Source: an uncultured Prevotellaceae bacterium
Lineage (GTDB): Bacteria > Bacteroidota > Bacteroidia > Bacteroidales > Muribaculaceae
Direction: 5' to 3'
Length of the DNA stretch: 64,000 bases
NCBI GenBank assembly: GCA_900317325.1
Contig: ONGE01000004.1
Coordinates: 124,001-188,000, forward strand
Both the position numbers and the translations under genes were made by a program. Under the pieces are notes generated by a model that worked only from the letters and a program-made list of their open reading frames with translations, made no database searches and was not told the DNA's origin. Of this stretch, positions 1 through 64,000 are shown piece by piece (within the stretch, counting starts at the first letter, position 1; every line of letters begins with the position of its first letter).

Positions 1-108
1 CGAGATGCCTAACAGGATGTAAACTTGGCACAGTTCTTGCAGATCAAAGCAAAATGAGTTACCAGTGCCGAGGCTCAGTCTCGACCAAGCAAAAAACAAT
101 AGACGACT

Positions 109-840
109 ATGAATAACTATCTTGATAACAGCTACCAGAACGGCTATCAGACTGCCGCTCAAGCCGAGAACGAATTGACGTTGCAGCGCTACGTCGCTGG
201 TGTGATGCGTCGCGTGTATGGCCAGATGACATTTGGATTGCTGGCAACAGCCCTCACTTCTTACCTGGTGTTGTCCAGTGAGCCGTTGAAGGCCCTGCTT
301 CTTTCCAACAAGATCATTTTCTTGTTGATGTTTGTCAGCGAGTTGGGATTGGTGATCTTCCTGAGCGCCCGCATCAATAAGATGAGCACCACGATGTCAA
401 AGGTGGTATTCTATCTTTACAGCATTCTCAACGGTATCACCTTGACACCAATCTTCTTTGTTTACACGAGTTCGAGCATCGCAGCCACATTTGCCATCAC
501 GGCCGGCATGTTCGGCGCGATGACCATCTTCGGCTACGTGACGCGTCAGGATCTGTCCAAAATGGGTTCATTCCTGTTCATGGCTCTGATAGGCTTGATT
601 GTGTGCCTCGTTGTGAATTTGTTCATTCACAGCACTATGTTTGAGATGCTCATCAGTTTCGCTGGCGTGCTCATCTTTGTGGGACTGACAGCTTGGGATA
701 CCCAGGCCATCAAGCGCATGTGTGCCGAGGCCGATACGACCACTGTAGGCAAAGTCGCCACGATGGGTGCACTTACCCTCTATCTCGACTTCATCAACCT
801 GTTCATCTACTTGCTGCGCCTGTTCGGCGACCGCAACTGA
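109..840 (+). CDS. Bax inhibitor-1/YccA family membrane protein
   Basis: A 243-residue inner-membrane protein. A short polar N-terminus (about residues 1-35) is followed by seven hydrophobic segments, and the last third has the family pattern FVGLTAWDTQAIKRM, ending in LDFINLFIYLLRLFGDRN. This is typical of the BI-1/YbhL/YccA family, whose members are linked to calcium leak and membrane-protease modulation; the exact role in Bacteroidales is not established. The gene is complete and followed by a strong terminator. Its last ~165 bp plus terminator recur twice downstream (4972 and 8496), each time just behind the stop codon of a secreted protein gene. No canonical promoter is clear in the 108 bp upstream; the best match is a weak TAAACTTG at 20-27. 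Confidence 0.93.
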   Translation: MNNYLDNSYQNGYQTAAQAENELTLQRYVAGVMRRVYGQMTFGLLATALTSYLVLSSEPLKALLLSNKIIFLLMFVSELGLVIFLSARINKMSTTMSKVVFYLYSILNGITLTPIFFVYTSSSIAATFAITAGMFGAMTIFGYVTRQDLSKMGSFLFMALIGLIVCLVVNLFIHSTMFEMLISFAGVLIFVGLTAWDTQAIKRMCAEADTTTVGKVATMGALTLYLDFINLFIYLLRLFGDRN

Positions 841-901
841 TCTCGGACAACAGGGACAACTTTAATAAACAACCCCGGCAGCATCCACGTTGCCGGGGTT
901 G
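674..901 (+). repeat. Master copy of the Bax-inhibitor 3'-end repeat
   Basis: The 3' end of the Bax inhibitor gene together with its terminator. It matches 4972-5199 with about 8 differences over 228 bp by hand alignment, and its last part (818-910) matches 8496-8588 with 2 differences. The copies lie on the same strand at offsets of 4298 and 7678 bp. Confidence 0.9.
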
Positions 902-909
902 CATTTTTT
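871..909 (+). terminator. Rho-independent terminator of the Bax inhibitor gene
   Basis: A perfect 10-bp stem, AACCCCGGCA at 871-880 and TGCCGGGGTT at 891-900, is followed by GCATTTTTT. This hairpin is part of the segment copied at 4972-5199 and 8496-8588. Confidence 0.9.
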
Positions 910-1056
910 AGATTTATGGGCTCTTGTGATGAGTTTACAAGTTTGTGGACTTTTTGCTGATTATTAAAAGGGCGTAGCTACTTTAGAAACTTGAATTAGA
1001 ACTTGAATTATCAAATAACCAATCAGGAGGTTTTAGGTTTACAGTAAAGTTTTGTA

Positions 1057-1064
1057 TTTTTGCA
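1057..1064 (+). promoter_or_regulatory. Bacteroidetes -7 element TAttTTTG
   Basis: TATTTTTG lies about 30 bp before the ATG of the C10 protease gene. It matches the TAnnTTTG -7 consensus of the Bacteroidetes housekeeping sigma factor. The -33 element is only approximate. Confidence 0.6.
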
Positions 1065-1094
1065 ATCAGTTATAACCATCTAAATCTTGACACA

Positions 1095-4000
1095 ATGATG
1101 AAACGATATCTTTTCGCTCTCTTAGCGCTTGTCGCTGTGATGACAGTGCAAGCCGATACGGTGTCGCAAGAGCGCGCCCTGGCCGTGGCTCAAGGTTTCC
1201 TCAACAACGGTGGCGCCACGTTCAAGGCCGGCGCTGCACCCAAGTTAGCCCACAAGGCCCTCTCGGCTGATGGCCTGCCCGATTACTATGTGTTCAACTA
1301 TGGCGCTGACGGCGGCTTCGTCGTCGTCAGCGGCGACGACCGCACGGTGCCCGTGTGGGGCTACAGCACGAGCGGCATGTTTGACTACGAGACCATGCCC
1401 GAGAACGTCAGGTGCTGGTTCGAGTACTATCAGAGCCAAATGCAGTACCTGCGCGAGCACCCCAACGTCCAGACCCGCCAGCCGGTCACCCTTGCCAGCA
1501 GCGTGGGCCCTCTGCTCTCCACCCGTTGGGACCAAACCTATCCTTATAACCTTTATTGTCCCACAGCCTATGATTACAGTGACCTTGTCGAGTACAATGA
1601 CCATGCCTGCACGGGTTGCGTGGCGACAGCCCTGGCCCAGATCATGAATTACCACAAGTGGCCCAAGGTTGGCACCGGTAGTCAATCCTATGACGTAGTT
1701 GTCAAGGGCTTTAAGTCACATGGGTCACACGAGGAGCAGGACCGCAACGTTACATTGACTGCCGATTTCAGCAAGTCTGAATATAAATGGAGCCTGATGA
1801 AGGATGAGTATGGAGCTTACTGGAATACTGATGGCAGTGTTTGCATGCGTTGCAGGAATGGCAATGGCAACTGGGTAGAGTATGGTAATGTCGGTCCGTG
1901 GGACTACAGCCCGTTCTATGCCGTCGCCCGCTTGATGAAAGACGCGGGCTATGCCGTCGAGATGAAGTACGGGTCACCGCACCGCGGGGGAAGCAGCTCC
2001 AATATTGAAAAAGCTAAGTCAGCCATGGAAAATAACTTTAGTTATCAGGCCGAAGTGGTATCGCCATCTACATATGATGTGGATTGGGATTTGTTGCTGC
2101 GAACCGAATTGGCAGCAGGCAAACCCATCTATTATCGAGCCGATAACGCCAACGGTGTCGGTGACGGGGGCCATGCCTTTGTTGTCGAAGGTTTTGATAC
2201 CGATGGCTATTTCTATTTTAACTGGGGCTGGGGTGGCGATTACAACGGACCCTATCTCACCAGTCTGCTTAACCCTGGAGTCTATGATTTTAAATATGGC
2301 CACAGGGCCTTATTCCTGACCCCGAAAAACGGCAATTACCCCATCGGGGGCCAGACGGTCAAGTCGTTGTCAGTGGCCATGGAAAGCGGTAATGCCGGGA
2401 AAATCAATAAAAGTGGAATAATTGCTTCGTTGCCATTCACAGTCTATGGTGTGAATCTGGACCATGAGGTGAGGTTCACCCTGAGCGGCCCGAACGCCGA
2501 CCAGTTCACACTGGCAGGCCACAACTCGGTCTCGGCAGCCGAGGCCAACAATGGCTTTACCTATCATGTGCATTATCGCCCGACGACGGTAGGCACCCAC
2601 ACGGCTAAGCTGACCTTCACCTCGGGTGATGATGTGGAACCGGTCACCCTCAATCTCAAGGGAGAAGCCACGCTCTACTACGATAACAACGGCGATGGCA
2701 TCATCAATATATCTGATTTGACGGGAGTAATCAATTCGGTACTCAGCGACGGCACGTTGGGCTATTCCGACAAGCCTGCCAGCATCACCGATGTGACCCA
2801 AATGATAGGCGCTGTGTTGAGTGGAGAAACCGATGTGGACGTCAGTGAAGGCATGGTACTATACTATCCATTTAACGGCGACGCCCTCGATGAGAGTGGC
2901 CACGGCAACGACGGCATGGTCAACAACCTCAGGCTGACGACAGGTGTTACGGGAGACGAGAACGGTGCCTATGCCTTTGGCGGCACATCTAATTCCGGTT
3001 ACATCCAAGTGCCCGCTAGCTCGTCAATGAGTTTCACTGATAGTTTCACCTTCGCCTGTTTCGTCAAGCCCATGTCGTGGGCCGGTATGGACGGTGATGG
3101 GGATGGCGTGGCCAGTCAATGCCTATTCGCCATGCCTAACGAGAACAACGGCCCTGTGCTGTTGAGCGAGAATGACGGCTCGGGGATGCGCGTGGGTCTG
3201 TCCAGCTTCCAGTCGCAGTGGGATGGCCTCTCCTCGGGTAGCCGGATTAAGGGTGACAAACTCGACGAGTGGGTACACATCGCAGTCGTCGTCACCAATG
3301 GCGAGCAACGCCTCTATATCGACGGCGCCCCGATCAGCACAAAAACAGGCACCACCAACGTTTCGTCCCTCAACGGCAAGGACCTTTACTTGGGCGCATT
3401 CTACCATGCTGGCACGTGTTGGTACCCGCTTAACGGAGTCTTGGACGAGGTGCGCGTCTATAACCGTGCCCTGTCTCCCGTCGAGGTCACTGTGCTCGCC
3501 GAGTGCAGCGAGCGCGGCTATGAAGAGACCCATCCCTTCACCCTCTCGCAAGGCCGCGTGAAGCTCGCAGTTGGCGAGAACGTGACAATAGAGATGCTCA
3601 ACGGCGGCGGCAGTTACGGCGTGGGTGTCGACCCCGCACTGCTTGACTTGACGCTCGACAGCGAGCAGGAAAGTTTCACCCTCAAGGGCCTGGCACCTGG
3701 AATGACCCATGTTATCGTCAACGATGTCACCTCCCAGACACAAATCTCCCTCCCCGTCACTGTGACCGTTCCCACTGAGCCAAAGACTGAAACGTTTACC
3801 GTAAATGGCGTGACTTTTAAAATGGTGGGTGTTGAGGGCGGCACCTTCATGATGGGAGCAGCCGACGATGATCAAGAAGCTTCTGATAGAGAGAAGCCTG
3901 CTCATCGAGTAACCTTATCAAGTTACAGCATTGGTGAAACTGAGGTAACGCAAGCTCTGTGGGTTGCTGTAATGGGTAGTAATCCTAGTGTATTTAAGGG

Positions 4001-4949
4001 CAACTTAAATCATCCAGTTGAATATATTACATGGGATAAATGTCAAGAATTCATTACTAAGTTAAATCAAATGACAGGAAGAAATTTCCGTCTTCCTACT
4101 GAGGCTGAATTTGAGTTTGCTGCTCGTGGTGGCAACAAGAGTTTGGGCTACAAATATTCGGGTTCTAATAATATTAATGACGTGGCATGGTGGGGGTATT
4201 TTGATGGTGGAAATAGTGGATGGTGTTCGCACCCTGTTGCTCAACTATTGCCAAATGAATTAGGACTTTATGATATGAGTGGAAATGTTTATGAGTGGTG
4301 TCAGGATTGGCATGGTAACTACACAAGCGACGACCAGGTGAACCCCACGGGACCTGAATCTGGTTCAGTACATAGTTATCGTGGTGGGTGTTGGTATTCA
4401 GGAACTAGGGGGTGTCGTGTGTCGTACAGAACATCAGACAGGCCTTCTATTTGGGATGGCACAGTGGGGTTGCGCCTTGCTATGAGTGAAGTGATTGAGC
4501 CAGAGATGCAGAATGTCTATACCTGTCATGTCAAAGTTACCGTCAATGGCTATAATAACGATAACCAAGACGACATAAAGGTAGAGGTCAGCAAAAAGAA
4601 TGGTATGTATGATTTGATTCTTAGAAATTTTGTTCTTATTGTTGATGGGATTTCAATGCCAGTAGGTAGCATCAAGTTGGTTGGTGTAAATGGCGTTGAT
4701 GAGGATGACTATACGACAATCAATTATATTGGTTCCATCATAATTACCCCTGGCAGTCTTCCTGAGTACAATGAGAGTGATTGGATGGGCCCATTATTGG
4801 GCGATGTCCCCATTGACCTTACGGTATCTTTCAATAACACCAACATTATTGCTAATATCGACATCAATATGGAGGAAATACTTAGTCAAGTCATAAATGT
4901 CTCAATCAGTGGACAGAATGAACAACTATCTGATGATAACCAAGATTAA
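1095..4949 (+). CDS. Secreted C10 cysteine protease fused to dockerin, LamG, FGE-sulfatase and C-terminal beta domains
   Basis: 1284 residues with a signal peptide (about 1-20). Order: propeptide; a C10 (streptopain) peptidase with catalytic Cys175 in TGCVATALAQIMNYH and His360 in GGHAFVVEGFD followed by NWGWGG; an Ig-like ASH/HYDIN-type domain (about 425-525); an internal dockerin-like segment (529-575, first loop DNNGDGIINISD, second half divergent); a LamG/concanavalin-like module (about 585-800); a formylglycine-generating-enzyme/sulfatase-modifying fold (about 895-1135, FRLPTEAEFEFAARGG and GLYDMSGNVYEWCQDW); and a C-terminal beta-rich domain resembling calycin-like tails. Probably degrades protein at the cell surface. 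From about 3860 on, the coding sequence is visibly more AT-rich than the C10 part, suggesting that the 3' third was joined later. It has its own promoter and ends 22 bp before a copy of the Bax-inhibitor 3' end. Confidence 0.9.
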   Translation: MMKRYLFALLALVAVMTVQADTVSQERALAVAQGFLNNGGATFKAGAAPKLAHKALSADGLPDYYVFNYGADGGFVVVSGDDRTVPVWGYSTSGMFDYETMPENVRCWFEYYQSQMQYLREHPNVQTRQPVTLASSVGPLLSTRWDQTYPYNLYCPTAYDYSDLVEYNDHACTGCVATALAQIMNYHKWPKVGTGSQSYDVVVKGFKSHGSHEEQDRNVTLTADFSKSEYKWSLMKDEYGAYWNTDGSVCMRCRNGNGNWVEYGNVGPWDYSPFYAVARLMKDAGYAVEMKYGSPHRGGSSSNIEKAKSAMENNFSYQAEVVSPSTYDVDWDLLLRTELAAGKPIYYRADNANGVGDGGHAFVVEGFDTDGYFYFNWGWGGDYNGPYLTSLLNPGVYDFKYGHRALFLTPKNGNYPIGGQTVKSLSVAMESGNAGKINKSGIIASLPFTVYGVNLDHEVRFTLSGPNADQFTLAGHNSVSAAEANNGFTYHVHYRPTTVGTHTAKLTFTSGDDVEPVTLNLKGEATLYYDNNGDGIINISDLTGVINSVLSDGTLGYSDKPASITDVTQMIGAVLSGETDVDVSEGMVLYYPFNGDALDESGHGNDGMVNNLRLTTGVTGDENGAYAFGGTSNSGYIQVPASSSMSFTDSFTFACFVKPMSWAGMDGDGDGVASQCLFAMPNENNGPVLLSENDGSGMRVGLSSFQSQWDGLSSGSRIKGDKLDEWVHIAVVVTNGEQRLYIDGAPISTKTGTTNVSSLNGKDLYLGAFYHAGTCWYPLNGVLDEVRVYNRALSPVEVTVLAECSERGYEETHPFTLSQGRVKLAVGENVTIEMLNGGGSYGVGVDPALLDLTLDSEQESFTLKGLAPGMTHVIVNDVTSQTQISLPVTVTVPTEPKTETFTVNGVTFKMVGVEGGTFMMGAADDDQEASDREKPAHRVTLSSYSIGETEVTQALWVAVMGSNPSVFKGNLNHPVEYITWDKCQEFITKLNQMTGRNFRLPTEAEFEFAARGGNKSLGYKYSGSNNINDVAWWGYFDGGNSGWCSHPVAQLLPNELGLYDMSGNVYEWCQDWHGNYTSDDQVNPTGPESGSVHSYRGGCWYSGTRGCRVSYRTSDRPSIWDGTVGLRLAMSEVIEPEMQNVYTCHVKVTVNGYNNDNQDDIKVEVSKKNGMYDLILRNFVLIVDGISMPVGSIKLVGVNGVDEDDYTTINYIGSIIITPGSLPEYNESDWMGPLLGDVPIDLTVSFNNTNIIANIDINMEEILSQVINVSISGQNEQLSDDNQD

Positions 4950-4971
4950 ATTGACCTTGGCTGCAAGTGAC

Positions 4972-5199
4972 TCTTTGTGGGACTGACTGCTTGGGACACC
5001 CAGGCCATCAAGCGCATGTGTGCCGAGACCGATACGACCACTGTAGGCAAAGTCGCCACGATGGGTGCCCTTACCCTCTATCTCGACTTCATCAACCTGT
5101 TCATCTACTTGCTGCGTCTGTTCGGTGACCGCAACTGATCTCGGACAACAGGGACAACTTTAATAAACAACCCCGACAACATCCACGTTGCCGGGGTTG
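4972..5199 (+). repeat. Second copy of Bax-inhibitor 3' end and terminator (gene fragment)
   Basis: This segment repeats 674-901 with about 96% identity, including the codons for the last ~55 residues and the stop. It begins 22 bp after the stop of the C10 protease gene and has no start of its own, so it is a non-coding remnant. Its hairpin is weakened (CCCCGACA instead of CCCCGGCA) and the T-run after the stem is lost, so termination here is probably poorer than in copy one. Confidence 0.9.
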
Positions 5200-5273
5200 T
5201 TGTGTAGTGTGGCATGGAGGAATTTGTAGTGTTTTGGGGATGGGTTGCAGTAAAAGAATTTCACCTTTGCGAA

Positions 5274-5305
5274 TTTGTGGTATTTTGGAATTCTTATTAT
5301 CTTTG
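5274..5305 (+). promoter_or_regulatory. Promoter TTTG-N20-TAtcTTTG
   Basis: TTTG at 5274-5277 and TATCTTTG at 5298-5305 are separated by 20 bp, the standard spacing in Bacteroidetes. It serves the Ig-repeat dockerin gene starting at 5437. Confidence 0.75.
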
Positions 5306-5436
5306 CAAGCGATAAATTGAAGACCCAAAAAGCGTATTGCTCAACTTTAAGCATCAAGTGGGGCAATTCAGTCTGCGCTGTTAGTGTCACATGAGAAATG
5401 TCTGGACTGGGATGTTTCAGTAATAACTATTACCGC

Positions 5437-8400
5437 ATGATGAAAAAACTACTTTTTACGTTGATGTTGCTCTTGACGGCTGTCTTTACCATAGCCGCCC
5501 AACAAACTCCGCCCCCCGAAATCGTCGTTACTCCCAGCGAGGACTCTTACACCTTTACGGTCATTGACCAGGGTGAATTCCAAATCACATGCAGCTATTA
5601 TGATTTTGAGACAGGCGAATATGGGCCGGAGGAGGAAATACAATTTCCCCTCACGATTTACCGTACCGAGCGCCCCAAGCAATTATATATTAAGGCTTTT
5701 CAGGCTGTGGGAGAATATGAGTTTCACACGTTCACTGAGTATCATTTCATCGCCCCACTAGGCGACGAGATTCCTCCTGCCCCCGAAATCACAGTAACCA
5801 AAGAGGATAATGGTTGGAATGGCTTCCATTATGTTGTCAGTGCAGTTGGTGACGAGAATGTGATTTTTTCCAGAAAACTGAGTGATGGATCATGGGAGCG
5901 TGCTACAGATTCTGATTCTGAGGGACACCCTTGTTTTATCTTGAGTCCGGAGATAAATATAGATCTATTGTATCAATTCAAGGCTTATCAAGAATCAGAG
6001 TTTAAGCAGTTCTATCTGGACGATGAGCATACATGTTATTACACTGTACGCAGTCCGGAGACAAGATGGGAGTATGTGGTGCCAGGGATTAAGTCTCTTA
6101 ATGGCGATATAATTTTTCAAATGGCTGGTGAAGGCCTGCTTTCCGTTACTTATACTGGCAGTGAGGAGGTAACCATCTCGGTTACAATTAATGACAATCC
6201 TGTCGAATTGGTTGATGGTATGGTTCATCTCGTTCCTGGCTATAATATTATTCATGCGATTGTTTCGGCCGAAGGGTATATTAACTCTCCACTTGAAGGT
6301 TGGTTTGAGATACGTTGGAATGCCCCCACGCCTGAACCGCAGATTATTGTCACTCCAGGCGATCAGGCCTATACGATTGAAGCCATCGGTGAGGGCGAGG
6401 TTCACCTTCGTTGTTATCATGAATGTGATTATCACCATCTGCATGGCGATGTAGAGAATCCTGTCACGATCTCCCGAACGCAATTCGATGAATTCTTTAA
6501 TTTTGAGGCAACGGCTCGCTTGGGCGAAGGTTATAATGAGGCAATAGTGAGTCAAGATGTGTGGGTCCCCGCATTGGGCGCGACGCCAATGCCCGATATC
6601 GTCTTCACCGAGGATGAAACCAGCTGCGAGGTGCGTGCCGTTGGCCAAGGCGAGGTGCACCTCTTTCTTGGAGGCAGGTACCATGGCCAGGAGGTAGAGA
6701 ATCCTTATAGGATTCCACGGCCTTACCAACAGGACTACTATAGTTTTGAGGCTTACGCTCAGACCGAAGGCCAATGGGAGAGCGAAGTGGCATGGGAGAC
6801 TATTGAAGTGACTCCGTTACCGTGGATTATCTCCAACGAAACATCCCCTTCGGTTTATTTTGAAGAGATTGATAACGTCGATTATGAAATAACGGCCGGG
6901 GGAACGGGAACAGTGCGTCTGTTCATGAATGGAATAGAAGTAGATAATCCATATACTGTGCAAACCCTGCTTATTGATGATATCTGCAAGTTTACTGCCA
7001 CAGCCAAGGAACCAGGAAAGCTGACAGGAGATTCTTATGATCCTATCGAAATCAAACCAGGCCCCAAACGTGAGCATTTAGTAACGATTACTTCTGATAA
7101 TGACTTTTATTATGTCACGGCAACGGGTGATGGATATATAACATTGGAAACGTACAATGATAATTACTATCAATATGACGATTATAATTATCATCATTCA
7201 GCAGAAGGCGAAGGTACTGTTAGTGTGGCTATCCCACGAGAGGGCTTTTCTCAATGGACATACGTTGCAAAGCGACTCAACGTCGATGATGGAGATATAC
7301 TCGGCTTTGACGTGGGTTCATTCATGGTTGTGTTCAAGGAATTGACTACGACAAGCCCTGTCATCTACGGTTGGCCTAGTAATGATCAATACAAAATAGT
7401 CGCTAGACCTCACTTTAGTTTTTTATTTGATAGTGGTGATCACATTCAAGTACAATATGGAACCCAGCTGATGCTTGATGGCACTGTGGTTGAAGAACCC
7501 TATTATATTGATCGTGAAGAACATGATAAATATTATCATTTCAGCGCAGTGACGACACTTCGTTACGAGAGATATGAATATTTGGGTATAATTAATGGCG
7601 TACGCTATTATTCATCTGAGCCTCTTGAGACGATAGAGGTTTTTAGTGACGTTGCCGATGCAACCATTAGAGTTCGTGCCGGTGGCGATAATTTCTATTT
7701 TGACTATGAAGATAACGTTTGGGACGAGGAGACGGGAGAAGAAACGCGATTACTCCGCTATGAAGTCAATGTGAGAAAAAGGGCCTCTGGTGAGTCGTCG
7801 GACAATTATTACGCTCATCATGCAGCGGTCAAAGATAATCATGATTACTCAGGAATCGCAATTGTGCCTGATCGGGTAGAGATAGAGTACAATGATATGC
7901 ACGACCCAGAACCTGATTATTATTATTACGGCTTTTGGGGAGATGTTATATATGAATTTAAGGCCTTGAATTGGCCTGGAGTTTCTGGTTGGGGTAGAGA
8001 TGGTGTTTACTTTAGAGAGTTTTGTCCTGTTACGGCGATTGCCGATGATGCTTTCTTGGGCAACAGTGCGTTGACGGGTGTGGAAATCGGCAAGAATGTG
8101 ACTAGTATCGGCAAGGATGCCTTTAAGGGCTGCTCTGACCTGACCGATGTGACCTGTTTTGCTACGACTCCACCCGCAATGACCAATGTTGAGACTTTTG
8201 ACGAGGCTTGCTACAGCAACGCGACGCTGCGAGTGCCTGAGTCCTCGGTTGATAAGTACAAGAATGCTGACTGGTGGCGCAAGTTCCGGCACATTGAGGG
8301 CGTTGCTGTCCCCGGTCTGCCTGGTGATGTTAACGGTGATGGGGAACTCGGCATTGCCGACATCAATACGTTGATAGATGCGATTCTGATGTCAAACACC

Positions 8401-8487
8401 CAATCCATTTATGACATCAACGGTGACGGTGAGATAACCATATCTGATGTGATGGCGTTGATTGATATGTACCTTTCAATGGATTGA
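5437..8487 (+). CDS. Secreted Ig-repeat protein with short leucine-rich segment and C-terminal dockerin
   Basis: The start at 5437 (MMKKLLFTLMLLLTAVF) gives a clean signal peptide; an upstream ATG at 5398 would bury it, so I reject that. About 1016 residues. Most of the protein is a series of ~80-90-residue Ig/FN3-like repeats with the pattern PEIxVT...AxGxGEVHL...EVENPY, the same repeat as in the scaffold-like protein at 45253. Near the end are a BspA-type leucine-rich segment (IADDAFLGNSALTGVEIG, IGKDAFKGCSDLTDV), the usual capping motif (ATLRVPESSVDKYKNADWW), and a dockerin pair (GDVNGDGELGIADIN and DINGDGEITISDVM). No enzyme motif is visible; an adhesin or structural role is inferred. Its stop is followed 8 bp later by the third Bax-inhibitor 3'-end copy. 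Confidence 0.88.
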   Translation: MMKKLLFTLMLLLTAVFTIAAQQTPPPEIVVTPSEDSYTFTVIDQGEFQITCSYYDFETGEYGPEEEIQFPLTIYRTERPKQLYIKAFQAVGEYEFHTFTEYHFIAPLGDEIPPAPEITVTKEDNGWNGFHYVVSAVGDENVIFSRKLSDGSWERATDSDSEGHPCFILSPEINIDLLYQFKAYQESEFKQFYLDDEHTCYYTVRSPETRWEYVVPGIKSLNGDIIFQMAGEGLLSVTYTGSEEVTISVTINDNPVELVDGMVHLVPGYNIIHAIVSAEGYINSPLEGWFEIRWNAPTPEPQIIVTPGDQAYTIEAIGEGEVHLRCYHECDYHHLHGDVENPVTISRTQFDEFFNFEATARLGEGYNEAIVSQDVWVPALGATPMPDIVFTEDETSCEVRAVGQGEVHLFLGGRYHGQEVENPYRIPRPYQQDYYSFEAYAQTEGQWESEVAWETIEVTPLPWIISNETSPSVYFEEIDNVDYEITAGGTGTVRLFMNGIEVDNPYTVQTLLIDDICKFTATAKEPGKLTGDSYDPIEIKPGPKREHLVTITSDNDFYYVTATGDGYITLETYNDNYYQYDDYNYHHSAEGEGTVSVAIPREGFSQWTYVAKRLNVDDGDILGFDVGSFMVVFKELTTTSPVIYGWPSNDQYKIVARPHFSFLFDSGDHIQVQYGTQLMLDGTVVEEPYYIDREEHDKYYHFSAVTTLRYERYEYLGIINGVRYYSSEPLETIEVFSDVADATIRVRAGGDNFYFDYEDNVWDEETGEETRLLRYEVNVRKRASGESSDNYYAHHAAVKDNHDYSGIAIVPDRVEIEYNDMHDPEPDYYYYGFWGDVIYEFKALNWPGVSGWGRDGVYFREFCPVTAIADDAFLGNSALTGVEIGKNVTSIGKDAFKGCSDLTDVTCFATTPPAMTNVETFDEACYSNATLRVPESSVDKYKNADWWRKFRHIEGVAVPGLPGDVNGDGELGIADINTLIDAILMSNTQSIYDINGDGEITISDVMALIDMYLSMD

Positions 8488-8495
8488 CATTTTGT

Positions 8496-8588
8496 GCCTG
8501 TTCGGCGACCGCAACTGATCTCGGACAACAGGGACAACTTTAATAAACAACCTCGGCAACATCCACGTTGCCGGGGTTGCATTTTTTA
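8496..8588 (+). repeat. Third copy of Bax-inhibitor 3' end with terminator
   Basis: Repeats 818-910 with 2 differences in 93 bp: the last seven codons, the stop, and the terminator hairpin with its T-run. It begins 8 bp after the stop of the preceding dockerin gene and so supplies that gene with a terminator. Confidence 0.9.
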
Positions 8589-8663
8589 TGTTGGTCAGGG
8601 CTTGAGATGCGGCTTGTTAGGGTGATGCATGTGGTGGTTGTCGGTAAAAAACACGGTATATTG

Positions 8664-8694
8664 TTGCTGTGTCACGGATTATGTTGTAACTTTG
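8664..8694 (+). promoter_or_regulatory. Promoter TTG-N20-TAacTTTG for the amylase gene
   Basis: TTG at 8664-8666 and TAACTTTG at 8687-8694 with a 20-bp spacer, 50 bp before the ATG at 8744. Confidence 0.75.
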
Positions 8695-8743
8695 TCGCTT
8701 ACAAGTAATTGATTACAGAATAATAACCAAAATAACAGATAAG

Positions 8744-10828
8744 ATGAAAAAGCTTCTTATTGCAGCAACGTTAGCAGTGCTGCCGGTGTTGGCCTTTGCA
8801 CAGGGGTGGCCCGCGAATTATAGCGGTGTGATGTTGCAGGGATTCTACTGGGACTCTTTCAACGACAGCAAGTGGACTAACCTGGAGTCACAGGCCGACG
8901 AGTTGGCCGAGTTCTTCAAACTGGTGTGGATTCCCCAGAGTGCCAGCTGTAACGGCACGTCGATGGGCTATGATGCCGTGTACTGGTTTTCCAACTACAA
9001 TAGCTCCTTCGGCACCAAGACGGAGTTGCAGTCGATGATCAATACCTTCAAGAGTAAGGGCATCGGCACCATCGCCGACGTGGTCATCAACCACCGCAAG
9101 AGCATCAACGACTGGGTGACGTTCCCTAGCGAGACCTATAAGGGTGTGACTTACAAGTTACTGTCCACCGACATTTGCCGTGACGATGACGGCGGTGCCA
9201 CACTCAATTGGGCCAACCAGAACGGCAAGTCGCTGAGTGCCAACAACGACACCGGCGAGGACTGGGGCGGACTGCGTGACCTGGACCACAAGAGCACCAA
9301 TGTGCAGAATGCCGTCAAGGCCTATATCCAGATGCTGCTCAACGACCTGGGCTATGCTGGTTTCCGCTACGACATGACCAAGGGCTACGCAGCCAGCTAT
9401 ACGGGTATGTACAACGCCTATGCCAACCCGACCTATTCGGTGGGCGAGTACTGGGACGGTAACCTGAGCGCTGTCAAGGCCTGGATCGACGGCACCAAGG
9501 TGAACGGCGTGGTGCAGAGCGCGGCCTTTGACTTCCCGTTCCGTTACACCGTGCGCGACGCGGTCAACAACAACAATTGGTCCAATCTCTCGGGCAGCGG
9601 CAAGGGCCTGAACCTGGATGCCAATTACAGGCGTTACTCGGTGACCTTCGTCGAGAACCACGACACGCAGTATCGTGACGCCAGCAATCCTCAGGATCCC
9701 ATCAACCAGTATATCGCGGCCGCCAACGCCTATATGTTGTCCTTGCCTGGCACGCCATGCGTCTTTCTCAAGCACTGGATGAGTTACAAGGAGAGCATCA
9801 AGCAGATGATCTATGCCCGCCAACTTGCTGGCATCACCAACACCAGCACGACGGCACAGCAGGCTTCCAGCTCGGCGAACAATTATTACGCCCAGCGCAC
9901 GACGGGCACGCGTGGCACATTGCTCGTTGCAATGGGTAACACCGCCTATACGATTCCCTCGTCCTATGTCCTCGTGGTCAGCGGCACCAACTACCGCATG
10001 GCGCTGAGCAAGACCACCGAGACCGCTTGGGCCAGCGTGCCCAGCGGCACACATCAGGATCCGTTCAACGTCACGTTGACGGCTGTGAGTCAGACCGCCG
10101 GTGCTCAGATCGTCTATACCCTCGACGGCAGCGAGCCCACCGCCACCAACGGCACCGTGATTGCCAGCGGCGGTACAGCTCGCATCAATAAGTGCTTGAC
10201 CATGAAGGCCGGTCTGCTGATCAATGGTGTCGTTACGGGCGTGATCACCCGCCACTACACTGTGGTGAATGAGGAATATGACCCCTATGAGATTACCGTC
10301 TATCTCAAGGACCCGACCGTCTCGCCCAACAACTGGCCTCAGGTGGCCTACTATTGCTGGGACAGCAACGACGTGCAGCAGTGCGGCAACTGGCCCGGCC
10401 AGGTGGTGACCGACACCCGCGTGATTAACGGTGTGAAGTTCTATTACAAGACCTTTACCATTACCGGCACCAACTACAGTGTGAACTTCGTGTTCAGCCA
10501 GGGCGGCAGCACTGCCGGCAGCCATCAGACCGTAGATGTGAAGGGCGTGAGAGAAACCTCCTTCTTTGAGGTGACGACCCAGACCAACAAATACCAGGTG
10601 CGCAATGTGACGGCCGATTACTTGCCTTATCTTGACGAGGAGCCTTTGCTCGGTGACGTGAACGGCGACGGTTTTGTCAACATCAGCGATGTCACCCTGT
10701 TTGTCAACAGCATGATGACCGAGACCTTGGAGAATCTCGTCATCGAGAATGCCGACATCAACAGTGACGGCAATATCAACATCAGCGACGTGACGACGCT
10801 CATCAATATGATTCTCAGCAGCCGTTGA
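8744..10828 (+). CDS. Secreted GH13 alpha-amylase with starch-binding module and dockerin
   Basis: 694 residues with a signal peptide (MKKLLIAATLAVLPVLAFAQ). The GH13 regions are intact: region I DVVINH; region II GFRYDMTKGYA with nucleophile Asp210; region III VGEYWDG with acid/base Glu235; region IV FVENHDTQ with Asp307. The family hydrolyses internal alpha-1,4 bonds in starch and glycogen. Behind the barrel follow a chitobiase-like beta domain (TPGxxIVYTLDGSEPTATNGT pattern), a CBM26-like starch-binding module (about 510-620, VYLKDPTVSPNNWPQVAYYCW), and a C-terminal dockerin pair (637-694, DVNGDGFVNISDV and DINSDGNINISDV). No T9SS C-terminal domain is seen. The next gene is porV. Confidence 0.94.
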   Translation: MKKLLIAATLAVLPVLAFAQGWPANYSGVMLQGFYWDSFNDSKWTNLESQADELAEFFKLVWIPQSASCNGTSMGYDAVYWFSNYNSSFGTKTELQSMINTFKSKGIGTIADVVINHRKSINDWVTFPSETYKGVTYKLLSTDICRDDDGGATLNWANQNGKSLSANNDTGEDWGGLRDLDHKSTNVQNAVKAYIQMLLNDLGYAGFRYDMTKGYAASYTGMYNAYANPTYSVGEYWDGNLSAVKAWIDGTKVNGVVQSAAFDFPFRYTVRDAVNNNNWSNLSGSGKGLNLDANYRRYSVTFVENHDTQYRDASNPQDPINQYIAAANAYMLSLPGTPCVFLKHWMSYKESIKQMIYARQLAGITNTSTTAQQASSSANNYYAQRTTGTRGTLLVAMGNTAYTIPSSYVLVVSGTNYRMALSKTTETAWASVPSGTHQDPFNVTLTAVSQTAGAQIVYTLDGSEPTATNGTVIASGGTARINKCLTMKAGLLINGVVTGVITRHYTVVNEEYDPYEITVYLKDPTVSPNNWPQVAYYCWDSNDVQQCGNWPGQVVTDTRVINGVKFYYKTFTITGTNYSVNFVFSQGGSTAGSHQTVDVKGVRETSFFEVTTQTNKYQVRNVTADYLPYLDEEPLLGDVNGDGFVNISDVTLFVNSMMTETLENLVIENADINSDGNINISDVTTLINMILSSR

Positions 10829-10910
10829 CTAAAATAAGGGTGATTATACAATAAAAGCGGGATTTCTAAGTTAATTAGGTAAAGAACATTCTGAAATTTC
10901 CTGATTAGAA

Positions 10911-12083
10911 ATGAAACTGTACAAATCAATAATTGCCATCGCACTGATGGCTACCGCATTGACTGCCGTTGCTCAGGACGACATTAAGAACACCGAGTTC
11001 AACCCCGTCACCACCGGTGTGACCTCACTGGCTATCACCCCTGATGCCCGCGGTGCGTCGATGGGTGACCTGGGTGCCGCTACCGAGGCCGACGTGAACT
11101 CCCAGTTCTGGAATCCGTCGAAATATGCCTTTGCCTACAGCGGCGCCGGTGTGTCGTTGTCCTACACGCCCTGGTTGCGCAAGATTGTCAACGACATCTA
11201 TCTGGCCAGCCTTGCAGGCTATTACAAGATTGGTGGCGGTGACAATCAGGCCGTGAGCGCCTCGTTGCGCTATTTCTCGCTGGGGGAGGTGATGGCGACC
11301 GATGGCGACGGTGCCATGGTATCGACCATCAACCCGTTCGAGATGTCGGTCGATCTGGGCTACAGCCGCAAGTTGAGTGAGAAATTTGCCATGGGCGTAG
11401 TGCTGCGTTACATCTACAGTGACCTGGGCTACAGCGCAATGAATACAGGTGAACAGACCTCGAGTGCATCGGCATTCTCGGCCGACCTGTCGGGCTATTA
11501 CACCACTTTCCCTGTTATCGGTCGTAACGAGTGCCAGTGGTCGTTGGGTTTCAATTTGTCGAACATCGGTTCCAAGGTGTCCTACAACAAGGGTAATGAC
11601 CCCGCCTATCTGCCGGCCAACCTCAAGATCGGTACCGCGTTCACCTTCCCGCTGGCCGACTATAACAACCTGACGCTGGCTGTTGACGCCAACAAGATGC
11701 TGGTGCCCGCCAAGCCCCGTGTAACCGACTTTGAAGGCTCACAGGACTATGACGACGCCCTCCAGGAATGGAAGAACAAGTCATCGATTTCGGGTATCTT
11801 CGACAGTTTCAGTGACAACTTCGCCAAGCGCATCACCTATTCAGTGGGTGCCGAGTATGCCTACAACCAGCAGTTCTTTCTGCGCGGTGGCTACTACTAC
11901 GAGAGCAAGTATGCCGGTAACCGTCAGTACTTCGGCCTGGGTGCGGGCTTCTCGCTTAATGTCATCAAGATCGATGCCAGCTACATGATTGCAACGGCCC
12001 AGAACAGTCCTCTGGATCAGACCTTGCGTTTCACGCTCTCGTTCGATATGGATGGCATCAAGAATCTCTTTGGCCGCAACTAA
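10911..12083 (+). CDS. porV: Type IX secretion system outer-membrane protein PorV
   Basis: 390 residues with a signal peptide. The mature start (NPVTTGVTSLAITPDARGASMGDLGAA) and the alternating beta-strand pattern ending in the aromatic-rich TLRFTLSFDMDGIKNLFGRN fit the PorV/LptO family of FadL-like 14-strand barrels. PorV carries T9SS cargo from the SprA translocon to the PorU attachment complex. The usual neighbour porU is not in the window. The gene lies between a dockerin amylase and ispF and ends 12 bp before the ispF ATG, suggesting co-transcription. Confidence 0.9.
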   Translation: MKLYKSIIAIALMATALTAVAQDDIKNTEFNPVTTGVTSLAITPDARGASMGDLGAATEADVNSQFWNPSKYAFAYSGAGVSLSYTPWLRKIVNDIYLASLAGYYKIGGGDNQAVSASLRYFSLGEVMATDGDGAMVSTINPFEMSVDLGYSRKLSEKFAMGVVLRYIYSDLGYSAMNTGEQTSSASAFSADLSGYYTTFPVIGRNECQWSLGFNLSNIGSKVSYNKGNDPAYLPANLKIGTAFTFPLADYNNLTLAVDANKMLVPAKPRVTDFEGSQDYDDALQEWKNKSSISGIFDSFSDNFAKRITYSVGAEYAYNQQFFLRGGYYYESKYAGNRQYFGLGAGFSLNVIKIDASYMIATAQNSPLDQTLRFTLSFDMDGIKNLFGRN

Positions 12084-12095
12084 ATTCTCTTGACT

Positions 12096-12584
12096 ATGTT
12101 CCGCGTAGGATTGGGATTTGACGTACACCGCCTGGTCGAGGGCCGAGCCCTGTGGCTGGGCGGCGTGAACATTCCGTGGGAACGCGGCTTGCTGGGACAC
12201 AGCGATGCCGACGTGGCCATCCATGCCTTGTGCGACGCCCTGCTGGGTGCCGCCGCCCTGCGCGACATCGGTTACCATTTCCCGGATTCTGATCCGCAAT
12301 ACAAGGGCATCGACAGCCGTCTGTTGCTGCGGCACGTGATGCGCCTGCTGGATGAAAACGGCTACCGCTTGGGCAACTGCGATATCACCATTTGTGCCGA
12401 GCAGCCGAAACTCAATCCTCACATTCCCGCCATGCAGCGCGAATTGGCTGCGTGCATGGACTGTGAACCCGGACAAGTGTCCATCAAGGCCACTACGACC
12501 GAGAAACTGGGCTATACCGGTCGTGGCGAGGGCATTGCCGCCCATGCTGTTGCATTGATTGTATCAAAATCGGTACAACCATGA
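12096..12584 (+). CDS. ispF: 2-C-methyl-D-erythritol 2,4-cyclodiphosphate synthase
   Basis: About 162 residues starting MFRVGLGFDVHRL. I chose the ATG at 12096 over an in-frame TTG at 12090 because it matches the family start. The zinc-binding and substrate motifs are visible: DVHRL, GHSDADVAIHALCDALLGAA, FPDSDPQYKGIDS, and ATTTEKLGYTGRGEGIAAHA. It catalyses the fifth step of the MEP isoprenoid pathway. Its stop overlaps the next start in an ATGA, indicating translational coupling. Confidence 0.96.
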   Translation: MFRVGLGFDVHRLVEGRALWLGGVNIPWERGLLGHSDADVAIHALCDALLGAAALRDIGYHFPDSDPQYKGIDSRLLLRHVMRLLDENGYRLGNCDITICAEQPKLNPHIPAMQRELAACMDCEPGQVSIKATTTEKLGYTGRGEGIAAHAVALIVSKSVQP

Positions 12585-13654
12585 AGGCCCAGGCACGACT
12601 GCAACGGCGCATCCCTTATCTGGACATCCTGCGCGTCGTGGCCTGCATGCTGGTCATCCTTATCCACACGCCCATCCGTCAATACGACATCTATTACAAC
12701 ACGCCATCGATAGCCGGTGCGGTCTATACCGTGCTGGTGGCTGTGAACTGCAACCTGTTTTTCATGATCACGGGTGCCTTGTTGCTCCCTGTTACGCGCA
12801 CGGGCAAGAGTTTCGTCAAGCGGCGCATGTGGGCCGTGCTGCCGCCCTTGCTGGTGTGGACGGTCGTCTATCTGCTTGAACATGCCTTCCTGCTGCACAA
12901 CTTCACACCGCGATTGCTCACCTCGATCCTGTTCCATCCGGTGGAGGGGCTGTTGTGGTATGTGTATGTGCTGGTTGTCATCTATGTGACCTTGCCGTTG
13001 TTGAGCAAGTGCATCGAGGCCATCGGCAAGCGGGGCGTCGAGGTGCTGCTCGTGCTGTGGGTGCTGTCATCGTTCATCCCTTATCAGCACGGCGTGTTCA
13101 TGGAGGCTTCTCAGTACAGTCACAACATGTTCGGCGCCTTTGCCAACTACTACGGCTACGTGCTGCTGGGCTATTACATCCATCGTTACGACCTTCCCGT
13201 GTTCACTCTTAAACACGGATGGAAGTGGGCCCTGCTGTTCATCCTGGGTATCGTGGTGATGCCGCTCTTCGAGTTTTTGGTGCAGGGGAATTTCGGCATC
13301 ACATGGCAGCAGCACATCGACACACTGACCAACGACATCAGCGTCAACAACATCGCCATGGCCACGCTGCTGTTTGTCGTTATCAAGCATTTCGCCCCCG
13401 AGCGTTACGAGCCCGAGCTTCATCCTTCGGCCGCCACATGGTGGCCCTTGCTGAGCGTCTGCACCTTCGGCATCTATCTGTCGCAGATGATTGTGTTGCG
13501 TCAGGTCATCTGGCCGTTGACAGCCTCGTGGTTGGGACAGACCCACTGGGTTGTTGACTGCTTGGTGAGCGGGGTGTTCACTTTCGCGATTTGTTTCCTG
13601 CTCGTGTTGTTGCTGCGGTTCCTGCCTTTCCGCCGTTACATCGTGGGCAAGTGA
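12581..13654 (+). CDS. Acyltransferase 3 family integral membrane protein
   Basis: 357 residues with about ten hydrophobic segments. The start RRIPYLDILRVVACMLVILIHTP has the RxDxLRxxAxxxVxxxH-type signature of acyltransferase family 3 (OafA/NodX type), which transfers O-acyl groups to cell-surface sugars. The acceptor cannot be told from sequence. It overlaps ispF by 4 bp. Confidence 0.88.
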   Translation: MKAQARLQRRIPYLDILRVVACMLVILIHTPIRQYDIYYNTPSIAGAVYTVLVAVNCNLFFMITGALLLPVTRTGKSFVKRRMWAVLPPLLVWTVVYLLEHAFLLHNFTPRLLTSILFHPVEGLLWYVYVLVVIYVTLPLLSKCIEAIGKRGVEVLLVLWVLSSFIPYQHGVFMEASQYSHNMFGAFANYYGYVLLGYYIHRYDLPVFTLKHGWKWALLFILGIVVMPLFEFLVQGNFGITWQQHIDTLTNDISVNNIAMATLLFVVIKHFAPERYEPELHPSAATWWPLLSVCTFGIYLSQMIVLRQVIWPLTASWLGQTHWVVDCLVSGVFTFAICFLLVLLLRFLPFRRYIVGK

Positions 13655-13721
13655 TACAAAGCAGACAGTTTTGTCGTCTGCATCGGGCTGCCACTGTTGA
13701 TGAAAAAAGTGGTAGCGTTTT

Positions 13722-13752
13722 TTTGTTTTTTCGTGATGGTGCTGTATCTTTG
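13722..13752 (+). promoter_or_regulatory. Promoter TTTG-N19-TAtcTTTG
   Basis: TTTG at 13722-13725 and TATCTTTG at 13745-13752 with a 19-bp spacer, 37 bp before the ATG of the phosphodiester glycosidase gene. Confidence 0.75.
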
Positions 13753-13789
13753 CATCATTAACGCGTTAAACCATTAAAACTGATAGACA

Positions 13790-16246
13790 ATGAAAAAAAC
13801 TTTACTGATGTCCATTGTGTTGGGGGCACTCACCGTGCTGACAGCCCATGCCGACTTTGTGATAGGCGGTAAAACCTATTCGGCTGATACGCTGGTCCGT
13901 CGTCAGGTGGGACCGGGCATGGTCAACACGATTGTGCGCATCCCCGACATGCCGCTCAATGTTTATATGGTCGAGGTTGACCTCAACAATCCCAATAACC
14001 GTGTCGAGACCACCTACGGATACGGTACAGTCGGCAAGACCGAGCTGCTCTCCAATGCCGTGCAGCGTCATCGCACGCCCACCAAGCGTCCCCTTGTGGC
14101 CTGTAATGCCAACTTCTGGATCACCGGCGGCAATTTTCCGTTGGCCTATTTCGGCCTAGGTACACCCCAAGGCGGTGTAGTGCGCAACGATACCACCGTT
14201 GTGAATTTCAACAACACGACCGACGTGTGGGTTGGCGGTGCGCAAAATGCAGGTACTGCTGGTATCACTCATGACAAGACCATCGTGATGGGACGACTGA
14301 AATGGAGCGGTTTCATCTATTCCGACAAGTTCGCTCAACCCTTGGAGTACCACAATGTGAATCGTCGTGCCGTGACGGGCGAGATCTGCCTGTATGGCCC
14401 TCCCTATACCCGCGATCGCATCTTCCAGAACGACTGGGTCGCTTACGGCACCCGCGGCCATAACCAGAGCGACAACTACTACTTGAATTTTGTCGACGGC
14501 AGCGACTGGAACACCGCTGGTCCCATGAGGTTCACGGTTGCCCAGATCATTCTCGGGAAGGATAAACTCACCCTTGGTGACTATGATGCCTGCCTCACGG
14601 TCACCGGCGACGCCAACAAGGCTGTGATGGCTGCCCTCGAAGTGGGTGACGTGATTGAACTGACGTCGGGTTGGGCGACCATGGATCCCGACGCTACCGT
14701 TCAACCCATCGGCGGCATCGAGAACCTGGTCACCGGTAATGCGATCATCATGCACAACGGCGAGTTGACGGCCCGCAACTACGAGGACGGCTACAACACG
14801 CCCGACTATTCGCGCACCTGCTACGGCACCAGTGCCGACGGCAAGCACCTCTACATGATGGTTATCGACAAGTCGGCCAGTCCGCAATACGGTCTCTCAT
14901 TAGGCTGTCCTACCGACAAGGCTTGCGAAATCATGCGTCAGATGTGCCCCGATGTGAACGAGATTGTGAATATGGATGCCGGCGGTTCGGCCGAGATGCT
15001 GGTAATGGGAAAAATCATCAACACCACGACCGAATCCACTCCTCGCGGAGTGGCTACCGGATGGATGGTCGAGGCCATCGGCGAGGAAGATTATGAGGTG
15101 GCCAGCATCGCCTTTGACCAGTATCGTCTCGACATTCCCGAGTTCTCCATGACCAAGCCCCGCATTCTGGGCTACAACCGAATCGGCGAACTCATTGACG
15201 AGGATGTGCAGGGCTTTACGCTGACGTGTACCGACGAGGTGGGTACTACCGACGGTGACGTCTTCATTGCTGCTGGCGATGAAGCCTATGGCACAGTGAC
15301 TGCCACGCTGAACGGCATGACGGCAACGGCCCCGGTGCATGTGATGCCGGCTCAGCCTTACATCTTGCTCAATCCGCTCGTTATTGATAATCGCGACTAT
15401 CCCATCGAGGTGGCCGCCAAGATGGGAGACAAGGTGTTCTTCTATGGCACGACGGGCATCGAATGGAGTATCAACGACAGTACCGTGGCCACAATCACCG
15501 ATGGTGTGCTGCGCGGCAAGCAGAACGGCTCTACCAGGATGTACTGCAACCTGGGTCCGTACAGCATGACGGGCAGTGTGAAAGTGCAGATCAGCGACGA
15601 GCCCTATCGTTATGAGGGCTGGGACGGCTGGACGCTCAGGGGAACCGGGGCCAAGAACCTGACCCTTGACGAGGAGACCGGTCACATGACGTTTGACTAT
15701 GCGACCAACCGCCTGCCCAATATCAAGATGACCAAGAACGTGACCTTGTACGGCCTGCCCGATACCGTAGGTCTCATCTTCAACTCCACGATGCCCATCG
15801 ACTATGTGCAGATGGATACCCGCAACTACTTCTACACCAAGGTTAACTACGTCATGTTCGAGCCCGAGGAAGGAAAACCGTACTTTGAACCGGGCGTTGA
15901 CCATCTGCTCTTGCTCAACCTCAAGGAACTGGGCGGTGCCGACTATGTGGGCACTTATCCCATCAACATCAGGTCCATCAAGTTCACGCTGAACAAGGAT
16001 GCCGAGGAAAAGAACTACGAGATCAACCTCAAGGCATTTTATTGCCACTATCCGGGAACCGTCGAGCCTCAGCCCTACATCTCGGGTGATGTGAACCATG
16101 ACGGCGAGGTGAACATCGCCGACGTGAATGCGGTCATCGCTGTCATCCTGATGGATGCCACCACTCCCGGTGCCGACGTCAACGGCGACGGTGAGGTGAA
16201 CATTGCCGACGTGAATGCCGTTATTGACCTCATTCTCAATATGTAA
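13790..16246 (+). CDS. Secreted phosphodiester glycosidase (NAGPA domain) with C-terminal dockerin
   Basis: 818 residues with a signal peptide (1-21). The region about 60-440 has the NAGPA-type fold (phosphodiester alpha-GlcNAcase family): VACNANFWITGG near the N-terminus, then DKACEIMRQM, NMDAGGSAEMLVMGKI and TPRGVATGWMVEAI near its end. The family removes sugars linked through phosphodiesters; the substrate here is unknown, and phosphorylated surface glycans or teichoic-type polymers are possible. Bacterial Ig-like and beta-sandwich regions follow (about 450-760), then a near-perfect dockerin pair (765-818) whose two repeats share EVNIADVNAVI. It has its own promoter and terminator. Confidence 0.9.
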   Translation: MKKTLLMSIVLGALTVLTAHADFVIGGKTYSADTLVRRQVGPGMVNTIVRIPDMPLNVYMVEVDLNNPNNRVETTYGYGTVGKTELLSNAVQRHRTPTKRPLVACNANFWITGGNFPLAYFGLGTPQGGVVRNDTTVVNFNNTTDVWVGGAQNAGTAGITHDKTIVMGRLKWSGFIYSDKFAQPLEYHNVNRRAVTGEICLYGPPYTRDRIFQNDWVAYGTRGHNQSDNYYLNFVDGSDWNTAGPMRFTVAQIILGKDKLTLGDYDACLTVTGDANKAVMAALEVGDVIELTSGWATMDPDATVQPIGGIENLVTGNAIIMHNGELTARNYEDGYNTPDYSRTCYGTSADGKHLYMMVIDKSASPQYGLSLGCPTDKACEIMRQMCPDVNEIVNMDAGGSAEMLVMGKIINTTTESTPRGVATGWMVEAIGEEDYEVASIAFDQYRLDIPEFSMTKPRILGYNRIGELIDEDVQGFTLTCTDEVGTTDGDVFIAAGDEAYGTVTATLNGMTATAPVHVMPAQPYILLNPLVIDNRDYPIEVAAKMGDKVFFYGTTGIEWSINDSTVATITDGVLRGKQNGSTRMYCNLGPYSMTGSVKVQISDEPYRYEGWDGWTLRGTGAKNLTLDEETGHMTFDYATNRLPNIKMTKNVTLYGLPDTVGLIFNSTMPIDYVQMDTRNYFYTKVNYVMFEPEEGKPYFEPGVDHLLLLNLKELGGADYVGTYPINIRSIKFTLNKDAEEKNYEINLKAFYCHYPGTVEPQPYISGDVNHDGEVNIADVNAVIAVILMDATTPGADVNGDGEVNIADVNAVIDLILNM

Positions 16247-16273
16247 GAATTAGTGATTGAATCATGGATAATG

Positions 16274-16303
16274 AAAACGGGCGGTCGTCAGACCGCTCGT
16301 TTT
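16274..16303 (+). terminator. Terminator after the phosphodiester glycosidase gene
   Basis: Stem AAAACGGGCGGTC with GACCGCTCGTTTT (one mismatch), loop GTCA, T-run included. It would work in both directions. Confidence 0.75.
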
Positions 16304-16380
16304 CAGGTTAATGGCAGCCTATTGTTTTCGTCTAAGACCGGCTTGCATCACGGCAAAGCCAAACAAAAATAGACATTTGT

Positions 16381-16411
16381 TTGGCTCTGAGTTTGATTTG
16401 CAGTACCTTTG
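16381..16411 (+). promoter_or_regulatory. Promoter TTG-N20-TAccTTTG of the suf operon
   Basis: TTG at 16381-16383 and TACCTTTG at 16404-16411 with a 20-bp spacer, 34 bp before the sufB ATG. Confidence 0.8.
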
Positions 16412-16445
16412 TGCTGCTTTTAGAGAGAGGTATTGAATATAACTG

Positions 16446-17906
16446 ATGAAAGAGAACGAGAAACCTGAAAAAGGGAATCAGATTATAGAGGAAGCGGCAC
16501 AAGCCGAGTATAAATACGGCTTTGTGACCGATATCGAGACCGAGGTCATTCCCAAGGGATTAGACGAGGATGTGGTGCGCCGCATCTCGGCCTTGAAGGG
16601 TGAGCCCGAGTGGTTGCTTGAGTTCCGCCTGAAGGCTTACCGCCACTGGCTGACGCTCAAGGCCCCCACCTGGGGTCATGTGCATGTACCCGAGATTGAT
16701 TTCCAGGACATCAGCTACTATGCTGCACCGCGCAAGAAAACGGCGGGTGAGAAAAAGGAGATTGATCCCGAATTGAAAAAGACCTTCGACAAGTTGGGCA
16801 TTCCCCTGGAGGAACAGTTGCGCTTGAGCGGTATGGCAGTTGACGCTGTCATGGACAGTGTGAGCGTGAAGACGACCTACCGTGAGCGCCTGGCCGAGCT
16901 GGGTGTGATTTTCTGCTCGATGAGCGAGGCTGTGAAGGACTATCCTGACCTGGTGCGCAAGTACCTGGGCAAGGTGGTGCCTTATACCGACAATTTCTAT
17001 GCCGCCTTGAACTCGGCTGTGTTCAGCGACGGCTCGTTTGTCTATATCCCCAAGGGTGTGCGTTGCCCGATGGAGCTGTCCACCTACTTCCGCATCAATG
17101 CGGCTCAGACGGGTCAGTTCGAGCGCACGCTGATTGTTGCCGATGACGATGCCTATGTCTCCTACCTGGAGGGCTGCACCGCCCCCATGCGCGACGAGAA
17201 CCAGTTGCACGCCGCCATTGTCGAGATTATCGTCGAGGACCGTGCCGAGGTCAAGTACAGCACCGTGCAGAACTGGTATCCAGGCGACAAGGACGGCAAG
17301 GGCGGTATCTACAACCTGGTGACCAAGCGTGGCCTGTGCCGTGGTGACCACAGCAAACTCTCGTGGACTCAGGTCGAGACCGGCAGCGCCATCACATGGA
17401 AGTACCCCAGCTGTGTGCTCAAGGGTGACCACTCGGTGGGCGAGTTCTACAGTGTGGCCCTGACCAACAACTGGCAGGAAGCCGACACGGGTACCAAGAT
17501 GATTCATCTGGGCAAAAACAGCACGAGCACCATCGTGAGCAAGGGTATCAGCGCTGGCCACAGTCAGAACAGCTATCGCGGTATGGTCAAGATTGCCCCC
17601 AAGGCGACCGGTTGCCGCAACTTCACCCAGTGCGACAGTCTGCTGTTGAGCGACACCAGCGGAGCCCACACTTTCCCCGTGATTGAGGTGGGGAACGACA
17701 CGTCGGTGGTTGAGCACGAGGCCACTACCAGCAAAATTAACGAGGACCAGATTTTCTACTGCAACCAGCGTGGTATCGCTACCGAGGATGCCGTGGGACT
17801 CATCGTCAACGGCTATGCCAAGGAGGTGATGGCCAAGTTGCCGATGGAGTTTGCCGTCGAGGCCCAGAAACTCCTCAGCATCTCGCTAGAGGGCAGCGTG
17901 GGATAA
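16446..17906 (+). CDS. sufB: Fe-S cluster assembly protein SufB
   Basis: 486 residues, full length. It matches the SufB core: [18 protein letters not shown] start ([16 protein letters not shown]), [35 protein letters not shown], and [29 protein letters not shown] near the C-terminus. SufB is the scaffold on which the Fe-S cluster is built in the SufBC2D complex. First gene of a sufBCDS operon. Confidence 0.97.
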
Positions 17907-17914
17907 TCTTCACC

Positions 17915-17950
17915 TCTAGAGTATCTGGAATCTCTAGAAAATCTAGGTAA
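17915..17950 (+). repeat. Four 9-bp tandem units TCTAGANNN upstream of sufC
   Basis: TCTAGAGTA, TCTGGAATC, TCTAGAAAA, TCTAGGTAA in direct succession, ending 33 nt before the sufC ATG. A sister array lies upstream of cysS in the same orientation relative to its gene (27282-27317). Confidence 0.85.
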
Positions 17951-17983
17951 TAAAACAGTAAAAGTAAAATAAACGATAATATC

Positions 17984-18742
17984 ATGTTAGTAATTAAGGA
18001 TTTACAGGCCTCGATCGAGGACAAGCAGATATTGAAAGGCATCAACCTGACGGTTAAGCCGGGTGAGGTGCACGCCATCATGGGACCCAACGGTTCGGGC
18101 AAGAGCACCCTGAGTGCTGTGCTGACGGGCAATCCCGCCTATACTGTGACCGGCGGCAGTGTCGAGTTCTACGGCAAGGACCTGCTGGCCCTCTCGCCCG
18201 AGGACCGCGCCCACGAGGGACTGTTCTTGAGTTTCCAGTATCCCGTCGAGATTCCCGGTGTGTCGATGGTCAACTTCATGCGCACCGCCTTGAACGAGAA
18301 GCGCAAGTACTTCGGTCAGGAGCCTTTGAGCGCTGCCGATTTCCTGAAGCTCATGCGCGAGAAACGCAACATCGTGCAACTCGACAACAAGCTCGCTTCG
18401 CGTGCCGTTAACGAGGGCTTCTCGGGCGGTGAGAAGAAGCGTAACGAGATTTTCCAGATGGCCATGCTCGAGCCCAAGTTGAGCATCCTTGACGAAACCG
18501 ACAGCGGCCTTGACATCGATGCACTGCGCATCGTTGCCAGCGGCGTGAACACGCTCAAGAGCAAGGACAATGCCACCATCGTCATCACCCACTACCAGCG
18601 TCTGCTGGACTATATCAAGCCCGACTTTGTGCACGTCCTGTACAAGGGCCGCATCGTCATGAGCGCCGGTCCCGAACTGGCACTGGAGCTTGAGGAGAAG
18701 GGATATGACTGGATCAAGGAACAAGTCGATTCACAGCAATAA
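17984..18742 (+). CDS. sufC: Fe-S assembly ATPase SufC
   Basis: 252 residues. ABC ATPase with Walker [10 protein letters not shown], a SufC-type signature [14 protein letters not shown], Walker [17 protein letters not shown] and the switch histidine in VITHYQRLL. It powers the SufBC2D scaffold. sufD starts 6 bp after its stop. Confidence 0.97.
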
Positions 18743-18748
18743 GTAGAG

Positions 18749-20098
18749 ATGAACGCACTCAAGCAATATATCGACCTGTTTGATGAGTGCCGCACGCTCA
18801 TCGAGCAGCAGTCACCTGCCCTGTTGAACGCTTTGCGGGAACAGGCACGTGAGCAATTGGAGACTGCACGCTTGCCCCGCAAGGGCAGCGAGGACTATGA
18901 GGCGACCGATCTCGAGGCCGTGTTCTCGCACGACTATGGCGTGAACATCAACCGCCTGCCCTTTGACGCCGACCCTGGTGAGACGTTCCACTGCGATGTG
19001 CCCAACATGAGCACCTGCCTGTACTACAGCAGCAATGACGCTTTCCACAGCAGCCCCACCGCCGAGCGCAACATCGGCCAAGTGGTGGTTGAGCCTTTCA
19101 GCATGGCTGCCGTTGACTATCCCGAGTTGATGAATGCCTATTATGGCCGGCAGGCTCGACTGAGTGACCCCACCGTGGCACTCAACACCCTGCTGGTGCA
19201 GGATGGACTGTTCATCTATGTCCCCGATGGCGTGGTGGCCGAGCGTCCGATTCAGTTGGTCAACATCTTCAATGCCGCGCTCGACATGATGGTACAGCGA
19301 CGTCTGCTCATCATCGTGGGTAAGAATGCGGCCATCAAACTGCTGGCATGTGATCACACCCAGAGTCCTGATTACCATTACCTGAACAATCAGGTGGTTG
19401 AAATCGTCGCCATGCAGGGAAGCACGGTGGATTACTATGACATGGAGGAGAGCACTCCGTTGACCAACCGCGTCTCGTCGATTTACGTCGATCAGCACGA
19501 GGGCAGCAATGTGCTCATCGACGGCATCACGCTCATCAACGGCTTCACCCGCAACAACTACCACGTTGAGGTCAATGGCGAGCATGCCGAGACTCAACTG
19601 CTGGGCATGACGATTGCCAGTGGTGAACAACACGTCGATAGTCACACGTTCATCAGTCACAATGCCCCTCGTTGCCACAGTAACGAGATGTTCAAGTATG
19701 TGCTCAACGATAACGCAGTAGGTGCTTTTGCCGGTAAGATTCTGGTGAAGCCCGACTGCCCCCGTGTCGAGGCCTATCAGGGCAACCGCAACCTGTGCGG
19801 CGCCCCCACAGCCAAGATGTACACCAAACCTCAACTCGAGATCTACACCGACGACGTGATGTGCTCTCATGGCTCGGCAGTCGGACAGCTTGACGAGGAT
19901 GCCTTGTTCTATATGCGAACACGAGGAATCGGCATTGAAGAGGCCCGTCGCCTGTTGATGCAGGCTTTTGTCGCCGATGTCATCGATGGTGTGCGCCTTG
20001 ACGCCCTCAAGGACCGTCTGCATTATCTGGTGGAGAAACGCTTTGCCGGAACACTGAGCAACTGCGCCAGCTGCATGGCAGCCTGCAGAAAGAGTTAG
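18749..20098 (+). CDS. sufD: Fe-S cluster assembly protein SufD
   Basis: 449 residues. The C-terminal beta-helix core is recognisable by HVDSHTFISHNAPRCHSNEM, AFAGKILVKPDC, and CSHGSAVGQLDEDALFYMRTRGI. It forms the SufBC2D complex with SufB and SufC. The N-terminal half (YSSNDAFHSSPTAE...) is more divergent, as usual for the family. A CxxC motif (NCASCMAAC) lies at the very C-terminus. Confidence 0.96.
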   Translation: MNALKQYIDLFDECRTLIEQQSPALLNALREQAREQLETARLPRKGSEDYEATDLEAVFSHDYGVNINRLPFDADPGETFHCDVPNMSTCLYYSSNDAFHSSPTAERNIGQVVVEPFSMAAVDYPELMNAYYGRQARLSDPTVALNTLLVQDGLFIYVPDGVVAERPIQLVNIFNAALDMMVQRRLLIIVGKNAAIKLLACDHTQSPDYHYLNNQVVEIVAMQGSTVDYYDMEESTPLTNRVSSIYVDQHEGSNVLIDGITLINGFTRNNYHVEVNGEHAETQLLGMTIASGEQHVDSHTFISHNAPRCHSNEMFKYVLNDNAVGAFAGKILVKPDCPRVEAYQGNRNLCGAPTAKMYTKPQLEIYTDDVMCSHGSAVGQLDEDALFYMRTRGIGIEEARRLLMQAFVADVIDGVRLDALKDRLHYLVEKRFAGTLSNCASCMAACRKS

Positions 20099-20114
20099 CA
20101 GTAAACCTCTCTCA

Positions 20115-20135
20115 ACTAAGGACTAGAAACTAAAA
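20115..20135 (+). repeat. Three 7-bp tandem units ACTARRR upstream of sufS
   Basis: ACTAAGG, ACTAGAA, ACTAAAA in direct succession, 9 nt before the sufS ATG. The same heptamer family makes a six-unit array before cinA (41031-41072). Confidence 0.75.
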
Positions 20136-20144
20136 AAAACCGAA

Positions 20145-21356
20145 ATGGACATCAACAAGATACGCGACGATTATCTCATCCTGCAACGCCAGATCGAGGG
20201 CCGTCCGCTCATCTATCTCGACAATGCCGCCACGTCCCAGACGCCGCGTTCGGTGGTAGAGGCCATCGACCAGATGTACTACCACTACAAGGCCAATGTG
20301 CATCGTGGCGTGCACACGCTGTCGCAGGAAGCCACCGACTTGGTGGAGCTCACACGCGAGAAGGTGCGGGCATTTATCAACGCGGGCAGCGTGCAGGAGG
20401 TGATTTTCACCCGAGGCACCACCGAGGGCATCAACTTGGTGGCCTCTTCGTTCGGCCAGATGCTGGAGAACGGCGACGAAATCATTGTCACCGTGATGGA
20501 GCACCACAGCAACATCGTGCCTTGGCAGCTCATCGGCCAGCGTAAGCGTGTCACCCTGCGTGTCGTGCCCATCAATGACCGTGGCGAGGTCGATATGGAG
20601 GCCTATGAGGACCTGTTCAGTGACAACACCCGCTTTGTGGCGCTGGCCCATGTGTCCAACGTGCTGGGCACTGTCAATCCCGTGAAGGATATGATTGCCA
20701 TCGCCCATCGTCATGGTGTGCCCGTGCTCATCGACGGGGCCCAGGCTGCTCCCCATGTGCCAGTTGATGTTCAAGACCTGGACTGTGATTTCTATGCCTT
20801 CTCGAGTCACAAGATGTATGGCCCCGCCGGTGTGGGCATCCTCTACGGCAAGCGTTACTGGCTGGACAAGATGCCGCCTTACCAGGGTGGGGGAGAAATG
20901 ATAGGTCAGGTGACGTTTGAGCGCACCACTTTCGCCGAATTGCCGTTCAAGTTTGAGGCCGGAACCCCCGACTTTGTGGACATCGCCGCCTTCGGTGCCG
21001 CCATCGACTATGTGCAAGGCCTGGGATTGGACAACATCGCAGCCCATGAGCATCAGTTGCTCAAGGCTGCCGTCGAGGGACTTGAGACAATTGACGGCAT
21101 GCGCTTGTTTGGCACCGCACCTGGCAAGAGTGGCGTGGTGTCGTTCCTCGTGGGCGACATCAGCAGTTATGACATGGGATTGCTGCTTGACAAATTGGGT
21201 ATCGCCGTTCGCACCGGCCACCATTGTGCCCAGCCGCTGATGGCCCGCTACGGCGTGACCGGCATGGTGCGTGCCTCGTTTGCCGTGTACAATACACTCG
21301 ACGAGGTGGCTTCCTTTGTCGCTGCTACCCGCCGTGTGGCCGACATGCTCCGCTAG
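20145..21356 (+). CDS. sufS: Cysteine desulfurase SufS
   Basis: 403 residues, class V aminotransferase fold. Visible motifs: YLDNAATSQTP at the start, MEHHSNIVPWQ, IDGAQAAPH, the PLP lysine in FSSHKMYGPAGVGILYG, and the sulfur-carrying cysteine in RTGHHCAQPLM. It supplies sulfur for the SUF machinery. No sufE or sufU is seen nearby. The 3' end, including the stop codon, is part of a three-copy 53-bp tandem repeat. Confidence 0.96.
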   Translation: MDINKIRDDYLILQRQIEGRPLIYLDNAATSQTPRSVVEAIDQMYYHYKANVHRGVHTLSQEATDLVELTREKVRAFINAGSVQEVIFTRGTTEGINLVASSFGQMLENGDEIIVTVMEHHSNIVPWQLIGQRKRVTLRVVPINDRGEVDMEAYEDLFSDNTRFVALAHVSNVLGTVNPVKDMIAIAHRHGVPVLIDGAQAAPHVPVDVQDLDCDFYAFSSHKMYGPAGVGILYGKRYWLDKMPPYQGGGEMIGQVTFERTTFAELPFKFEAGTPDFVDIAAFGAAIDYVQGLGLDNIAAHEHQLLKAAVEGLETIDGMRLFGTAPGKSGVVSFLVGDISSYDMGLLLDKLGIAVRTGHHCAQPLMARYGVTGMVRASFAVYNTLDEVASFVAATRRVADMLR

Positions 21357-21462
21357 GGCAGCCTCTCGTTGTCGTTGCTGCCCGCCGTGTGGCCGACATG
21401 CTCCGCTAAGGCAGCCTCCCTTTGTCGCTGCTACCCGTCGTGTGACCGACATACACCGCTAG
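21304..21462 (+). repeat. 53-bp tandem repeat (3 copies) covering the sufS 3' end
   Basis: Three consecutive 53-bp units at 21304-21356, 21357-21409 and 21410-21462, each ending CGCTAG or CGCTAA. The first is the authentic sufS terminus; the other two are non-coding copies with several substitutions. As 53 is not a multiple of three, the extra copies do not extend the protein. The CotH-dockerin pair follows 27 bp later. Confidence 0.92.
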
Positions 21463-21489
21463 AATACTAATAATCAAAATATTATAAGG

Positions 21490-22965
21490 ATGAAAAAACA
21501 GACTCTTTTATTCTCTTTGGCTTTTTTGTGTTGCCTGTTTTCACTTGCCGACACGTCAACGACGGTGGTCAATATCGGTTCAACCACTCAGATGTCTTTG
21601 TCAGAATTGATCGGTAAAGGTTTGCCAGTGGTTTATATTGAGACTGTTGACGGTGTGAAGCCCACGTGCGATACCGTTTATGCCCCTCCTGGCTGCTGGG
21701 GCGAAACCGTCAACTCTGAGAAAGTACCCGGACGCCTCGTCATCTATGACCGTGTCGCCGGTATGGACAGTATGCTGTACGACAGCGGTGACTATGAGAA
21801 AAACGTCGGCGGCATGACCATCAAGGTGCGTGGTAACACCAGTGCCGCCACCGATGAGAAGAAACCTTACAAAATCAAGCTGCAAAAGAAGGCCGACCTG
21901 TTGCTTCGTGGCGTGGACTCGGTGTATAAAGACAAGGAATGGCTCTTGCTCAAGGACCCGTTTGTGTTCACCAATACGGCTTTCCGCATCAGTGAGATGG
22001 TGGGCATGATGTGGGTGCCTGGGCACCGTTATGTGAACGTTGTCATCAACGACGATTATCACGGCATCTACTTGTTGACCGAGGCGGTGAAACGCAATCC
22101 CGATTGCCGCTTGAATGTGGACAAGAACTGTGGTTACATCTTCGAGTGTGACCTGTACTGGTGGAATGAGAGTGTATATGTCAGGTCCAATGAGGCCCCC
22201 AGTTACAATTACACCTTCAAGTACCCCGAGGATGAAGATATCACCCAGGAACAGCTGGATTATGCCCAGACGATGGTAAGAGCCTATGAGGCATCGCTCA
22301 CCCAAGACAACTACCCTGACCTGATCGACGTGAGGTCGTTTGCTGCCTGGTGTCTGGTGCATGACATTGTAGGCACTAAGGATGGTGGTGGCTGCAACCG
22401 CTTCTACTCCAAGTATGACACCACGGCCCAAAGCAAGATTTTCATGCCTGTGGCATGGGACTTTGACTTGGCTGAACGCACCACCGGGGCCTGGTCGCGT
22501 ATCCATGAGGTTTACATGAAGAAGCTGTTCAATAACCCCAACCGTGCATTTGTCCATGAGTATATACGTCTGTGGTGCCAGATGCGTGATACCTGTTTGA
22601 GTGACGTCCACTCATACTACATGAACTTTGTGAATTCTCCGTTGGGCAGGGCTTTGCAAGACTGCTATCACCTCGACAACAAGGTGTGGGATACCAATAG
22701 GTGGTTCCAGAACGCAGCAACCGACCGCTTGATGTGGTTACAAAGGCGTTATAGTTGGTTGGACTCGAATATCATGTCGTTCCATGTACCTAACGACGTG
22801 AACATCGATGGCGTGGTGAACATCTCCGATGTGACTGAGCTCATCAAAATGGTGATGGGGAGCACACGCTCGTTGATAACGGGTGACATCAATGGCGATG
22901 AGGAAGTCAACATCAGCGATGTCACGTCACTCACCAATCTGCTGTTGAATAGCATCAATGATTGA
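21490..22965 (+). CDS. Secreted CotH-family protein with C-terminal dockerin (copy 1)
   Basis: 491 residues with a signal peptide (1-20). The CotH domain (about 100-400) shows MTIKVRGNTSA, KKPYKIKLQKK, NVVINDDYHGIYLLTEAVKR, a conserved SFAAWCLVHDIVGTKDGGG block and MPVAWDFDLAE with the kinase-like metal-binding Asp. CotH proteins of spores are atypical protein kinases; in Bacteroidota such secreted forms are common but their role is unknown. Dockerin pair at about 436-491 (DVNIDGVVNISDV and DINGDEEVNISDV). No promoter is visible, so it may be read from the suf operon. The next gene is a paralogue overlapping by 8 bp. Confidence 0.88.
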   Translation: MKKQTLLFSLAFLCCLFSLADTSTTVVNIGSTTQMSLSELIGKGLPVVYIETVDGVKPTCDTVYAPPGCWGETVNSEKVPGRLVIYDRVAGMDSMLYDSGDYEKNVGGMTIKVRGNTSAATDEKKPYKIKLQKKADLLLRGVDSVYKDKEWLLLKDPFVFTNTAFRISEMVGMMWVPGHRYVNVVINDDYHGIYLLTEAVKRNPDCRLNVDKNCGYIFECDLYWWNESVYVRSNEAPSYNYTFKYPEDEDITQEQLDYAQTMVRAYEASLTQDNYPDLIDVRSFAAWCLVHDIVGTKDGGGCNRFYSKYDTTAQSKIFMPVAWDFDLAERTTGAWSRIHEVYMKKLFNNPNRAFVHEYIRLWCQMRDTCLSDVHSYYMNFVNSPLGRALQDCYHLDNKVWDTNRWFQNAATDRLMWLQRRYSWLDSNIMSFHVPNDVNIDGVVNISDVTELIKMVMGSTRSLITGDINGDEEVNISDVTSLTNLLLNSIND

Positions 22966-24451
22966 TAGCGCGATGAGAAGAGTTATTGCGCTGATGTCGG
23001 TCATGGGGTTGCTGATATGCCCCATGAGGGCTCTTGCCGACACGTCAACGACGATGATCACCCTAGGTGACACCGTGCAGATGACGCTGAGTGCCATCAT
23101 CGAACAGGGACTGCCGGTAATTTATGTCGAGACTGTTGACGAGGAGGAACCGACGTGTGACTATGTATCGGCCCCTCCCGGATGCATGGGCTATTCGATT
23201 GCCAATGCGACAAAGGTGCCTGGCCGACTGATTGTGTACAGTCGCATCGGCGACATGGACAGTGTGCTGTATGACAGCGGCGATTATGAGAAGGATATGA
23301 GCGGCATGACCATCAAGCTGCGTGGCAACGCGACGGCCTACGATGTCAAGAAACCTTACAAGATCAAGCTTGAGAAGAAAAAGGACCTGCTCTTCAGGGG
23401 CAACGAAAGCCTGTACAAGGACAAGGAATGGCTGTTGTTGAGGGATGATTACATGACCACCGCCACAGGCTTAAAAGTGAGTGAACTGGTGGGTATGCCG
23501 TGGACTCCGCAATATCATTATGTGAATGTGATCATGAATGGTCGCTACCGCGGCGCCTATCTGTTGTGTGAATCGGTGAAGCGCAATCCCGATTGCCGCT
23601 TGAATGTGGACAAGGATTGGGGCTTCATCTTTGAACTTGACCCTTACTGGTGGAACGAGGACTTGTATGTGAACTCGTCGAAGTCGCCTTCCTATAATTA
23701 CACGTTCAAGTATCCCGACAGCGACGACATCCTTCCCGAGCAGCTGGAGTATATGCAGGGACTTGTGACGGCCTTTGAGACCAGTTTGAGCCAGCAGAAT
23801 TATCCCGACTTGATTGACGTGAGGTCATTTGCCGCCTGGTGTCTGGTGCATGACATCGAGGGTACCAAGGACGGTGGTGGATGTAACCTGTATTTCATGA
23901 AGTATGACACCACGGCCCAGAGCAAGATTGTGATGCCGCTGACGTGGGATTTTGACATGTCGGAGCGAACCATATCGGAATGGTCGCGCAGCCATACCGA
24001 ACACATGAAGGTCCTGTTCAACAATACCAGCAACCGTGCATTCATCGGCGAGTTTGCCGCATTGTGGCGTGAGATTCGCGGCACATTGGTCAACGACATG
24101 AAAGAGTATATGCTGGCCTTTCGCAAGTCCGATGAGGGTGCTGCATTGAGTAAGAGTTTTGCGCTCGACAAGATGGTCTATAACCGCTACCTGAGTGTTT
24201 TGTCTAATACGATATCGCGCTACACGTGGATACAGGAGCGCATTCCCTGGTTGGATAACGCCATCACTGCTTTGAATCCGCTGGGCGACGTGAATGTTGA
24301 CAGTAGAATCGACATTACCGATGTGACCTTGCTGATACAATCGTTAATGAACGAGGATGCCGGGCCAATGTATGCCGCAGATGTCAACGAGGACGGTAGT
24401 GTGAACATCACCGACGTGACACAATTGGTTTCGATGATTCTTGAATTGTGA
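22958..24451 (+). CDS. Secreted CotH-family protein with C-terminal dockerin (copy 2)
   Basis: 497 residues from the first ATG, overlapping the previous stop by 8 bp. An in-frame ATG at 22973 would give a cleaner signal peptide (MRRVIALMSVMGLLICP) and is an equally good start. Domain order matches copy 1: MTIKLRGNATA, KKPYKIKLEKK, NVIMNGRYRGAYLLCESVKR, SFAAWCLVHDIEGTKDGGG, MPLTWDFDMSE, then a dockerin (443-497, DVNVDSRIDITDV and DVNEDGSVNITDV). Some stretches are nearly identical to copy 1 at the nucleotide level, as expected for a tandem duplication. Confidence 0.88.
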   Translation: MIDSAMRRVIALMSVMGLLICPMRALADTSTTMITLGDTVQMTLSAIIEQGLPVIYVETVDEEEPTCDYVSAPPGCMGYSIANATKVPGRLIVYSRIGDMDSVLYDSGDYEKDMSGMTIKLRGNATAYDVKKPYKIKLEKKKDLLFRGNESLYKDKEWLLLRDDYMTTATGLKVSELVGMPWTPQYHYVNVIMNGRYRGAYLLCESVKRNPDCRLNVDKDWGFIFELDPYWWNEDLYVNSSKSPSYNYTFKYPDSDDILPEQLEYMQGLVTAFETSLSQQNYPDLIDVRSFAAWCLVHDIEGTKDGGGCNLYFMKYDTTAQSKIVMPLTWDFDMSERTISEWSRSHTEHMKVLFNNTSNRAFIGEFAALWREIRGTLVNDMKEYMLAFRKSDEGAALSKSFALDKMVYNRYLSVLSNTISRYTWIQERIPWLDNAITALNPLGDVNVDSRIDITDVTLLIQSLMNEDAGPMYAADVNEDGSVNITDVTQLVSMILEL

Positions 24452-24496
24452 ATTTCTAGCACAATAGCCTGATGGCTATAACTTTACGATAAAAAA

Positions 24497-24533
24497 GAAA
24501 CAGACAGGGTTCACACCGTGTCTGTTCTTTTTC
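24497..24533 (+). terminator. Terminator after the CotH-dockerin pair
   Basis: Stem AACAGACA at 24499-24506 with TGTCTGTT at 24519-24526, followed by CTTTTT. The remaining ~220 bp up to the next gene end at 24752 hold nothing I can assign. Confidence 0.8.
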
Positions 24534-24751
24534 AGTGTTCTGAAGCCTAAATACTTTTCTTATAAACCCAAATGCTCATGGTGATTAGATGTATAAACAA
24601 GCCTAAAAACATTATTCTTTTTTTGATGACGCAAAGAAAAACAATGGATATCAAAACGGCAAATCTTTTCTACCAATCGCCCGTTTTCTTATGCGAAACG
24701 GATGTAATCAGTAAAACGAGGAAATTTTTAGTGTTTTTAGTGGGGATTGCC

Positions 24752-25726
24752 TCAGGGTTTGGGCTGGTAGTTCCGTCCCACAACCGAGCACAGGAACCAG
24801 CGTCCTGTTAACGAAGCCAGGATGCCCAACTTGTTCTTGAGCCGCACCTTGGGGTCGGTCAGGCATGACCATCTCAGGCGCTTGATGCCGTTCCAGCATC
24901 GGTCTTGAAGTGCCTGATAATCGCCGTTCTTGTCTTGATGGCTCAGCAGCAAGATATTGAAATAGGCACTGAGCGAGCGGCTGCGTATGGCGTTGTAGTA
25001 GCTTTTATCATGCACCAGCAGTTCCTTTTCCAGGTTCTCGCACACATCGAGCACATCGCTGCGGCGCGGCGAGAACACCCTCATGCTGTTGCTCCCGTGT
25101 TGACGGTAGCCGTACAGGACTTGACTGGTGGTCACGATATGATCGCATTTCTTGAGCAACGGGTAGATGATGGCCAGGTCCTCATAGATGATGCCCAGCG
25201 GGAATCGGATGCCCTCGAACAATGATGCTTTGAACAGGCGTCCCCACGGCGAATGGGTGAGGCCCTGCTGATAGAACACGGCCATGATGGCCTCATGCTG
25301 GTTGTAGTGGTGTATTTCAGGCTTAGCGACAGTGGGAAAATCGGGTTTGTCGCCATAGAAGGGGATATAAGCGCCGACGGCGATGTCGGCATCGTCGCGT
25401 TGTTGCAGTTGGAGTAGGCTCTCGGCAAAGTTGGGGTGCAGCACGTCGTCACTGTCCACCATCATGACCAGTTCGCCGGTCATGGCGTCCAATGCGGTGT
25501 TGCGTGCTGCCGAATGCCCGCCGTTGGGCTGATGGATGACACGGATGCGCTCATCGCGCTCGGCCCACAGGTCACATTTCTGGCCGGTGCTGTCGGTGCT
25601 GCCGTCATCCACGACGATGATCTCAAGGCAGTGGTAACTCTGGGTCGTAATGCTCTCCAAGCATTGATCCAGAAACGCCTCGGCATTATAGACGGGCACG
25701 ATAACCGATATCAGCGGCTCCATCAT
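24752..25726 (-). CDS. Family 2 glycosyltransferase
   Basis: About 324 residues. GT-A start PLISVIVPVYNAEAFLDQCLESI, then VVDDGSTDSTG, GGHSAARNTALDA and the metal-binding DSDD (MMVDSDDVLHPNFAESLL). GT2 enzymes of this type add sugars to surface polysaccharides; the acceptor is unknown. I chose the ATG at 25726; a GTG three bases upstream and an ATG at 25723 are alternatives. Three ATTARTG heptamers lie directly before the start. Confidence 0.92.
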   Translation of the reverse strand: MMEPLISVIVPVYNAEAFLDQCLESITTQSYHCLEIIVVDDGSTDSTGQKCDLWAERDERIRVIHQPNGGHSAARNTALDAMTGELVMMVDSDDVLHPNFAESLLQLQQRDDADIAVGAYIPFYGDKPDFPTVAKPEIHHYNQHEAIMAVFYQQGLTHSPWGRLFKASLFEGIRFPLGIIYEDLAIIYPLLKKCDHIVTTSQVLYGYRQHGSNSMRVFSPRRSDVLDVCENLEKELLVHDKSYYNAIRSRSLSAYFNILLLSHQDKNGDYQALQDRCWNGIKRLRWSCLTDPKVRLKNKLGILASLTGRWFLCSVVGRNYQPKP

Positions 25727-25747
25727 CACTAATCATTAATCATTAAT
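25727..25747 (-). repeat. Three ATTARTG heptamers abutting the glycosyltransferase start
   Basis: Reading the minus strand: ATTAATG, ATTAATG, ATTAGTG, then the ATG ATG of the gene. It belongs to the same class of short arrays next to start codons as at sufS and cinA. Confidence 0.75.
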
Positions 25748-25786
25748 AAAACACGCAGCCCCACATTAGGGACTGCGTGTTTATTC
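25745..25786 (-). terminator. Terminator of cysS
   Basis: Perfect 10-bp stem AAACACGCAG at 25749-25758 with CTGCGTGTTT at 25773-25782, directly behind the cysS stop on the minus strand. Confidence 0.8.
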
Positions 25787-25788
25787 AA

Positions 25789-27264
25789 TCACTTCACTTT
25801 CCACTCAAAGCCGTCCTTGGTGTCCTTGACCTCGAAACCGAATTCGGCGAGCTTGTCGCGAATCAGGTCACTGGTGGCCCAGTCCTTGGCAGCCTTGGCG
25901 TTGCGGCGCATCTCCAGCAGCAGGTCAACGGCCTGACGGTAGGGCTCCAGATTCACGCTGTCGCCACCGGCGGCATCGTCGCGGATGCCCAGCACGTCGA
26001 ACAGGTAGGTCTGGAACACGCTCTTCAGCTCGTCGATGTCGGCCTGGCTGAGGCTGGCATGACCGTCGTTGGCCTGGTTGATGACCTTGCAGGCATCAAA
26101 CAAGGTGGCAATGACCGTCGGGGTGTTCAGGTCGTCATTCATCGCATCGGCGCAACGCTCACGATAATTGTCGAGCTTGAGCGATGACTGCTGCGCGGCG
26201 GTGAGGCCATTGAGGCGGTGCCAGCCGTCAAGCATGCGCTCCAGCGCCTTCTCGGCAGCCTGCAGAGCCTCGTTGCTGAAGTCCACAGTGCCGCGGTAAT
26301 GGGCCTGAAGGATGAAGAAGCGGATGGTCATGGGCGTGTAGGCCTGAGTCAATGCGGGATGGTTGCCCGTGAAGAACTGCTCCAGGGTGATGAAGTTGCC
26401 CAATGACTTGCCCATCTTCTGCCCGTTGATGGTGATCATGTTGTTGTGCATCCAGTAGCGCACCATCTCGTCACCCTGGCTGGCAACGGCCTGTGCAATC
26501 TCGCACTCGTGGTGCGGGAACACGAGGTCCATGCCACCGCCATGGATGTCGAAATGCTTGCCCAGATACTTGCGGCCCATGGCGGTGCACTCGCAGTGCC
26601 AGCCGGGGAAACCGTCGCTCCAGGGCGACGGCCAGCGCATGATGTGCTCGGGCTGTGCTTTCTTCCACAGGGCGAAGTCGGCCTGGTTGTGTTTTTCACC
26701 CACGCCCTCGAGTTCGCGGCTGGCGTTCAGGATGTCGTCAAGGTTGCGGCCCGACAGCACGCCGTAGCGGTGGTCGCGGTTGTAGGCCTCGATGTCAAAA
26801 TAGACGCTGCCGTTGCTCTCGTAGGCATAGCCGTTTGCCATGATCTGCTTCACCAGTTCCTCTTGCTCGATGATGTGTCCCGTGGCATGAGGCTCGATGC
26901 TGGGAGGCAGCACGTTCAGGGCCTGCATGGCGGCATGGTAGCGGTTGGTGTAGTACTGTGCCACTTCCATGGGCTCGAGTTGCTCGAGACGGGCCTTCTT
27001 GGCGATCTTGTCTTCACCTTCGTCGGCATCATGCTCCAGGTGGCCCACATCGGTGATGTTGCGCACGTAGCGAACCTTGTAGCCCAGCTGCTGCAGGTAG
27101 CGGAACAACACGTCGAACGTGATGGCCGGTCTGGTGTGACCCAGATGAGGATCGCCGTAGACCGTGGGACCGCAAACATACATGCCGACCATGGGCTCGT
27201 TCAGGGGCTGGAAGTGCTCCTTGCGCCGCGTCAGTGTGTTGTATATGTACAAGGGATGGTTCAT
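25789..27264 (-). CDS. cysS: Cysteinyl-tRNA synthetase
   Basis: 491 residues, full length. Class I synthetase signatures: HIGH-type HLGH in [23 protein letters not shown] with the zinc cysteine in MYVCGPTVY, zinc ligands in [10 protein letters not shown] and HHECEIAQ, and KMSKS-type KMGKSLGNF. It charges tRNA-Cys. It starts 17 nt after a four-unit TCTAGANNN array. Confidence 0.97.
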
Positions 27265-27281
27265 AATCCTTACAATGTTTG

Positions 27282-27317
27282 TTTTCTAGATATTCTAGAT
27301 TATCTAGAGAATCTAGA
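27282..27317 (-). repeat. Four 9-bp tandem units TCTAGANNN upstream of cysS
   Basis: On the minus strand: TCTAGATTC, TCTAGATAA, TCTAGAATA, TCTAGAAAA, exactly 36 bp, ending 17 nt before the cysS ATG. Same unit and orientation as the array before sufC. Confidence 0.85.
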
Positions 27318-27339
27318 ATTCCTGATTTTTAAACTGGAA

Positions 27340-27669
27340 TCAAGCCTGGCCTTTGGGCAGGGGAAAATCCATGATGCCGCCCTGATTGCCGGCGGGACGC
27401 ATGATCTTGATTTCGCCGAAGTTGCTCTCGTAGCGGCGGATGTTGTCCTGCAGCGCGAGCATCAGCTCCTTGGCGTGCTGGGGAGCCATGATGATGCGGC
27501 TCTGAACACGTGCCTGCGGCATGTTGGGACCGCGCAGGATCATATCGATAAAGAAATCGTTGGGACCATGGGCAATCATAGCCATGTTGGCATAGCGGCC
27601 TTGCAACTCTTCCTTGGGGATTTCAATCTTAATTTGGTTCTGGTTGGGATTCTGATTTTCGTTTGCCAT
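27340..27669 (-). CDS. DUF3467 domain-containing protein
   Basis: 109 residues, cytosolic. An Asn/Gln-rich start (NENQNPNQNQ) is followed by the DUF3467 core: GRYANMAMIAHGPNDFFIDMILRGPN and APQHAKELMLALQDNIRRYES. The family is widespread in Bacteroidota and of unknown function. It lies 27 bp behind the NigD-like gene and may be in one transcript with it. Confidence 0.85.
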   Translation of the reverse strand: MANENQNPNQNQIKIEIPKEELQGRYANMAMIAHGPNDFFIDMILRGPNMPQARVQSRIIMAPQHAKELMLALQDNIRRYESNFGEIKIMRPAGNQGGIMDFPLPKGQA

Positions 27670-27696
27670 AATGTTTTAATTATGAATAAATGATTG

Positions 27697-28362
27697 TTAT
27701 TTAGTAAAATCGTAATACTCGGTTTCAGGAAATGTCACGTCGTTGAGGTGGATGCGCAAGCAGCGGAACGAGTCTTTGCGCCACAACGCGCCCACATTGA
27801 ACGACGCGTAGCAATCACGCCAAAAACTGGCGTGTTCGCCTCTCAGGTCATGTACCAGATAGCAGTGCACGGTGTCGCTGGCCACAGTCGACGCATCGGC
27901 AACGAGCATGAAGGTGCGTGTCTTGCCGGTGAACTCGACCTGGCAGTGCAGGTTGATGAACTCGCCAGTGCGCCACAGGCTGCGCAGCTTCACTGCTTGT
28001 TGGGGCAGGCTGTCGGGCGACGCTTGGGTCTGCCGCAGCGAGTCGCTGATGATGCCGCTGCAGCCGTACACCTTGATGTCGCGGCTGTCACTGGCGCGAT
28101 TGTCGGCAAAGTCGTAGCGCAGCAACACGCGTTGATGGGTCTTGACATCGCTGACGGTGACGTTGGACTGCAGCTTGACCGATGCCGAGTCGCCGTGCCC
28201 CACATACTCGAACACCGCGCCGCGGTCGTTCTGGCCCAGGTAGGTCACGATGTCATAGCGATAGTCGGTATAGGCACGGTCGACGTCCTCCTGCTTGTCG
28301 CACGAGACAAAGGCGAGCAGAGCCGCCAACAGCAATATGGGCAGATAATGGAGTCTTTTCAT
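27697..28362 (-). CDS. NigD-like lipoprotein
   Basis: 221 residues with a lipoprotein signal ([11 protein letters not shown], acylated Cys20). An OB-like N-terminal half ([35 protein letters not shown]) and a beta-sandwich C-terminal half ([34 protein letters not shown]) match the two-domain plan of NigD-like proteins of Bacteroidota. These are envelope lipoproteins without a firm function. The start overlaps the stop of the upstream ABC ATPase gene by 4 bp, so the two are coupled. Confidence 0.7.
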
Positions 28363-29045
28363 CGGGCTGTGCGGATGGTTTGTTCTACTATCATGCCGTC
28401 GCGCATGTGCAGCGTGCGGTCGGCTTGGGCGGCGAGATCCTCATCGTGGGTCACAATGATGAACGTCTGGCCCAGGTCCTCGCGCAGGTCAAAGAACAAT
28501 TGGTGCAGTTCCTGTTTGTTCTGGCTGTCGAGGCTGCCCGACGGCTCGTCGGCAAGAATGACCTTGGGATTGTTGATGAGCGCACGGGCTACCGCAACAC
28601 GCTGGCACTCGCCGCCGCTCAGTTGTGACGGCTTGTGGTTCAGTCGGTCGGCCAGATGCAGTTTTTCCAGCAGGTGCCGCGCGCGGTTCATCGCATCGTT
28701 GCGGTTGTCACCACCCAGCAGCGCGGGGATGGCGACATTCTCGAGCATGGTGAATTCGGGCAGCAATTGGTGGAACTGGAAGACAAAACCGATGTTACGG
28801 TTGCGGAAGTGAGCCAACTCCTTGTCTTTCAACGCGAGAACGTTCTTGCCCTCGTAGCGCACCTCGCCCTGCTGCGGCAAGTCGAGCGTGCCGATAATCT
28901 GCAACAGCGTTGTCTTGCCGGCCCCGCTGGGACCCACAATCGACACGATTTCGCCTTGAGCGATATCAAGTTCCACGCCCCGGAGCACCTCCAGGTCGCC
29001 ATACCTTTTCACTATGTTCCTTGCTTCAATCATCAACGATGACAT
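28359..29045 (-). CDS. ABC transporter ATP-binding protein, LolD/MacB type
   Basis: 228 residues. Walker [11 protein letters not shown]-loop [13 protein letters not shown], signature [15 protein letters not shown], Walker [13 protein letters not shown] and the switch His in VTHDEDLA. The sequence is closest in pattern to LolD, the ATPase of lipoprotein export, or MacB-type exporters. No permease gene is adjacent, so the partner is elsewhere. A minus-strand promoter lies just upstream. Confidence 0.9.
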
Positions 29046-29059
29046 TTCGTTTAAGAGTG

Positions 29060-29067
29060 CAAAGATA
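29060..29067 (-). promoter_or_regulatory. -7 element TAtcTTTG of the LolD-type gene
   Basis: The minus strand reads TATCTTTG, about 15 bp before the ATG at 29045. Transcription runs divergent from metK. Confidence 0.65.
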
Positions 29068-29112
29068 ACAAAAAACTAGGAACAAAACACGTTTTTTATG
29101 GAAACTTTGTTG

Positions 29113-29120
29113 TACCTTTG
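29113..29120 (+). promoter_or_regulatory. -7 element TAccTTTG of metK
   Basis: TACCTTTG on the plus strand, 30 bp before the riboswitch candidate. A good -33 element is not apparent. Confidence 0.65.
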
Positions 29121-29150
29121 CAGCCACATTTAATGACAACGTATTGTAAC

Positions 29151-29200
29151 AGTGGACAAATTTGGCTGCTTGCAACCACTTGAAAAAATGCTAAAACTGC
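29151..29200 (+). ncRNA. Candidate SAM-II-type riboswitch in the metK leader
   Basis: The leader shows the compact H-type pseudoknot plan of SAM-II. P1 pairs AGTGG (29151-29155) with CCACT (29176-29180). The loop holds ATTTGGC, and the 3' tail TGAAAAAATGCTAAAA carries the conserved GCTAAA. TTTGGC (29161-29166) can pair with GCTAAA (29190-29195), closing the pseudoknot. Loop ATTTGG..TTGC and tail TGA..AATG..GCTAAA follow the SAM-II pattern as I recall it. The position between promoter and metK, the SAM synthetase gene, supports feedback by SAM. The start codon is about 70 nt downstream, so the output is not a simple masking of the start. Confidence 0.7.
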
Positions 29201-29267
29201 GATAATCAATCACTTTATCGGTTTCTTTAGCGTTCATGTTCCACACGAATTTTAATTATTTGGTACA

Positions 29268-30533
29268 ATGAACAGTAAGAATTATCTATTCACGTCGGAG
29301 AGCGTGTCTGAAGGGCACCCCGACAAAGTCGCTGACCAGATCAGTGACGCTATTCTTGACAAGTTTCTCGCCTTTGACCCGCAGGCTCATGTGGCCTGTG
29401 AGACGCTGGTGACGACGGGACAGGTCGTCATCTCGGGCGAGGTGACCACCAACGTGTACATCGACTTGCAGCGTACCGCTCGCGAGATGATCCAGAAAAT
29501 CGGTTACACCAAGAGCGAGTACCAGTTCGACTTCAACTCGTGCGGCATCCTCAACAGCGTGCACGAGCAGAGCGGCGATATCAAGCAGGGTGTTGACAAG
29601 GCCGAGGACAACCAGGCCGACCAGGGCGCTGGCGACCAGGGCATGATGTTCGGTTTTGCCTGCAACGAGACTCCCAACTACATGCCGTTGACGCTCGACT
29701 TGGCCCATGCCCTCATGCGAGAGCTGGCCGACATCCGCCACAACCACCTTGAACTGATGCCCTACCTGCGCCCCGATAGCAAAGCTCAGGTGACCGTCGA
29801 GTATGACGGCGAGACGCGTCGTCCGTTGCACATCCACACCATCGTGGTGAGCACTCAGCACGATGAAGATGTGGACCAGAAGCGCATTGCCAGTGATGTT
29901 CACAATATTCTCATTCCCAGGACACTGATGCACTATAGCGAGGACATTCGTGCCATGTATGACGACAAGACCGAGGAGTTTGTCAATCCCACGGGCAAGT
30001 TCGTCATCGGCGGACCTCACGGTGACACGGGTCTCACGGGCCGCAAAATCATCGTGGACACCTATGGTGGACGTGGTGCTCACGGCGGTGGCGCTTTCAG
30101 TGGCAAGGACCCCAGCAAGGTGGACCGCAGCGCGGCTTACGCTTGCCGCCATATCGCCAAGAACGTCGTTGCCGCCGGCATAGCCGACGAGGTGCTCGTG
30201 CAGGTGGCTTATGCCATCGGCCGTGCCGAGCCGGTGAGCTTCTATATCAACACCTATGGTACTAACCATGTGGGAATGAGCGACGCCGAGATTGCCGACA
30301 TCCTCAAGAAGTTGTTCGACATGCGTCCTGCTGCCATCATCGAGCGGCTGAAGTTGCTCAATCCTATCTACACCGAGACGGCCGCCTATGGTCACATGGG
30401 CCGCAAGTATGAGTTGAAGGTGAAAAAGTTTGAGTCGCTCTACAACGAGACCAGGGAGGTCGAGGTTGAACTCTTCACTTGGGAGAAGCTCAACATGACC
30501 GAGACCCTGCGCGCCGCATTCGGCCTCATGTAA
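29268..30533 (+). CDS. metK: S-adenosylmethionine synthetase
   Basis: 421 residues, full length. Signatures: [24 protein letters not shown] at the start, the hexapeptide-like [32 protein letters not shown], and [19 protein letters not shown]. It makes SAM from methionine and ATP. It is preceded by a candidate SAM-II riboswitch. Confidence 0.97.
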
Positions 30534-30549
30534 CGAGCCAGCAGGCCCT

Positions 30550-30625
30550 GTCAGACCTTGTCTGACCTGGTCTGACCTAGTCCGACTTAGTCTGACCTTG
30601 TCCGACAATTCCGACCCTGTCCGAC
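30550..30625 (+). repeat. 10-bp-period tandem repeat GTCYGACCTN behind metK
   Basis: About eight degenerate copies of GTCTGACCTN, six of them in strict 10-bp register (30550-30609). It lies between the metK stop and the shared terminator and has no coding frame. Confidence 0.85.
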
Positions 30626-30650
30626 GCCCCCTGCTCAACCAGAGGCAAGA

Positions 30651-30682
30651 AAAAAAAGCCACGGGACTCCCGTGGCTTTCTT
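30651..30682. terminator. Bidirectional terminator between metK and recA
   Basis: Stem GCCACGGG at 30658-30665 with CCCGTGGC at 30669-30676, loop ACT, flanked by A7 on the left and TTTC on the right. It serves both convergent genes. Confidence 0.85.
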
Positions 30683-30697
30683 TGTTGTGTCGTGGGG

Positions 30698-31741
30698 TTA
30701 CTTGGCCTTCATGGCCTCCTTGATCTTGGTCTCGAGTTCCTCGGCCAGCTCGGGGTTGTCGGCCACCATCTGCTTGGCGGCGTCACGACCTTGACCCAGC
30801 TTGGTGCCCTCGTATGAGAACCAGGCGCCGCTCTTCTTGACGATGCCGAACTCGACACCCAGGTCGATGATCTCGCCCACCTTGCTGATGCCCTCGCCGA
30901 AGCGGATTTCAAACTCGGTCTTGCGGAAAGGAGGAGCCACCTTGTTTTTCACCACTTTCACCCTGGTGAGGTTGCCCACTACCTGGTCGCCGTCCTTGAT
31001 TTGGCCGGTGCGACGGATGTCCAGGCGCACACTGCTGTAGAACTTCAGCGCGTTACCACCAGTCGTGGTTTCTGGGTTGCCGAACATCACGCCCAGCTTC
31101 TCACGCAGCTGGTTGATGAAGATGCAGCAAGTGTTGGTGCGGCTGATGGTGGCTGTCAATTTCCTCAGGGCCTGACTCATCAGGCGGGCCTGCAGACCCA
31201 TCTTGCTCTCACCCATCTCGCCCTCGATTTCGGCCTTGGGGGTCAGGGCAGCGACACTGTCGATGACAATGATGTCGATGGCGCTACTGCGGATGAGCTG
31301 GTCGGCAATCTCCAGAGCCTGCTCACCATTGTCGGGTTGGCTGATCCACAGGTTGTTAACGTCAACGCCCAGCGACTCGGCATAGAAGCGGTCGAAGGCA
31401 TGCTCGGCATCGATGATGGCGGCGATACCACCCATCTTCTGAGCCTCGGCGATGGCATGGATAGCCAGCGTGGTCTTACCTGATGACTCGGGGCCGTAGA
31501 TCTCGATGATGCGGCCGCGGGGATATCCGCCCACGCCCAGTGCATTGTCCAAACCGATGGAGCCGGTGGGGATGACCTCGATGTCCTCGATGTGGTCGTC
31601 GCCCAGCTTCATGATCGACCCGCTGCCGAAGGTCTTGCCGATTTTATCCATGGCCACCTGCAGGGCCTTGAGCTTCTCGGGAGAAACCTCCTTGCGCTGC
31701 GGCTGGTTGGTTCCTTCCTGATTCATGATTTCTTCTGCCAT
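30698..31741 (-). CDS. recA: Recombinase RecA
   Basis: About 347 residues from the ATG at 31741; an upstream TTG is less likely. Walker [10 protein letters not shown], Walker [12 protein letters not shown]2-region [26 protein letters not shown], and a short acidic tail. It carries out strand exchange and SOS coprotease activity. A minus-strand promoter with TAACTTTG (31789-31796) lies upstream. Confidence 0.97.
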
Positions 31742-31788
31742 TTTCAATAGTGTTTTATGATGTGATTTTTGATTGTCAATCCAACTTG

Positions 31789-31796
31789 CAAAGTTA
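31789..31796 (-). promoter_or_regulatory. -7 element TAacTTTG of recA
   Basis: The minus strand reads TAACTTTG about 50 bp before the recA ATG. Confidence 0.6.
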
Positions 31797-31889
31797 CAAA
31801 AAATATCTGTATGATGGCCCGTTCTTGCCAGGAAAAAAATGATGAAAAAAAATTAATGTAATAAGCGCTCCGTTTTCAGGAATAATTTG

Positions 31890-31897
31890 TACTTTTG
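31890..31897 (+). promoter_or_regulatory. -7 element TActTTTG of the dockerin gene at 31950
   Basis: TACTTTTG on the plus strand, 52 bp before the ATG. Confidence 0.6.
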
Positions 31898-31949
31898 TCA
31901 AATTTAAGTCGAAAAAGTCCATTATTAACCATTTAATTTTATCATTGCA

Positions 31950-34472
31950 ATGAGGAAAGTATTTACGTTATTAACCATGTGTATGCTGGCAAGCATGGCT
32001 TGGGCCGGTGTAATCACATTTGATCCTGCGGTTGACAAAGGCACGGCTGGCGAACAGGCCTCGGCCTATGAAGTAACTAAGGAGAATGTGACTATCCGTG
32101 TGTCCAATGGCTTGGTTGCTGCCGACAAGGGCGTTTGGGCCTATCGTGTCTACAAGGGCCAGACGATGACCTTCACTTGTGAGGATGCTTCAATCCTTAA
32201 AATTGAGGTTGAATGCGTTGCAAACGGTGTCGAAAAGTATGGCCCCGGTTGCTTCACTACTGACCTTCCCGCTTACACCTATGAGGAAAGTGGTCCCAAC
32301 GGCACTTGGGCTGGCTCGGCCAACAGCATCGTTTTCACGGCATCGTCCAATCAGGTGCGTGCCACCAAGATTGTCGTTACCACTGGCGAGGCTGGTCTTG
32401 TTGCTCCCGTTATCTCACCTGCCGGAGGCAAATTCTACCTCCCCTTTAATGTGAGCATCACTTGCCCCACTCCCAACGCTCAGATTTACTACACCACCAA
32501 TGGCAGCACGCCCACCACTGGCTCGACCCGTTACACGGCTCCCTTCAGCGTAAGTACTAACACTACCGTGAAGGCCATCTCGGTTCTTGACAGCGATGTC
32601 AGTGATGTGGTAAGCGCTGAATTTACCTATGGTGGCGATGCAACCAGGGTTGCTAACATTGCTGCCTACAAGGCTGTTGCCGACGAGACCCTCGTTGTCT
32701 TCACCAATCCCGTGACTGTGCTGGCTCAGAGTGGCAGCCGCATGTTTGTGCAGGATGATACGGGCAACGCACTCTTCTTTGGCAATGCTGGCCAGAACTA
32801 CAAGAATGGTGACGTCATTCCCGCTGGCTTTGCTGGCGTGAAGACGACCTGGGACGGTGAAGCCGAATTGAAGGACCTCGAGTGCTTCATAGCCCCGACA
32901 AGCAATAGCCCCGTTGCTCCTCTGGAGATTACTTGCAACCAAGTGAGCGGTAACCTCTTCGGCAAATATGTGCTGTTGAAGAATGTCACCTTTGATGTGT
33001 CTGCCAAGAAAGTCCAGGATGAATCGGGTGAGGCTCCCTACTATTGCAACATGAACATCTCTAACGACGACATTCTTGCAGGTCACACCTATAACCTGTG
33101 GGCTATCGTTGGCTCTTATGGTAAGCAGAACACCACCTATCAGTTGCTGCCTATTAAGCTTGAGGACCTTGGTGGCGAAGAGCCTCCCATCGAGGGTGTT
33201 GCCCTGTGTGAGTTGGGCGATATCGCCGATGGAACGAAGGTGACTATCAAGAACGACGCTATCGTATTGGGTCAGGTGGGCAGCTACCTCTACCTTAAGG
33301 ATACAGAGTGCGGCTTTGGTCTCGCTTATGGCTCCTGCGGTAAGACTTATAAGCCTGGTGATGTAATCCCCGCTGGCTTTGGCGGTGAGAAAAGCACCTA
33401 TGACATGGAGCCTGAGTTGAAGAGCCTCACCGGCTTCCAGGCTGCCAAGAGCAACATCGGCGGCGTTAATGCCCTCGAGGCCGCAGCACGTCTCACCCGC
33501 ATCAGTGAGATCGGTCATGACATCTGGGGTCAGTATGTCAAGATTGAGAACGTCTTCATCGATCTCGATGGCAAGACCTTCCGTGATGCCGATGGCAACG
33601 CAATCGGTTACTACGACCGCTTCAGCATCCAGTATCCCTCGGATCTGAGCAAGCCCTACACGGTATATGCCATCGTGGGTTCCTTCAGGACCAACTATCA
33701 GTTGCTGCCCACTCGCATCGACTTCAAGGAGCCTCCTGTGAATGTTGCTTGCATCGAAGAACTGTATGCACAGAATCAAGGTACGGTTGGTCACTTCACC
33801 ACTCCGCTGACCGCAGTTTATCAGAATGGTCCCAGACTGTACGTAAGGGATTACGACGACCATTTCACCCTGGTTTACGGTTCCTTGACTGCCACCTTCG
33901 AGAATGGTGACTACATCAACGGCGCTGAGGCAAGCTGGACTCTTTACCAGAATAACAAGCAGCTGAGCCCTGTTGCCGAGACCTTCGTAGTCGCTGGTCA
34001 CAGCACTCCCGTTGAGCCCGAGTACATGTCAATTGAGGAAGTTTCGGCCGACATGATTCATCGTTTCTTAGCTTTCGAGGTAGTGACTATCGAATGCGTT
34101 GAGGAAAATGGCAGAAAGAACTACACCATGTATGACGAGACTGGCTCGATGATTCTGTACGATCAGTTCCATGAGTTGGAAAAGATCCAGAATTTTGACA
34201 CTGACTTCTATGTTGAAGGCTTCTTGACGGTTTACAATGGTACGCTGGAGCTCTATCCCACCAAGGTTCAACCTCTTAACGACTGTGGCCTCAAGGGTGA
34301 CGTGAATGGTGACGATGAAATCAACATCGCTGACGTGAATGCCTTGATCGACATCATCCTGAGCGGTAAGACTCCTGATGACTGCACCATGTGGCGTGCC
34401 GATGTGGCTGCCGACAACGAGCTCGGTATCGCTGACGTGAATGCCTTGATCGACATGATCTTGAAGATGTAA
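31950..34472 (+). CDS. Secreted multidomain protein with chitobiase-like and OB-like domains and C-terminal dockerin (paralogue 1)
   Basis: 840 residues with a signal peptide (MRKVFTLLTMCMLASMAWA). Order: an N-terminal beta domain (about 20-150, VTIRVSNGLVAA, YRVYKGQTMTF), a chitobiase-type C-terminal-like domain (about 152-228, PVISPAGGKFYLPFNVSI, IYYTTNGSTPTTGSTRY), three to four OB-like repeats (FTNPVTVLAQSGSRMFVQDDTG, IKNDAIVLGQVGSYLYLKD, FTTPLTAVYQNGPRLYVRD), and a dockerin (782-840) whose second repeat has lost part of its calcium loop (DVAADNELGIADV). No catalytic motif is recognised; carbohydrate or nucleic-acid binding is possible. A close paralogue follows. Confidence 0.85.
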   Translation: MRKVFTLLTMCMLASMAWAGVITFDPAVDKGTAGEQASAYEVTKENVTIRVSNGLVAADKGVWAYRVYKGQTMTFTCEDASILKIEVECVANGVEKYGPGCFTTDLPAYTYEESGPNGTWAGSANSIVFTASSNQVRATKIVVTTGEAGLVAPVISPAGGKFYLPFNVSITCPTPNAQIYYTTNGSTPTTGSTRYTAPFSVSTNTTVKAISVLDSDVSDVVSAEFTYGGDATRVANIAAYKAVADETLVVFTNPVTVLAQSGSRMFVQDDTGNALFFGNAGQNYKNGDVIPAGFAGVKTTWDGEAELKDLECFIAPTSNSPVAPLEITCNQVSGNLFGKYVLLKNVTFDVSAKKVQDESGEAPYYCNMNISNDDILAGHTYNLWAIVGSYGKQNTTYQLLPIKLEDLGGEEPPIEGVALCELGDIADGTKVTIKNDAIVLGQVGSYLYLKDTECGFGLAYGSCGKTYKPGDVIPAGFGGEKSTYDMEPELKSLTGFQAAKSNIGGVNALEAAARLTRISEIGHDIWGQYVKIENVFIDLDGKTFRDADGNAIGYYDRFSIQYPSDLSKPYTVYAIVGSFRTNYQLLPTRIDFKEPPVNVACIEELYAQNQGTVGHFTTPLTAVYQNGPRLYVRDYDDHFTLVYGSLTATFENGDYINGAEASWTLYQNNKQLSPVAETFVVAGHSTPVEPEYMSIEEVSADMIHRFLAFEVVTIECVEENGRKNYTMYDETGSMILYDQFHELEKIQNFDTDFYVEGFLTVYNGTLELYPTKVQPLNDCGLKGDVNGDDEINIADVNALIDIILSGKTPDDCTMWRADVAADNELGIADVNALIDMILKM

Positions 34473-34611
34473 TTCACTGCACAGTTCAACTGACCATAGC
34501 ATGAAGCAGCTGAAACGAAAATACGTTAGCCTGGATGCCGCTAGCCCTGTAGGGCTGGTAGGGTACCATGTGACGTTGACGTGTGCTGCCGCCATGCCAT
34601 GAACATGATTC

Positions 34612-34648
34612 AATCGGGACTCACTGTGTGGGTCCCGATTTCTTTTTC
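34612..34648 (+). terminator. Terminator after paralogue 1
   Basis: Stem AATCGGGAC at 34612-34620 with GTCCCGATT at 34632-34640, then TCTTTTT. The ~260 bp between the paralogues otherwise hold no gene. Confidence 0.8.
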
Positions 34649-34732
34649 AAGCTGTAAGACACAGCTTTATAAAAAGTATCATAATTTTTTCTTCCCATTT
34701 CACTAGCGTTTTCGCTTTATTATCTCAGCACA

Positions 34733-37231
34733 ATGAAAAAAGTAATCTCTCTATTGTTTGCTTGCCTGCTGTCTCTCACAATGTCGGCAACAACCCTTGT
34801 CGTGGTCTTTGACGCCACTGTAGACGTGGGTAACGGCTCCACAACAGCCGAACCGTTCATGATTGAAAAAGATGGAGTTACCATGTCGGTCTCCAATGGT
34901 CTTGCCAACGGCAATCAATATCGCATCTACAAGGGACAGACGCTCACCATCTGCAGCGCTGTTGGACCTATTATCAACATCGACTTCCATTGCGTGGCGA
35001 TGGATAATGAAAAATACGGCCCTGGATGTTTTGTAGCCAATGTGGGCGATTATGCCGCTGAAGGCTATGACGGCCATTGGAGCGGTCTTTCCCAGTGTGT
35101 GACCTTCACTGCCGCATCCAATCAGGTGCGCATTACCAAAATCGTGGTCACTGTTCAAATCGACGGTGTGGTTCCTCCCACGATAAGACCGGCAGGCGGC
35201 ACTTACTATGAGCCCATCAATGTAAGCATTACCAGTGTTGAGCCCGAGGCCGTGATCCACTACACGGTCGATGGCAATATGCCCACCGCCGACTCTCCTG
35301 TTTACAGCGCCCCCTTCATGCTCGACAGCGATGCTACAGTCCAAGCTGTGGCCGTACTGGATGGCGAGACAAGTGCTGTGTCGACTGCCCGATATGTGTT
35401 CAATTCTCAAGGGCCCTATGTCCTTGTTGACAGCATCAAGCAGCTGAAGGAGCTTGACGACAATACCAGAGTTAAATTCAATAATCCTGTGCAAGTCATC
35501 GCTCAACTTGGTTATTACATGTGGGTCAAGGATAATAGCGATTGTATCCAACTGTACGGCAATGCTGGCCAGAGCTACGTGCCTGGTGATATGATTCCAG
35601 CCGGCTTCATGGGGACCAAGACGGTTTATCAAGGTGTGGTCGAATTGAAAGAACTCAGCGATTTCCGACCTGCAATAGACTACAAGCTATTGGAAGCCGA
35701 GGTGGTCACCATTCCTGAACTGAATGACGATTTGCTGTCACACTATCTGCTCATCAAAGATGTGGCGTTCAGCTACGATGGCACCAATTACTACATCACC
35801 GATGCCGAGGGCAACACTTGTCCGTTGTATTTGAGAGACTCCAACTTTCCTGCACCAGACAATCTCGTGGGACGCTGGGATGTATATGTGGTCTTGAGTG
35901 CCTATAGGGGCGTTTATCAGTTGATACCCGTCAATAACCCAGTTCATGGCTTCGATCCCTTTGGATTTGGGGATATCTACAATCCCGGTATTCCCAATGG
36001 CACGAAGTTGATGTTCGGCTATGACGCCACGGTCCTGCTCCAATATGGCAGGTACCTGTATGCACGTGACATGACGGGCTATGCGTTGATTTATGGCGAT
36101 ACGCAACAAACCTACAACCAGGGTGATGTCATTCCTGCAGGCTTTACGGCAACCAAGACGACTTACCAGGATATGCCGGAATTGACTAATCCCGAGAACT
36201 TCATGCCCGCTACCGGCCAAGTGGAACTCGATGCCGAAGACTTGGAATTGGAAGACATCGATGTGTTTAAATTCTGCCATTATGTGAAGGTGGCGCAGGT
36301 GATGATTTCGCCCAACAACGATAGCCCGAACGGATCGGGCATATTGACCGACGGCTACGGTGACACGCTTAACTATTACGACCCCCTCGGTCTATTGCGA
36401 CAAGGCGTCCTTGAATCGGGGAAGTGGTACACGGTCTATGGCGTTGTGGGGCTATACCGCCAGCAGCCTGAATTTATACTCACACGTGTTGAGGGATTGG
36501 CTCCGCTACCATTGACCGATGTGGCTGACCTGAGTGAATTGTATGACCTGGACATGTTACATCCGGCGCATTTCACTACGCCGCTCATAGCTGTATATCA
36601 GAATGGTCCTGAGTTGTATGTCAAGGATGCTCAGGGATATTTTGGCCTTGTTTACGGTAACCTGGAGAATACTTTCAACAATGGCGACATCATCAATGAC
36701 GCGGTGTGCTCGTGGTCAGAGTTTGATTGGCGCCGAATCCTGAATCCTGATGCCGCTACGTTTGTCTCCAGCGGTTCGGGTCCTGCCGTTGAGCCAGAGA
36801 TGCTCCCCATCGAGGAAATCTCAAGAGACATGGAGTATTCTTACCTGAAATTCGAGGGCGTGACATTGGTCAAGGTTGATGACTATGGTCGCTATAGGAT
36901 GAGTGACGGGATGGAAGAAATAAGGGTTACTTGGCCAGGGACGTTGCCTAAGCCCAGGAGGTTAAACTTCCCTTGTACTTATTCTGGTGAAGTGACAATT
37001 GCCGATGTCAATTTCTTGATTGATGTGATTCTGGATGAACCTAAGTTTTGGGACGGAAAATACGACGTGACTGGAATATTGTATGTTGACAAATATGCAA
37101 TGAGTGTCAAAGCCCTTATGGTTACAATCCCAGACGACGCATATGACTTAAATAGCGCTGACCTGAATGGTGACGGGGAAATCAACGTTGCCGACTTGAA
37201 TGAATTGATCGGCATTATCCTTGTAGAATAG
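34733..37231 (+). CDS. Secreted multidomain protein, paralogue 2, with a degenerate dockerin
   Basis: 832 residues with a signal peptide (MKKVISLLFACLLSLTMSA). It follows the plan of paralogue 1: N-terminal beta domain (VTMSVSNGLANG, YRIYKGQTLTI), chitobiase-like domain (TIRPAGGTYYEPINVSI, VIHYTVDGNMPTADSPVY), and OB-like repeats (FNNPVQVIAQLGYYMWVKD, YDATVLLQYGRYLYARD, FTTPLIAVYQNGPELYVKD). The dockerin is split: a first half without a proper calcium loop (SGEVTIADVNFLIDVIL), an insertion of about 50 residues, then an intact second half (DLNGDGEINVADLNELI). This looks like decay or remodelling of the dockerin. Confidence 0.85.
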   Translation: MKKVISLLFACLLSLTMSATTLVVVFDATVDVGNGSTTAEPFMIEKDGVTMSVSNGLANGNQYRIYKGQTLTICSAVGPIINIDFHCVAMDNEKYGPGCFVANVGDYAAEGYDGHWSGLSQCVTFTAASNQVRITKIVVTVQIDGVVPPTIRPAGGTYYEPINVSITSVEPEAVIHYTVDGNMPTADSPVYSAPFMLDSDATVQAVAVLDGETSAVSTARYVFNSQGPYVLVDSIKQLKELDDNTRVKFNNPVQVIAQLGYYMWVKDNSDCIQLYGNAGQSYVPGDMIPAGFMGTKTVYQGVVELKELSDFRPAIDYKLLEAEVVTIPELNDDLLSHYLLIKDVAFSYDGTNYYITDAEGNTCPLYLRDSNFPAPDNLVGRWDVYVVLSAYRGVYQLIPVNNPVHGFDPFGFGDIYNPGIPNGTKLMFGYDATVLLQYGRYLYARDMTGYALIYGDTQQTYNQGDVIPAGFTATKTTYQDMPELTNPENFMPATGQVELDAEDLELEDIDVFKFCHYVKVAQVMISPNNDSPNGSGILTDGYGDTLNYYDPLGLLRQGVLESGKWYTVYGVVGLYRQQPEFILTRVEGLAPLPLTDVADLSELYDLDMLHPAHFTTPLIAVYQNGPELYVKDAQGYFGLVYGNLENTFNNGDIINDAVCSWSEFDWRRILNPDAATFVSSGSGPAVEPEMLPIEEISRDMEYSYLKFEGVTLVKVDDYGRYRMSDGMEEIRVTWPGTLPKPRRLNFPCTYSGEVTIADVNFLIDVILDEPKFWDGKYDVTGILYVDKYAMSVKALMVTIPDDAYDLNSADLNGDGEINVADLNELIGIILVE

Positions 37232-37247
37232 TAAAAAGTAAGCGTTC

Positions 37248-37292
37248 AACATCAATCGGGGCTTCGCGCTTAGCGAGGCCCCGATTGATGTT
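37248..37292. terminator. 15-bp stem-loop between convergent genes
   Basis: Perfect stem AACATCAATCGGGGC at 37248-37262 with GCCCCGATTGATGTT at 37278-37292. It separates the dockerin paralogue from the M48 gene; T-runs are weak on both sides. Confidence 0.65.
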
Positions 37293-37310
37293 GATGGGTC
37301 AAGGTGAATG

Positions 37311-38543
37311 CTATCGATGCCTGATGGCGCGGATGCGCTGCGCCAGGGTGGGGTGGGAGTAGCTGAACCACACCACCAGCGGGTGAGGTGTGAGGTTGCT
37401 CAGGCCGTGGCTCGCCAGTTTCTTGAGCCCGCTGATGAGGGTCTCGCCATGGCCGTGGCTGGCGGCGAAAGCGTCGGCACGATACTCGGCACGGCGCGAG
37501 ATGGCGTTGCCCAGCGGGTTGAGCAGCAGGTCGATGGGCGAGAACAGCAGTGAGAAGGCTACCAGCGCTAGAATGAACGACGGTGCGGTACCTCCCAGGG
37601 CTGCGGGCAGGTCGGGATTGCTCACCAGCAGTGAGAAGATGAACAGGTTCACAGCCAGCATGCCGATGGTGATGAACATGTTCTTGAACGTGTCGTGGTG
37701 CTTGTAGTGACCGAACTCGTGAGCCAGCACGGCAACGATCTCGTCGGTGGTCATCTGGTCTTGCAGGGTGTCATAGAGCACAATGCGCTTCTTGGGGCCG
37801 AAGCCCGTGAAATAGGCATTGGCCTTGGTCGAGTGCTTGCTGCCGTCGATGATGTAGATGTCCTTGAACTTGGAGCCGAAACGCTCCAGTGCCGCTGTGA
37901 TGGCCTCGCGCAACTCGCCCTCGGGCAGCGGCGTCTGCTTGTTGAACAGGGGGACAATCAGGTTACTGTAGAACATCGAGAAGAAGATGACAAATGCTGC
38001 GCACACCAGTGTCGCCCAGATCCAGAACTGCTGGCCGAAGGTTTGATACAGCCAGTAGAGCACGGCCATCAGCACAGCGCTCAACGCGGTCGAGATGATG
38101 AACGACTTGAGCGTGTCGAGCCAGAAGGTCTTGTGTGTCGTGCGGTTGAACCCGAAGCGTTCCTCGATGACAAACGTCGAGTAGTAGCTGAACGGCAAAC
38201 CGATGATGGTGTTGAACAGATTGTATATTACCAGGAACAGGATAACCTGTAGCACGGGCACATCGGTCCATGACTTGCACTGGTTATCGAGCCACCCCAG
38301 CAGCCCGAAGCCCAGGATGACTAGCGTCAGCGTGAACGACAGGCAGCGCGCGATGAGCGACACCCGCTTGTTGGTGCGCATGTAGTCCTGCTGCTTGCGG
38401 TACTTCTCCTCGTCGTACAGCCCCTCCAGCTCCGGCGGCACGGGATGTGTCATCCACCGCGTGTTCAGCCACGACAGCACGCTGCTCACGATGAATTCCA
38501 GCGTGACAAAAGCGATAATCAACAATAACAATGTCTGTGCCAT
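37311..38543 (-). CDS. M48 family (Ste24/CAAX-type) membrane metalloprotease
   Basis: 410 residues with several membrane segments. The zinc motif HEFGH is at 275-279 in VLAHEFGHYKHH, and the third-ligand region is EYRADAFAA. The N-terminal region (YDEEKYRKQQDYMRTNKR, RFGFNRTTHKTFWLD) is typical of Ste24-like proteases. In bacteria these clear damaged membrane proteins. Confidence 0.92.
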   Translation of the reverse strand: MAQTLLLLIIAFVTLEFIVSSVLSWLNTRWMTHPVPPELEGLYDEEKYRKQQDYMRTNKRVSLIARCLSFTLTLVILGFGLLGWLDNQCKSWTDVPVLQVILFLVIYNLFNTIIGLPFSYYSTFVIEERFGFNRTTHKTFWLDTLKSFIISTALSAVLMAVLYWLYQTFGQQFWIWATLVCAAFVIFFSMFYSNLIVPLFNKQTPLPEGELREAITAALERFGSKFKDIYIIDGSKHSTKANAYFTGFGPKKRIVLYDTLQDQMTTDEIVAVLAHEFGHYKHHDTFKNMFITIGMLAVNLFIFSLLVSNPDLPAALGGTAPSFILALVAFSLLFSPIDLLLNPLGNAISRRAEYRADAFAASHGHGETLISGLKKLASHGLSNLTPHPLVVWFSYSHPTLAQRIRAIRHR

Positions 38544-38570
38544 TTTATTCCTGCTTTGTTGCCCAAATGG

Positions 38571-39155
38571 TTATTCGCTTATCGCGGTTGTTGATTGTTT
38601 CTCTTTTTCCTCGAGGACGCGTAGCTTCTCGATGTCCATGTCGTCAGGATCTCCCTTTCCTGAATACTTCAGGAGCCACCACAGTCCGCTGATTAAAGCA
38701 ACGACACCGATTGCAGCCAAAACGATCAGATACCAGGGGCTCTTGTCCAATAGCCACAAGACGACAGCAAGCGTGAAACACAATGTCGTGGTGAGGATGA
38801 TCAGCTTGGAGAAAAGGGAGTCGGCGCCAAGCAGCTTGAGCAGGTGCTGCATCTCACTGGCTGATGAGGAGCAACGGATGCGTTCATAGATGAAGGCATA
38901 GAACACCATGACCAATGCAAACACCAGCATCAGTGCAATCAGTGGACACAAATATAGTTTGCTGTCGTTCACGTCGTCAAATTTGATGATGCCGTTAATG
39001 GCGAAAATGATGGCCAGAACGCTGTAAAAAACAATATAGAAGCGACAGCCCTTCCTGATGGACTTGAGCAACTGTTCTTTCTCGTTGACCTGCTCAGGAG
39101 CGAACTCCTCCTGGGTAGGGATTTGAGGCTCATCGATATGATTTTCGGGTTTCAT
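38571..39155 (-). CDS. Unknown four-TM membrane protein
   Basis: 194 residues. A charged N-terminus (about 1-30) precedes four hydrophobic segments in two pairs (about 38-58, 67-90, 117-135, 142-162), then a charged, Glu/Lys-rich tail (KLRVLEEKEKQS). I recognise no family. It lies 27 bp upstream of the M48 gene on the same strand and is probably co-transcribed from the promoter at 39236-39243. Confidence 0.75.
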   Translation of the reverse strand: MKPENHIDEPQIPTQEEFAPEQVNEKEQLLKSIRKGCRFYIVFYSVLAIIFAINGIIKFDDVNDSKLYLCPLIALMLVFALVMVFYAFIYERIRCSSSASEMQHLLKLLGADSLFSKLIILTTTLCFTLAVVLWLLDKSPWYLIVLAAIGVVALISGLWWLLKYSGKGDPDDMDIEKLRVLEEKEKQSTTAISE

Positions 39156-39235
39156 AATGCATTGATTTTAATAGGTGAAATGACTTGTTATTCATCTTCT
39201 GTCCTTAAAACGCGGCCAGGTATAATAAAACTTCA

Positions 39236-39243
39236 CAAAGGTA
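39236..39243 (-). promoter_or_regulatory. -7 element TAccTTTG
   Basis: The minus strand reads TACCTTTG about 80 bp before the start of the unknown membrane protein. Confidence 0.6.
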
Positions 39244-39269
39244 GCATTTTTCTCCATTTTTTGCAAACA

Positions 39270-40037
39270 CTAGTTCTCTTTGATGAAACACGGCTGGTCA
39301 AGCTCGCTTGATGCAGCGCTGAAAGTGAAACCCTCGTACTGGAATGCCGCCAGTTCTTCGGGATTGGAGAGTCTTTCCTGGAGTATCATGCGGGTCATGG
39401 CACCGCGGCAGGTCTTGGCCCACACGGCCTGCACCTTGAGCAGGTCGCCCTTGCGCACAAGGAACATGGGCTGCACCACGCGCACCTCTCGCTTGACGCG
39501 CTGCCAGTCCACCAGACGCTGAAATTCCTCGGTGGCGAGGTGGATGAGCACGCTGTCATCGGCCTTGACGCTGTCGATGAGCACCTGGGTCAGGCGAGGC
39601 TTCCAGTAGTCAAACAGGGTGCCGCCTCCCGCGTCGGGCAGTTCTACATGACCTTCCAGCCTGTAGGGGCGTAAGTCGTCGAGCGGTCGCAGCAGGCCGT
39701 ACAAGAACGACATCACCCACAGGTGGCCTTGGCCGTGGAGCAGCGTGGGTGTGTCCAATGTTTCGGCCTTGAGGTGCTTGTAGGCCTGGCCATGATAGGC
39801 GAGGATGGCGGGCAGGGGCTCGTGAGGGTCTTCAAAACGCAGGTACCGCAAGCGGTTCTGTGATGCGATGGCTTGGGAGCAACCCAGCATCTCGGCAAGT
39901 GCCTCGGCTGGGTACTGCATCATGTCACGGGCAAGCGTCTGCGCCTCCTGCAGGAACTGCGGAGTCGTGGCCGCAATGCCCTCGGGCACCGTGGCCCGGT
40001 CATTCATGATCTTGGCACTGGCAAGTATGATCTGCAT
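39270..40037 (-). CDS. yaaA: Peroxide stress protein YaaA
   Basis: 255 residues, matching the YaaA/UPF0246 family: MQIILASAKIM start, ILAYHGQAYKHLKAETL, LYGLLRPLDDLRPYRLEG, NLA-type IHLATEEFQRLVD, and KTCRGAMTRMIL. In E. coli YaaA limits free iron under peroxide stress; that role is extrapolated here. Confidence 0.92.
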   Translation of the reverse strand: MQIILASAKIMNDRATVPEGIAATTPQFLQEAQTLARDMMQYPAEALAEMLGCSQAIASQNRLRYLRFEDPHEPLPAILAYHGQAYKHLKAETLDTPTLLHGQGHLWVMSFLYGLLRPLDDLRPYRLEGHVELPDAGGGTLFDYWKPRLTQVLIDSVKADDSVLIHLATEEFQRLVDWQRVKREVRVVQPMFLVRKGDLLKVQAVWAKTCRGAMTRMILQERLSNPEELAAFQYEGFTFSAASSELDQPCFIKEN

Positions 40038-40367
40038 AAAACGCTATTCTCAATGATTGTCTTTCAATCCGCTAAATTACAACAAATGCACTGAATATCC
40101 GACTCTGGAGAGCAAAAACCTGATTCACCCCTCTCGTATAGACGGTGTCATTGGTATCGGCCCTGCTTTCCTTTTCGGTCCTGAAATGGGCAGTTCTGCT
40201 CCGCATTTTACGGGAAAATCGGGAGTGCTAGTCCGCCTTTTCAGTGTTTTTCCTCTCATCGCTCTTGGCTTTGGGCAGTGGGGCGTGGTGGAGATTTTTG
40301 CCGAAATGTTGGTTAGGTCTAAAATGCGTTGTACCTTTGCAGTATCACATAGATTAAACCTGAAGAT
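40038..40367. other. Intergenic region between divergent yaaA and a lipoprotein gene
   Basis: 330 bp. Only the promoter of the downstream gene is supported: TTG 40309-40311, N20, TACCTTTG 40332-40339. An open frame across it shares no recognisable motif and I do not call it. Confidence 0.5.
40309..40339 (+). promoter_or_regulatory. Promoter TTG-N20-TAccTTTG of the lipoprotein gene
   Basis: Both elements match the Bacteroidetes consensus with a 20-bp spacer, 28 bp before the ATG at 40368. Confidence 0.75.
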
Positions 40368-40979
40368 ATGAAAAAGATGAAATTTTGGATGATGGCCGCC
40401 ATCCTGCTCTGCGGCTTTGCTAGTGTGACTTCGTGCAATGGCAATGCCGGCGCTGAGAAGGCCGAGAAAGAAACAGCCAGTGTTGATCTGGATGCATCCA
40501 TTACGTCGGCTATCGACAAGTATCTGGTTGACTCGATCGGCAAGCATTATGCCGGTACTGGTATGTGCATCCCCTCTGTGTCTTATCAAACCAATGAAAT
40601 GAGTAACGATAGCTTGACGGTGTGGGGTGACTACTGGGTATATAAGTACAATATCGTGGGTGATACCCTGAAGTGTGTATCGGGTGGAAACCATGCAGGA
40701 AAAATGTTGCTTCTCAAGAATGTGAAAGGTAAATACCGCGTGGTATCATTTGAGCAGGTCGAGGACGGTCATGGCAATATGGAGAGTGCAAAGCGCATTT
40801 TCGGTAAATACTATGATGATTTCCATGCCGCTAACAGCGATGAGAATAAACGTGAGGAAATCCGTGCCGCAGCAATCGCCGACTTTGTGCAAGCCAAAAA
40901 GCTGTTCGTCAAGCACTATCAGGACTACGGCTGGCCCGCCAAGAAAATTCCCGTTGACACCGTTAGCACGGAAAAGTAA
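40368..40979 (+). CDS. Putative lipoprotein of unknown function
   Basis: 203 residues. Lipobox-like CGFASVTSC (acylated Cys about 23), then an Ala/Glu-rich linker and a mixed alpha-beta domain (YLVDSIGKHYAGTGMCIPSV, DYWVYKYNIVGDTLKCVSGGNHAGKMLLLKN). No family recognised. A heptamer array and cinA follow. Confidence 0.8.
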   Translation: MKKMKFWMMAAILLCGFASVTSCNGNAGAEKAEKETASVDLDASITSAIDKYLVDSIGKHYAGTGMCIPSVSYQTNEMSNDSLTVWGDYWVYKYNIVGDTLKCVSGGNHAGKMLLLKNVKGKYRVVSFEQVEDGHGNMESAKRIFGKYYDDFHAANSDENKREEIRAAAIADFVQAKKLFVKHYQDYGWPAKKIPVDTVSTEK

Positions 40980-40980
40980 G

Positions 40981-41015
40981 TTAGGAGTTAGGAATTAGGA
41001 GTTAGGAATTAGGAA
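40981..41015 (+). repeat. Five 7-bp units TTAGGAR
   Basis: TTAGGAG, TTAGGAA, TTAGGAG, TTAGGAA, TTAGGAA in exact succession right behind the lipoprotein stop. Confidence 0.9.
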
Positions 41016-41030
41016 TGGCATTTGCCAACA

Positions 41031-41072
41031 ACTAGAAACTAGGGACTAGAAACTAAAAACTAAAAACTGAAC
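41031..41072 (+). repeat. Six 7-bp units ACTARRR abutting the cinA start
   Basis: ACTAGAA, ACTAGGG, ACTAGAA, ACTAAAA, ACTAAAA, ACTGAAC in exact register, ending 1 nt before the cinA ATG. No promoter consensus lies between the array and the start. Confidence 0.9.
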
Positions 41073-41073
41073 A

Positions 41074-42309
41074 ATGAAATACAGCATTATTGCCATCGGT
41101 GACGAGCTGCTCATCGGGCAGGTCACCGACACCAACTCGGGTTGGATTGCACGACACATGACGCCGCGCGGCTGGGACGTGAACACCGTGCAGGTGGTCC
41201 CTGACGATGCCCGTCAGATTGAACTTGCCATCGACCGCGCCTTCGCTCAGACCGACGTCGTGCTCATGACGGGCGGCCTGGGACCCACCAAGGATGACAT
41301 CACCAAGCCCACGCTGTGCCGCTACTTCGGCGGCGAGATGGTGCTTGACAAGGATGTGGAGCGCAACGTTATGCAGGTGATGGAGCGCCGGCACCTCAAG
41401 CTCAACGAGTACACACGCCTGCAGGCGATGGTGCCCTCGTCGTGCCGCGTGATTCAGAACGAGATGGGTACGGCGCCGCTCATGTGGTTTGAGCGCGACG
41501 GCAAGGTGCTGGTGAGTATGCCTGGCGTGCCCTTTGAGCTGCAAGGCATGATGGAACGTGCCATCATACCGCAGTTGCTCGCCCGCTTCAACGACGGCGA
41601 GGACATCGAGTTCCGCACCTTTGTCGTCACGGGCATCATCGAGTCGGCTCTGGCGATGCAGCTCGATGAGTTCGAGCGCAATATGCCTCACGGCATCCAC
41701 TTGGCTTATCTGCCCGAGGGCGGCATCATCCGCCTGAGGCTGACAGGCTCCTCGACCGACGCCAGCCAGATTAACGACGACATGGATCGCCTGTCGCGCC
41801 AGCTGCACGACATCCTGGACGGCCACATCATCGCCGACGGCGACAAGCGCCTGCCCGAGATATTGGGCGACCGCCTGCGCGAGCGGGGACTCACGCTCTC
41901 CACTGCCGAGAGCTGCACTGGCGGCAATATCGCTCACGAGATCACAAGCATCGCCGGCAGCAGCGACTATTTCAAGGGCGCAGTGGTGAGCTATGCCAAC
42001 GAGGTGAAGATGGCCCTTCTTGGCGTCAACGAGCAGGATATCATTGACCACGGCGTGGTGAGCGAACCCGTCGTGCGGCAGATGGCCGAGGGCGCTTGTC
42101 GCGCCTTGGGCACCGACTGCGCCATCGCCACGAGCGGCATCGCCGGCCCTGGCGGTGGCACGCCCACCAAGCCCGTAGGCACCGTGTGGATGGCTGCCAA
42201 GTGCGGTGACAGCATCGTCAGTCAGGTCAAGCAGTTGCCCGGCGACCGTTCCCGTGTCATCACCCGAGCCACCCTCGAGGCCCAGCTGCTCCTGTTGTCA
42301 CTGTTGTAA
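41074..42309 (+). CDS. cinA: CinA family protein (competence/damage-inducible; NMN deamidase-type)
   Basis: 411 residues. N-terminal MoCF-biosynthesis-like domain (IIAIGDELLIGQVTDTNSGWIA, VLMTGGLGPTKDDITK, MPGVPFELQGMM) and C-terminal CinA domain with the catalytic pattern LSTAESCTGGNIAHEIT, VSYANEVKMALLGV and ATSGIAGPGGGTPTKPVGTVW. It is linked to pyridine-nucleotide recycling. Confidence 0.94.
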   Translation: MKYSIIAIGDELLIGQVTDTNSGWIARHMTPRGWDVNTVQVVPDDARQIELAIDRAFAQTDVVLMTGGLGPTKDDITKPTLCRYFGGEMVLDKDVERNVMQVMERRHLKLNEYTRLQAMVPSSCRVIQNEMGTAPLMWFERDGKVLVSMPGVPFELQGMMERAIIPQLLARFNDGEDIEFRTFVVTGIIESALAMQLDEFERNMPHGIHLAYLPEGGIIRLRLTGSSTDASQINDDMDRLSRQLHDILDGHIIADGDKRLPEILGDRLRERGLTLSTAESCTGGNIAHEITSIAGSSDYFKGAVVSYANEVKMALLGVNEQDIIDHGVVSEPVVRQMAEGACRALGTDCAIATSGIAGPGGGTPTKPVGTVWMAAKCGDSIVSQVKQLPGDRSRVITRATLEAQLLLLSLL

Positions 42310-42366
42310 CTTTACAGCCTTTACAGCCAATGGCGCATAACGTTAGAGACAATACTGTAACATCAA

Positions 42367-42486
42367 GAGGGTGTGTCATAATTGCGACTCGGTAATATAA
42401 CCGTGCTATCGCACGGGAAATTAAACAAATTATTAAATTAAAATTGATACTATTATCATATTAATGTTGAATTATGACACACCCTC
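42367..42486. mobile_element. MITE-like 120-bp element with 17-bp perfect terminal inverted repeats
   Basis: GAGGGTGTGTCATAATT at 42367-42383 and its exact reverse complement at 42470-42486 enclose an AT-rich core without an open frame. The core holds a second hairpin, CCGTGC-TATC-GCACGG (42401-42416). The GAGGGTGTGTCA end resembles IS termini known to me in Bacteroidetes. No clear target-site duplication is seen. It could instead be a long stem-loop. Confidence 0.65.
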
Positions 42487-42583
42487 CTCGCGAGGCAGTT
42501 CATTGGCGTAATTTGGCGAAGGAGATTGCTTTGGTGATTTCAATGTCCCGAAAGACGTATAGAACCATAAACGTTTACCGATC

Positions 42584-43462
42584 ATGAAGAGATATATCAT
42601 ATTACTGGTTGTTGCATTGCTGGGTGCTCTGGTGGTGGGCGCCAGTACCGTGCGTGACGATGACGACAAGGATCCGAGCATTCAGCGCGGCATCCGTCGC
42701 CTGCATCCCGAGCGTGAGCGCGCCAAGGCCATTCAGAAGCTCCGCCAGCAGATGTCACGCAAGGCCGACCCTAATGCCGATCCTTGGGATACCAGCGACG
42801 AGGTGTGGGGCACGGTCGATTTGCCGCCGCTCGACACCAGGGACAGTGCCGCCGTCGAGGGACACCGCCTGAACGGTGCCAACTATCACACCCGCAAGAC
42901 GGCTGCCGAGCAGGCTGCGCTCGACTCGTTGCTCTCGCTTGATTACAGTATCAAGGAATACGGCTACCGGCGCATGAAATGGCGGGACCTGCCCGTGACC
43001 GCCACGCTGGACCAACTGATGCCCTATTTCGTCCTTGACGAGCACGGCGACTGCTATTCGTGTTATGTCTCACGGGCCAAAGACAGCAACGAGGTGTTCT
43101 TTGTCTTCACCATCGACGACGACAGCGTGCCCGGCCCGCTGCGCATGTGTGTGCAGTACTGTGCAGACGACCCGCTCGACTTCGACCAGATGGTCTTCAC
43201 GATCGACGGTTATGACTATCCCTACTTTCCTACCGACCACGAGAGCGGCACTATCGACGATAACCTGTATTGGGAGACGAGCGACGATGTGCTGCAACCC
43301 GCCTACAAGGATCTGGTCTATGCCCTGGCCCACAGCAATTGGGTGGCACTTAAGATGATGAGCACTCGCGGCATCCACCATGTGAAGATGCTTACCGATG
43401 GCCAGCGCGAAGACTTCGCCCACACGCTCGACCTCTACCGCCTCTTGGGCGGCGAACTCTAG
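42584..43462 (+). CDS. Exported protein of unknown function
   Basis: 292 residues with a signal peptide (MKRYIILLVVALLGALVVGAS), then a strongly charged stretch (VRDDDDKDPSIQRGIRRLHPERERAK) and a single globular domain with an alpha-beta pattern (KEYGYRRMKWRDLPVTATLDQLMPYF, VFFVFTIDDDSVPGPLRMCVQYCADDPLDFD). I recognise no family or catalytic motif. Upstream lies the MITE-like element. Confidence 0.8.
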   Translation: MKRYIILLVVALLGALVVGASTVRDDDDKDPSIQRGIRRLHPERERAKAIQKLRQQMSRKADPNADPWDTSDEVWGTVDLPPLDTRDSAAVEGHRLNGANYHTRKTAAEQAALDSLLSLDYSIKEYGYRRMKWRDLPVTATLDQLMPYFVLDEHGDCYSCYVSRAKDSNEVFFVFTIDDDSVPGPLRMCVQYCADDPLDFDQMVFTIDGYDYPYFPTDHESGTIDDNLYWETSDDVLQPAYKDLVYALAHSNWVALKMMSTRGIHHVKMLTDGQREDFAHTLDLYRLLGGEL

Positions 43463-43503
43463 GCTAGGTGATAACCATCCACTCATCCACCCATCCACCC
43501 CAC

Positions 43504-43557
43504 TTATGCAACGGATTGCATAACTGTTTTCGGCCGTTTGCACGACTTTTTGCATAA
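43504..43557. promoter_or_regulatory. TTATGCAA/TTGCATAA operator-like sites before a winged-helix gene
   Basis: A palindrome TTATGCAA-CGGA-TTGCATAA (43504-43523) plus a third half-site TTGCATAA (43550-43557) directly upstream of the -33 element at 43562. The layout suits binding by a dimeric regulator, possibly the downstream winged-helix protein itself. Confidence 0.6.
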
Positions 43558-43561
43558 TTTG

Positions 43562-43593
43562 TTGGGCCAATATGGAGAAAAAGGTTACCTTTG
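43562..43593 (+). promoter_or_regulatory. Promoter TTG-N21-TAccTTTG of the winged-helix gene
   Basis: TTG at 43562-43564 and TACCTTTG at 43586-43593. Confidence 0.75.
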
Positions 43594-43643
43594 CGCCGAT
43601 TTTTACTAATCATTGATTGTTTTATTAAAGGTTTTATTTATTT

Positions 43644-43847
43644 ATGAACGCAGAAAACATTGGTACTTGGGCTGGTCTCGTGTGGAACGCCCTGAACGAT
43701 GCGCAGAAGGCTCTCACTCTGAAGGACCTGCGCAAGGCTACTAAACTCAAAGTGAACGAAATGCACTGCGCCCTGGGTTGGCTCGCCAAGGAAGGCAAGC
43801 TCAACTTCGCCGAGGGCAAGGATGACATCGAGGTTTCGCTGCGCTAA
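43644..43847 (+). CDS. Small winged-helix domain protein (DUF2582-like)
   Basis: 67 residues, a single winged-helix fold: GLVWNALNDAQKALTLKDLRKATKLKVNEMHCALGWLAKEGKLNF, then a short wing. It matches the small winged-helix proteins common in Bacteroidota; DNA binding is likely but unproven. It has its own promoter, a possible operator, and a strong terminator. Confidence 0.88.
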   Translation: MNAENIGTWAGLVWNALNDAQKALTLKDLRKATKLKVNEMHCALGWLAKEGKLNFAEGKDDIEVSLR

Positions 43848-43903
43848 GCCGAGAGCGAACAAGATCAACCCCTGGATTAAGAAATAAACATCCACTGATA
43901 TGG

Positions 43904-43944
43904 CAGTGATGGCGTGGACTAGTTACCACGCCATCACTGTTTTG
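43904..43944 (+). terminator. Terminator of the winged-helix gene
   Basis: Perfect 14-bp stem CAGTGATGGCGTGG (43904-43917) with CCACGCCATCACTG (43926-43939), then TTTT. Confidence 0.85.
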
Positions 43945-44102
43945 GTACAGTATAACCCACGTTAATAATTGTAGTCCATTTGATGACATTGGCGGCAAAC
44001 AGTGTCAAAAGAGTTGTCGCTGTCGTCCATCCCTTGTTGTCTATGTTGTTTTGGAAAAAGTGTGCGAATGCCTCAATAGATTCAGTTGCCCAGGGAAATC
44101 AA

Positions 44103-44228
44103 AAACCCGTGGCTCGTGGCCACGGGTTATCGTTCTGTAAAACAAACCATTACTAAGCACTTAAAGTCATACGCGGCTTCACAGCTTGCGATAAAACCAT
44201 TTATTCCATAGTTCATAAATTTGCTTGA
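44103..44228 (-). ncRNA. Orphan small RNA or small-protein transcript
   Basis: The minus strand has a complete transcription unit: TTTG (44264-44261), N19, TACCTTTG (44241-44234), about 125 nt of transcript, then a 9-bp terminator stem AACCCGTGG/CCACGGGTT (44128-44104) followed by TTTTT. Within it a 29-codon frame runs 44216 to 44127 (starts MNYGINGFIASCEAAY). Its stop codon lies in the 5' arm of the terminator. Whether the product is RNA, peptide or both cannot be told from sequence. Confidence 0.6.
44104..44128 (-). terminator. Minus-strand terminator of the orphan transcript
   Basis: Stem AACCCGTGG/CCACGGGTT with loop CCACGAG on the minus strand, followed by TTT. On the plus strand the stem is followed by ATCG, so direction is minus. 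Confidence 0.75.
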
Positions 44229-44233
44229 GTGCA

Positions 44234-44264
44234 CAAAGGTAAACACATTTTTTGGATTTACAAA
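44234..44264 (-). promoter_or_regulatory. Minus-strand promoter TTTG-N19-TAccTTTG
   Basis: Both elements match the consensus exactly. The only thing downstream is the short unit ending at 44103. Confidence 0.7.
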
Positions 44265-45020
44265 ACAAAATGATGGAAATTTTCAAAAAAGAATAATTTA
44301 TTTTTGTAAATGCTATCCGAAATGGTGTTTAATGGTCCCGAACAGCCATGATATAGTGTATGTCGCGCGGGGTGGGGAAGGCTGCAGTTGCGGTTTTCGT
44401 TTCTTAATTATAGCGTGTGCTGTGTGGTTTGGCAAACTGCAAACCGCGCTGATTGCCATGCCCTGAAGAGTGGGATACGCCTTGTGGCCACCGAAAACAG
44501 TAGTATTTGTGTTATTTTGATAAAAAATTCTTGGTTTTGCTTGCATTTTGTTTATTTATCCTTTTAATTTGCGACCGTATTAAGGTGTTTGCCGTCATGT
44601 CCCGCCTGGATAACGGAATATGAGCAGCGGCGATGCCATGACCTGATTATTTGAAACTCTAAACATTGACATCATGAAAAAGAGTGTTAGCACGACCCGC
44701 GTGTCACTGGTTGCTTGTTTGCAGTCGGTGCAATTCGTCGTGTAATGTTGTATTGAAACAAAAGCAAAGTGCAAGGTAATTTTTTCATAAGCGTTTTTTT
44801 TGATGGCACACGGGGATTAAGGTTAGAGTTAATGGATGAGATGTTAAGTGTGAATTTATTTGTAAAAATTGGTAAAAGTGCCCCGTGTGCCTTTTTTGTT
44901 TTCCATGTGAATGGAACATCAGCAAGAGCCTTAAAGACAAAAGTGTCAAAAAATCACACACAAAAGTGTCAAAAAATTAGACACTTCTCGTTTTTTGGTG
45001 AAAAAAGTTTGACACGCCGT
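44265..45020. other. Gene-poor AT-rich stretch with inverted and direct repeats
   Basis: No convincing gene. It holds an 11-bp inverted repeat GGCACACGGGG/CCCCGTGTGCC (44805-44815, 44881-44891) followed by TTTTTT, a 23-codon frame at 44674-44745 (starts MKKSVSTTRVSLVACL), and repeats of GTGTCAAAAAAT at 44943 and 44966. Open frames of 80-90 codons here show no family pattern. Confidence 0.5.
44966..44984. repeat. GTGTCAAAAAATTAGACAC motif, copy upstream of the scaffold gene
   Basis: A 19-bp imperfect palindrome (GTGTC...GACAC). A partial copy lies at 44943-44954. The same 19-mer occurs at 50888-50906 with a near-copy at 50911-50928, upstream of the C10 protease gene at 51070. Confidence 0.85.
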
Positions 45021-45040
45021 GAACACACATTATAATTTTG
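45008..45040 (+). promoter_or_regulatory. Promoter TTTG-N21-TAatTTTG of the scaffold leader
   Basis: TTTG at 45008-45011 and TAATTTTG at 45033-45040. No other promoter is visible before the gene at 45253. Confidence 0.65.
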
Positions 45041-45133
45041 TTGCAACGGGACAGAGGGATGATTCCTGTTCCCGCAGCGAACAAATGGTGATAAAAACAA
45101 TAAAATACAGGCTTTATTTGTGGTTAAATATGA

Positions 45134-45181
45134 GAGGTGCGTCGGCAAGATGCGAGAGTCCCAGGACGCACCTCCCTTTTT
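45134..45181 (+). terminator. Terminator/attenuator between the promoter and the scaffold gene
   Basis: Stem GAGGTGCGTC (45134-45143) with GACGCACCTC (45165-45174), then CCTTTTT. It lies about 90 nt behind the likely transcription start and 70 nt before the scaffold ATG. It could end a ~130-nt small RNA or attenuate the operon. Confidence 0.75.
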
Positions 45182-45252
45182 GCGCCACACGGCTATCGCT
45201 ATTGCAACAAAACCATAATAACTGATTATTTACTGTCTAAAACGTTTTGATT

Positions 45253-47811
45253 ATGAAGAAATTCTTAATGACTCTAATGGCGTTGTTCGTGGTCAGTGCG
45301 GCCATGGCAGACAGCTATTTGTACATCGAACCGATATCGGTGACCCAAGACCAGCTGGCTGAGGGCCATGTCACCGTGCCGGTGAAGGCCCATTTCGAGG
45401 GGCGCGTGAGCGGCTTCCAGCTGGACATGACCTATCCCCAGGGCATTACAGCCGCTGGCTTTGAGAATGGCCCTAGCATGACCATCCCCTACATGAACAG
45501 TGCAGGCTTGGATAAGACGCAGGAGATCTCACTCTACTCGAATGAGGCCATGACGCGCATCGTCGCTGCAACCATGACCTACGGCTACTGGTATCCCGCA
45601 GATGGCACCATCCAGAACTACGGCGTCATCAAGTGGGAACCCGGCGACTACGAAGAAATGTTCTATCTCACCTTGAATGTCGCTCCCGACTTCGAGGGCG
45701 GTGACTTGATTATCGAGAGCACCGTCGGCGCGGGCGAGGATGCCCGTGGCGGCACGGTCACCGACCTGGGACAGAGCGGCCAGGTCTATACCACCATGTG
45801 CCCCATTGAGGTCATTCCTGCCCCGATCGAGTCTACCCCGATGCCCGAAATCATGTATTACTGTGATGATGATTTCTGCACGATCGAGGCTATCGGCGAG
45901 GGCGAAGTGCATCTCTATATCGATGATGTGGAAGTCGAGAATCCCTACATGATCAGCAGGCTCTACGGCCAGGACCAGACCTTTATTGCTGCAGCTACCG
46001 CTCAGATCGAGGGTTGGCTTATCAGCGAGGTGACCATGATGGAGGTGACTGTGCCCGGTCGCGCGAAGAGGCCGGTGCCCGCCCCTGTCCTCACCTATAC
46101 CATTGAAGATGACAGGGTAATCGTGAACATCGAGTGGCCTGAGAGTGACGGTAACCGCAAGCTGTATATCGATGGCTGGAAGTATGACGCCTCGGTCACC
46201 ACCCACGAGTTCTATCGCATGGATGAGGATCAGGAAATCAGCATTGTGGCCTATGTGCTCGAAGGTGAGACTTATGCCGCAAGCGAGGTGCTTGATTATA
46301 TGCTCACTGTTCCCGCTCTTGTACAGCTCTATGCGCCCGTTCCTACTATCGAGTGCACTTACAACAACGACGCTGCAATCATCACTGCGGCAGGTGAAGG
46401 TGAAATTCACCTCTATATTGATGGACAGGAAGTGGAGAATCCTTGTGTGCTGCCGCGTGGCGAAGTGGATTATCAGGTCGAGGTAACGGCAATAGCTCGC
46501 ATCGACGGTATGATCGACGGCAGTTATTCGATGACGCTGATCGTGCCTGCCAAGGAAGTTGAGCCCGATCCAGTGCCCGGCTTCAGCCTGACCATGGCCG
46601 ACGCTAAGATTCTGCATGGCCAGAGCATCGTCATCCCCGTGTCGATGACCAACAGCGAGGCTGTCACCGCCTTCCAGACCGACCTGTATCTGCCCGAGGG
46701 CTTCGAGCTGCAGGATGTGGTACTGTCCGACCGCAAGGCCGACCACCAGCTGCTGACCAGCAACCGTGCCGACGGCAGCGTGCGCCTGCTGTGCTACTCG
46801 CCCACGCTCTACACGTTCGAGGGCAATGAGGGCGAACTGCTCTACATCACCGTCAAGACCCCCGACAATGCGTCCGGCGATTATACCCTTGAACTGAAGA
46901 AGAACTTGCTCACGCTGGCTGGCACCTATGATGAGGTGCGCTGCGATGATACCGATGCCACACTCACCGTGATGGCCTACATCCTGGGCGACGTCAATGG
47001 CGACGGTGTCGTGACCGTGACCGATGTCGTGCTCACCGTGCAGCGTGTGCTTGACCTGAATCCCGATCCGTTCATTTTTGATGCTGCCGACGTGAACCGT
47101 GACGGCGATATCACCGTGACCGACGTCGTGCTCATCGCCCGCATGGTGCTCTATCCCGAGTTGGTTGACATGATGCGTGCTCCCGCCCTGGGCGAAATCA
47201 CCGATGCCATGAGCGGCAACGCCATCGACATCATGCCTGGCGAGACCCGCACCGTGACCATCGCCCTGGACAACGATATCGACTACACGGCATTCCAGCT
47301 CGATGTGCAACTGCCCGACGGCATGACCGCCAGCAACTTCAGCCTGACTGGCCGTGCCGGCAGCCACACCCTGAACACCAATATGATGGCCGACGGCAGT
47401 CAGCGCTTGATGTGCTACTCGCCGATGCTGGCCTCGATCAGCGGCAACGAGGGTGCCCTGCTCACCTTCGAGGTGACTGCAACGGGCAGCGTGAGCGGTG
47501 ACATCATGATTGACGGTATCGAGATGGTGAGCGCCGCTTGCCAGACGGTTAACCTCGACAGTTTCGCCATCCAGGTGAATGCCGGTGCCACCACTGCAGT
47601 GAAGGAGATGACTCAGGGCTTGCGCATCTACACCGATGGCAATAACATCATTGTCGAGAGCCCTGTCAGCCAGCGCATCATCATCAGCGATGTGGCCGGA
47701 CGCTCCTACAGTGTCGACGTGACCGAGGGTCGCCACGTCATCCCCGCCCGCAACTCGGGTGTGGTGATTGTGACCGGTGGCGGCAAGACTGCTAAACTCA
47801 TGATCAACTGA
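45253..47811 (+). CDS. Scaffold-like surface protein: three cohesin-like modules, dockerin and T9SS sorting domain
   Basis: About 852 residues from the ATG at 45253 (an upstream TTG is less likely); signal peptide MKKFLMTLMALFVVSAAMA. Order by residue: cohesin-like module 1 (about 20-195, GHVTVPVKAHFEGRVSGFQL); three Ig-like repeats (197-437, GEGEVHLYIDDVEVENPY type); cohesin-like module 2 (443-577, GQSIVIPVSM, VTAFQTDLYLPEGFEL); a dockerin pair (580-640, DVNGDGVVTVTDV and DVNRDGDITVTDV); cohesin-like module 3 (650-775, YTAFQLDVQLPDGMTA); and a T9SS type-A C-terminal domain (about 785-852, LRIYTDGNNIIVES, IIISDVAGRSY, GVVIVTGGGKTAKLMIN). Cohesins bind dockerins in cellulosomes; the assignment here rests on the strand pattern and needs profile search. 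The T9SS domain predicts export through the outer membrane and surface attachment. The next gene is 16 bp downstream. Confidence 0.85.
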   Translation: MKKFLMTLMALFVVSAAMADSYLYIEPISVTQDQLAEGHVTVPVKAHFEGRVSGFQLDMTYPQGITAAGFENGPSMTIPYMNSAGLDKTQEISLYSNEAMTRIVAATMTYGYWYPADGTIQNYGVIKWEPGDYEEMFYLTLNVAPDFEGGDLIIESTVGAGEDARGGTVTDLGQSGQVYTTMCPIEVIPAPIESTPMPEIMYYCDDDFCTIEAIGEGEVHLYIDDVEVENPYMISRLYGQDQTFIAAATAQIEGWLISEVTMMEVTVPGRAKRPVPAPVLTYTIEDDRVIVNIEWPESDGNRKLYIDGWKYDASVTTHEFYRMDEDQEISIVAYVLEGETYAASEVLDYMLTVPALVQLYAPVPTIECTYNNDAAIITAAGEGEIHLYIDGQEVENPCVLPRGEVDYQVEVTAIARIDGMIDGSYSMTLIVPAKEVEPDPVPGFSLTMADAKILHGQSIVIPVSMTNSEAVTAFQTDLYLPEGFELQDVVLSDRKADHQLLTSNRADGSVRLLCYSPTLYTFEGNEGELLYITVKTPDNASGDYTLELKKNLLTLAGTYDEVRCDDTDATLTVMAYILGDVNGDGVVTVTDVVLTVQRVLDLNPDPFIFDAADVNRDGDITVTDVVLIARMVLYPELVDMMRAPALGEITDAMSGNAIDIMPGETRTVTIALDNDIDYTAFQLDVQLPDGMTASNFSLTGRAGSHTLNTNMMADGSQRLMCYSPMLASISGNEGALLTFEVTATGSVSGDIMIDGIEMVSAACQTVNLDSFAIQVNAGATTAVKEMTQGLRIYTDGNNIIVESPVSQRIIISDVAGRSYSVDVTEGRHVIPARNSGVVIVTGGGKTAKLMIN

Positions 47812-47827
47812 TAAAACCCTACAGACG

Positions 47828-48481
47828 ATGATTACCAGAAGTCTATTGTCTATCATTATGGTCGTTGCGGCAACCTTCGGTGCTGCCGCAACCGACCTCT
47901 TTCATATCGAGGATTTCAACATTGAGCCTGGGCAGACGGCACAGGTGGAAATCCTGTTGGATAACGAGGTGCAATACACCGCATTCCAGAGTGACCTCTA
48001 TCTGCCCGAGGGGCTTGTCCTCGAGGCGCAGTCGGTGGCGTTGACCGACCGTAAGGCCGACCACAGCATCGCCACCAGTGTGCTGGCCGACGGCGGCATC
48101 AGAATGATGTCCTACTCGATGTCGTTGCAGCCTTACAGCGGCAACAACGGCACCCTGGTCACCTTCAGGGTCACTGCTGGCGAATCCTTTGCCGGCCCCT
48201 TGACCATCCAGCTCAGGAATACCCGTTTCACCACCCTTCAGGGACGTGAAATCCCTTTTGAGAACACCAGTTGCACTGTGAGCGCCGTGGCGTTGCTCCA
48301 GCCTGGTGACGTGAACGGTGACGGCCAGGTGAACGTCAGCGATGTTTCTACCTTGATCAACAACCTCATGAGCGGCAACGAGGCTGCTCTCAACCCTCAG
48401 GCAGCCGATCTCAACGATGACGGCAGTGTGAACATCACCGACGTGTCGTTGCTGATCAACCTGATCATGAGTGCTGTGTAG
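47828..48481 (+). CDS. Secreted cohesin-like module plus dockerin protein
   Basis: 217 residues with a signal peptide (1-20). One cohesin-like module (about 22-150) is clearly homologous to modules 2 and 3 of the preceding protein: YTAFQSDLYLPEGLVLEAQSV, LTDRKADHSIATS, MSYSMSLQPYSGNNGTLVTFRV. It is followed by a dockerin pair (159-217, DVNGDGQVNVSDV and DLNDDGSVNITDV). A protein with one receptor-like and one ligand-like module could act as an adaptor or polymer unit. It is probably co-transcribed with the scaffold-like gene. Confidence 0.85.
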   Translation: MITRSLLSIIMVVAATFGAAATDLFHIEDFNIEPGQTAQVEILLDNEVQYTAFQSDLYLPEGLVLEAQSVALTDRKADHSIATSVLADGGIRMMSYSMSLQPYSGNNGTLVTFRVTAGESFAGPLTIQLRNTRFTTLQGREIPFENTSCTVSAVALLQPGDVNGDGQVNVSDVSTLINNLMSGNEAALNPQAADLNDDGSVNITDVSLLINLIMSAV

Positions 48482-48553
48482 CACTTTTTTAAGCGTAAAC
48501 TCACAATAGCTGAACTTGCTGGGAATTATTCGTAATCTCTGGTATCATTGTCA

Positions 48554-48601
48554 AGACGAGGGTGCGCGGCACCTGTGTAACGCCCCCCCTCGTCTTTTTT
48601 T
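48554..48601 (+). terminator. Terminator of the scaffold operon
   Basis: Stem AGACGAGGG (48554-48562) with CCCTCGTCT (48587-48595), then TTTTTT. Confidence 0.85.
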
Positions 48602-48624
48602 AGATTGACCATTTCACACATTAA

Positions 48625-50769
48625 ATGATAACTATTATGAAAACACAATCTGTTACTGCAACAAGCTCATCGGCCATTTTTCTTGCTATGGCGATGGCAT
48701 TGATGGTCCTCATGCCTGGTACTGCCCATGCATGGGATTTTACTTACAATGGACTGCATTTCGACATCATCGCAGAAGATGAAGTGGAAGTGACCTACTT
48801 TATGAATCCATTAGAGTCGGGCTACGAGGGTAATATTGTCATTCCCGCCGAGGCTACACGATATGATGGCAGCATCTATCGGGTTACCTCTATCGGTGAA
48901 CATGCCTTCTACCGTTGCGGTGCCCTTACCAGCATCGTGATTCCAAACTCGGTGCGCAACATCGGCAAGGAAGCCTTCATGGATTGCGAAGCCTTGACTG
49001 TCCTTAATCTGCCCCCCTCGGTCGAAACGATCGGCGAGCAGGCTTTCATGTGGTGTGATGGCCTGACCAGCGTCACGATTCCAGGCATAGTGCAGACCTT
49101 GGGTGTAAATGCATTCTACGGCTGCAAGGGCTTGACTAGTGTGACTGTCGGTGCCCATGAAATCTGTGATGAGGCCTTTATTCACTGTTCGGCCATTACC
49201 GAGGCTCACATCGGCCCAGGTGTCGAAGTCATCGGTGTGGGCCCTTTCACATCGTGTCCCATGCTGACCACGCTCACGGTGGATGAGGACAATCCGTTCT
49301 TTGATTCCCGTGACGGCTGCAACGCCATTATTGAGACGGCTACGGGTAACCTTGTGCAGGGCTGCCAGACGACAGTCATTCCCCAAGGCATTGTGTCGAT
49401 TGGCGAACAAGCTTACTGGGGACATGATGAACTGACGGAAATCATACTCCCGTCTTCGGTCACAACTATCGGCAGCCGTGCTTTTTCCGGCACCGGTGTC
49501 ATCGATGTGACTATCCCTAATACGGTGACGCATATAGGCGATGCCGCATTCTTTGGCTGCCCATCCCTGGAGAGCATCACATTCTCAAATGCGATGACTG
49601 TCATCAGTGATGAGATGTGTCGCCAATGCGATAATTTGGCGAGTGTGACCATCCCCGATGGGGTGACGCGCATCGGCGATTATGCGTTTTATATGGCTAG
49701 CATTGATAATTTGTCGTTAGGTAATACGATTACCGAAATCGGTAATTATGCTCTTGGCTTTAACGAGTTCACCCAGTTGGATCTTCCTGCTTCTCTCATA
49801 ACGATAGGCGATTATGCCTTTCAATCATGCTCAAATCTAACAAGCCTGGTTCTTCCTGACTCGCTTGTTTCGATTGGCGAGTATGCCTTTACTGATAACA
49901 CCGAATTGACTTCGGTTTCTTTCCCTCATTCGCTCACGGCAATAGGTCGCTGTGCTTTTTATTCCTGCACCAAATTGGAGCATGTCGTGATTCCTAACTC
50001 TGTCACGAGTATCGGGCCTTCTCCTTTCAATTCCTGCAGGGCGATGGAGTCTATTGTTGTAGAGGAAGGTAACCCGGTCTATGATTCTCGAGGAGGCTGC
50101 CGGGGCATTATCGAGACCGCCAGCAATAAGTTGGTTCAAGGTTGCAAAAGGACATCGATTCCTGACGGAGTCAATATTATCGGTGAGAAAGCCTATGCCG
50201 CTCAGTGGAATTTGTATTATGTCACGCTTCCCAATTCGGTCAAGGTCATTGAGGATGAGGCCTTCCACACTTGCGCCAATCTGTCTGATATTGTCATCCC
50301 CGACTCGGTGATAAGGATAGGCAACTCGGCCTTCGGTAGCTGTGTCAGGCTCAGTAGTGTCACCATTGGCGCTTCGGCTGCCGAAATCGGGAGTTCCTGC
50401 TTTGCCGGTTGCAGGTACCTCACTAATGTGACATGTCGCGCCCTGGTACCTCCCGCCTGTGTGTCAAGCACATTCAACGACCGATACAGCAAGGCTACCT
50501 TGCGCGTGATGCGTCCCTCGCTCGATGCCTACAGGGCTCACGAGGTGTGGAGCCTGTTCTCCAACATCGAGGCGCTGCCGGGAGCAGGCCCCGGTGACAT
50601 GAACGGCGACGGCGAGTTCACGGTGAGCGACATCACGCTGCTCATCAACGCCGTCGTTGGAGCCGGTGAAAACGTCGAGTACAATGCCGATGCCGATGTG
50701 AACGGTGACGGCGACGTGAATATCACCGATGTCATCCAGCTCATCAACCAGATGATGTCTGCGCGTTGA
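48625..50769 (+). CDS. BspA-type leucine-rich repeat protein with C-terminal dockerin
   Basis: 714 residues; signal peptide around residues 12-37. From about 70 to 620 it is built of ~23-residue BspA/TpLRR repeats of the form SIGExAFxxCxxLTSIxIPxSVxxI, interrupted twice by the DNPFFDSRDGCNAIIETATG-type insert. A capping motif (SKATLRVMRPSLDAYRAHEVW) and a dockerin pair (656-714, DMNGDGEFTVSDI and DVNGDGDVNITDV) end the protein. BspA relatives bind host proteins such as fibronectin and fibrinogen. No promoter is evident after the preceding terminator. An ATG at 48637 is an alternative start. Confidence 0.9.
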   Translation: MITIMKTQSVTATSSSAIFLAMAMALMVLMPGTAHAWDFTYNGLHFDIIAEDEVEVTYFMNPLESGYEGNIVIPAEATRYDGSIYRVTSIGEHAFYRCGALTSIVIPNSVRNIGKEAFMDCEALTVLNLPPSVETIGEQAFMWCDGLTSVTIPGIVQTLGVNAFYGCKGLTSVTVGAHEICDEAFIHCSAITEAHIGPGVEVIGVGPFTSCPMLTTLTVDEDNPFFDSRDGCNAIIETATGNLVQGCQTTVIPQGIVSIGEQAYWGHDELTEIILPSSVTTIGSRAFSGTGVIDVTIPNTVTHIGDAAFFGCPSLESITFSNAMTVISDEMCRQCDNLASVTIPDGVTRIGDYAFYMASIDNLSLGNTITEIGNYALGFNEFTQLDLPASLITIGDYAFQSCSNLTSLVLPDSLVSIGEYAFTDNTELTSVSFPHSLTAIGRCAFYSCTKLEHVVIPNSVTSIGPSPFNSCRAMESIVVEEGNPVYDSRGGCRGIIETASNKLVQGCKRTSIPDGVNIIGEKAYAAQWNLYYVTLPNSVKVIEDEAFHTCANLSDIVIPDSVIRIGNSAFGSCVRLSSVTIGASAAEIGSSCFAGCRYLTNVTCRALVPPACVSSTFNDRYSKATLRVMRPSLDAYRAHEVWSLFSNIEALPGAGPGDMNGDGEFTVSDITLLINAVVGAGENVEYNADADVNGDGDVNITDVIQLINQMMSAR

Positions 50770-50810
50770 GACACATCACGGTTCTCTTTACACCTGGATT
50801 CCAAAACAAA

Positions 50811-50847
50811 ACGGTGTGCCACCATCATGGCGGCGCACCGTTCTTTT
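50811..50847 (+). terminator. Terminator after the BspA-dockerin gene
   Basis: Stem ACGGTGTGCC (50811-50820) with GGCGCACCGT (50832-50841), one G-T pair, then TCTTTTT. Confidence 0.8.
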
Positions 50848-50887
50848 TGTGAGGCAGATAGCTTTCGGACCTCGGCCTCGACCCAAA

Positions 50888-50928
50888 GTGTCAAAAAATT
50901 AGACACTAAGGTGTCAAAAAATTAGACG
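50888..50928. repeat. Two copies of the GTGTCAAAAAATTAGACAC motif
   Basis: Exact 19-mer at 50888-50906 and an 18-bp copy at 50911-50928 in the 5' region of the C10 protease gene. Matches 44966-44984. Confidence 0.9.
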
Positions 50929-50954
50929 ATTGCCATAAAAGACGTCTGCTTCTG

Positions 50955-50985
50955 TTGCCCGAGGCGATATCATTGACTAAGTTTG
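50955..50985 (+). promoter_or_regulatory. Promoter TTG-N20-TAagTTTG of the second C10 protease gene
   Basis: TTG at 50955-50957 and TAAGTTTG at 50978-50985, 27 bp behind the GTGTC repeats. Confidence 0.75.
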
Positions 50986-51069
50986 TAAACACAATCAGTG
51001 TGCCCGAACGGCAGGCTGTAAATCAAACAGTAATCGCCTAATTATTAATCTAACAATACATTGAGAAAG

Positions 51070-53706
51070 ATGAAAAAGAGAACATTTTACCTAGCTATCG
51101 TGATGGCGCTCAGCGTGGTGATGAGTGCCCTGGCGGCTCCCGTTGACGAGGCCGCTGCCCGCCTTGCTGCCATGCAGGTATTTAATAACCCGTCGGGAGC
51201 ACCCGGCTTCAGGTCTGGTCTGCCCTCGGGCAACCTGCAACTGTTGCGTGCCGAACCCAGCGATGTGATGGCCGGTCAGGCTGCCTATTTTATCTACAAC
51301 ACCGACAACGCTTTTGTCGTGGTCGCCGGTGATGACCGCGCAGGCATTCTGGCCCGTGGCGGCGCTCCGTTGGACTTGAACCGCATCCCCTGCGGCCTGC
51401 AATGGCTGCTCGAGATGTACAAGGACGAGGTGGACTTCCTGCTGGCGCATCCCCAACTGAATATCACGGCTCCTGCTCTGGGTTCGGGCACAAGTGTGGC
51501 CCCGCTGTTGACCACCCAATGGGGCCAGGGTTATCCTTACAACAACGATTGCCCTGTTTATAGAGGCACGGCGTGTGTGACAGGCTGCGCTTGTACTTCG
51601 TTGGCTCAGGTAATCAATTACTGGAGGTATGCCGATATCACGTCACCAATCGATGCCTATACCACTTCGTCTTTGGGCATTTATCTTGAGGAACTGCCGC
51701 CTGCCGACTTTGATTGGGACCAGATGATCGAGAACTATTACTACATGCCCTTTGACGATGTTCAGGCTGGCGCTGTAGCGAAATTGATGCGCTATGTTGG
51801 TCAGGCCGAGCAGATGGATTACGCCCCCGATGGTAGCGGAGCCAGTGGCAGTGATGTCTTAAGGGCCGCTTTGAAGTTTGGCTATGACGAGGGTGTGGCG
51901 CTCTTGAACAAGGCGAACTTCCTTGCCGACCAGTGGGCAGGTGTCTTGCAGGCTGAGTTGCAGGCAGGTCGCCCTGTCGTGTATATTGGCCATGACAAAT
52001 ACTCCGGTGGTGGCCATGCTTTCAATGTGGATGGCTATGACGCCGAGAACGGCCTCTACCATGTGAACTTCGGATGGGACGGTGATGGCGACACCTACTG
52101 TGCCTTGAATGATTTCTCGGCCTACGGTTACACCTTTTCCAATCTCCAGTCGATGCTTATTGGCATCCAGCCCCCCGATAACGTTGAGACCGCAGTTACT
52201 GTGGCTCCCTCGTCGCTGTTGTTCAACAGCCAGCCGGGCAATCGCGTAATCAAGTCGTTCACTGTCAAGGGCAGTGCGTTGCAGGGTAACCTGTCACTGG
52301 CGCTTGACGACCCGACGGGTTCCTATGCCATCAACAAGACTACCCTCACTGCCGGTGAGGCTTCCGATATGGCAACCGTGCAGGTGACTTACAATCCTGC
52401 CGGAGTGGGTGTGCATAATGCCAGCGTGATTATCAGCGGTGGCGGCATTGAGCCGCAGACGGTGAGCTTGAGCGGCTTTGCTGTTGATGTGACCCCGACG
52501 ATTGAAGTCGATCCGGCTTCGTTGTCGTTTGAAACGACAGTGGGCGAGACCGTGACATCGACCTTCACAGTCAAGGGTGTGAACCTTACCTCTGGATTGA
52601 CGCTTGCGCTCAATGGTGACAGTGAGGACTTTGCCATCGACAAGTCATTCGTCTCGGTTGTTGCGGCTGCCGGGATTGTCACCGTTACGGTAACCTACGC
52701 GCCTGCCGAGGTGGGCGAGTCCGATGCTACAGTGACTGTTACCGGTAGCGGCGCCGAGGCAAAGACGGTGACGCTGCACGGAGTTGCCAATGCTCCTGCC
52801 GCCCCCGCTCAGCCCGGCTTTACGCTGGACTGCGAGCAGGTGGATTTCGGCTACGGCTTCAACGGCTATGGTGAGAACCGCAAGATTATGCTCACAGGTG
52901 AGGGCCTCGCCGGCAATCTCACCTTGAAGTTGGTGGGTGGCGACAGCATCCACTTCAGTGTCAGCCCGAGCACCATCACTCCCGAGATGGCCGCCCAAGG
53001 TGTGGAAATCAACCTGCGTTTCTTCCCCTACAACGTGGGACGACTCAGCACCCGCCTGGTCATTTCCAGCCCCGATGTCGCTGACAAGGAGGTGCCTCTC
53101 ACTGGCTATGGCATCAAGACCGGCGCCTATCTCTATCCGAGCGCCGATTCGATGAGCTTTGAGACCTCGGTAGGGCACTCCGTTCTCAAGACCGTAGGGG
53201 TGCTCAAGAAGAATTTTGAAGGCTGGATTGCCGCACCTGGAGCTAATCATGCCCCCGGCAGCATGGATCCTGTCCTCCCTGTAGTTTTTACTTCGGTGTT
53301 CTGCAATATCGAGGGTGATGAGGAAGGTAATTTCAGCATCGTGTCAACTAACATGACTAAGAACTCTGCGGGTTGTGACAGCGTGATCTTCACCATCTGC
53401 TACACGCCGATGGAGGAAGGCACTCACACGGCCAATCTTGTTTTCTCGACGTTGATATTGAACAACCAATATCCTGCTTATCCTGTCACGATACCCATCA
53501 CGGGTGTCGCAACGGGTGACAGTGCTGCCGGTGACCTGAACGGTGACGGCCAGTTGACGGTGAGCGATGTGATTCTGCTCATCAATGACCTCATCAGCTC
53601 CAATCGCATGGTGACGGCCAATCCTGTTGCCGACATGAACGGCGACGGCGATGTGAACATCACCGATGTCGTCAATCTCATCGACGCTGTGATGCACGCC
53701 GAGTGA
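51070..53706 (+). CDS. Secreted C10 cysteine protease with Ig-like repeats and C-terminal dockerin
   Basis: About 878 residues from the ATG at 51070 (a TTG at 51061 is less likely). Signal peptide MKKRTFYLAIVMALSVVMSALA, propeptide, then the C10 fold: nucleophile Cys (residue 173) in VTGCACTSLAQVINYW, general base His (316) in GGGHAFNVDGYD, then NFGWDGDGD. Three ASH/HYDIN-like Ig repeats follow (about 375-690, pattern VxPSSLLFxxxxGxxVxxxFTVKGxxL), a further beta domain, and a dockerin pair (about 820-878, DLNGDGQLTVSDV and DMNGDGDVNITDV). Relatives include streptopain and interpain. The nucleophile context (ACTS) differs from the usual VATA but keeps the Cys. Confidence 0.9.
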   Translation: MKKRTFYLAIVMALSVVMSALAAPVDEAAARLAAMQVFNNPSGAPGFRSGLPSGNLQLLRAEPSDVMAGQAAYFIYNTDNAFVVVAGDDRAGILARGGAPLDLNRIPCGLQWLLEMYKDEVDFLLAHPQLNITAPALGSGTSVAPLLTTQWGQGYPYNNDCPVYRGTACVTGCACTSLAQVINYWRYADITSPIDAYTTSSLGIYLEELPPADFDWDQMIENYYYMPFDDVQAGAVAKLMRYVGQAEQMDYAPDGSGASGSDVLRAALKFGYDEGVALLNKANFLADQWAGVLQAELQAGRPVVYIGHDKYSGGGHAFNVDGYDAENGLYHVNFGWDGDGDTYCALNDFSAYGYTFSNLQSMLIGIQPPDNVETAVTVAPSSLLFNSQPGNRVIKSFTVKGSALQGNLSLALDDPTGSYAINKTTLTAGEASDMATVQVTYNPAGVGVHNASVIISGGGIEPQTVSLSGFAVDVTPTIEVDPASLSFETTVGETVTSTFTVKGVNLTSGLTLALNGDSEDFAIDKSFVSVVAAAGIVTVTVTYAPAEVGESDATVTVTGSGAEAKTVTLHGVANAPAAPAQPGFTLDCEQVDFGYGFNGYGENRKIMLTGEGLAGNLTLKLVGGDSIHFSVSPSTITPEMAAQGVEINLRFFPYNVGRLSTRLVISSPDVADKEVPLTGYGIKTGAYLYPSADSMSFETSVGHSVLKTVGVLKKNFEGWIAAPGANHAPGSMDPVLPVVFTSVFCNIEGDEEGNFSIVSTNMTKNSAGCDSVIFTICYTPMEEGTHTANLVFSTLILNNQYPAYPVTIPITGVATGDSAAGDLNGDGQLTVSDVILLINDLISSNRMVTANPVADMNGDGDVNITDVVNLIDAVMHAE

Positions 53707-53783
53707 GCGGGTTGGTGAGATTATCAACACGATGCATGTGATTCAAAGAAATAAATCAGATCAATAAGAGACAATCTGTCAGA

Positions 53784-53815
53784 TTTGATTTTTGCAGTGA
53801 TTTTGATTAAGTTTG
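53784..53815 (+). promoter_or_regulatory. Promoter TTTG-N20-TAagTTTG of the large BspA gene
   Basis: TTTG at 53784-53787 and TAAGTTTG at 53808-53815, about 80 bp before the ATG. Confidence 0.7.
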
Positions 53816-53896
53816 CAACCTGATGGGTGCCAATCAATAAATGCAAGGCTGATAGCTCTTAGACATTAACATTATAAAAATTAAAAACAGAGGCTT

Positions 53897-56800
53897 ATGA
53901 AACAACGATTAAATTTGATGTGTCGAGTGGCGGTGTTGTTACTGGCACTGTTGCCGGTGGCACTATCGCTCCAGGCCCAGGATACTTTCTGGGTGAACGG
54001 CATCCGTTATTCAATTGACTACGAGGATGAGTACTATTGGGGCACTCCCGATATCATCACCCTGAGGGTGATTTCGGCCACGGGCAGCACGACCTATAGC
54101 GGCGAGATCGTCATTCCTGAAACGGTCAAGGTGAACGTGTCGCGTTACGAAGGTTCGTACTATGGCGGTAACTATGATATGTTCTGCCAGGTCACGTCCA
54201 TTGGTGAAGATGCCTTCCGCGATTGTACCGGCTTGACAGCTGTCCAGCTCCCCAGGAGCATCAAGAACATCGGCAGGAATGCTTTCTACGGCTGTACAGG
54301 TCTGAGTGAATTGACCATTCCTAACGGTGTGAGCAGCATCGGAGAGCAGGCTTTCGCTTATTGCACAAGTCTGACGTCAATGACGTTGCCCAACTCGGTG
54401 ACCTCGTTGGGATGGAACGCGTTTTACTCGTGTACAGGGCTGAGAAACGTGACGCTCTCCAAGAGCTTGACCAGCCTTAATGGTACCTTCGTGGGCTGCA
54501 CGGGCTTGACCACTGTGTCGGTTCCCGCTGGTGTGCAGTCGCTCAACACCACGTTCAACGGCTGTACGGCATTGACGACGGTGCAGTTGCCTCGATCGCT
54601 CAAATCGATTGAAGAAGCTGCGTTTGACGGTTGCTCTTCTCTGGCAAGCATCTATCTGCCCGAGGGTGTGGATTACATCGGCAAGCAGGCCTTCCGCAAC
54701 ACTGCTTTGACGTCAGTGGAACTGCCGAGCCGTGTGTCCAAGGTGTTCGAGAATGCCTTTGAGGGCTGCACGCAGTTGACCTCGGTCACGAGCCGTAACC
54801 TCACGCCGCCCGTAATGGTCAACAACACTGCCTTTGACGGTGAGACCTATGGCACGGCAGCGCTTTATGTTCCTGCAGTGGCTGTTGCCCAGTACAGCGG
54901 CGCCGACTGGTGGAAACTGTTTGAAAACATCGAGGGTCAGGTTGCACTCAATACCCACTACGACTTTGAAGCCGGTGGCATCTATTACCTGATTACCGGC
55001 GGCAATACCGTTGAGGTGACCTACAAAGACACGAATTATAACAGCTATAGCGGCAATGTGACCATCCCTGCCAGCGTGACCTACAACGGCGTGACCTATA
55101 GCGTTACTGCCATCGGTACCTATGCCTTCAACAATTGCACGGGTCTGACCTCTGTTTCGATGCCGGCCACCATCACCAGTATCGGCAGCTTTGCCTTTAA
55201 TGGCTGCAATGGATTGACATCACTCAACCTCCCCGAGTCGCTTGCCGCCATCGGCGAGAGGGCATTCATGGACTGCTCGGGCGTGACATCACTTACCATT
55301 CCTGAAAATGTTACCAGCATCGGTGAATATGCGTTTTCAGGCATCAGAGACCTGACGTCCCTCACCTGGAACGCTCGCGAGTGCTGGACCAACGGCAACA
55401 TGATCACCAGCAGCATCGCCACGTTGACCATCGGCGATGAGGTGGTTGTGATTCCAGGGAACCTGGCCTATTGTTCTGCCATCACGACAGTGGAGATTCC
55501 GCAGTCGGTGAAGTTTATTGGTCAGGAAGCTTTCAATGGCTGTAATGGTGTGACATCGCTGACGATTCCCCAGAATGTGGTTGACATAGGCACTAATGCC
55601 TTTGCAAACATCAACAACCTGACCTCGCTCACCTGGAACGCCCGCGAGTGCTGGACCAACGGCAATATGCCCACCTATCGCATCACTTCGTTGACTATCG
55701 GCGATGGTGTAAAGATTATACCCTCCTATCTGGCCCGGAACTCCCAAATCACAACACTGTCGATTCCTGAGAGTGCTACAATCATTGGCGCATACGCTTT
55801 CAATCAATGCCGTGGCTTGACCAGTGTGGTCATTCCTGACAATGTCACCTTCATTGGTAAAAGCGCTTTCTACAGTTGCTATAATGTGACAGACCTCACA
55901 TTGGGCAAGTCGGTGACGACGATCGACGCCTACGCCTTCATAGATTGCCGCATGAACACGCTCACATGGAATGCGCGCAACCTCAGCTTGGATGATTCAA
56001 GCGGGAACAATCAGTACGATTATGGTAACTCGATAGAGAAGCCTGCTATTTTTGATTTCACAGCGGTGTCGCAGTTAACCATCGGTAACGAGGTGGAACA
56101 ATTGCCCAACTATTTCGCCTATCAATCCAGGGTGGCGACTGTGGAGATTCCTAACTCGGTCACTGCTATCGGAAATTTTGCCTTTGCCGAATGCGACGTG
56201 TTGACCGATGTCACACTGCCGACAGGCCTCATCACTATTGGCGAAAGTGCTTTCGAGAACTGTGAAGTGTTGGCTCATGCCGACTTGCCCAGTTCGTTGA
56301 CAACGCTAGGTGCACGCGCTTTTTATGGCTGTGGTAGACTCACCAGCCTTGCTGTGCCGGCCTCACTCACCTCGTTCGGCAAGTGGGCATTCAACCAGTG
56401 TCTTGGCTTGGAAACCATCGTTGTCGATAGCGAGAACCCCGTGTATGACAGCCGTGAGAACTGCAACATCATGTTCAAGACCGTCAACGACAGCATCATG
56501 TTGATGGGTAAGAATGCAGTGCTGCCCAGCTCGCTGACGGCCATTCCTGACTCGGCCTTCTATGGCCATACCGAAATCACCCACATGGAGATTCCTGCAT
56601 CGGTTACAAGGATCGGCAAAGACGCATTCAACGGTTGCTATAACTTGACTTCTGTAACGCTTCCCGATGGGTTGACACAGATGGGAGATCGTGTATTCTA
56701 CGGTTGTTCAAAACTGACTTCGGTCACGCTGCCGACGGCACTGACTCAGATTGGTGAATGCGCTTTCATGCTGTGCTCTAAATTGAATTCTGTCACGATT

Positions 56801-58438
56801 CCTGCTTCGTTGACTCAAATCGGTAAACGTGCATTCTCTAATTGTAGAGCTCTGCAGTCGATCACTGTCGAGAGCGGCAATCCGGTTTATGATTCACGTG
56901 GCAACTGCAACGCCATTATCGAAACTGCCAGCAACACCTTGACCGAAGGCTGTCTTTCGACGGTAATCCCGTCCACGGTGAAGACCATCGGACAGTATGC
57001 TTTCCAAGGCCGCTCGCCGTCCATTGTCACGATTCCTACTGGTGTTGAGACCATAGCCAGCTATGCTTATTATCAGTGTGATGTTGAGAATCTCTCTTTT
57101 GGTGAAACACTCAAGTCTGTCGGTTATTCTGCTTTTGGCGGCTGTGACAATTTGACGACAATCTCCTTCGGCAATTCGGTTGAGACCATCGGTGATTATG
57201 CTTTCAGCGGTTGCGATAAGTTGATGAATATCGATTTTGGTCATTCATTGGTGTCAATCGGTGATTATGCTTTCAGGAATTCTATCAGTACTGTATATAG
57301 TGACAATCCCTCAATCTACGTCGATGATAACGGTGAAATGTTCATGCTTGTTCAATATGAAGGATACGATGATTATTACTATACACCCATCTATAACAAT
57401 TATGACGGTTGGTATTGGTACCATAACTGGTACGGAGAGGAAATTTGGATATCTGAAGAAGAACTGAACGAATTGATGAATGTCTCAGGAACGGTTACGA
57501 TTACACTTCCTGAATCGTTGAAGACCATCGGAAAATACGCTTTCTATGCTTGCAAGGGACTGAGAAGCGTCGTGATGGCTCCGAACTCAGTGACATCTAT
57601 AGGTGATGACGCATTCAGTCAGTGCCGCAGTATCGAGAGCATTGTCATTCCCAAGTCTGTTAAGACGTCGGGATATAGTGCTTTCTCCGGTTGTAAAATA
57701 GATTCGGTTTGCATCAGTGACCTCGTGGCATGGTGTGACATCGACTTCAAGAATTCTAATAGCAATCCCGTTAATGGAAGTAAAGGACTGTATCTGAACG
57801 GCGAAAAGATTGTTGACCTTGTGATCCCCGTTGGTGTGAACGCAATCAAGGAAAACGCATTTGTCGGCTGTAAGGGATTGAATAGCGCAACGATCGCCAA
57901 CTCGGTCAAGAGCATCGGATACGATGCATTTTATGATTGCACGGATTTGATGCGTGTGGACATCGGTGACTCAGTGGATTCGATTTCCAGCTATTCGTTC
58001 ACTGATTGCACTGGTCTGGTAACTCTTAGCCTGGGTCGCTCGATGAGGTTCATTGGCTACATGTCGTTCTATAACGCTCCCATCGAGAGCCTGACTTCCT
58101 TGGCGACAACGCCCCCCGTCGTTGAGAGCTACAATCCGTTCTCTTGCTATTCGACTGCCACCTTGCGTGTGCCGATGGCTTCGGTCGAGGCTTATAAGGC
58201 CGCCACTATCTGGAAGAAGTTCACTAACGTTGAGGGTATTCCCGGCGGTGGTCCCGGCGACTTGAACGGCGATGGTGAGTTGAGCGTCAGCGACGTCACG
58301 ATGCTCATCAATCTCATCATGAGTGCCGGCGAGGAAGGAATCGATGGTAATGGCGTGGCCGATGTGAACGGCGATGGTATGGTTAACGTCAGCGACATCG
58401 TTCTGCTCATCGAAATGGCGCTTAATTCGACCAGATAG
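53897..58438 (+). CDS. Very large BspA-type leucine-rich repeat protein with C-terminal dockerin
   Basis: 1513 residues, the longest protein in the window; signal peptide MKQRLNLMCRVAVLLLALLPVALSLQA. Two leucine-rich blocks are each introduced by a short beta domain (NGIRYSIDYEDE at about 35 and GGIYYLITGGNTVEVTYKD at about 360). The blocks contain several dozen repeats of the SIGxxAFxxCxxLTSVxLPxSV type; near-identical units such as TSLTWNARECWTNGN recur. A Tyr-rich insert (about 1150-1190, YEGYDDYYYTPIYNNYDGWYWYHNW region) breaks the array. A capping motif (ATLRVPMASVEAYKAATIW) and a dockerin (1454-1513, DLNGDGELSVSDV and DVNGDGMVNVSDI) end it. An adhesin role is inferred. Confidence 0.9.
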   Translation: MKQRLNLMCRVAVLLLALLPVALSLQAQDTFWVNGIRYSIDYEDEYYWGTPDIITLRVISATGSTTYSGEIVIPETVKVNVSRYEGSYYGGNYDMFCQVTSIGEDAFRDCTGLTAVQLPRSIKNIGRNAFYGCTGLSELTIPNGVSSIGEQAFAYCTSLTSMTLPNSVTSLGWNAFYSCTGLRNVTLSKSLTSLNGTFVGCTGLTTVSVPAGVQSLNTTFNGCTALTTVQLPRSLKSIEEAAFDGCSSLASIYLPEGVDYIGKQAFRNTALTSVELPSRVSKVFENAFEGCTQLTSVTSRNLTPPVMVNNTAFDGETYGTAALYVPAVAVAQYSGADWWKLFENIEGQVALNTHYDFEAGGIYYLITGGNTVEVTYKDTNYNSYSGNVTIPASVTYNGVTYSVTAIGTYAFNNCTGLTSVSMPATITSIGSFAFNGCNGLTSLNLPESLAAIGERAFMDCSGVTSLTIPENVTSIGEYAFSGIRDLTSLTWNARECWTNGNMITSSIATLTIGDEVVVIPGNLAYCSAITTVEIPQSVKFIGQEAFNGCNGVTSLTIPQNVVDIGTNAFANINNLTSLTWNARECWTNGNMPTYRITSLTIGDGVKIIPSYLARNSQITTLSIPESATIIGAYAFNQCRGLTSVVIPDNVTFIGKSAFYSCYNVTDLTLGKSVTTIDAYAFIDCRMNTLTWNARNLSLDDSSGNNQYDYGNSIEKPAIFDFTAVSQLTIGNEVEQLPNYFAYQSRVATVEIPNSVTAIGNFAFAECDVLTDVTLPTGLITIGESAFENCEVLAHADLPSSLTTLGARAFYGCGRLTSLAVPASLTSFGKWAFNQCLGLETIVVDSENPVYDSRENCNIMFKTVNDSIMLMGKNAVLPSSLTAIPDSAFYGHTEITHMEIPASVTRIGKDAFNGCYNLTSVTLPDGLTQMGDRVFYGCSKLTSVTLPTALTQIGECAFMLCSKLNSVTIPASLTQIGKRAFSNCRALQSITVESGNPVYDSRGNCNAIIETASNTLTEGCLSTVIPSTVKTIGQYAFQGRSPSIVTIPTGVETIASYAYYQCDVENLSFGETLKSVGYSAFGGCDNLTTISFGNSVETIGDYAFSGCDKLMNIDFGHSLVSIGDYAFRNSISTVYSDNPSIYVDDNGEMFMLVQYEGYDDYYYTPIYNNYDGWYWYHNWYGEEIWISEEELNELMNVSGTVTITLPESLKTIGKYAFYACKGLRSVVMAPNSVTSIGDDAFSQCRSIESIVIPKSVKTSGYSAFSGCKIDSVCISDLVAWCDIDFKNSNSNPVNGSKGLYLNGEKIVDLVIPVGVNAIKENAFVGCKGLNSATIANSVKSIGYDAFYDCTDLMRVDIGDSVDSISSYSFTDCTGLVTLSLGRSMRFIGYMSFYNAPIESLTSLATTPPVVESYNPFSCYSTATLRVPMASVEAYKAATIWKKFTNVEGIPGGGPGDLNGDGELSVSDVTMLINLIMSAGEEGIDGNGVADVNGDGMVNVSDIVLLIEMALNSTR

Positions 58439-58475
58439 AGACAAGTGGTCTCTCCATGTATTAGAAGTAGAGTTT

Positions 58476-58512
58476 AAGGTGCGCCGCGCGTCTTTGCCGG
58501 CGCACCTTTTTC
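58476..58512 (+). terminator. Terminator after the large BspA gene
   Basis: Perfect 11-bp stem AAGGTGCGCCG (58476-58486) with CGGCGCACCTT (58498-58508), then TTTCC. Confidence 0.8.
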
Positions 58513-58568
58513 CCTGACCTGAAAGGGTGAATAAAGCACTTGAGCGAATGATATTCTGGATGATGGTA

Positions 58569-58599
58569 TTGCTCAAGTGAAATAATAATGCTAATTTTG
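58569..58599 (+). promoter_or_regulatory. Promoter TTG-N20-TAatTTTG
   Basis: TTG at 58569-58571 and TAATTTTG at 58592-58599, 36 bp before the ATG at 58636. Confidence 0.75.
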
Positions 58600-58635
58600 C
58601 ATTTTATTAATGAACAACTGTAAAATTCTGAAACA

Positions 58636-59556
58636 ATGATGAGAATAAGACTTTTTTTCGTGGCCGCCTTGCTCCTGGCTATGTTGCAGGGTTGGGCTGC
58701 TCCCGCAGTGATTAATGTGAATGTCGGGGAATTGGACTTCGGCAACCTTGAGGTGGGCTACCCGGTCACCAAGTCATTTATGGTAACGGGCTCCAATCTC
58801 CAGGGCGACATCAATCTGGCAATCGAATCACAGCACAACTTTTACTATGAAGTCACCCCCGAGACCATCACGCCCGAGGAGGCTGCTGGCGGTGCCGTCG
58901 TGACGTTGAAATGCTATCCCATTTCAGATTACCTTCATGGTGCAACCCTCATCCTGACCAGTCAGGATGCCCAGGATGTCCTCATCCCTATTACGGCCAC
59001 GGCCTTTTTCCCCGATATGTTCGTGAACAACCGGGCCGAGAGCTTCACCGGTTTTGCCGGGGGATTCAGTAGACGCACCGGCGTTGTACGTTTTGCCGAT
59101 GCCGAGATTCCGCCCGACCCTAACCCCAACACCCCCATGTTGAATGCCGTTCACCCCGATTACATCGTGCCCGACTACTATTCAATCAGTGTCGAGGGTG
59201 CTGATGCTTCCCAGTTCATGGCCCGAATCGTGAAAGGCAGCTCTATCGCTAAACTCTGTACTGTCGAGATTACTTATGTTCCTCGCAGGGTTGGCACCCA
59301 TTCGGCGACGCTCAAGCTCTATTGCAGCCGTGCCGGAGTCCCCCAGGTCACGATTCCGCTCAGGGGCGAGGCTACCGAGGTGCTGGGTGACCTGGACGGT
59401 GACGGCACGTTGGCTGTGGGTGATGTGACGGGCTTTATCAACCTGATGCTCAGCAATGGCGATATCCCCTCACGCGCCGATCTTGACAGCAACGGTGCGA
59501 TTGACATCAGCGATGTCACCATTCTGGTCAACCGCTTGCTCAACGCTGCCGAGTAA
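58636..59556 (+). CDS. Secreted Ig-like (ASH-type) protein with C-terminal dockerin
   Basis: 306 residues with a signal peptide (MMRIRLFFVAALLLAMLQGWA). Two ASH/HYDIN-like Ig domains (about 25-125 and 130-245) share the pattern LDFGNLEVGYPVTKSFMVTGSNLQG with the C10 protease at 51070. Then comes a dockerin pair (251-306, DLDGDGTLAVGDV and DLDSNGAIDISDV). It looks like the non-catalytic rear half of the C10 protein as a separate gene. No enzyme motif. Confidence 0.87.
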   Translation: MMRIRLFFVAALLLAMLQGWAAPAVINVNVGELDFGNLEVGYPVTKSFMVTGSNLQGDINLAIESQHNFYYEVTPETITPEEAAGGAVVTLKCYPISDYLHGATLILTSQDAQDVLIPITATAFFPDMFVNNRAESFTGFAGGFSRRTGVVRFADAEIPPDPNPNTPMLNAVHPDYIVPDYYSISVEGADASQFMARIVKGSSIAKLCTVEITYVPRRVGTHSATLKLYCSRAGVPQVTIPLRGEATEVLGDLDGDGTLAVGDVTGFINLMLSNGDIPSRADLDSNGAIDISDVTILVNRLLNAAE

Positions 59557-59591
59557 CTGAATGAGTATTTTTTGACATCAACCTTCACAAG

Positions 59592-59628
59592 GGGTGCGGC
59601 AAATTCATCTGCCGCACCCTCTTTTTTT
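59592..59628 (+). terminator. Terminator after the Ig-dockerin gene
   Basis: Perfect 10-bp stem GGGTGCGGCA (59592-59601) with TGCCGCACCC (59610-59619), then TCTTTTTTT. Confidence 0.9.
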
Positions 59629-59732
59629 CACATTCCCCATGATTTCATGGTTACACGCCCCCGGCATGACTCCATATTGTGCCCCGTAACCCCCTATTTT
59701 GAATTAAAAATCTAAAAATGAGGCCAAATCTG

Positions 59733-59763
59733 TTGCACGGATCAAAAAATGGTACTATCTTTG
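59733..59763 (+). promoter_or_regulatory. Promoter TTG-N20-TAtcTTTG of the rpmB operon
   Basis: TTG at 59733-59735 and TATCTTTG at 59756-59763. Confidence 0.8.
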
Positions 59764-59769
59764 CAGCCG

Positions 59770-60104
59770 ATTTCGCGGCACATGTCTTGCTGGCGATGAT
59801 GCTCATGCGTTAGTCAAGTCAAGAGTGTGACACTTGATCGTTGAAACTTCGATGTCAAGGCTATGATGCTAAGTGCCTGGCAGTCAAGCGTAGGACGATA
59901 TAAAACGAGCGAGATAACCCTTGCCAGATGAACCCGTAAGGTCGGTGGGCTTCTCACACCGACGGGGCGATGTGGCCTTTGGTTGTCCACACCCGGAATA
60001 TTGTGCTGCGCCTGTGTTTTTCTGTGCACAGGCAGGCATGTAGCGCGCGAGTCGACTCAAGAGAGAATGTAAAACAAGAACAATAACTAAACGAAACAAG
60101 AACT
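59770..60104 (+). promoter_or_regulatory. Long structured leader of the rpmB-rpmG operon
   Basis: About 335 nt of untranslated leader between promoter and rpmB. It contains stems GTCGGTG/CACCGAC (59941-59947, 59957-59963) and GCCTGTG/CACAGGC (60010-60016, 60027-60033), smaller hairpins near 59817-59860, and a five-codon upstream frame at 59796 (MMLMR). The length and structure suggest autogenous or translational control of ribosomal protein synthesis; I cannot assign it to a named leader family. Confidence 0.5.
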
Positions 60105-60362
60105 ATGTCTAAAGTTTGTCAAATCACCGGAAAGAAGGCGATCACGGGCAACAACGTATCGCACTCCAAGCGCAGGACGAAACGTAAATTCAACGTTAAC
60201 GTCTTCAACCGCAAGTTCTATTGGCCCGAGCAGGGTCAGTGGGTACGCCTGACCGTTTCGGCCGCAGGCTTGCGCAACATCAACAAGATGGGCCTTGACG
60301 CCGCCCTGAAGAAGGCTGCCGCTGATGGTCATCTGACTGAAATCATGGTTATTAACAAGTAA
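60105..60362 (+). CDS. rpmB: 50S ribosomal protein L28
   Basis: 85 residues. Typical start [28 protein letters not shown] and the core RFWWxxxxxWVRLxVSxxGLRxI pattern. First gene of an operon with rpmG and a DUF4295 gene. Confidence 0.97.
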
Positions 60363-60379
60363 GAAAGGAGTAACGTATT

Positions 60380-60568
60380 ATGGCAAAGAAAGCAAAAGGC
60401 GACCGCGTGCAAGTCATTCTGGAGTGCACCGAGCAGAAGGGTACTGGCGTTCCCGGCATCAGCCGTTACATCACGACCAAGAACCGCAAGAACACCACCG
60501 AGCGTTTGGAGCTCAAGAAATACAACCCCTATCTGAAACGCATGACCGTTCACAAGGAGATCAAGTAA
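60380..60568 (+). CDS. rpmG: 50S ribosomal protein L33
   Basis: 62 residues: [52 protein letters not shown]. The family zinc cysteines are absent (C- form). It starts 17 bp after rpmB. Confidence 0.96.
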
Positions 60569-60602
60569 TCGCAGTACAACCATTTAACGACGATATTAAG
60601 TT

Positions 60603-60752
60603 ATGGCAAAGAAAGTAGTTGCAACCCTTCAGACTGGTGAAGGACGCTCATGGAGCAAGGTGATCAAGATGGTCCGCTCCGAGAAGACTGGCGCTTACGT
60701 GTTTGAGGAGCGCATGGTCCCCAACGACAAGGTACAGGACTGGCTGAAGTAA
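60603..60752 (+). CDS. DUF4295 family small basic protein
   Basis: 49 residues: MAKKVVATLQTGEGRSWSKV start, then MVRSEKTGAYVFEERMVPNDKVQDWLK. This Bacteroidota-specific small protein is regularly encoded right after rpmG and is thought to be ribosome-associated. It is read from the same transcript and followed by a terminator. Confidence 0.92.
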   Translation: MAKKVVATLQTGEGRSWSKVIKMVRSEKTGAYVFEERMVPNDKVQDWLK

Positions 60753-60781
60753 TTTCACAGTCAACCACAATACACAAGACT

Positions 60782-60818
60782 GCCCGACGCTGACATTCAG
60801 CCGTCGGGCGGTTTTTTT
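60782..60818 (+). terminator. Terminator of the rpmB-rpmG-DUF4295 operon
   Basis: Stem GCCCGACG (60782-60789) with CGTCGGGC (60802-60809), then GGTTTTTTT. Confidence 0.9.
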
Positions 60819-60907
60819 ATATACTGGCGACACCTTGGACAGGCAAGGCAATATCACCACCCGTTCCTCGTTATAAATGTGAATGAACCGTGCATGAGCC
60901 ATACGGC

Positions 60908-62521
60908 ATGAAGAAAAACGCGATACATACTATTGTGGCGCTTATCACAATACTGTGGAGCATGAATATGAGTGCTCAGGACGGGCTGCGGCCCCGCGGC
61001 GACGTGAACGGCGACTGGGAAGTGACCATCGCCGACGTGAACATGCTGGTTGACGGCGTGTCGCGTGGGATTGAGTATCATCCGTTCTATACCTATGCCT
61101 GCGACATCAATGGTGACCGCGAGATCAACATCGCCGACATCAATCTGCTCATCGATGCTCTGTTGGGTACTGAACTGCGGCCCATGCCCTCTTACTCGGG
61201 AACATTGCCCGTTCTCTATATCAATACCGAGGGCGGCCGTGACATCGTCGGCAAACAGAAGGAGGATTGCCTGCATGCTGACTGGTGGCTGGATGCGATG
61301 GGCATCGAGGGATATGAGTCCATCGGGTCGCACGACGCTCCTCTGGGCCTGCTCATCAAGGGGCGGGGCAACTATACTTGGGAGAATTACAACAAGAAGC
61401 CGTTCACGATCAAACTCGACCAGAAATGCAGCATGCTGGGTATGCCCTCCAATAGGCATTGGGTGTTATTGTGCAATATGGAATACTGGATGGGCGATTT
61501 GAACGATGCAATACCCTTTGAAATCGGGCGGCGCCTGGGCATGGAATGGGCACCACGACAGGAACCTGTCGAGGTGGTGCTCAACGGCCAGTACATCGGT
61601 CTGTATTTCCTCACCGAGAAGATAAGGATTAACAAGCACCGCATTAATGTCACCGAGCAGGAGAACAAAGAAACCAACCCCGATCTCATCACTGGGGGAT
61701 GGCTATTGGAAATCGATAATTACTACGCCTCTAACCAGATAAACTTGGTCGAGGGCAACGGCTCGGCGCTATGGATCACGCCCCATTCTCCCGACACGCT
61801 GAGTGCCGTCCAGCGGGAATATATCACCGCTTTGCTCACCGATGCCGATGCCGCCATCTACAATCCCGACAAGGAGAGCGAGGAATGGGAACGATACATC
61901 GACTTGAACTCGCTGGCTGTCTATTATGTCGTCGAGGAGATTGTCGATAACCCCGAATCTTTCTCGGGGAGTTGCTATATGCACAAGGAACGTGGCGAGG
62001 ACACAAAGCTGGTTTTCGGGCCGCATTGGGACGGGGGCAGTTGCTATGTGCGCCATGCGGCCAATTTCCACGGTGACCATTTCATCTACGATGAAGTGCC
62101 CAGTGGCCTTCACCAGCACTGGATTGGGGAGATAGCCAAGTATCCCAGGTTCCAGGCACGGGTTCGCGAATTATGGGCGACATTTTATCGTGAGATTTAT
62201 CTGTCAATGGACGACTATGCCTACTCATTAACGTCCCGCATTGAGCAGGCCGGTATGTATGACAACCTGCGCTGGCGTCACTACTCGGGTGACTACGTCA
62301 GCATCACGTTCCGTTATAACCGGTATTTCAGGAGATATTTTCACATGAAGGTAGCCTGGCTCAACAGCCAGTGGGGTGTTGATACGATTGAAATTCCAGA
62401 GTCGCAAGAGCCAGTTCCAGATCCAAATTCGTATCAACAGAATGATGATGGGTGTTCAAACCGCAATACACAAGAATCATCAAGAGGCCACGGTGCACAT
62501 CCCAGAGGAAAACAACGATGA
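60908..62521 (+). CDS. Secreted CotH-family protein with N-terminal dockerin
   Basis: About 537 residues from the ATG at 60908 (MKKNAIHTIVALITILWSMNMSAQ signal peptide); an ATG at 60890 would spoil the signal. The dockerin pair comes first (about 31-95, DVNGDWEVTIADV and DINGDREINIADI), unlike all other dockerin proteins here. The CotH domain follows: LLIKGRGNYTWENYNKKPFTIKLD, VVLNGQYIGLYFLTEKIRI, GGWLLEIDNYY, VEEIVDNPESFSGSCYMHKE, and FGPHWDGGSC in place of the usual WDFD. The last ~40 residues are rich in Gln, Asn, Arg and look unlike a folded domain, so a frameshift near 62400 or a linker is possible. Confidence 0.85.
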   Translation: MKKNAIHTIVALITILWSMNMSAQDGLRPRGDVNGDWEVTIADVNMLVDGVSRGIEYHPFYTYACDINGDREINIADINLLIDALLGTELRPMPSYSGTLPVLYINTEGGRDIVGKQKEDCLHADWWLDAMGIEGYESIGSHDAPLGLLIKGRGNYTWENYNKKPFTIKLDQKCSMLGMPSNRHWVLLCNMEYWMGDLNDAIPFEIGRRLGMEWAPRQEPVEVVLNGQYIGLYFLTEKIRINKHRINVTEQENKETNPDLITGGWLLEIDNYYASNQINLVEGNGSALWITPHSPDTLSAVQREYITALLTDADAAIYNPDKESEEWERYIDLNSLAVYYVVEEIVDNPESFSGSCYMHKERGEDTKLVFGPHWDGGSCYVRHAANFHGDHFIYDEVPSGLHQHWIGEIAKYPRFQARVRELWATFYREIYLSMDDYAYSLTSRIEQAGMYDNLRWRHYSGDYVSITFRYNRYFRRYFHMKVAWLNSQWGVDTIEIPESQEPVPDPNSYQQNDDGCSNRNTQESSRGHGAHPRGKQR

Positions 62522-62578
62522 CTCGGGAACCCTAATGTCCGTTTGATTACTGTTACCTATGATCTGAAAAAAGTAAAG

Positions 62579-63166
62579 CTACAAGGTGAGGTCGCGCTGC
62601 TGGTCTAGGTGCTTGATGACGCGGGCGGGTACGCCAGCCACTACAGTGTTTGACGGCACATCCTTCACTACAAGCGCTCCGGCGCCGATAAGCACGTTGT
62701 CGCCCACGGTGACACCGCCCAACACCTTGGCACCACAGCACACCTCCACGTTGTTGCCGATGACTGGTGCCTGCAGGTCGTGATCATAACCTAGCGTCAC
62801 ATGGTGATAAATCTTGCAGTTCTCGCCGATGGATTTGGCTGAGATGATGCTACTAAAGCCGTGTTGGAAGATTAAGCCCCCCCCAATTTCAGTAGTGGCA
62901 ATATACAAGTGCTGCATGGGGCGCAGCCAACAACTGAACAAAAGTCGCTTGATGCCTATGCGGCGATACAACAGTGAACGGTACTCAGGAAAGTTGGCGG
63001 CTAGGTATGCCATTCCGCTGATTCCATCAGCGATGTGTTGCCATCGACACCACTGAGTCAGGTCGGCAGCGACCAGTTCTTTTTGTGTAGGGCTCATCAT
63101 GAGCCACATTAGCCAAGCTACAGGCCACATCATTAGTCCTCGCAGTATAAATAACCTTTTTCGCAT
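62579..63166 (-). CDS. Serine acetyltransferase-like hexapeptide transferase
   Basis: 195 residues. An N-terminal hydrophobic and helical part (about 1-90) precedes a left-handed beta-helix of hexapeptide repeats (about 95-190): GGGLIFQHGFSSIISAKSIGENCKIYHHVTLGY, IGNNVEVCCGAKVLGGVTVGDNVLIGAGALVV, VAGVPARVIKHL. It could be CysE-like or an O-acetyltransferase of surface polysaccharide; the glycosyltransferase 6 bp upstream favours the latter. Confidence 0.85.
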   Translation of the reverse strand: MRKRLFILRGLMMWPVAWLMWLMMSPTQKELVAADLTQWCRWQHIADGISGMAYLAANFPEYRSLLYRRIGIKRLLFSCWLRPMQHLYIATTEIGGGLIFQHGFSSIISAKSIGENCKIYHHVTLGYDHDLQAPVIGNNVEVCCGAKVLGGVTVGDNVLIGAGALVVKDVPSNTVVAGVPARVIKHLDQQRDLTL

Positions 63167-63172
63167 AGTGTT

Positions 63173-64000
63173 CTATCTTCTTACGTTATAATCAGGAAAA
63201 AGAATCCGACGGGTGGCGGCGGCAATGGTGTTCCAGTCGTATTTTTCAAGGTCGTAATGTTGAGTCTCGACTGGGGTTTCGAGCAGTCGGGTGATGGAGG
63301 AGCACAGGGCATCGACGTCTTTTACGGCGAAATAGTTCTGCTCGGGCAATTCCACTTGACGGGTGCCGGGGATGTCGCTGCACAGGATGGGCAACCCATA
63401 GGCCATCGCCTCGAGCAATACCATCGGGAAGCCCTCGTTGACCGACGGCAGGACGAAACACCTGGCATGACTGTAGAGCTGGCGCAAGTCCTCACCGGTA
63501 GTGAATCCGGTGAAAATCACTTTATTTTCCGTATCGAGCTTTACCAGCAGTTGGCGATAGGTGCTGTCGTGGTCGCTGGCACCGGCAATGACCACCTGGG
63601 TCACTTGGGGCAGGCGGTTGGCTGCTTCGACAAGGTACTCAAGGCCCTTCTCGGGCGTGAGGCGTCCCACGGCGAGCAGGTATTGACCCGGCGTGATGTC
63701 GTGCTTCTCAAGAAACGAGGTGGACTCGCTGCGCGTGACGGGGTCGATGCCGTTAGGGATAAAGACGCTCTTGTCCAGGGCTCCGCATTTCTCCATCTGA
63801 TGCTTGTTGACGAAAATGACGCGGTTGCTATAGCGCAGCGACAGCCGCTCGCACTGGCGTAGCAGCCAGCGGGCAGGTGCGCTCCACTTGCTGTGCTCGT
63901 AGTTAGGACTGTGGTAGGTGAGCACCACGGGCAGGCCCATCAATCGCACCAGGGGAGCGAACATGCCGGGCCCGATGTTGTGGATATGCACCACGTCGGG
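63173..64000 (-). CDS. Family 4 glycosyltransferase (partial, start beyond window)
   Basis: At least 276 residues; the frame stays open to the window end (DVVHIHNIGPG), so the N-terminus is missing. GT-B fold with the nucleotide-sugar-binding C-terminal half: YLLAVGRLTPEKGLEYLVEAANRLP, VIFTGFTTGEDLRQLYSHARCFVLPSVNEGFPMVLLEAMAYGLPILCSDIPG, with the E(x7)E motif in NEGFPMVLLEA. It forms a unit with the hexapeptide transferase. Confidence 0.9.
   Translation of the reverse strand, partial: PDVVHIHNIGPGMFAPLVRLMGLPVVLTYHSPNYEHSKWSAPARWLLRQCERLSLRYSNRVIFVNKHQMEKCGALDKSVFIPNGIDPVTRSESTSFLEKHDITPGQYLLAVGRLTPEKGLEYLVEAANRLPQVTQVVIAGASDHDSTYRQLLVKLDTENKVIFTGFTTGEDLRQLYSHARCFVLPSVNEGFPMVLLEAMAYGLPILCSDIPGTRQVELPEQNYFAVKDVDALCSSITRLLETPVETQHYDLEKYDWNTIAAATRRILFPDYNVRR

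Follow-up and report, generated by a model that had tools for sequence, protein, structure and literature searches.

The protein encoded at position 45253 of the window (the whole 64,000-nucleotide stretch of DNA that was analysed) is probably a T9SS-anchored cohesin hub that displays dockerin-tagged proteins. Its modules B and C, module D of an adaptor protein encoded next to it at 47828, and their relatives belong to the cohesin family by profile comparison, with fold and dockerin binding predicted. In the proposed mechanism the cohesin modules of the hub, aided by the adaptor, would capture secreted dockerin-carrying proteins (C10, M6 and S8 peptidases, BspA-type LRR proteins, CotH proteins and others, mostly with the dockerin at the C terminus), and a few shared sockets would display many different single-dockerin proteins. 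The cohesin-dockerin pairs would bind, presumably in a calcium-dependent way; 45253 itself would be exported by the T9SS and sit at the surface, and cargo lacking a sorting domain would also cross the outer membrane. The claims of the original prediction that are testable from sequence were for the most part borne out.

Hub and adaptor genes

The two open reading frames, 45253-47811 (852 aa) and 47828-48481 (217 aa), hold as originally delimited. They lie on the same strand with 16 bp between them, and the hub-adaptor neighbour pair recurs at L048-L050. A scan found no terminators in 44600-49000, which says little about an operon, since 3.1 would be expected by chance. The features are:

45253..47811, + strand, anchor/hub protein, 852 aa (signal peptide, module A, Ig-like stretch, module B, dockerin, module C, C-terminal sorting-like domain)
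45310..45810, + strand, module A, divergent cohesin-like (weak BLAST to B, C and D; family HMM)
46585..46980, + strand, module B, cohesin family (BLASTP to C and D; hhalign to tandem Bacteroidales modules)
46981..47154, + strand, hub-borne dockerin between two cohesins (PF00404)
47182..47583, + strand, module C, cohesin family (BLASTP to B and D; hhalign to tandem Bacteroidales modules)
47584..47808, + strand, probable diverged T9SS-type C-terminal sorting domain (PF19910, hhalign)
47828..48481, + strand, adaptor protein, 217 aa (signal peptide, module D, C-terminal dockerin)
47888..48298, + strand, module D, cohesin family (BLASTP to B and C)
48299..48478, + strand, adaptor dockerin, class T-N (PF00404)

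Three modules had been predicted in 45253. Two of them, B (residues 445-576) and C (644-777), are clear homologues of each other (BLASTP E 2e-22) and of module D (residues 21-157 of 47828; B-D E 5e-27, C-D E 1e-27). Module A is divergent: its best BLASTP match to another module has E 6e-4 across 19 residues, the rest falling at 0.006 to 0.13, and it is counted by the family HMM, which finds three modules in ORF 45253 at E<=1e-4 and places the first module of the L048 orthologue at residues 27-124 (E 3e-4), orthologues and internal repeats not being independent evidence. The dockerin pair predicted in 45253 is a two-repeat calcium-loop dockerin (D-x-N-x-D...D; PF00404 39.1 bits), and the adaptor proved to be, as foreseen, one homologous module followed by a dockerin of the same kind (55.5 bits); both scores exceed the cut-off of 22.9. 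The adaptor dockerin is of class T-N, the commonest among the dockerins read, while the hub dockerin has its own signature at the recognition positions, VT.V.Q / VT.V.R.

Cohesin identity of the modules

Three profiles were compared with the PDB: A5 (58 modules, 129 positions), A9 (11 tandem modules out of three other Bacteroidales genomes) and A10 (pooled). The top four matches of A5, at E 1.9e-4 to 4e-4 over positions 8-128 of the 129, were chains 2jh2, 2ozn, 2o4e and 2w1n of the O-GlcNAcase NagJ, which we take to be its cohesin module, with 2ozn presumably a cohesin-dockerin complex; its weaker matches, to E 10, mix cohesins with unrelated chains. A9 matched a cellulosomal cohesin, the scaffoldin chain 5n5p_A, at E 1.9e-6 over positions 4-123, and all 10 of its matches at E<=1 are named scaffoldin or scaffolding-protein, nine of them spanning only ~30 positions. 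With A10, all 12 matches at E<0.5 were NagJ or scaffoldin chains. The Pfam family PF00963 (Cohesin) matched 20 of the 58 A5 members at E<=1 (best 8.3e-12) and 4/11 A9 members at E<=0.001. It gave no match at E<=1 to the window's own modules; these align with the A9 tandem modules by hhalign (99.6%, E 5e-24). Profile comparison accordingly gives homology to the cohesin family over the whole domain, as originally proposed. The cohesin fold is a beta-sandwich. As a control, a single-sequence search of the PDB with the Ig-like stretch 45823-46578 found no cohesin.

We also considered whether the modules are X-modules, the Ig-like partners of type II dockerins. A phmmer search matched residues 80-209 of 47828 to the CipA chain 2b59_B (E 0.007), a stretch that takes in the dockerin; profile searches with the modules alone lead to cohesins, and on this sequence evidence the X-module reading was rejected.

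Dockerins and presumed clients

Fourteen further dockerin proteins had been claimed for the window. Besides 45253, Pfam finds 13 at E<0.01 (47828 included), three of them under the cut-off, and an internal dockerin-like stretch in 1095 is found by a window-built HMM. These proteins, presumed clients apart from 1095, are:

1095..4949, + strand, C10 peptidase, dockerin-like stretch internal (window-built HMM E 1e-7; no Pfam dockerin call)
5398..8487, + strand, weak LRR match, C-terminal dockerin
8744..10828, + strand, alpha-amylase, C-terminal dockerin (PF00128 59 bits, PF00404 45 bits)
13790..16246, + strand, NAGPA phosphodiester glycosidase-like, C-terminal dockerin
21490..22965, + strand, CotH, C-terminal dockerin
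22958..24451, + strand, CotH, C-terminal dockerin
31950..34472, + strand, dockerin under the Pfam cut-off (20.1 bits)
34733..37231, + strand, partial dockerin under the Pfam cut-off (18.2 bits)
48625..50769, + strand, BspA-type LRR, C-terminal dockerin (PF13306 381 bits, PF00404 38.4 bits)
51061..53706, + strand, C10 peptidase, C-terminal dockerin (PF01640 171 bits, PF00404 30.9 bits)
53897..58438, + strand, BspA-type LRR, 1513 aa, C-terminal dockerin
58636..59556, + strand, Ig-like with dockerin (22.8 bits, cut-off 22.9)
60890..62521, + strand, CotH-kinase-like, N-terminal dockerin

Over the whole genome, PF00404 matches number at least 152, compared with 8 module matches and about nine modules in all. 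With so few cohesins, the scaffold originally proposed would be better called an anchor or hub than a multi-cohesin scaffoldin of the classical kind. Half of 30 scanned clients, chosen in dockerin-dense stretches out of 68 candidates, are peptidases or LRR proteins. Six of the seven C10 peptidases read in this genome end in a dockerin; because five of the seven were picked from dockerin ORFs, this share was dropped as a measure.

Both calcium-loop repeats are present in 82 of 96 dockerins from the genome, a single repeat in 13 and none in one, by a pattern that allows five residues at position 1 and four at position 12. Among the 82, the conserved D occurs at position 1 in 82/82 and 78/82 for the two repeats and at position 12 in 82/82 for both. 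No dockerin of the 82 mixes the T-N and N-D signatures, and in all 18 dockerins with a cohesin on both sides the first repeat shows a third signature. Among the presumed clients in the window, the dockerin of 8744 falls in class T-N and those of 31950 and 60890 in class N-D.

Distribution across genomes

In 198 Bacteroidales genomes (own included), modules occur in 16, dockerins in 53 and both in 15 (Fisher p 6e-9, treating related genomes as independent). Within the genus, all but one of 101 genomes (own included) have modules. Over the order, however, the two distributions match only partly; this counts against the hub reading and bears on one in which the modules have the cohesin fold without binding dockerins, serving instead as spacers or in adhesion or glycan binding, with the dockerins held otherwise or acting as calcium-stabilised C-terminal caps. 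Such a reading would accommodate the seven module-free genomes (G152, G194, G195, G207, G216, G219 and G296) among the 12 sampled that have >=10 dockerin matches, and the nine of 16 module genomes with two or fewer; cohesin domains with non-dockerin uses have also been published, for instance in TMEM132 adhesion proteins, according to the part of that paper available (PMC6030884). It sits poorly with the presence of a dockerin match in 15/16 module genomes vs 38/182 others, with recognition positions kept in unmixed classes, and with the dockerins borne by the hub and adaptor themselves. We consider it unlikely, but to be reckoned with.

Sorting tails and export

The T9SS machinery is present in the genome, as SprA (2580 bits) and PorV (217 bits), the latter in the window:

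10911..12083, + strand, PorV, T9SS outer-membrane protein (PF19572 217 bits)

Since nearly every genome of the order has SprA (187 of 198 Bacteroidales genomes), presence of the T9SS is a weak test and was dropped as a discriminating one. The type-A sorting tail originally assigned to 45253 fared less well than the machinery: TIGR04183 gave no match to this tail, no PF18962 match to 45253 is listed, and PF19910 matches weakly (E 0.03). Its tie to T9SS tails is indirect: comparison with ten canonical T9SS tails gave 76% by hhalign across 48 columns, and two same-genome tails that had been aligned with the 45253 tail reach 18.9 bits with TIGR04183, below its cut-off of 23. The tail is probably, at best, a diverged T9SS sorting domain. 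TIGR04183 found a sorting domain in none of the genome's six cohesin-bearing proteins. Long tails occur on three of these six and on 2/91 dockerin-only ORFs (p 0.0013); as the HMM was built from those five tails, the count describes and does not test, and the enrichment was discarded for this circularity.

Elsewhere the link between cohesins and the T9SS is firmer. Another Bacteroidales family has proteins of five and eight modules whose terminal T9SS sorting domains score above the Pfam cut-off; L096:10522-14238 combines PF00963 (58.8 bits) and PF18962 (33.8 bits), both above cut-off, and PF18962 is also above cut-off in L096:2974-10374 and L102:3-3104. Four dockerin ORFs beside tandem-cohesin genes of other genomes (in L095, L096, L097 and L098) have, by eye, a sorting-type tail of their own, so not every dockerin plug lacks a sorting domain.

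A further argument against the hub reading is that clients without a sorting domain have no known route across the outer membrane. One conceivable route, which we think unlikely, is indirect T9SS sorting: the dockerin would have replaced the sorting domain on C10 and BspA-type LRR cargo, and a handful of sorting-domain cohesin proteins would carry or receive, at the outer membrane, >100 different proteins. If so, one secretion signal would serve many proteins by piggy-back.

It is also unlikely that the cohesin-dockerin pairs are real and the complex periplasmic, dockerin proteins with ordinary signal peptides staying inside the cell and only a few sorting-domain proteins reaching the surface. 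The dockerin ORFs themselves would fit, as 74 of 96 end with the dockerin and, by a crude test of 95 complete ones, 93 have a signal peptide and two a lipobox-like site; against this, C10 and BspA-type LRR relatives in two dockerin-free genomes of sister genera carry sorting-type tails, mostly below curated cut-offs.

Comparison with known systems

That the system is a diverged clostridial cellulosome, gained by gene transfer and acting on plant fibre, is highly improbable and was rejected for its cargo and cohesin number: although a rumen Ruminococcus also has LRR-dockerin and peptidase-dockerin proteins, as far as the available part of the source tells (PMC7480376), a cellulosome joins a tandem-cohesin scaffoldin to plant-polysaccharide enzymes, while here no tandem array and at most three modules per protein appear among this genome's matches, none of the 30 clients scanned is a glycoside hydrolase, and the window has one amylase.

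The T9SS-anchored hub is best read as nearer to the anchoring seen in Ruminococcus albus than to a cellulosome. That species is Gram-positive, without a T9SS, and its cargo is mainly carbohydrate enzymes, points in which the hub system differs. The likeness lies in many dockerins and very few cohesins; according to the accessible portion of the Hungate1000 paper, isolated dockerin enzymes may be held on the cell surface by just one cohesin (PMC6118326). Of the solved chains, those of NagJ from Clostridium perfringens come closest to the A5 profile, at full length, and differ in being part of a Gram-positive exo-enzyme. As for T9SS type A cargo (TIGR04183 / PF18962), two cohesin-array proteins of L096 and one of L102 have this domain at their end, above curated cut-offs; for the 45253 tail no match to either model is listed.

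Hub 45253 and its neighbour may be the anchor and adaptor of a dockerin-cohesin system in ruminant-gut Bacteroidales, a group reported to lack such sockets. In the parts of the sources available, the role of rumen Bacteroidetes dockerins is "not defined yet" (PMC7480376), a camel-rumen survey has cohesins only in Firmicutes_A bins (PMC9177762), a rumen Bacteroidetes paper did not identify cohesins and dockerins, in line with what genomes elsewhere in the phylum show (PMC5831590), and a cockroach-gut study at Pfam cut-offs has dockerins in some Bacteroidota and cohesin only in a Christensenellales (PMC10266427). The 38 of 58 family members without a PF00963 match at E<=1 may explain why the cohesin family was missed. 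If binding is confirmed, gut Bacteroidales would have a protein-display system with abundant proteases and repeat proteins, and the modules would supply new pairs of cohesin and dockerin, along with a sharp way to test for indirect sorting of T9SS cargo.

The nearest precedent of the hub is the cellulosome-like complex proposed, in the available part of the paper, for Ca. Stygibacter of the Cloacimonadota (PMC8542988). The system originally envisaged thus has a forerunner, as a cohesin scaffoldin whose C-terminal domain would attach it to the surface was put forward there earlier. Like the hub system and its relatives, that complex has, from the same portion of the text, a tandem-cohesin scaffoldin with a C-terminal surface-attachment domain, enzymes with C-terminal dockerins, and peptidases in its cargo, there S8 and gingipain-like C25 (PMC8542988). 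It differs in its phylum, in the mere handful of dockerin proteins named in that portion, and in having one 3,755-aa tandem scaffoldin where the present genome has several small hubs of one to three modules and an adaptor. Both systems, so far as the available text goes, are alike predictions.

Candidate hub and adaptor genes

The modules lie in two ORFs that share a strand and are separated by 16 bp:

45253-47811, + strand, hub ORF, 852 aa: signal peptide, module A, Ig-like stretch, module B, dockerin, module C, 75-residue C-terminal domain
47828-48481, + strand, adaptor ORF, 217 aa: signal peptide, module D, C-terminal dockerin

Pairwise comparison shows clear homology among modules B, C and D, with E values between 1e-22 and 1e-27, and module A as a divergent relative; the dockerins of both ORFs exceed the PF00404 cut-off. 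This bears out the original prediction of a protein with three related modules, a dockerin and a C-terminal domain, next to a gene with one more homologous module and a dockerin. The nearest named relatives found (L048-L050) belong to Muribaculaceae genomes whose hosts are goat, roe deer and sheep. The gene pair occurs in the window, in these three loci and in 10 of the 29 genus loci examined; the module is present in 100 of 101 genus genomes, the source genome counted (up to 28 matches, in G097), a figure for conservation of the module and not of the pair. About 220 bp upstream of the hub (window 45009-45036) is a perfect sigma-70 consensus, TTGACA-16 nt-TATAAT (12/12), although Bacteroidales generally use a different promoter consensus.

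Cohesin identity

Single window modules did not match the Cohesin family PF00963. The whole source genome gave three sub-threshold matches (E 3e-4, 0.01 and 0.12), of which the first two coincide with modules also detected by a separate search with the window alignment and the third does not. Alignment A5 holds 58 modules, three from the window and 55 at no more than 72% mutual identity, one of these being 91% identical to D. Searched against PDB, its profile matched NagJ chains over positions 8-128 of 129 (E 1.9e-4), which we take to be the NagJ cohesin module. PF00963 matches 20 of the 58 members at E<=1 (best 8.3e-12), and every other Pfam family matches at most three. Three other Bacteroidales genomes supplied the eleven tandem modules of alignment A9. 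In PDB it matched the scaffoldin cohesin 5n5p over positions 4-123 (E 1.9e-6); the nine more chains matched up to E 1 are likewise named scaffoldin or scaffolding protein, but are covered over only about 30 positions. Four of the eleven A9 members also reach PF00963 (E<=0.001). The window modules align to A9 with 99.6% probability (profile-profile), and below E 0.5 every PDB chain matched by the pooled profile A10 is from NagJ or a scaffoldin. As a limited control, the Ig-like stretch of the hub, used as a single-sequence query, matched no cohesin; the whole hub protein used likewise gave one weak cohesin-named chain, 2xdh (E 0.19), over module B. Judged by sequence, the modules are cohesins, as their layout had suggested.

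Probable T9SS anchoring

The source genome encodes an intact SprA (2580 bits). Beside it is a further SprA match (contig C18, 29711-31042), which is partial and contains two TGA stops. The window itself holds:

10911-12083, + strand, PorV

It begins 82 bp downstream of an amylase gene of the same orientation whose product carries a dockerin (window 8744-12083).

The sorting-domain model TIGR04183 has 13 matches in this genome at E<=0.1, seven above cut-off and none on a cohesin protein. The tail family of the hub, A7, has nine matches in the genome, including its five founding tails (three on cohesin proteins, two on dockerin proteins). Profile alignment of A7 with ten canonical tails gave 76%. 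The A7 HMM, built without the L125 sequence, matches the tail of this sister-genus peptidase (E 7e-8, set of 12), which scores 21.8 with TIGR04183 (cut-off 23) and exceeds the PF19910 cut-off. The hub's C-terminal domain, proposed as a T9SS signal, would be at best a diverged one, with an indirect likeness to canonical tails and no TIGR04183 match. The long tail is on three of six cohesin proteins versus two of 91 dockerin-only ORFs, a circular count that is descriptive only; two more cohesin proteins have a shorter tail, alike by eye only. Another ORF of the source genome (contig C25, about 92 kb; L014 6260-6886) has a signal-peptide-like start, a lone cohesin-type module, no dockerin and, by eye, a short sorting-like tail; it is reminiscent of the single cohesin of Ruminococcus albus.

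Dockerins and presumed cargo

Against eight module matches, the source genome has at least 152 PF00404 matches at E<=0.001, some partial or sharing an ORF; this is a floor, from 150 of 288 candidates scored. From the window and from a further 0.4 Mb or so of the source genome, selected largely because it is dense in dockerins, we collected 96 dockerin ORFs, in 74 of which the dockerin ends within 15 residues of the C-terminus. Among the 95 with both ends inside, 93 have a signal peptide (crude hydrophobicity test) and two a lipobox-like site.

Both repeats were found by pattern in 82 of the 96, one in 13 and none in one. D1 is present in 82/82 first and 78/82 second repeats and D12 in 82/82 of both, at positions where the pattern itself allows few residues. 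At positions 10, 11, 14 and 18, presumably the recognition positions of type I dockerins, 36 of these 82 are T-N/T-N, 20 N-D/N-D and 26 other; none joins T-N with N-D, and five sit in cohesin-bearing proteins. Dockerins between two cohesins (distinct cases, genus loci) have a hydrophobic position 14 in 18/18 first and 11/18 second repeats; in the source genome 7 of the 82 have it in the first repeat, two of them hubs. Adaptor dockerins of the genus loci are T-N/T-N in 9 of 10, and nine dockerins with only a following cohesin are of mixed classes. The signature of the flanked dockerins would be expected if hubs must not bind themselves, orthologues and internal repeats not being independent cases.

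The cargo scan took the first 30, in random order, of 68 candidate ORFs, skipping those above 1,500 aa. It found eight peptidases (five C10, two M6, one S8), one cleaved-adhesin protein, seven LRR or DUF285 proteins, four CotH proteins and six single cases (NAGPA, flavodoxin/cyclophilin, endonuclease I, Omp28, HYDIN-like, X25); four have no informative domain. No glycoside hydrolase family appeared in these 30 at E<=1e-5, and for two of them Pfam lists no dockerin at that threshold. One presumed client in the window is an alpha-amylase. Window 1095-4949 encodes a C10 peptidase fused with Laminin_G, FGE-sulfatase-like and calycin-like domains, its dockerin-like stretch being internal.

Other Bacteroidales

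Across 198 Bacteroidales genomes, with the source genome counted and some sharing a genus, modules occur in 16, dockerins in 53 and both in 15 (p 6e-9). A9-type modules are in 9 of 296 genomes of the phylum sample, the source genome included. In G103 two proteins with eight and five modules end in PF18962 sorting domains above cut-off, the latter also exceeding the PF00963 cut-off. G148 has a contig-end ORF with ten modules and another with four modules and PF18962; an ORF of G235 (L100) has three modules, two dockerins and a terminal PF19910 match below cut-off. Tail results refer to the module-array ORFs that were read to their end and scanned. The very long tandem-cohesin ORFs, L099 of G103 with seven modules over the 3,650 aa read and L095 of G148 with ten over 1,728 aa, look like full scaffoldins.

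The surroundings of 20 of the best-listed G103 dockerin matches gave 22 dockerin ORFs. In 17 of these the dockerin is terminal, three have a dockerin and a detected sorting domain, one has a sorting-like tail by look and one a dockerin near its start. Four dockerin ORFs adjoining tandem-cohesin genes have a sorting-type tail by eye.

Seven of the 12 sampled genomes with at least ten dockerin matches have no module match, and nine of the 16 module-bearing genomes have at most two dockerin matches. In the dockerin-rich, module-less G152, G194, G195, G207, G216, G219 and G296 many listed dockerin matches begin at profile position 8-11, and their dockerins may be of a different type.

Sorting domain or dockerin

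No dockerin match at E<=1e-4 occurs in G125 and G239, two genomes of the same family but other genera, and none was seen in their seven C10 peptidases. Among these the strongest case for a sorting-type tail is L125. With TIGR04183 the tails of L124 and L129 reach 13-15 bits, under its cut-off; L134 (complete as L160) reaches E 1e-3 with an HMM trained on tails including those of L125, L124 and L129; L131, L135 and L138 have no tail-model support. The same HMM also places such a tail at the end of a sister-genus BspA-type LRR protein (E 4e-4), which shares 37% identity with the dockerin-tailed LRR protein at window 48625 (196-column alignment). In the source genome the dockerin is terminal in six of the seven C10 peptidases read, which does not give the true share because five were picked from dockerin ORFs.

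Comparison with known systems

We think it rather likely that a T9SS-anchored cohesin hub would display dockerin-tagged proteins in Bacteroidales. That the dockerin took over the role of the T9SS sorting domain, with cargo sorted indirectly via cohesin hubs, seems unlikely. Both assessments allow for the circularity of the tail count and for a distribution of modules and dockerins that fits only in part. The whole is probably a T9SS-anchored cohesin-dockerin display system with cargo rich in proteases and LRR proteins. It makes testable how cargo without a sorting domain would reach the surface.

In the portions of the open-access literature searched, no description of cohesins in Bacteroidales was found, and the accessible parts of PMC12484212, PMC12871809 and PMC8865330 hold no Bacteroidales case. 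As far as the excerpts go, cohesins were reported from Firmicutes_A bins alone (PMC9177762), or named only in a Christensenellales, with dockerins named in some Bacteroidota genomes (PMC10266427); one genome had neither, like other Bacteroidetes (PMC5831590), and Prevotella dockerins had an undefined role (PMC7480376). Among 25 rumen MAGs, of which 13 are Ruminococcus or Ruminococcus_E, 200 dockerins and 18 cohesins are counted (PMC9763041). Species with many dockerins and few cohesins are described in PMC6118326, with surface anchoring suggested for R. albus. For Ca. Stygibacter (Cloacimonadota), PMC8542988 puts forward a scaffoldin with tandem cohesins and a C-terminal domain for surface attachment, and enzymes, peptidases among them, with C-terminal dockerins.
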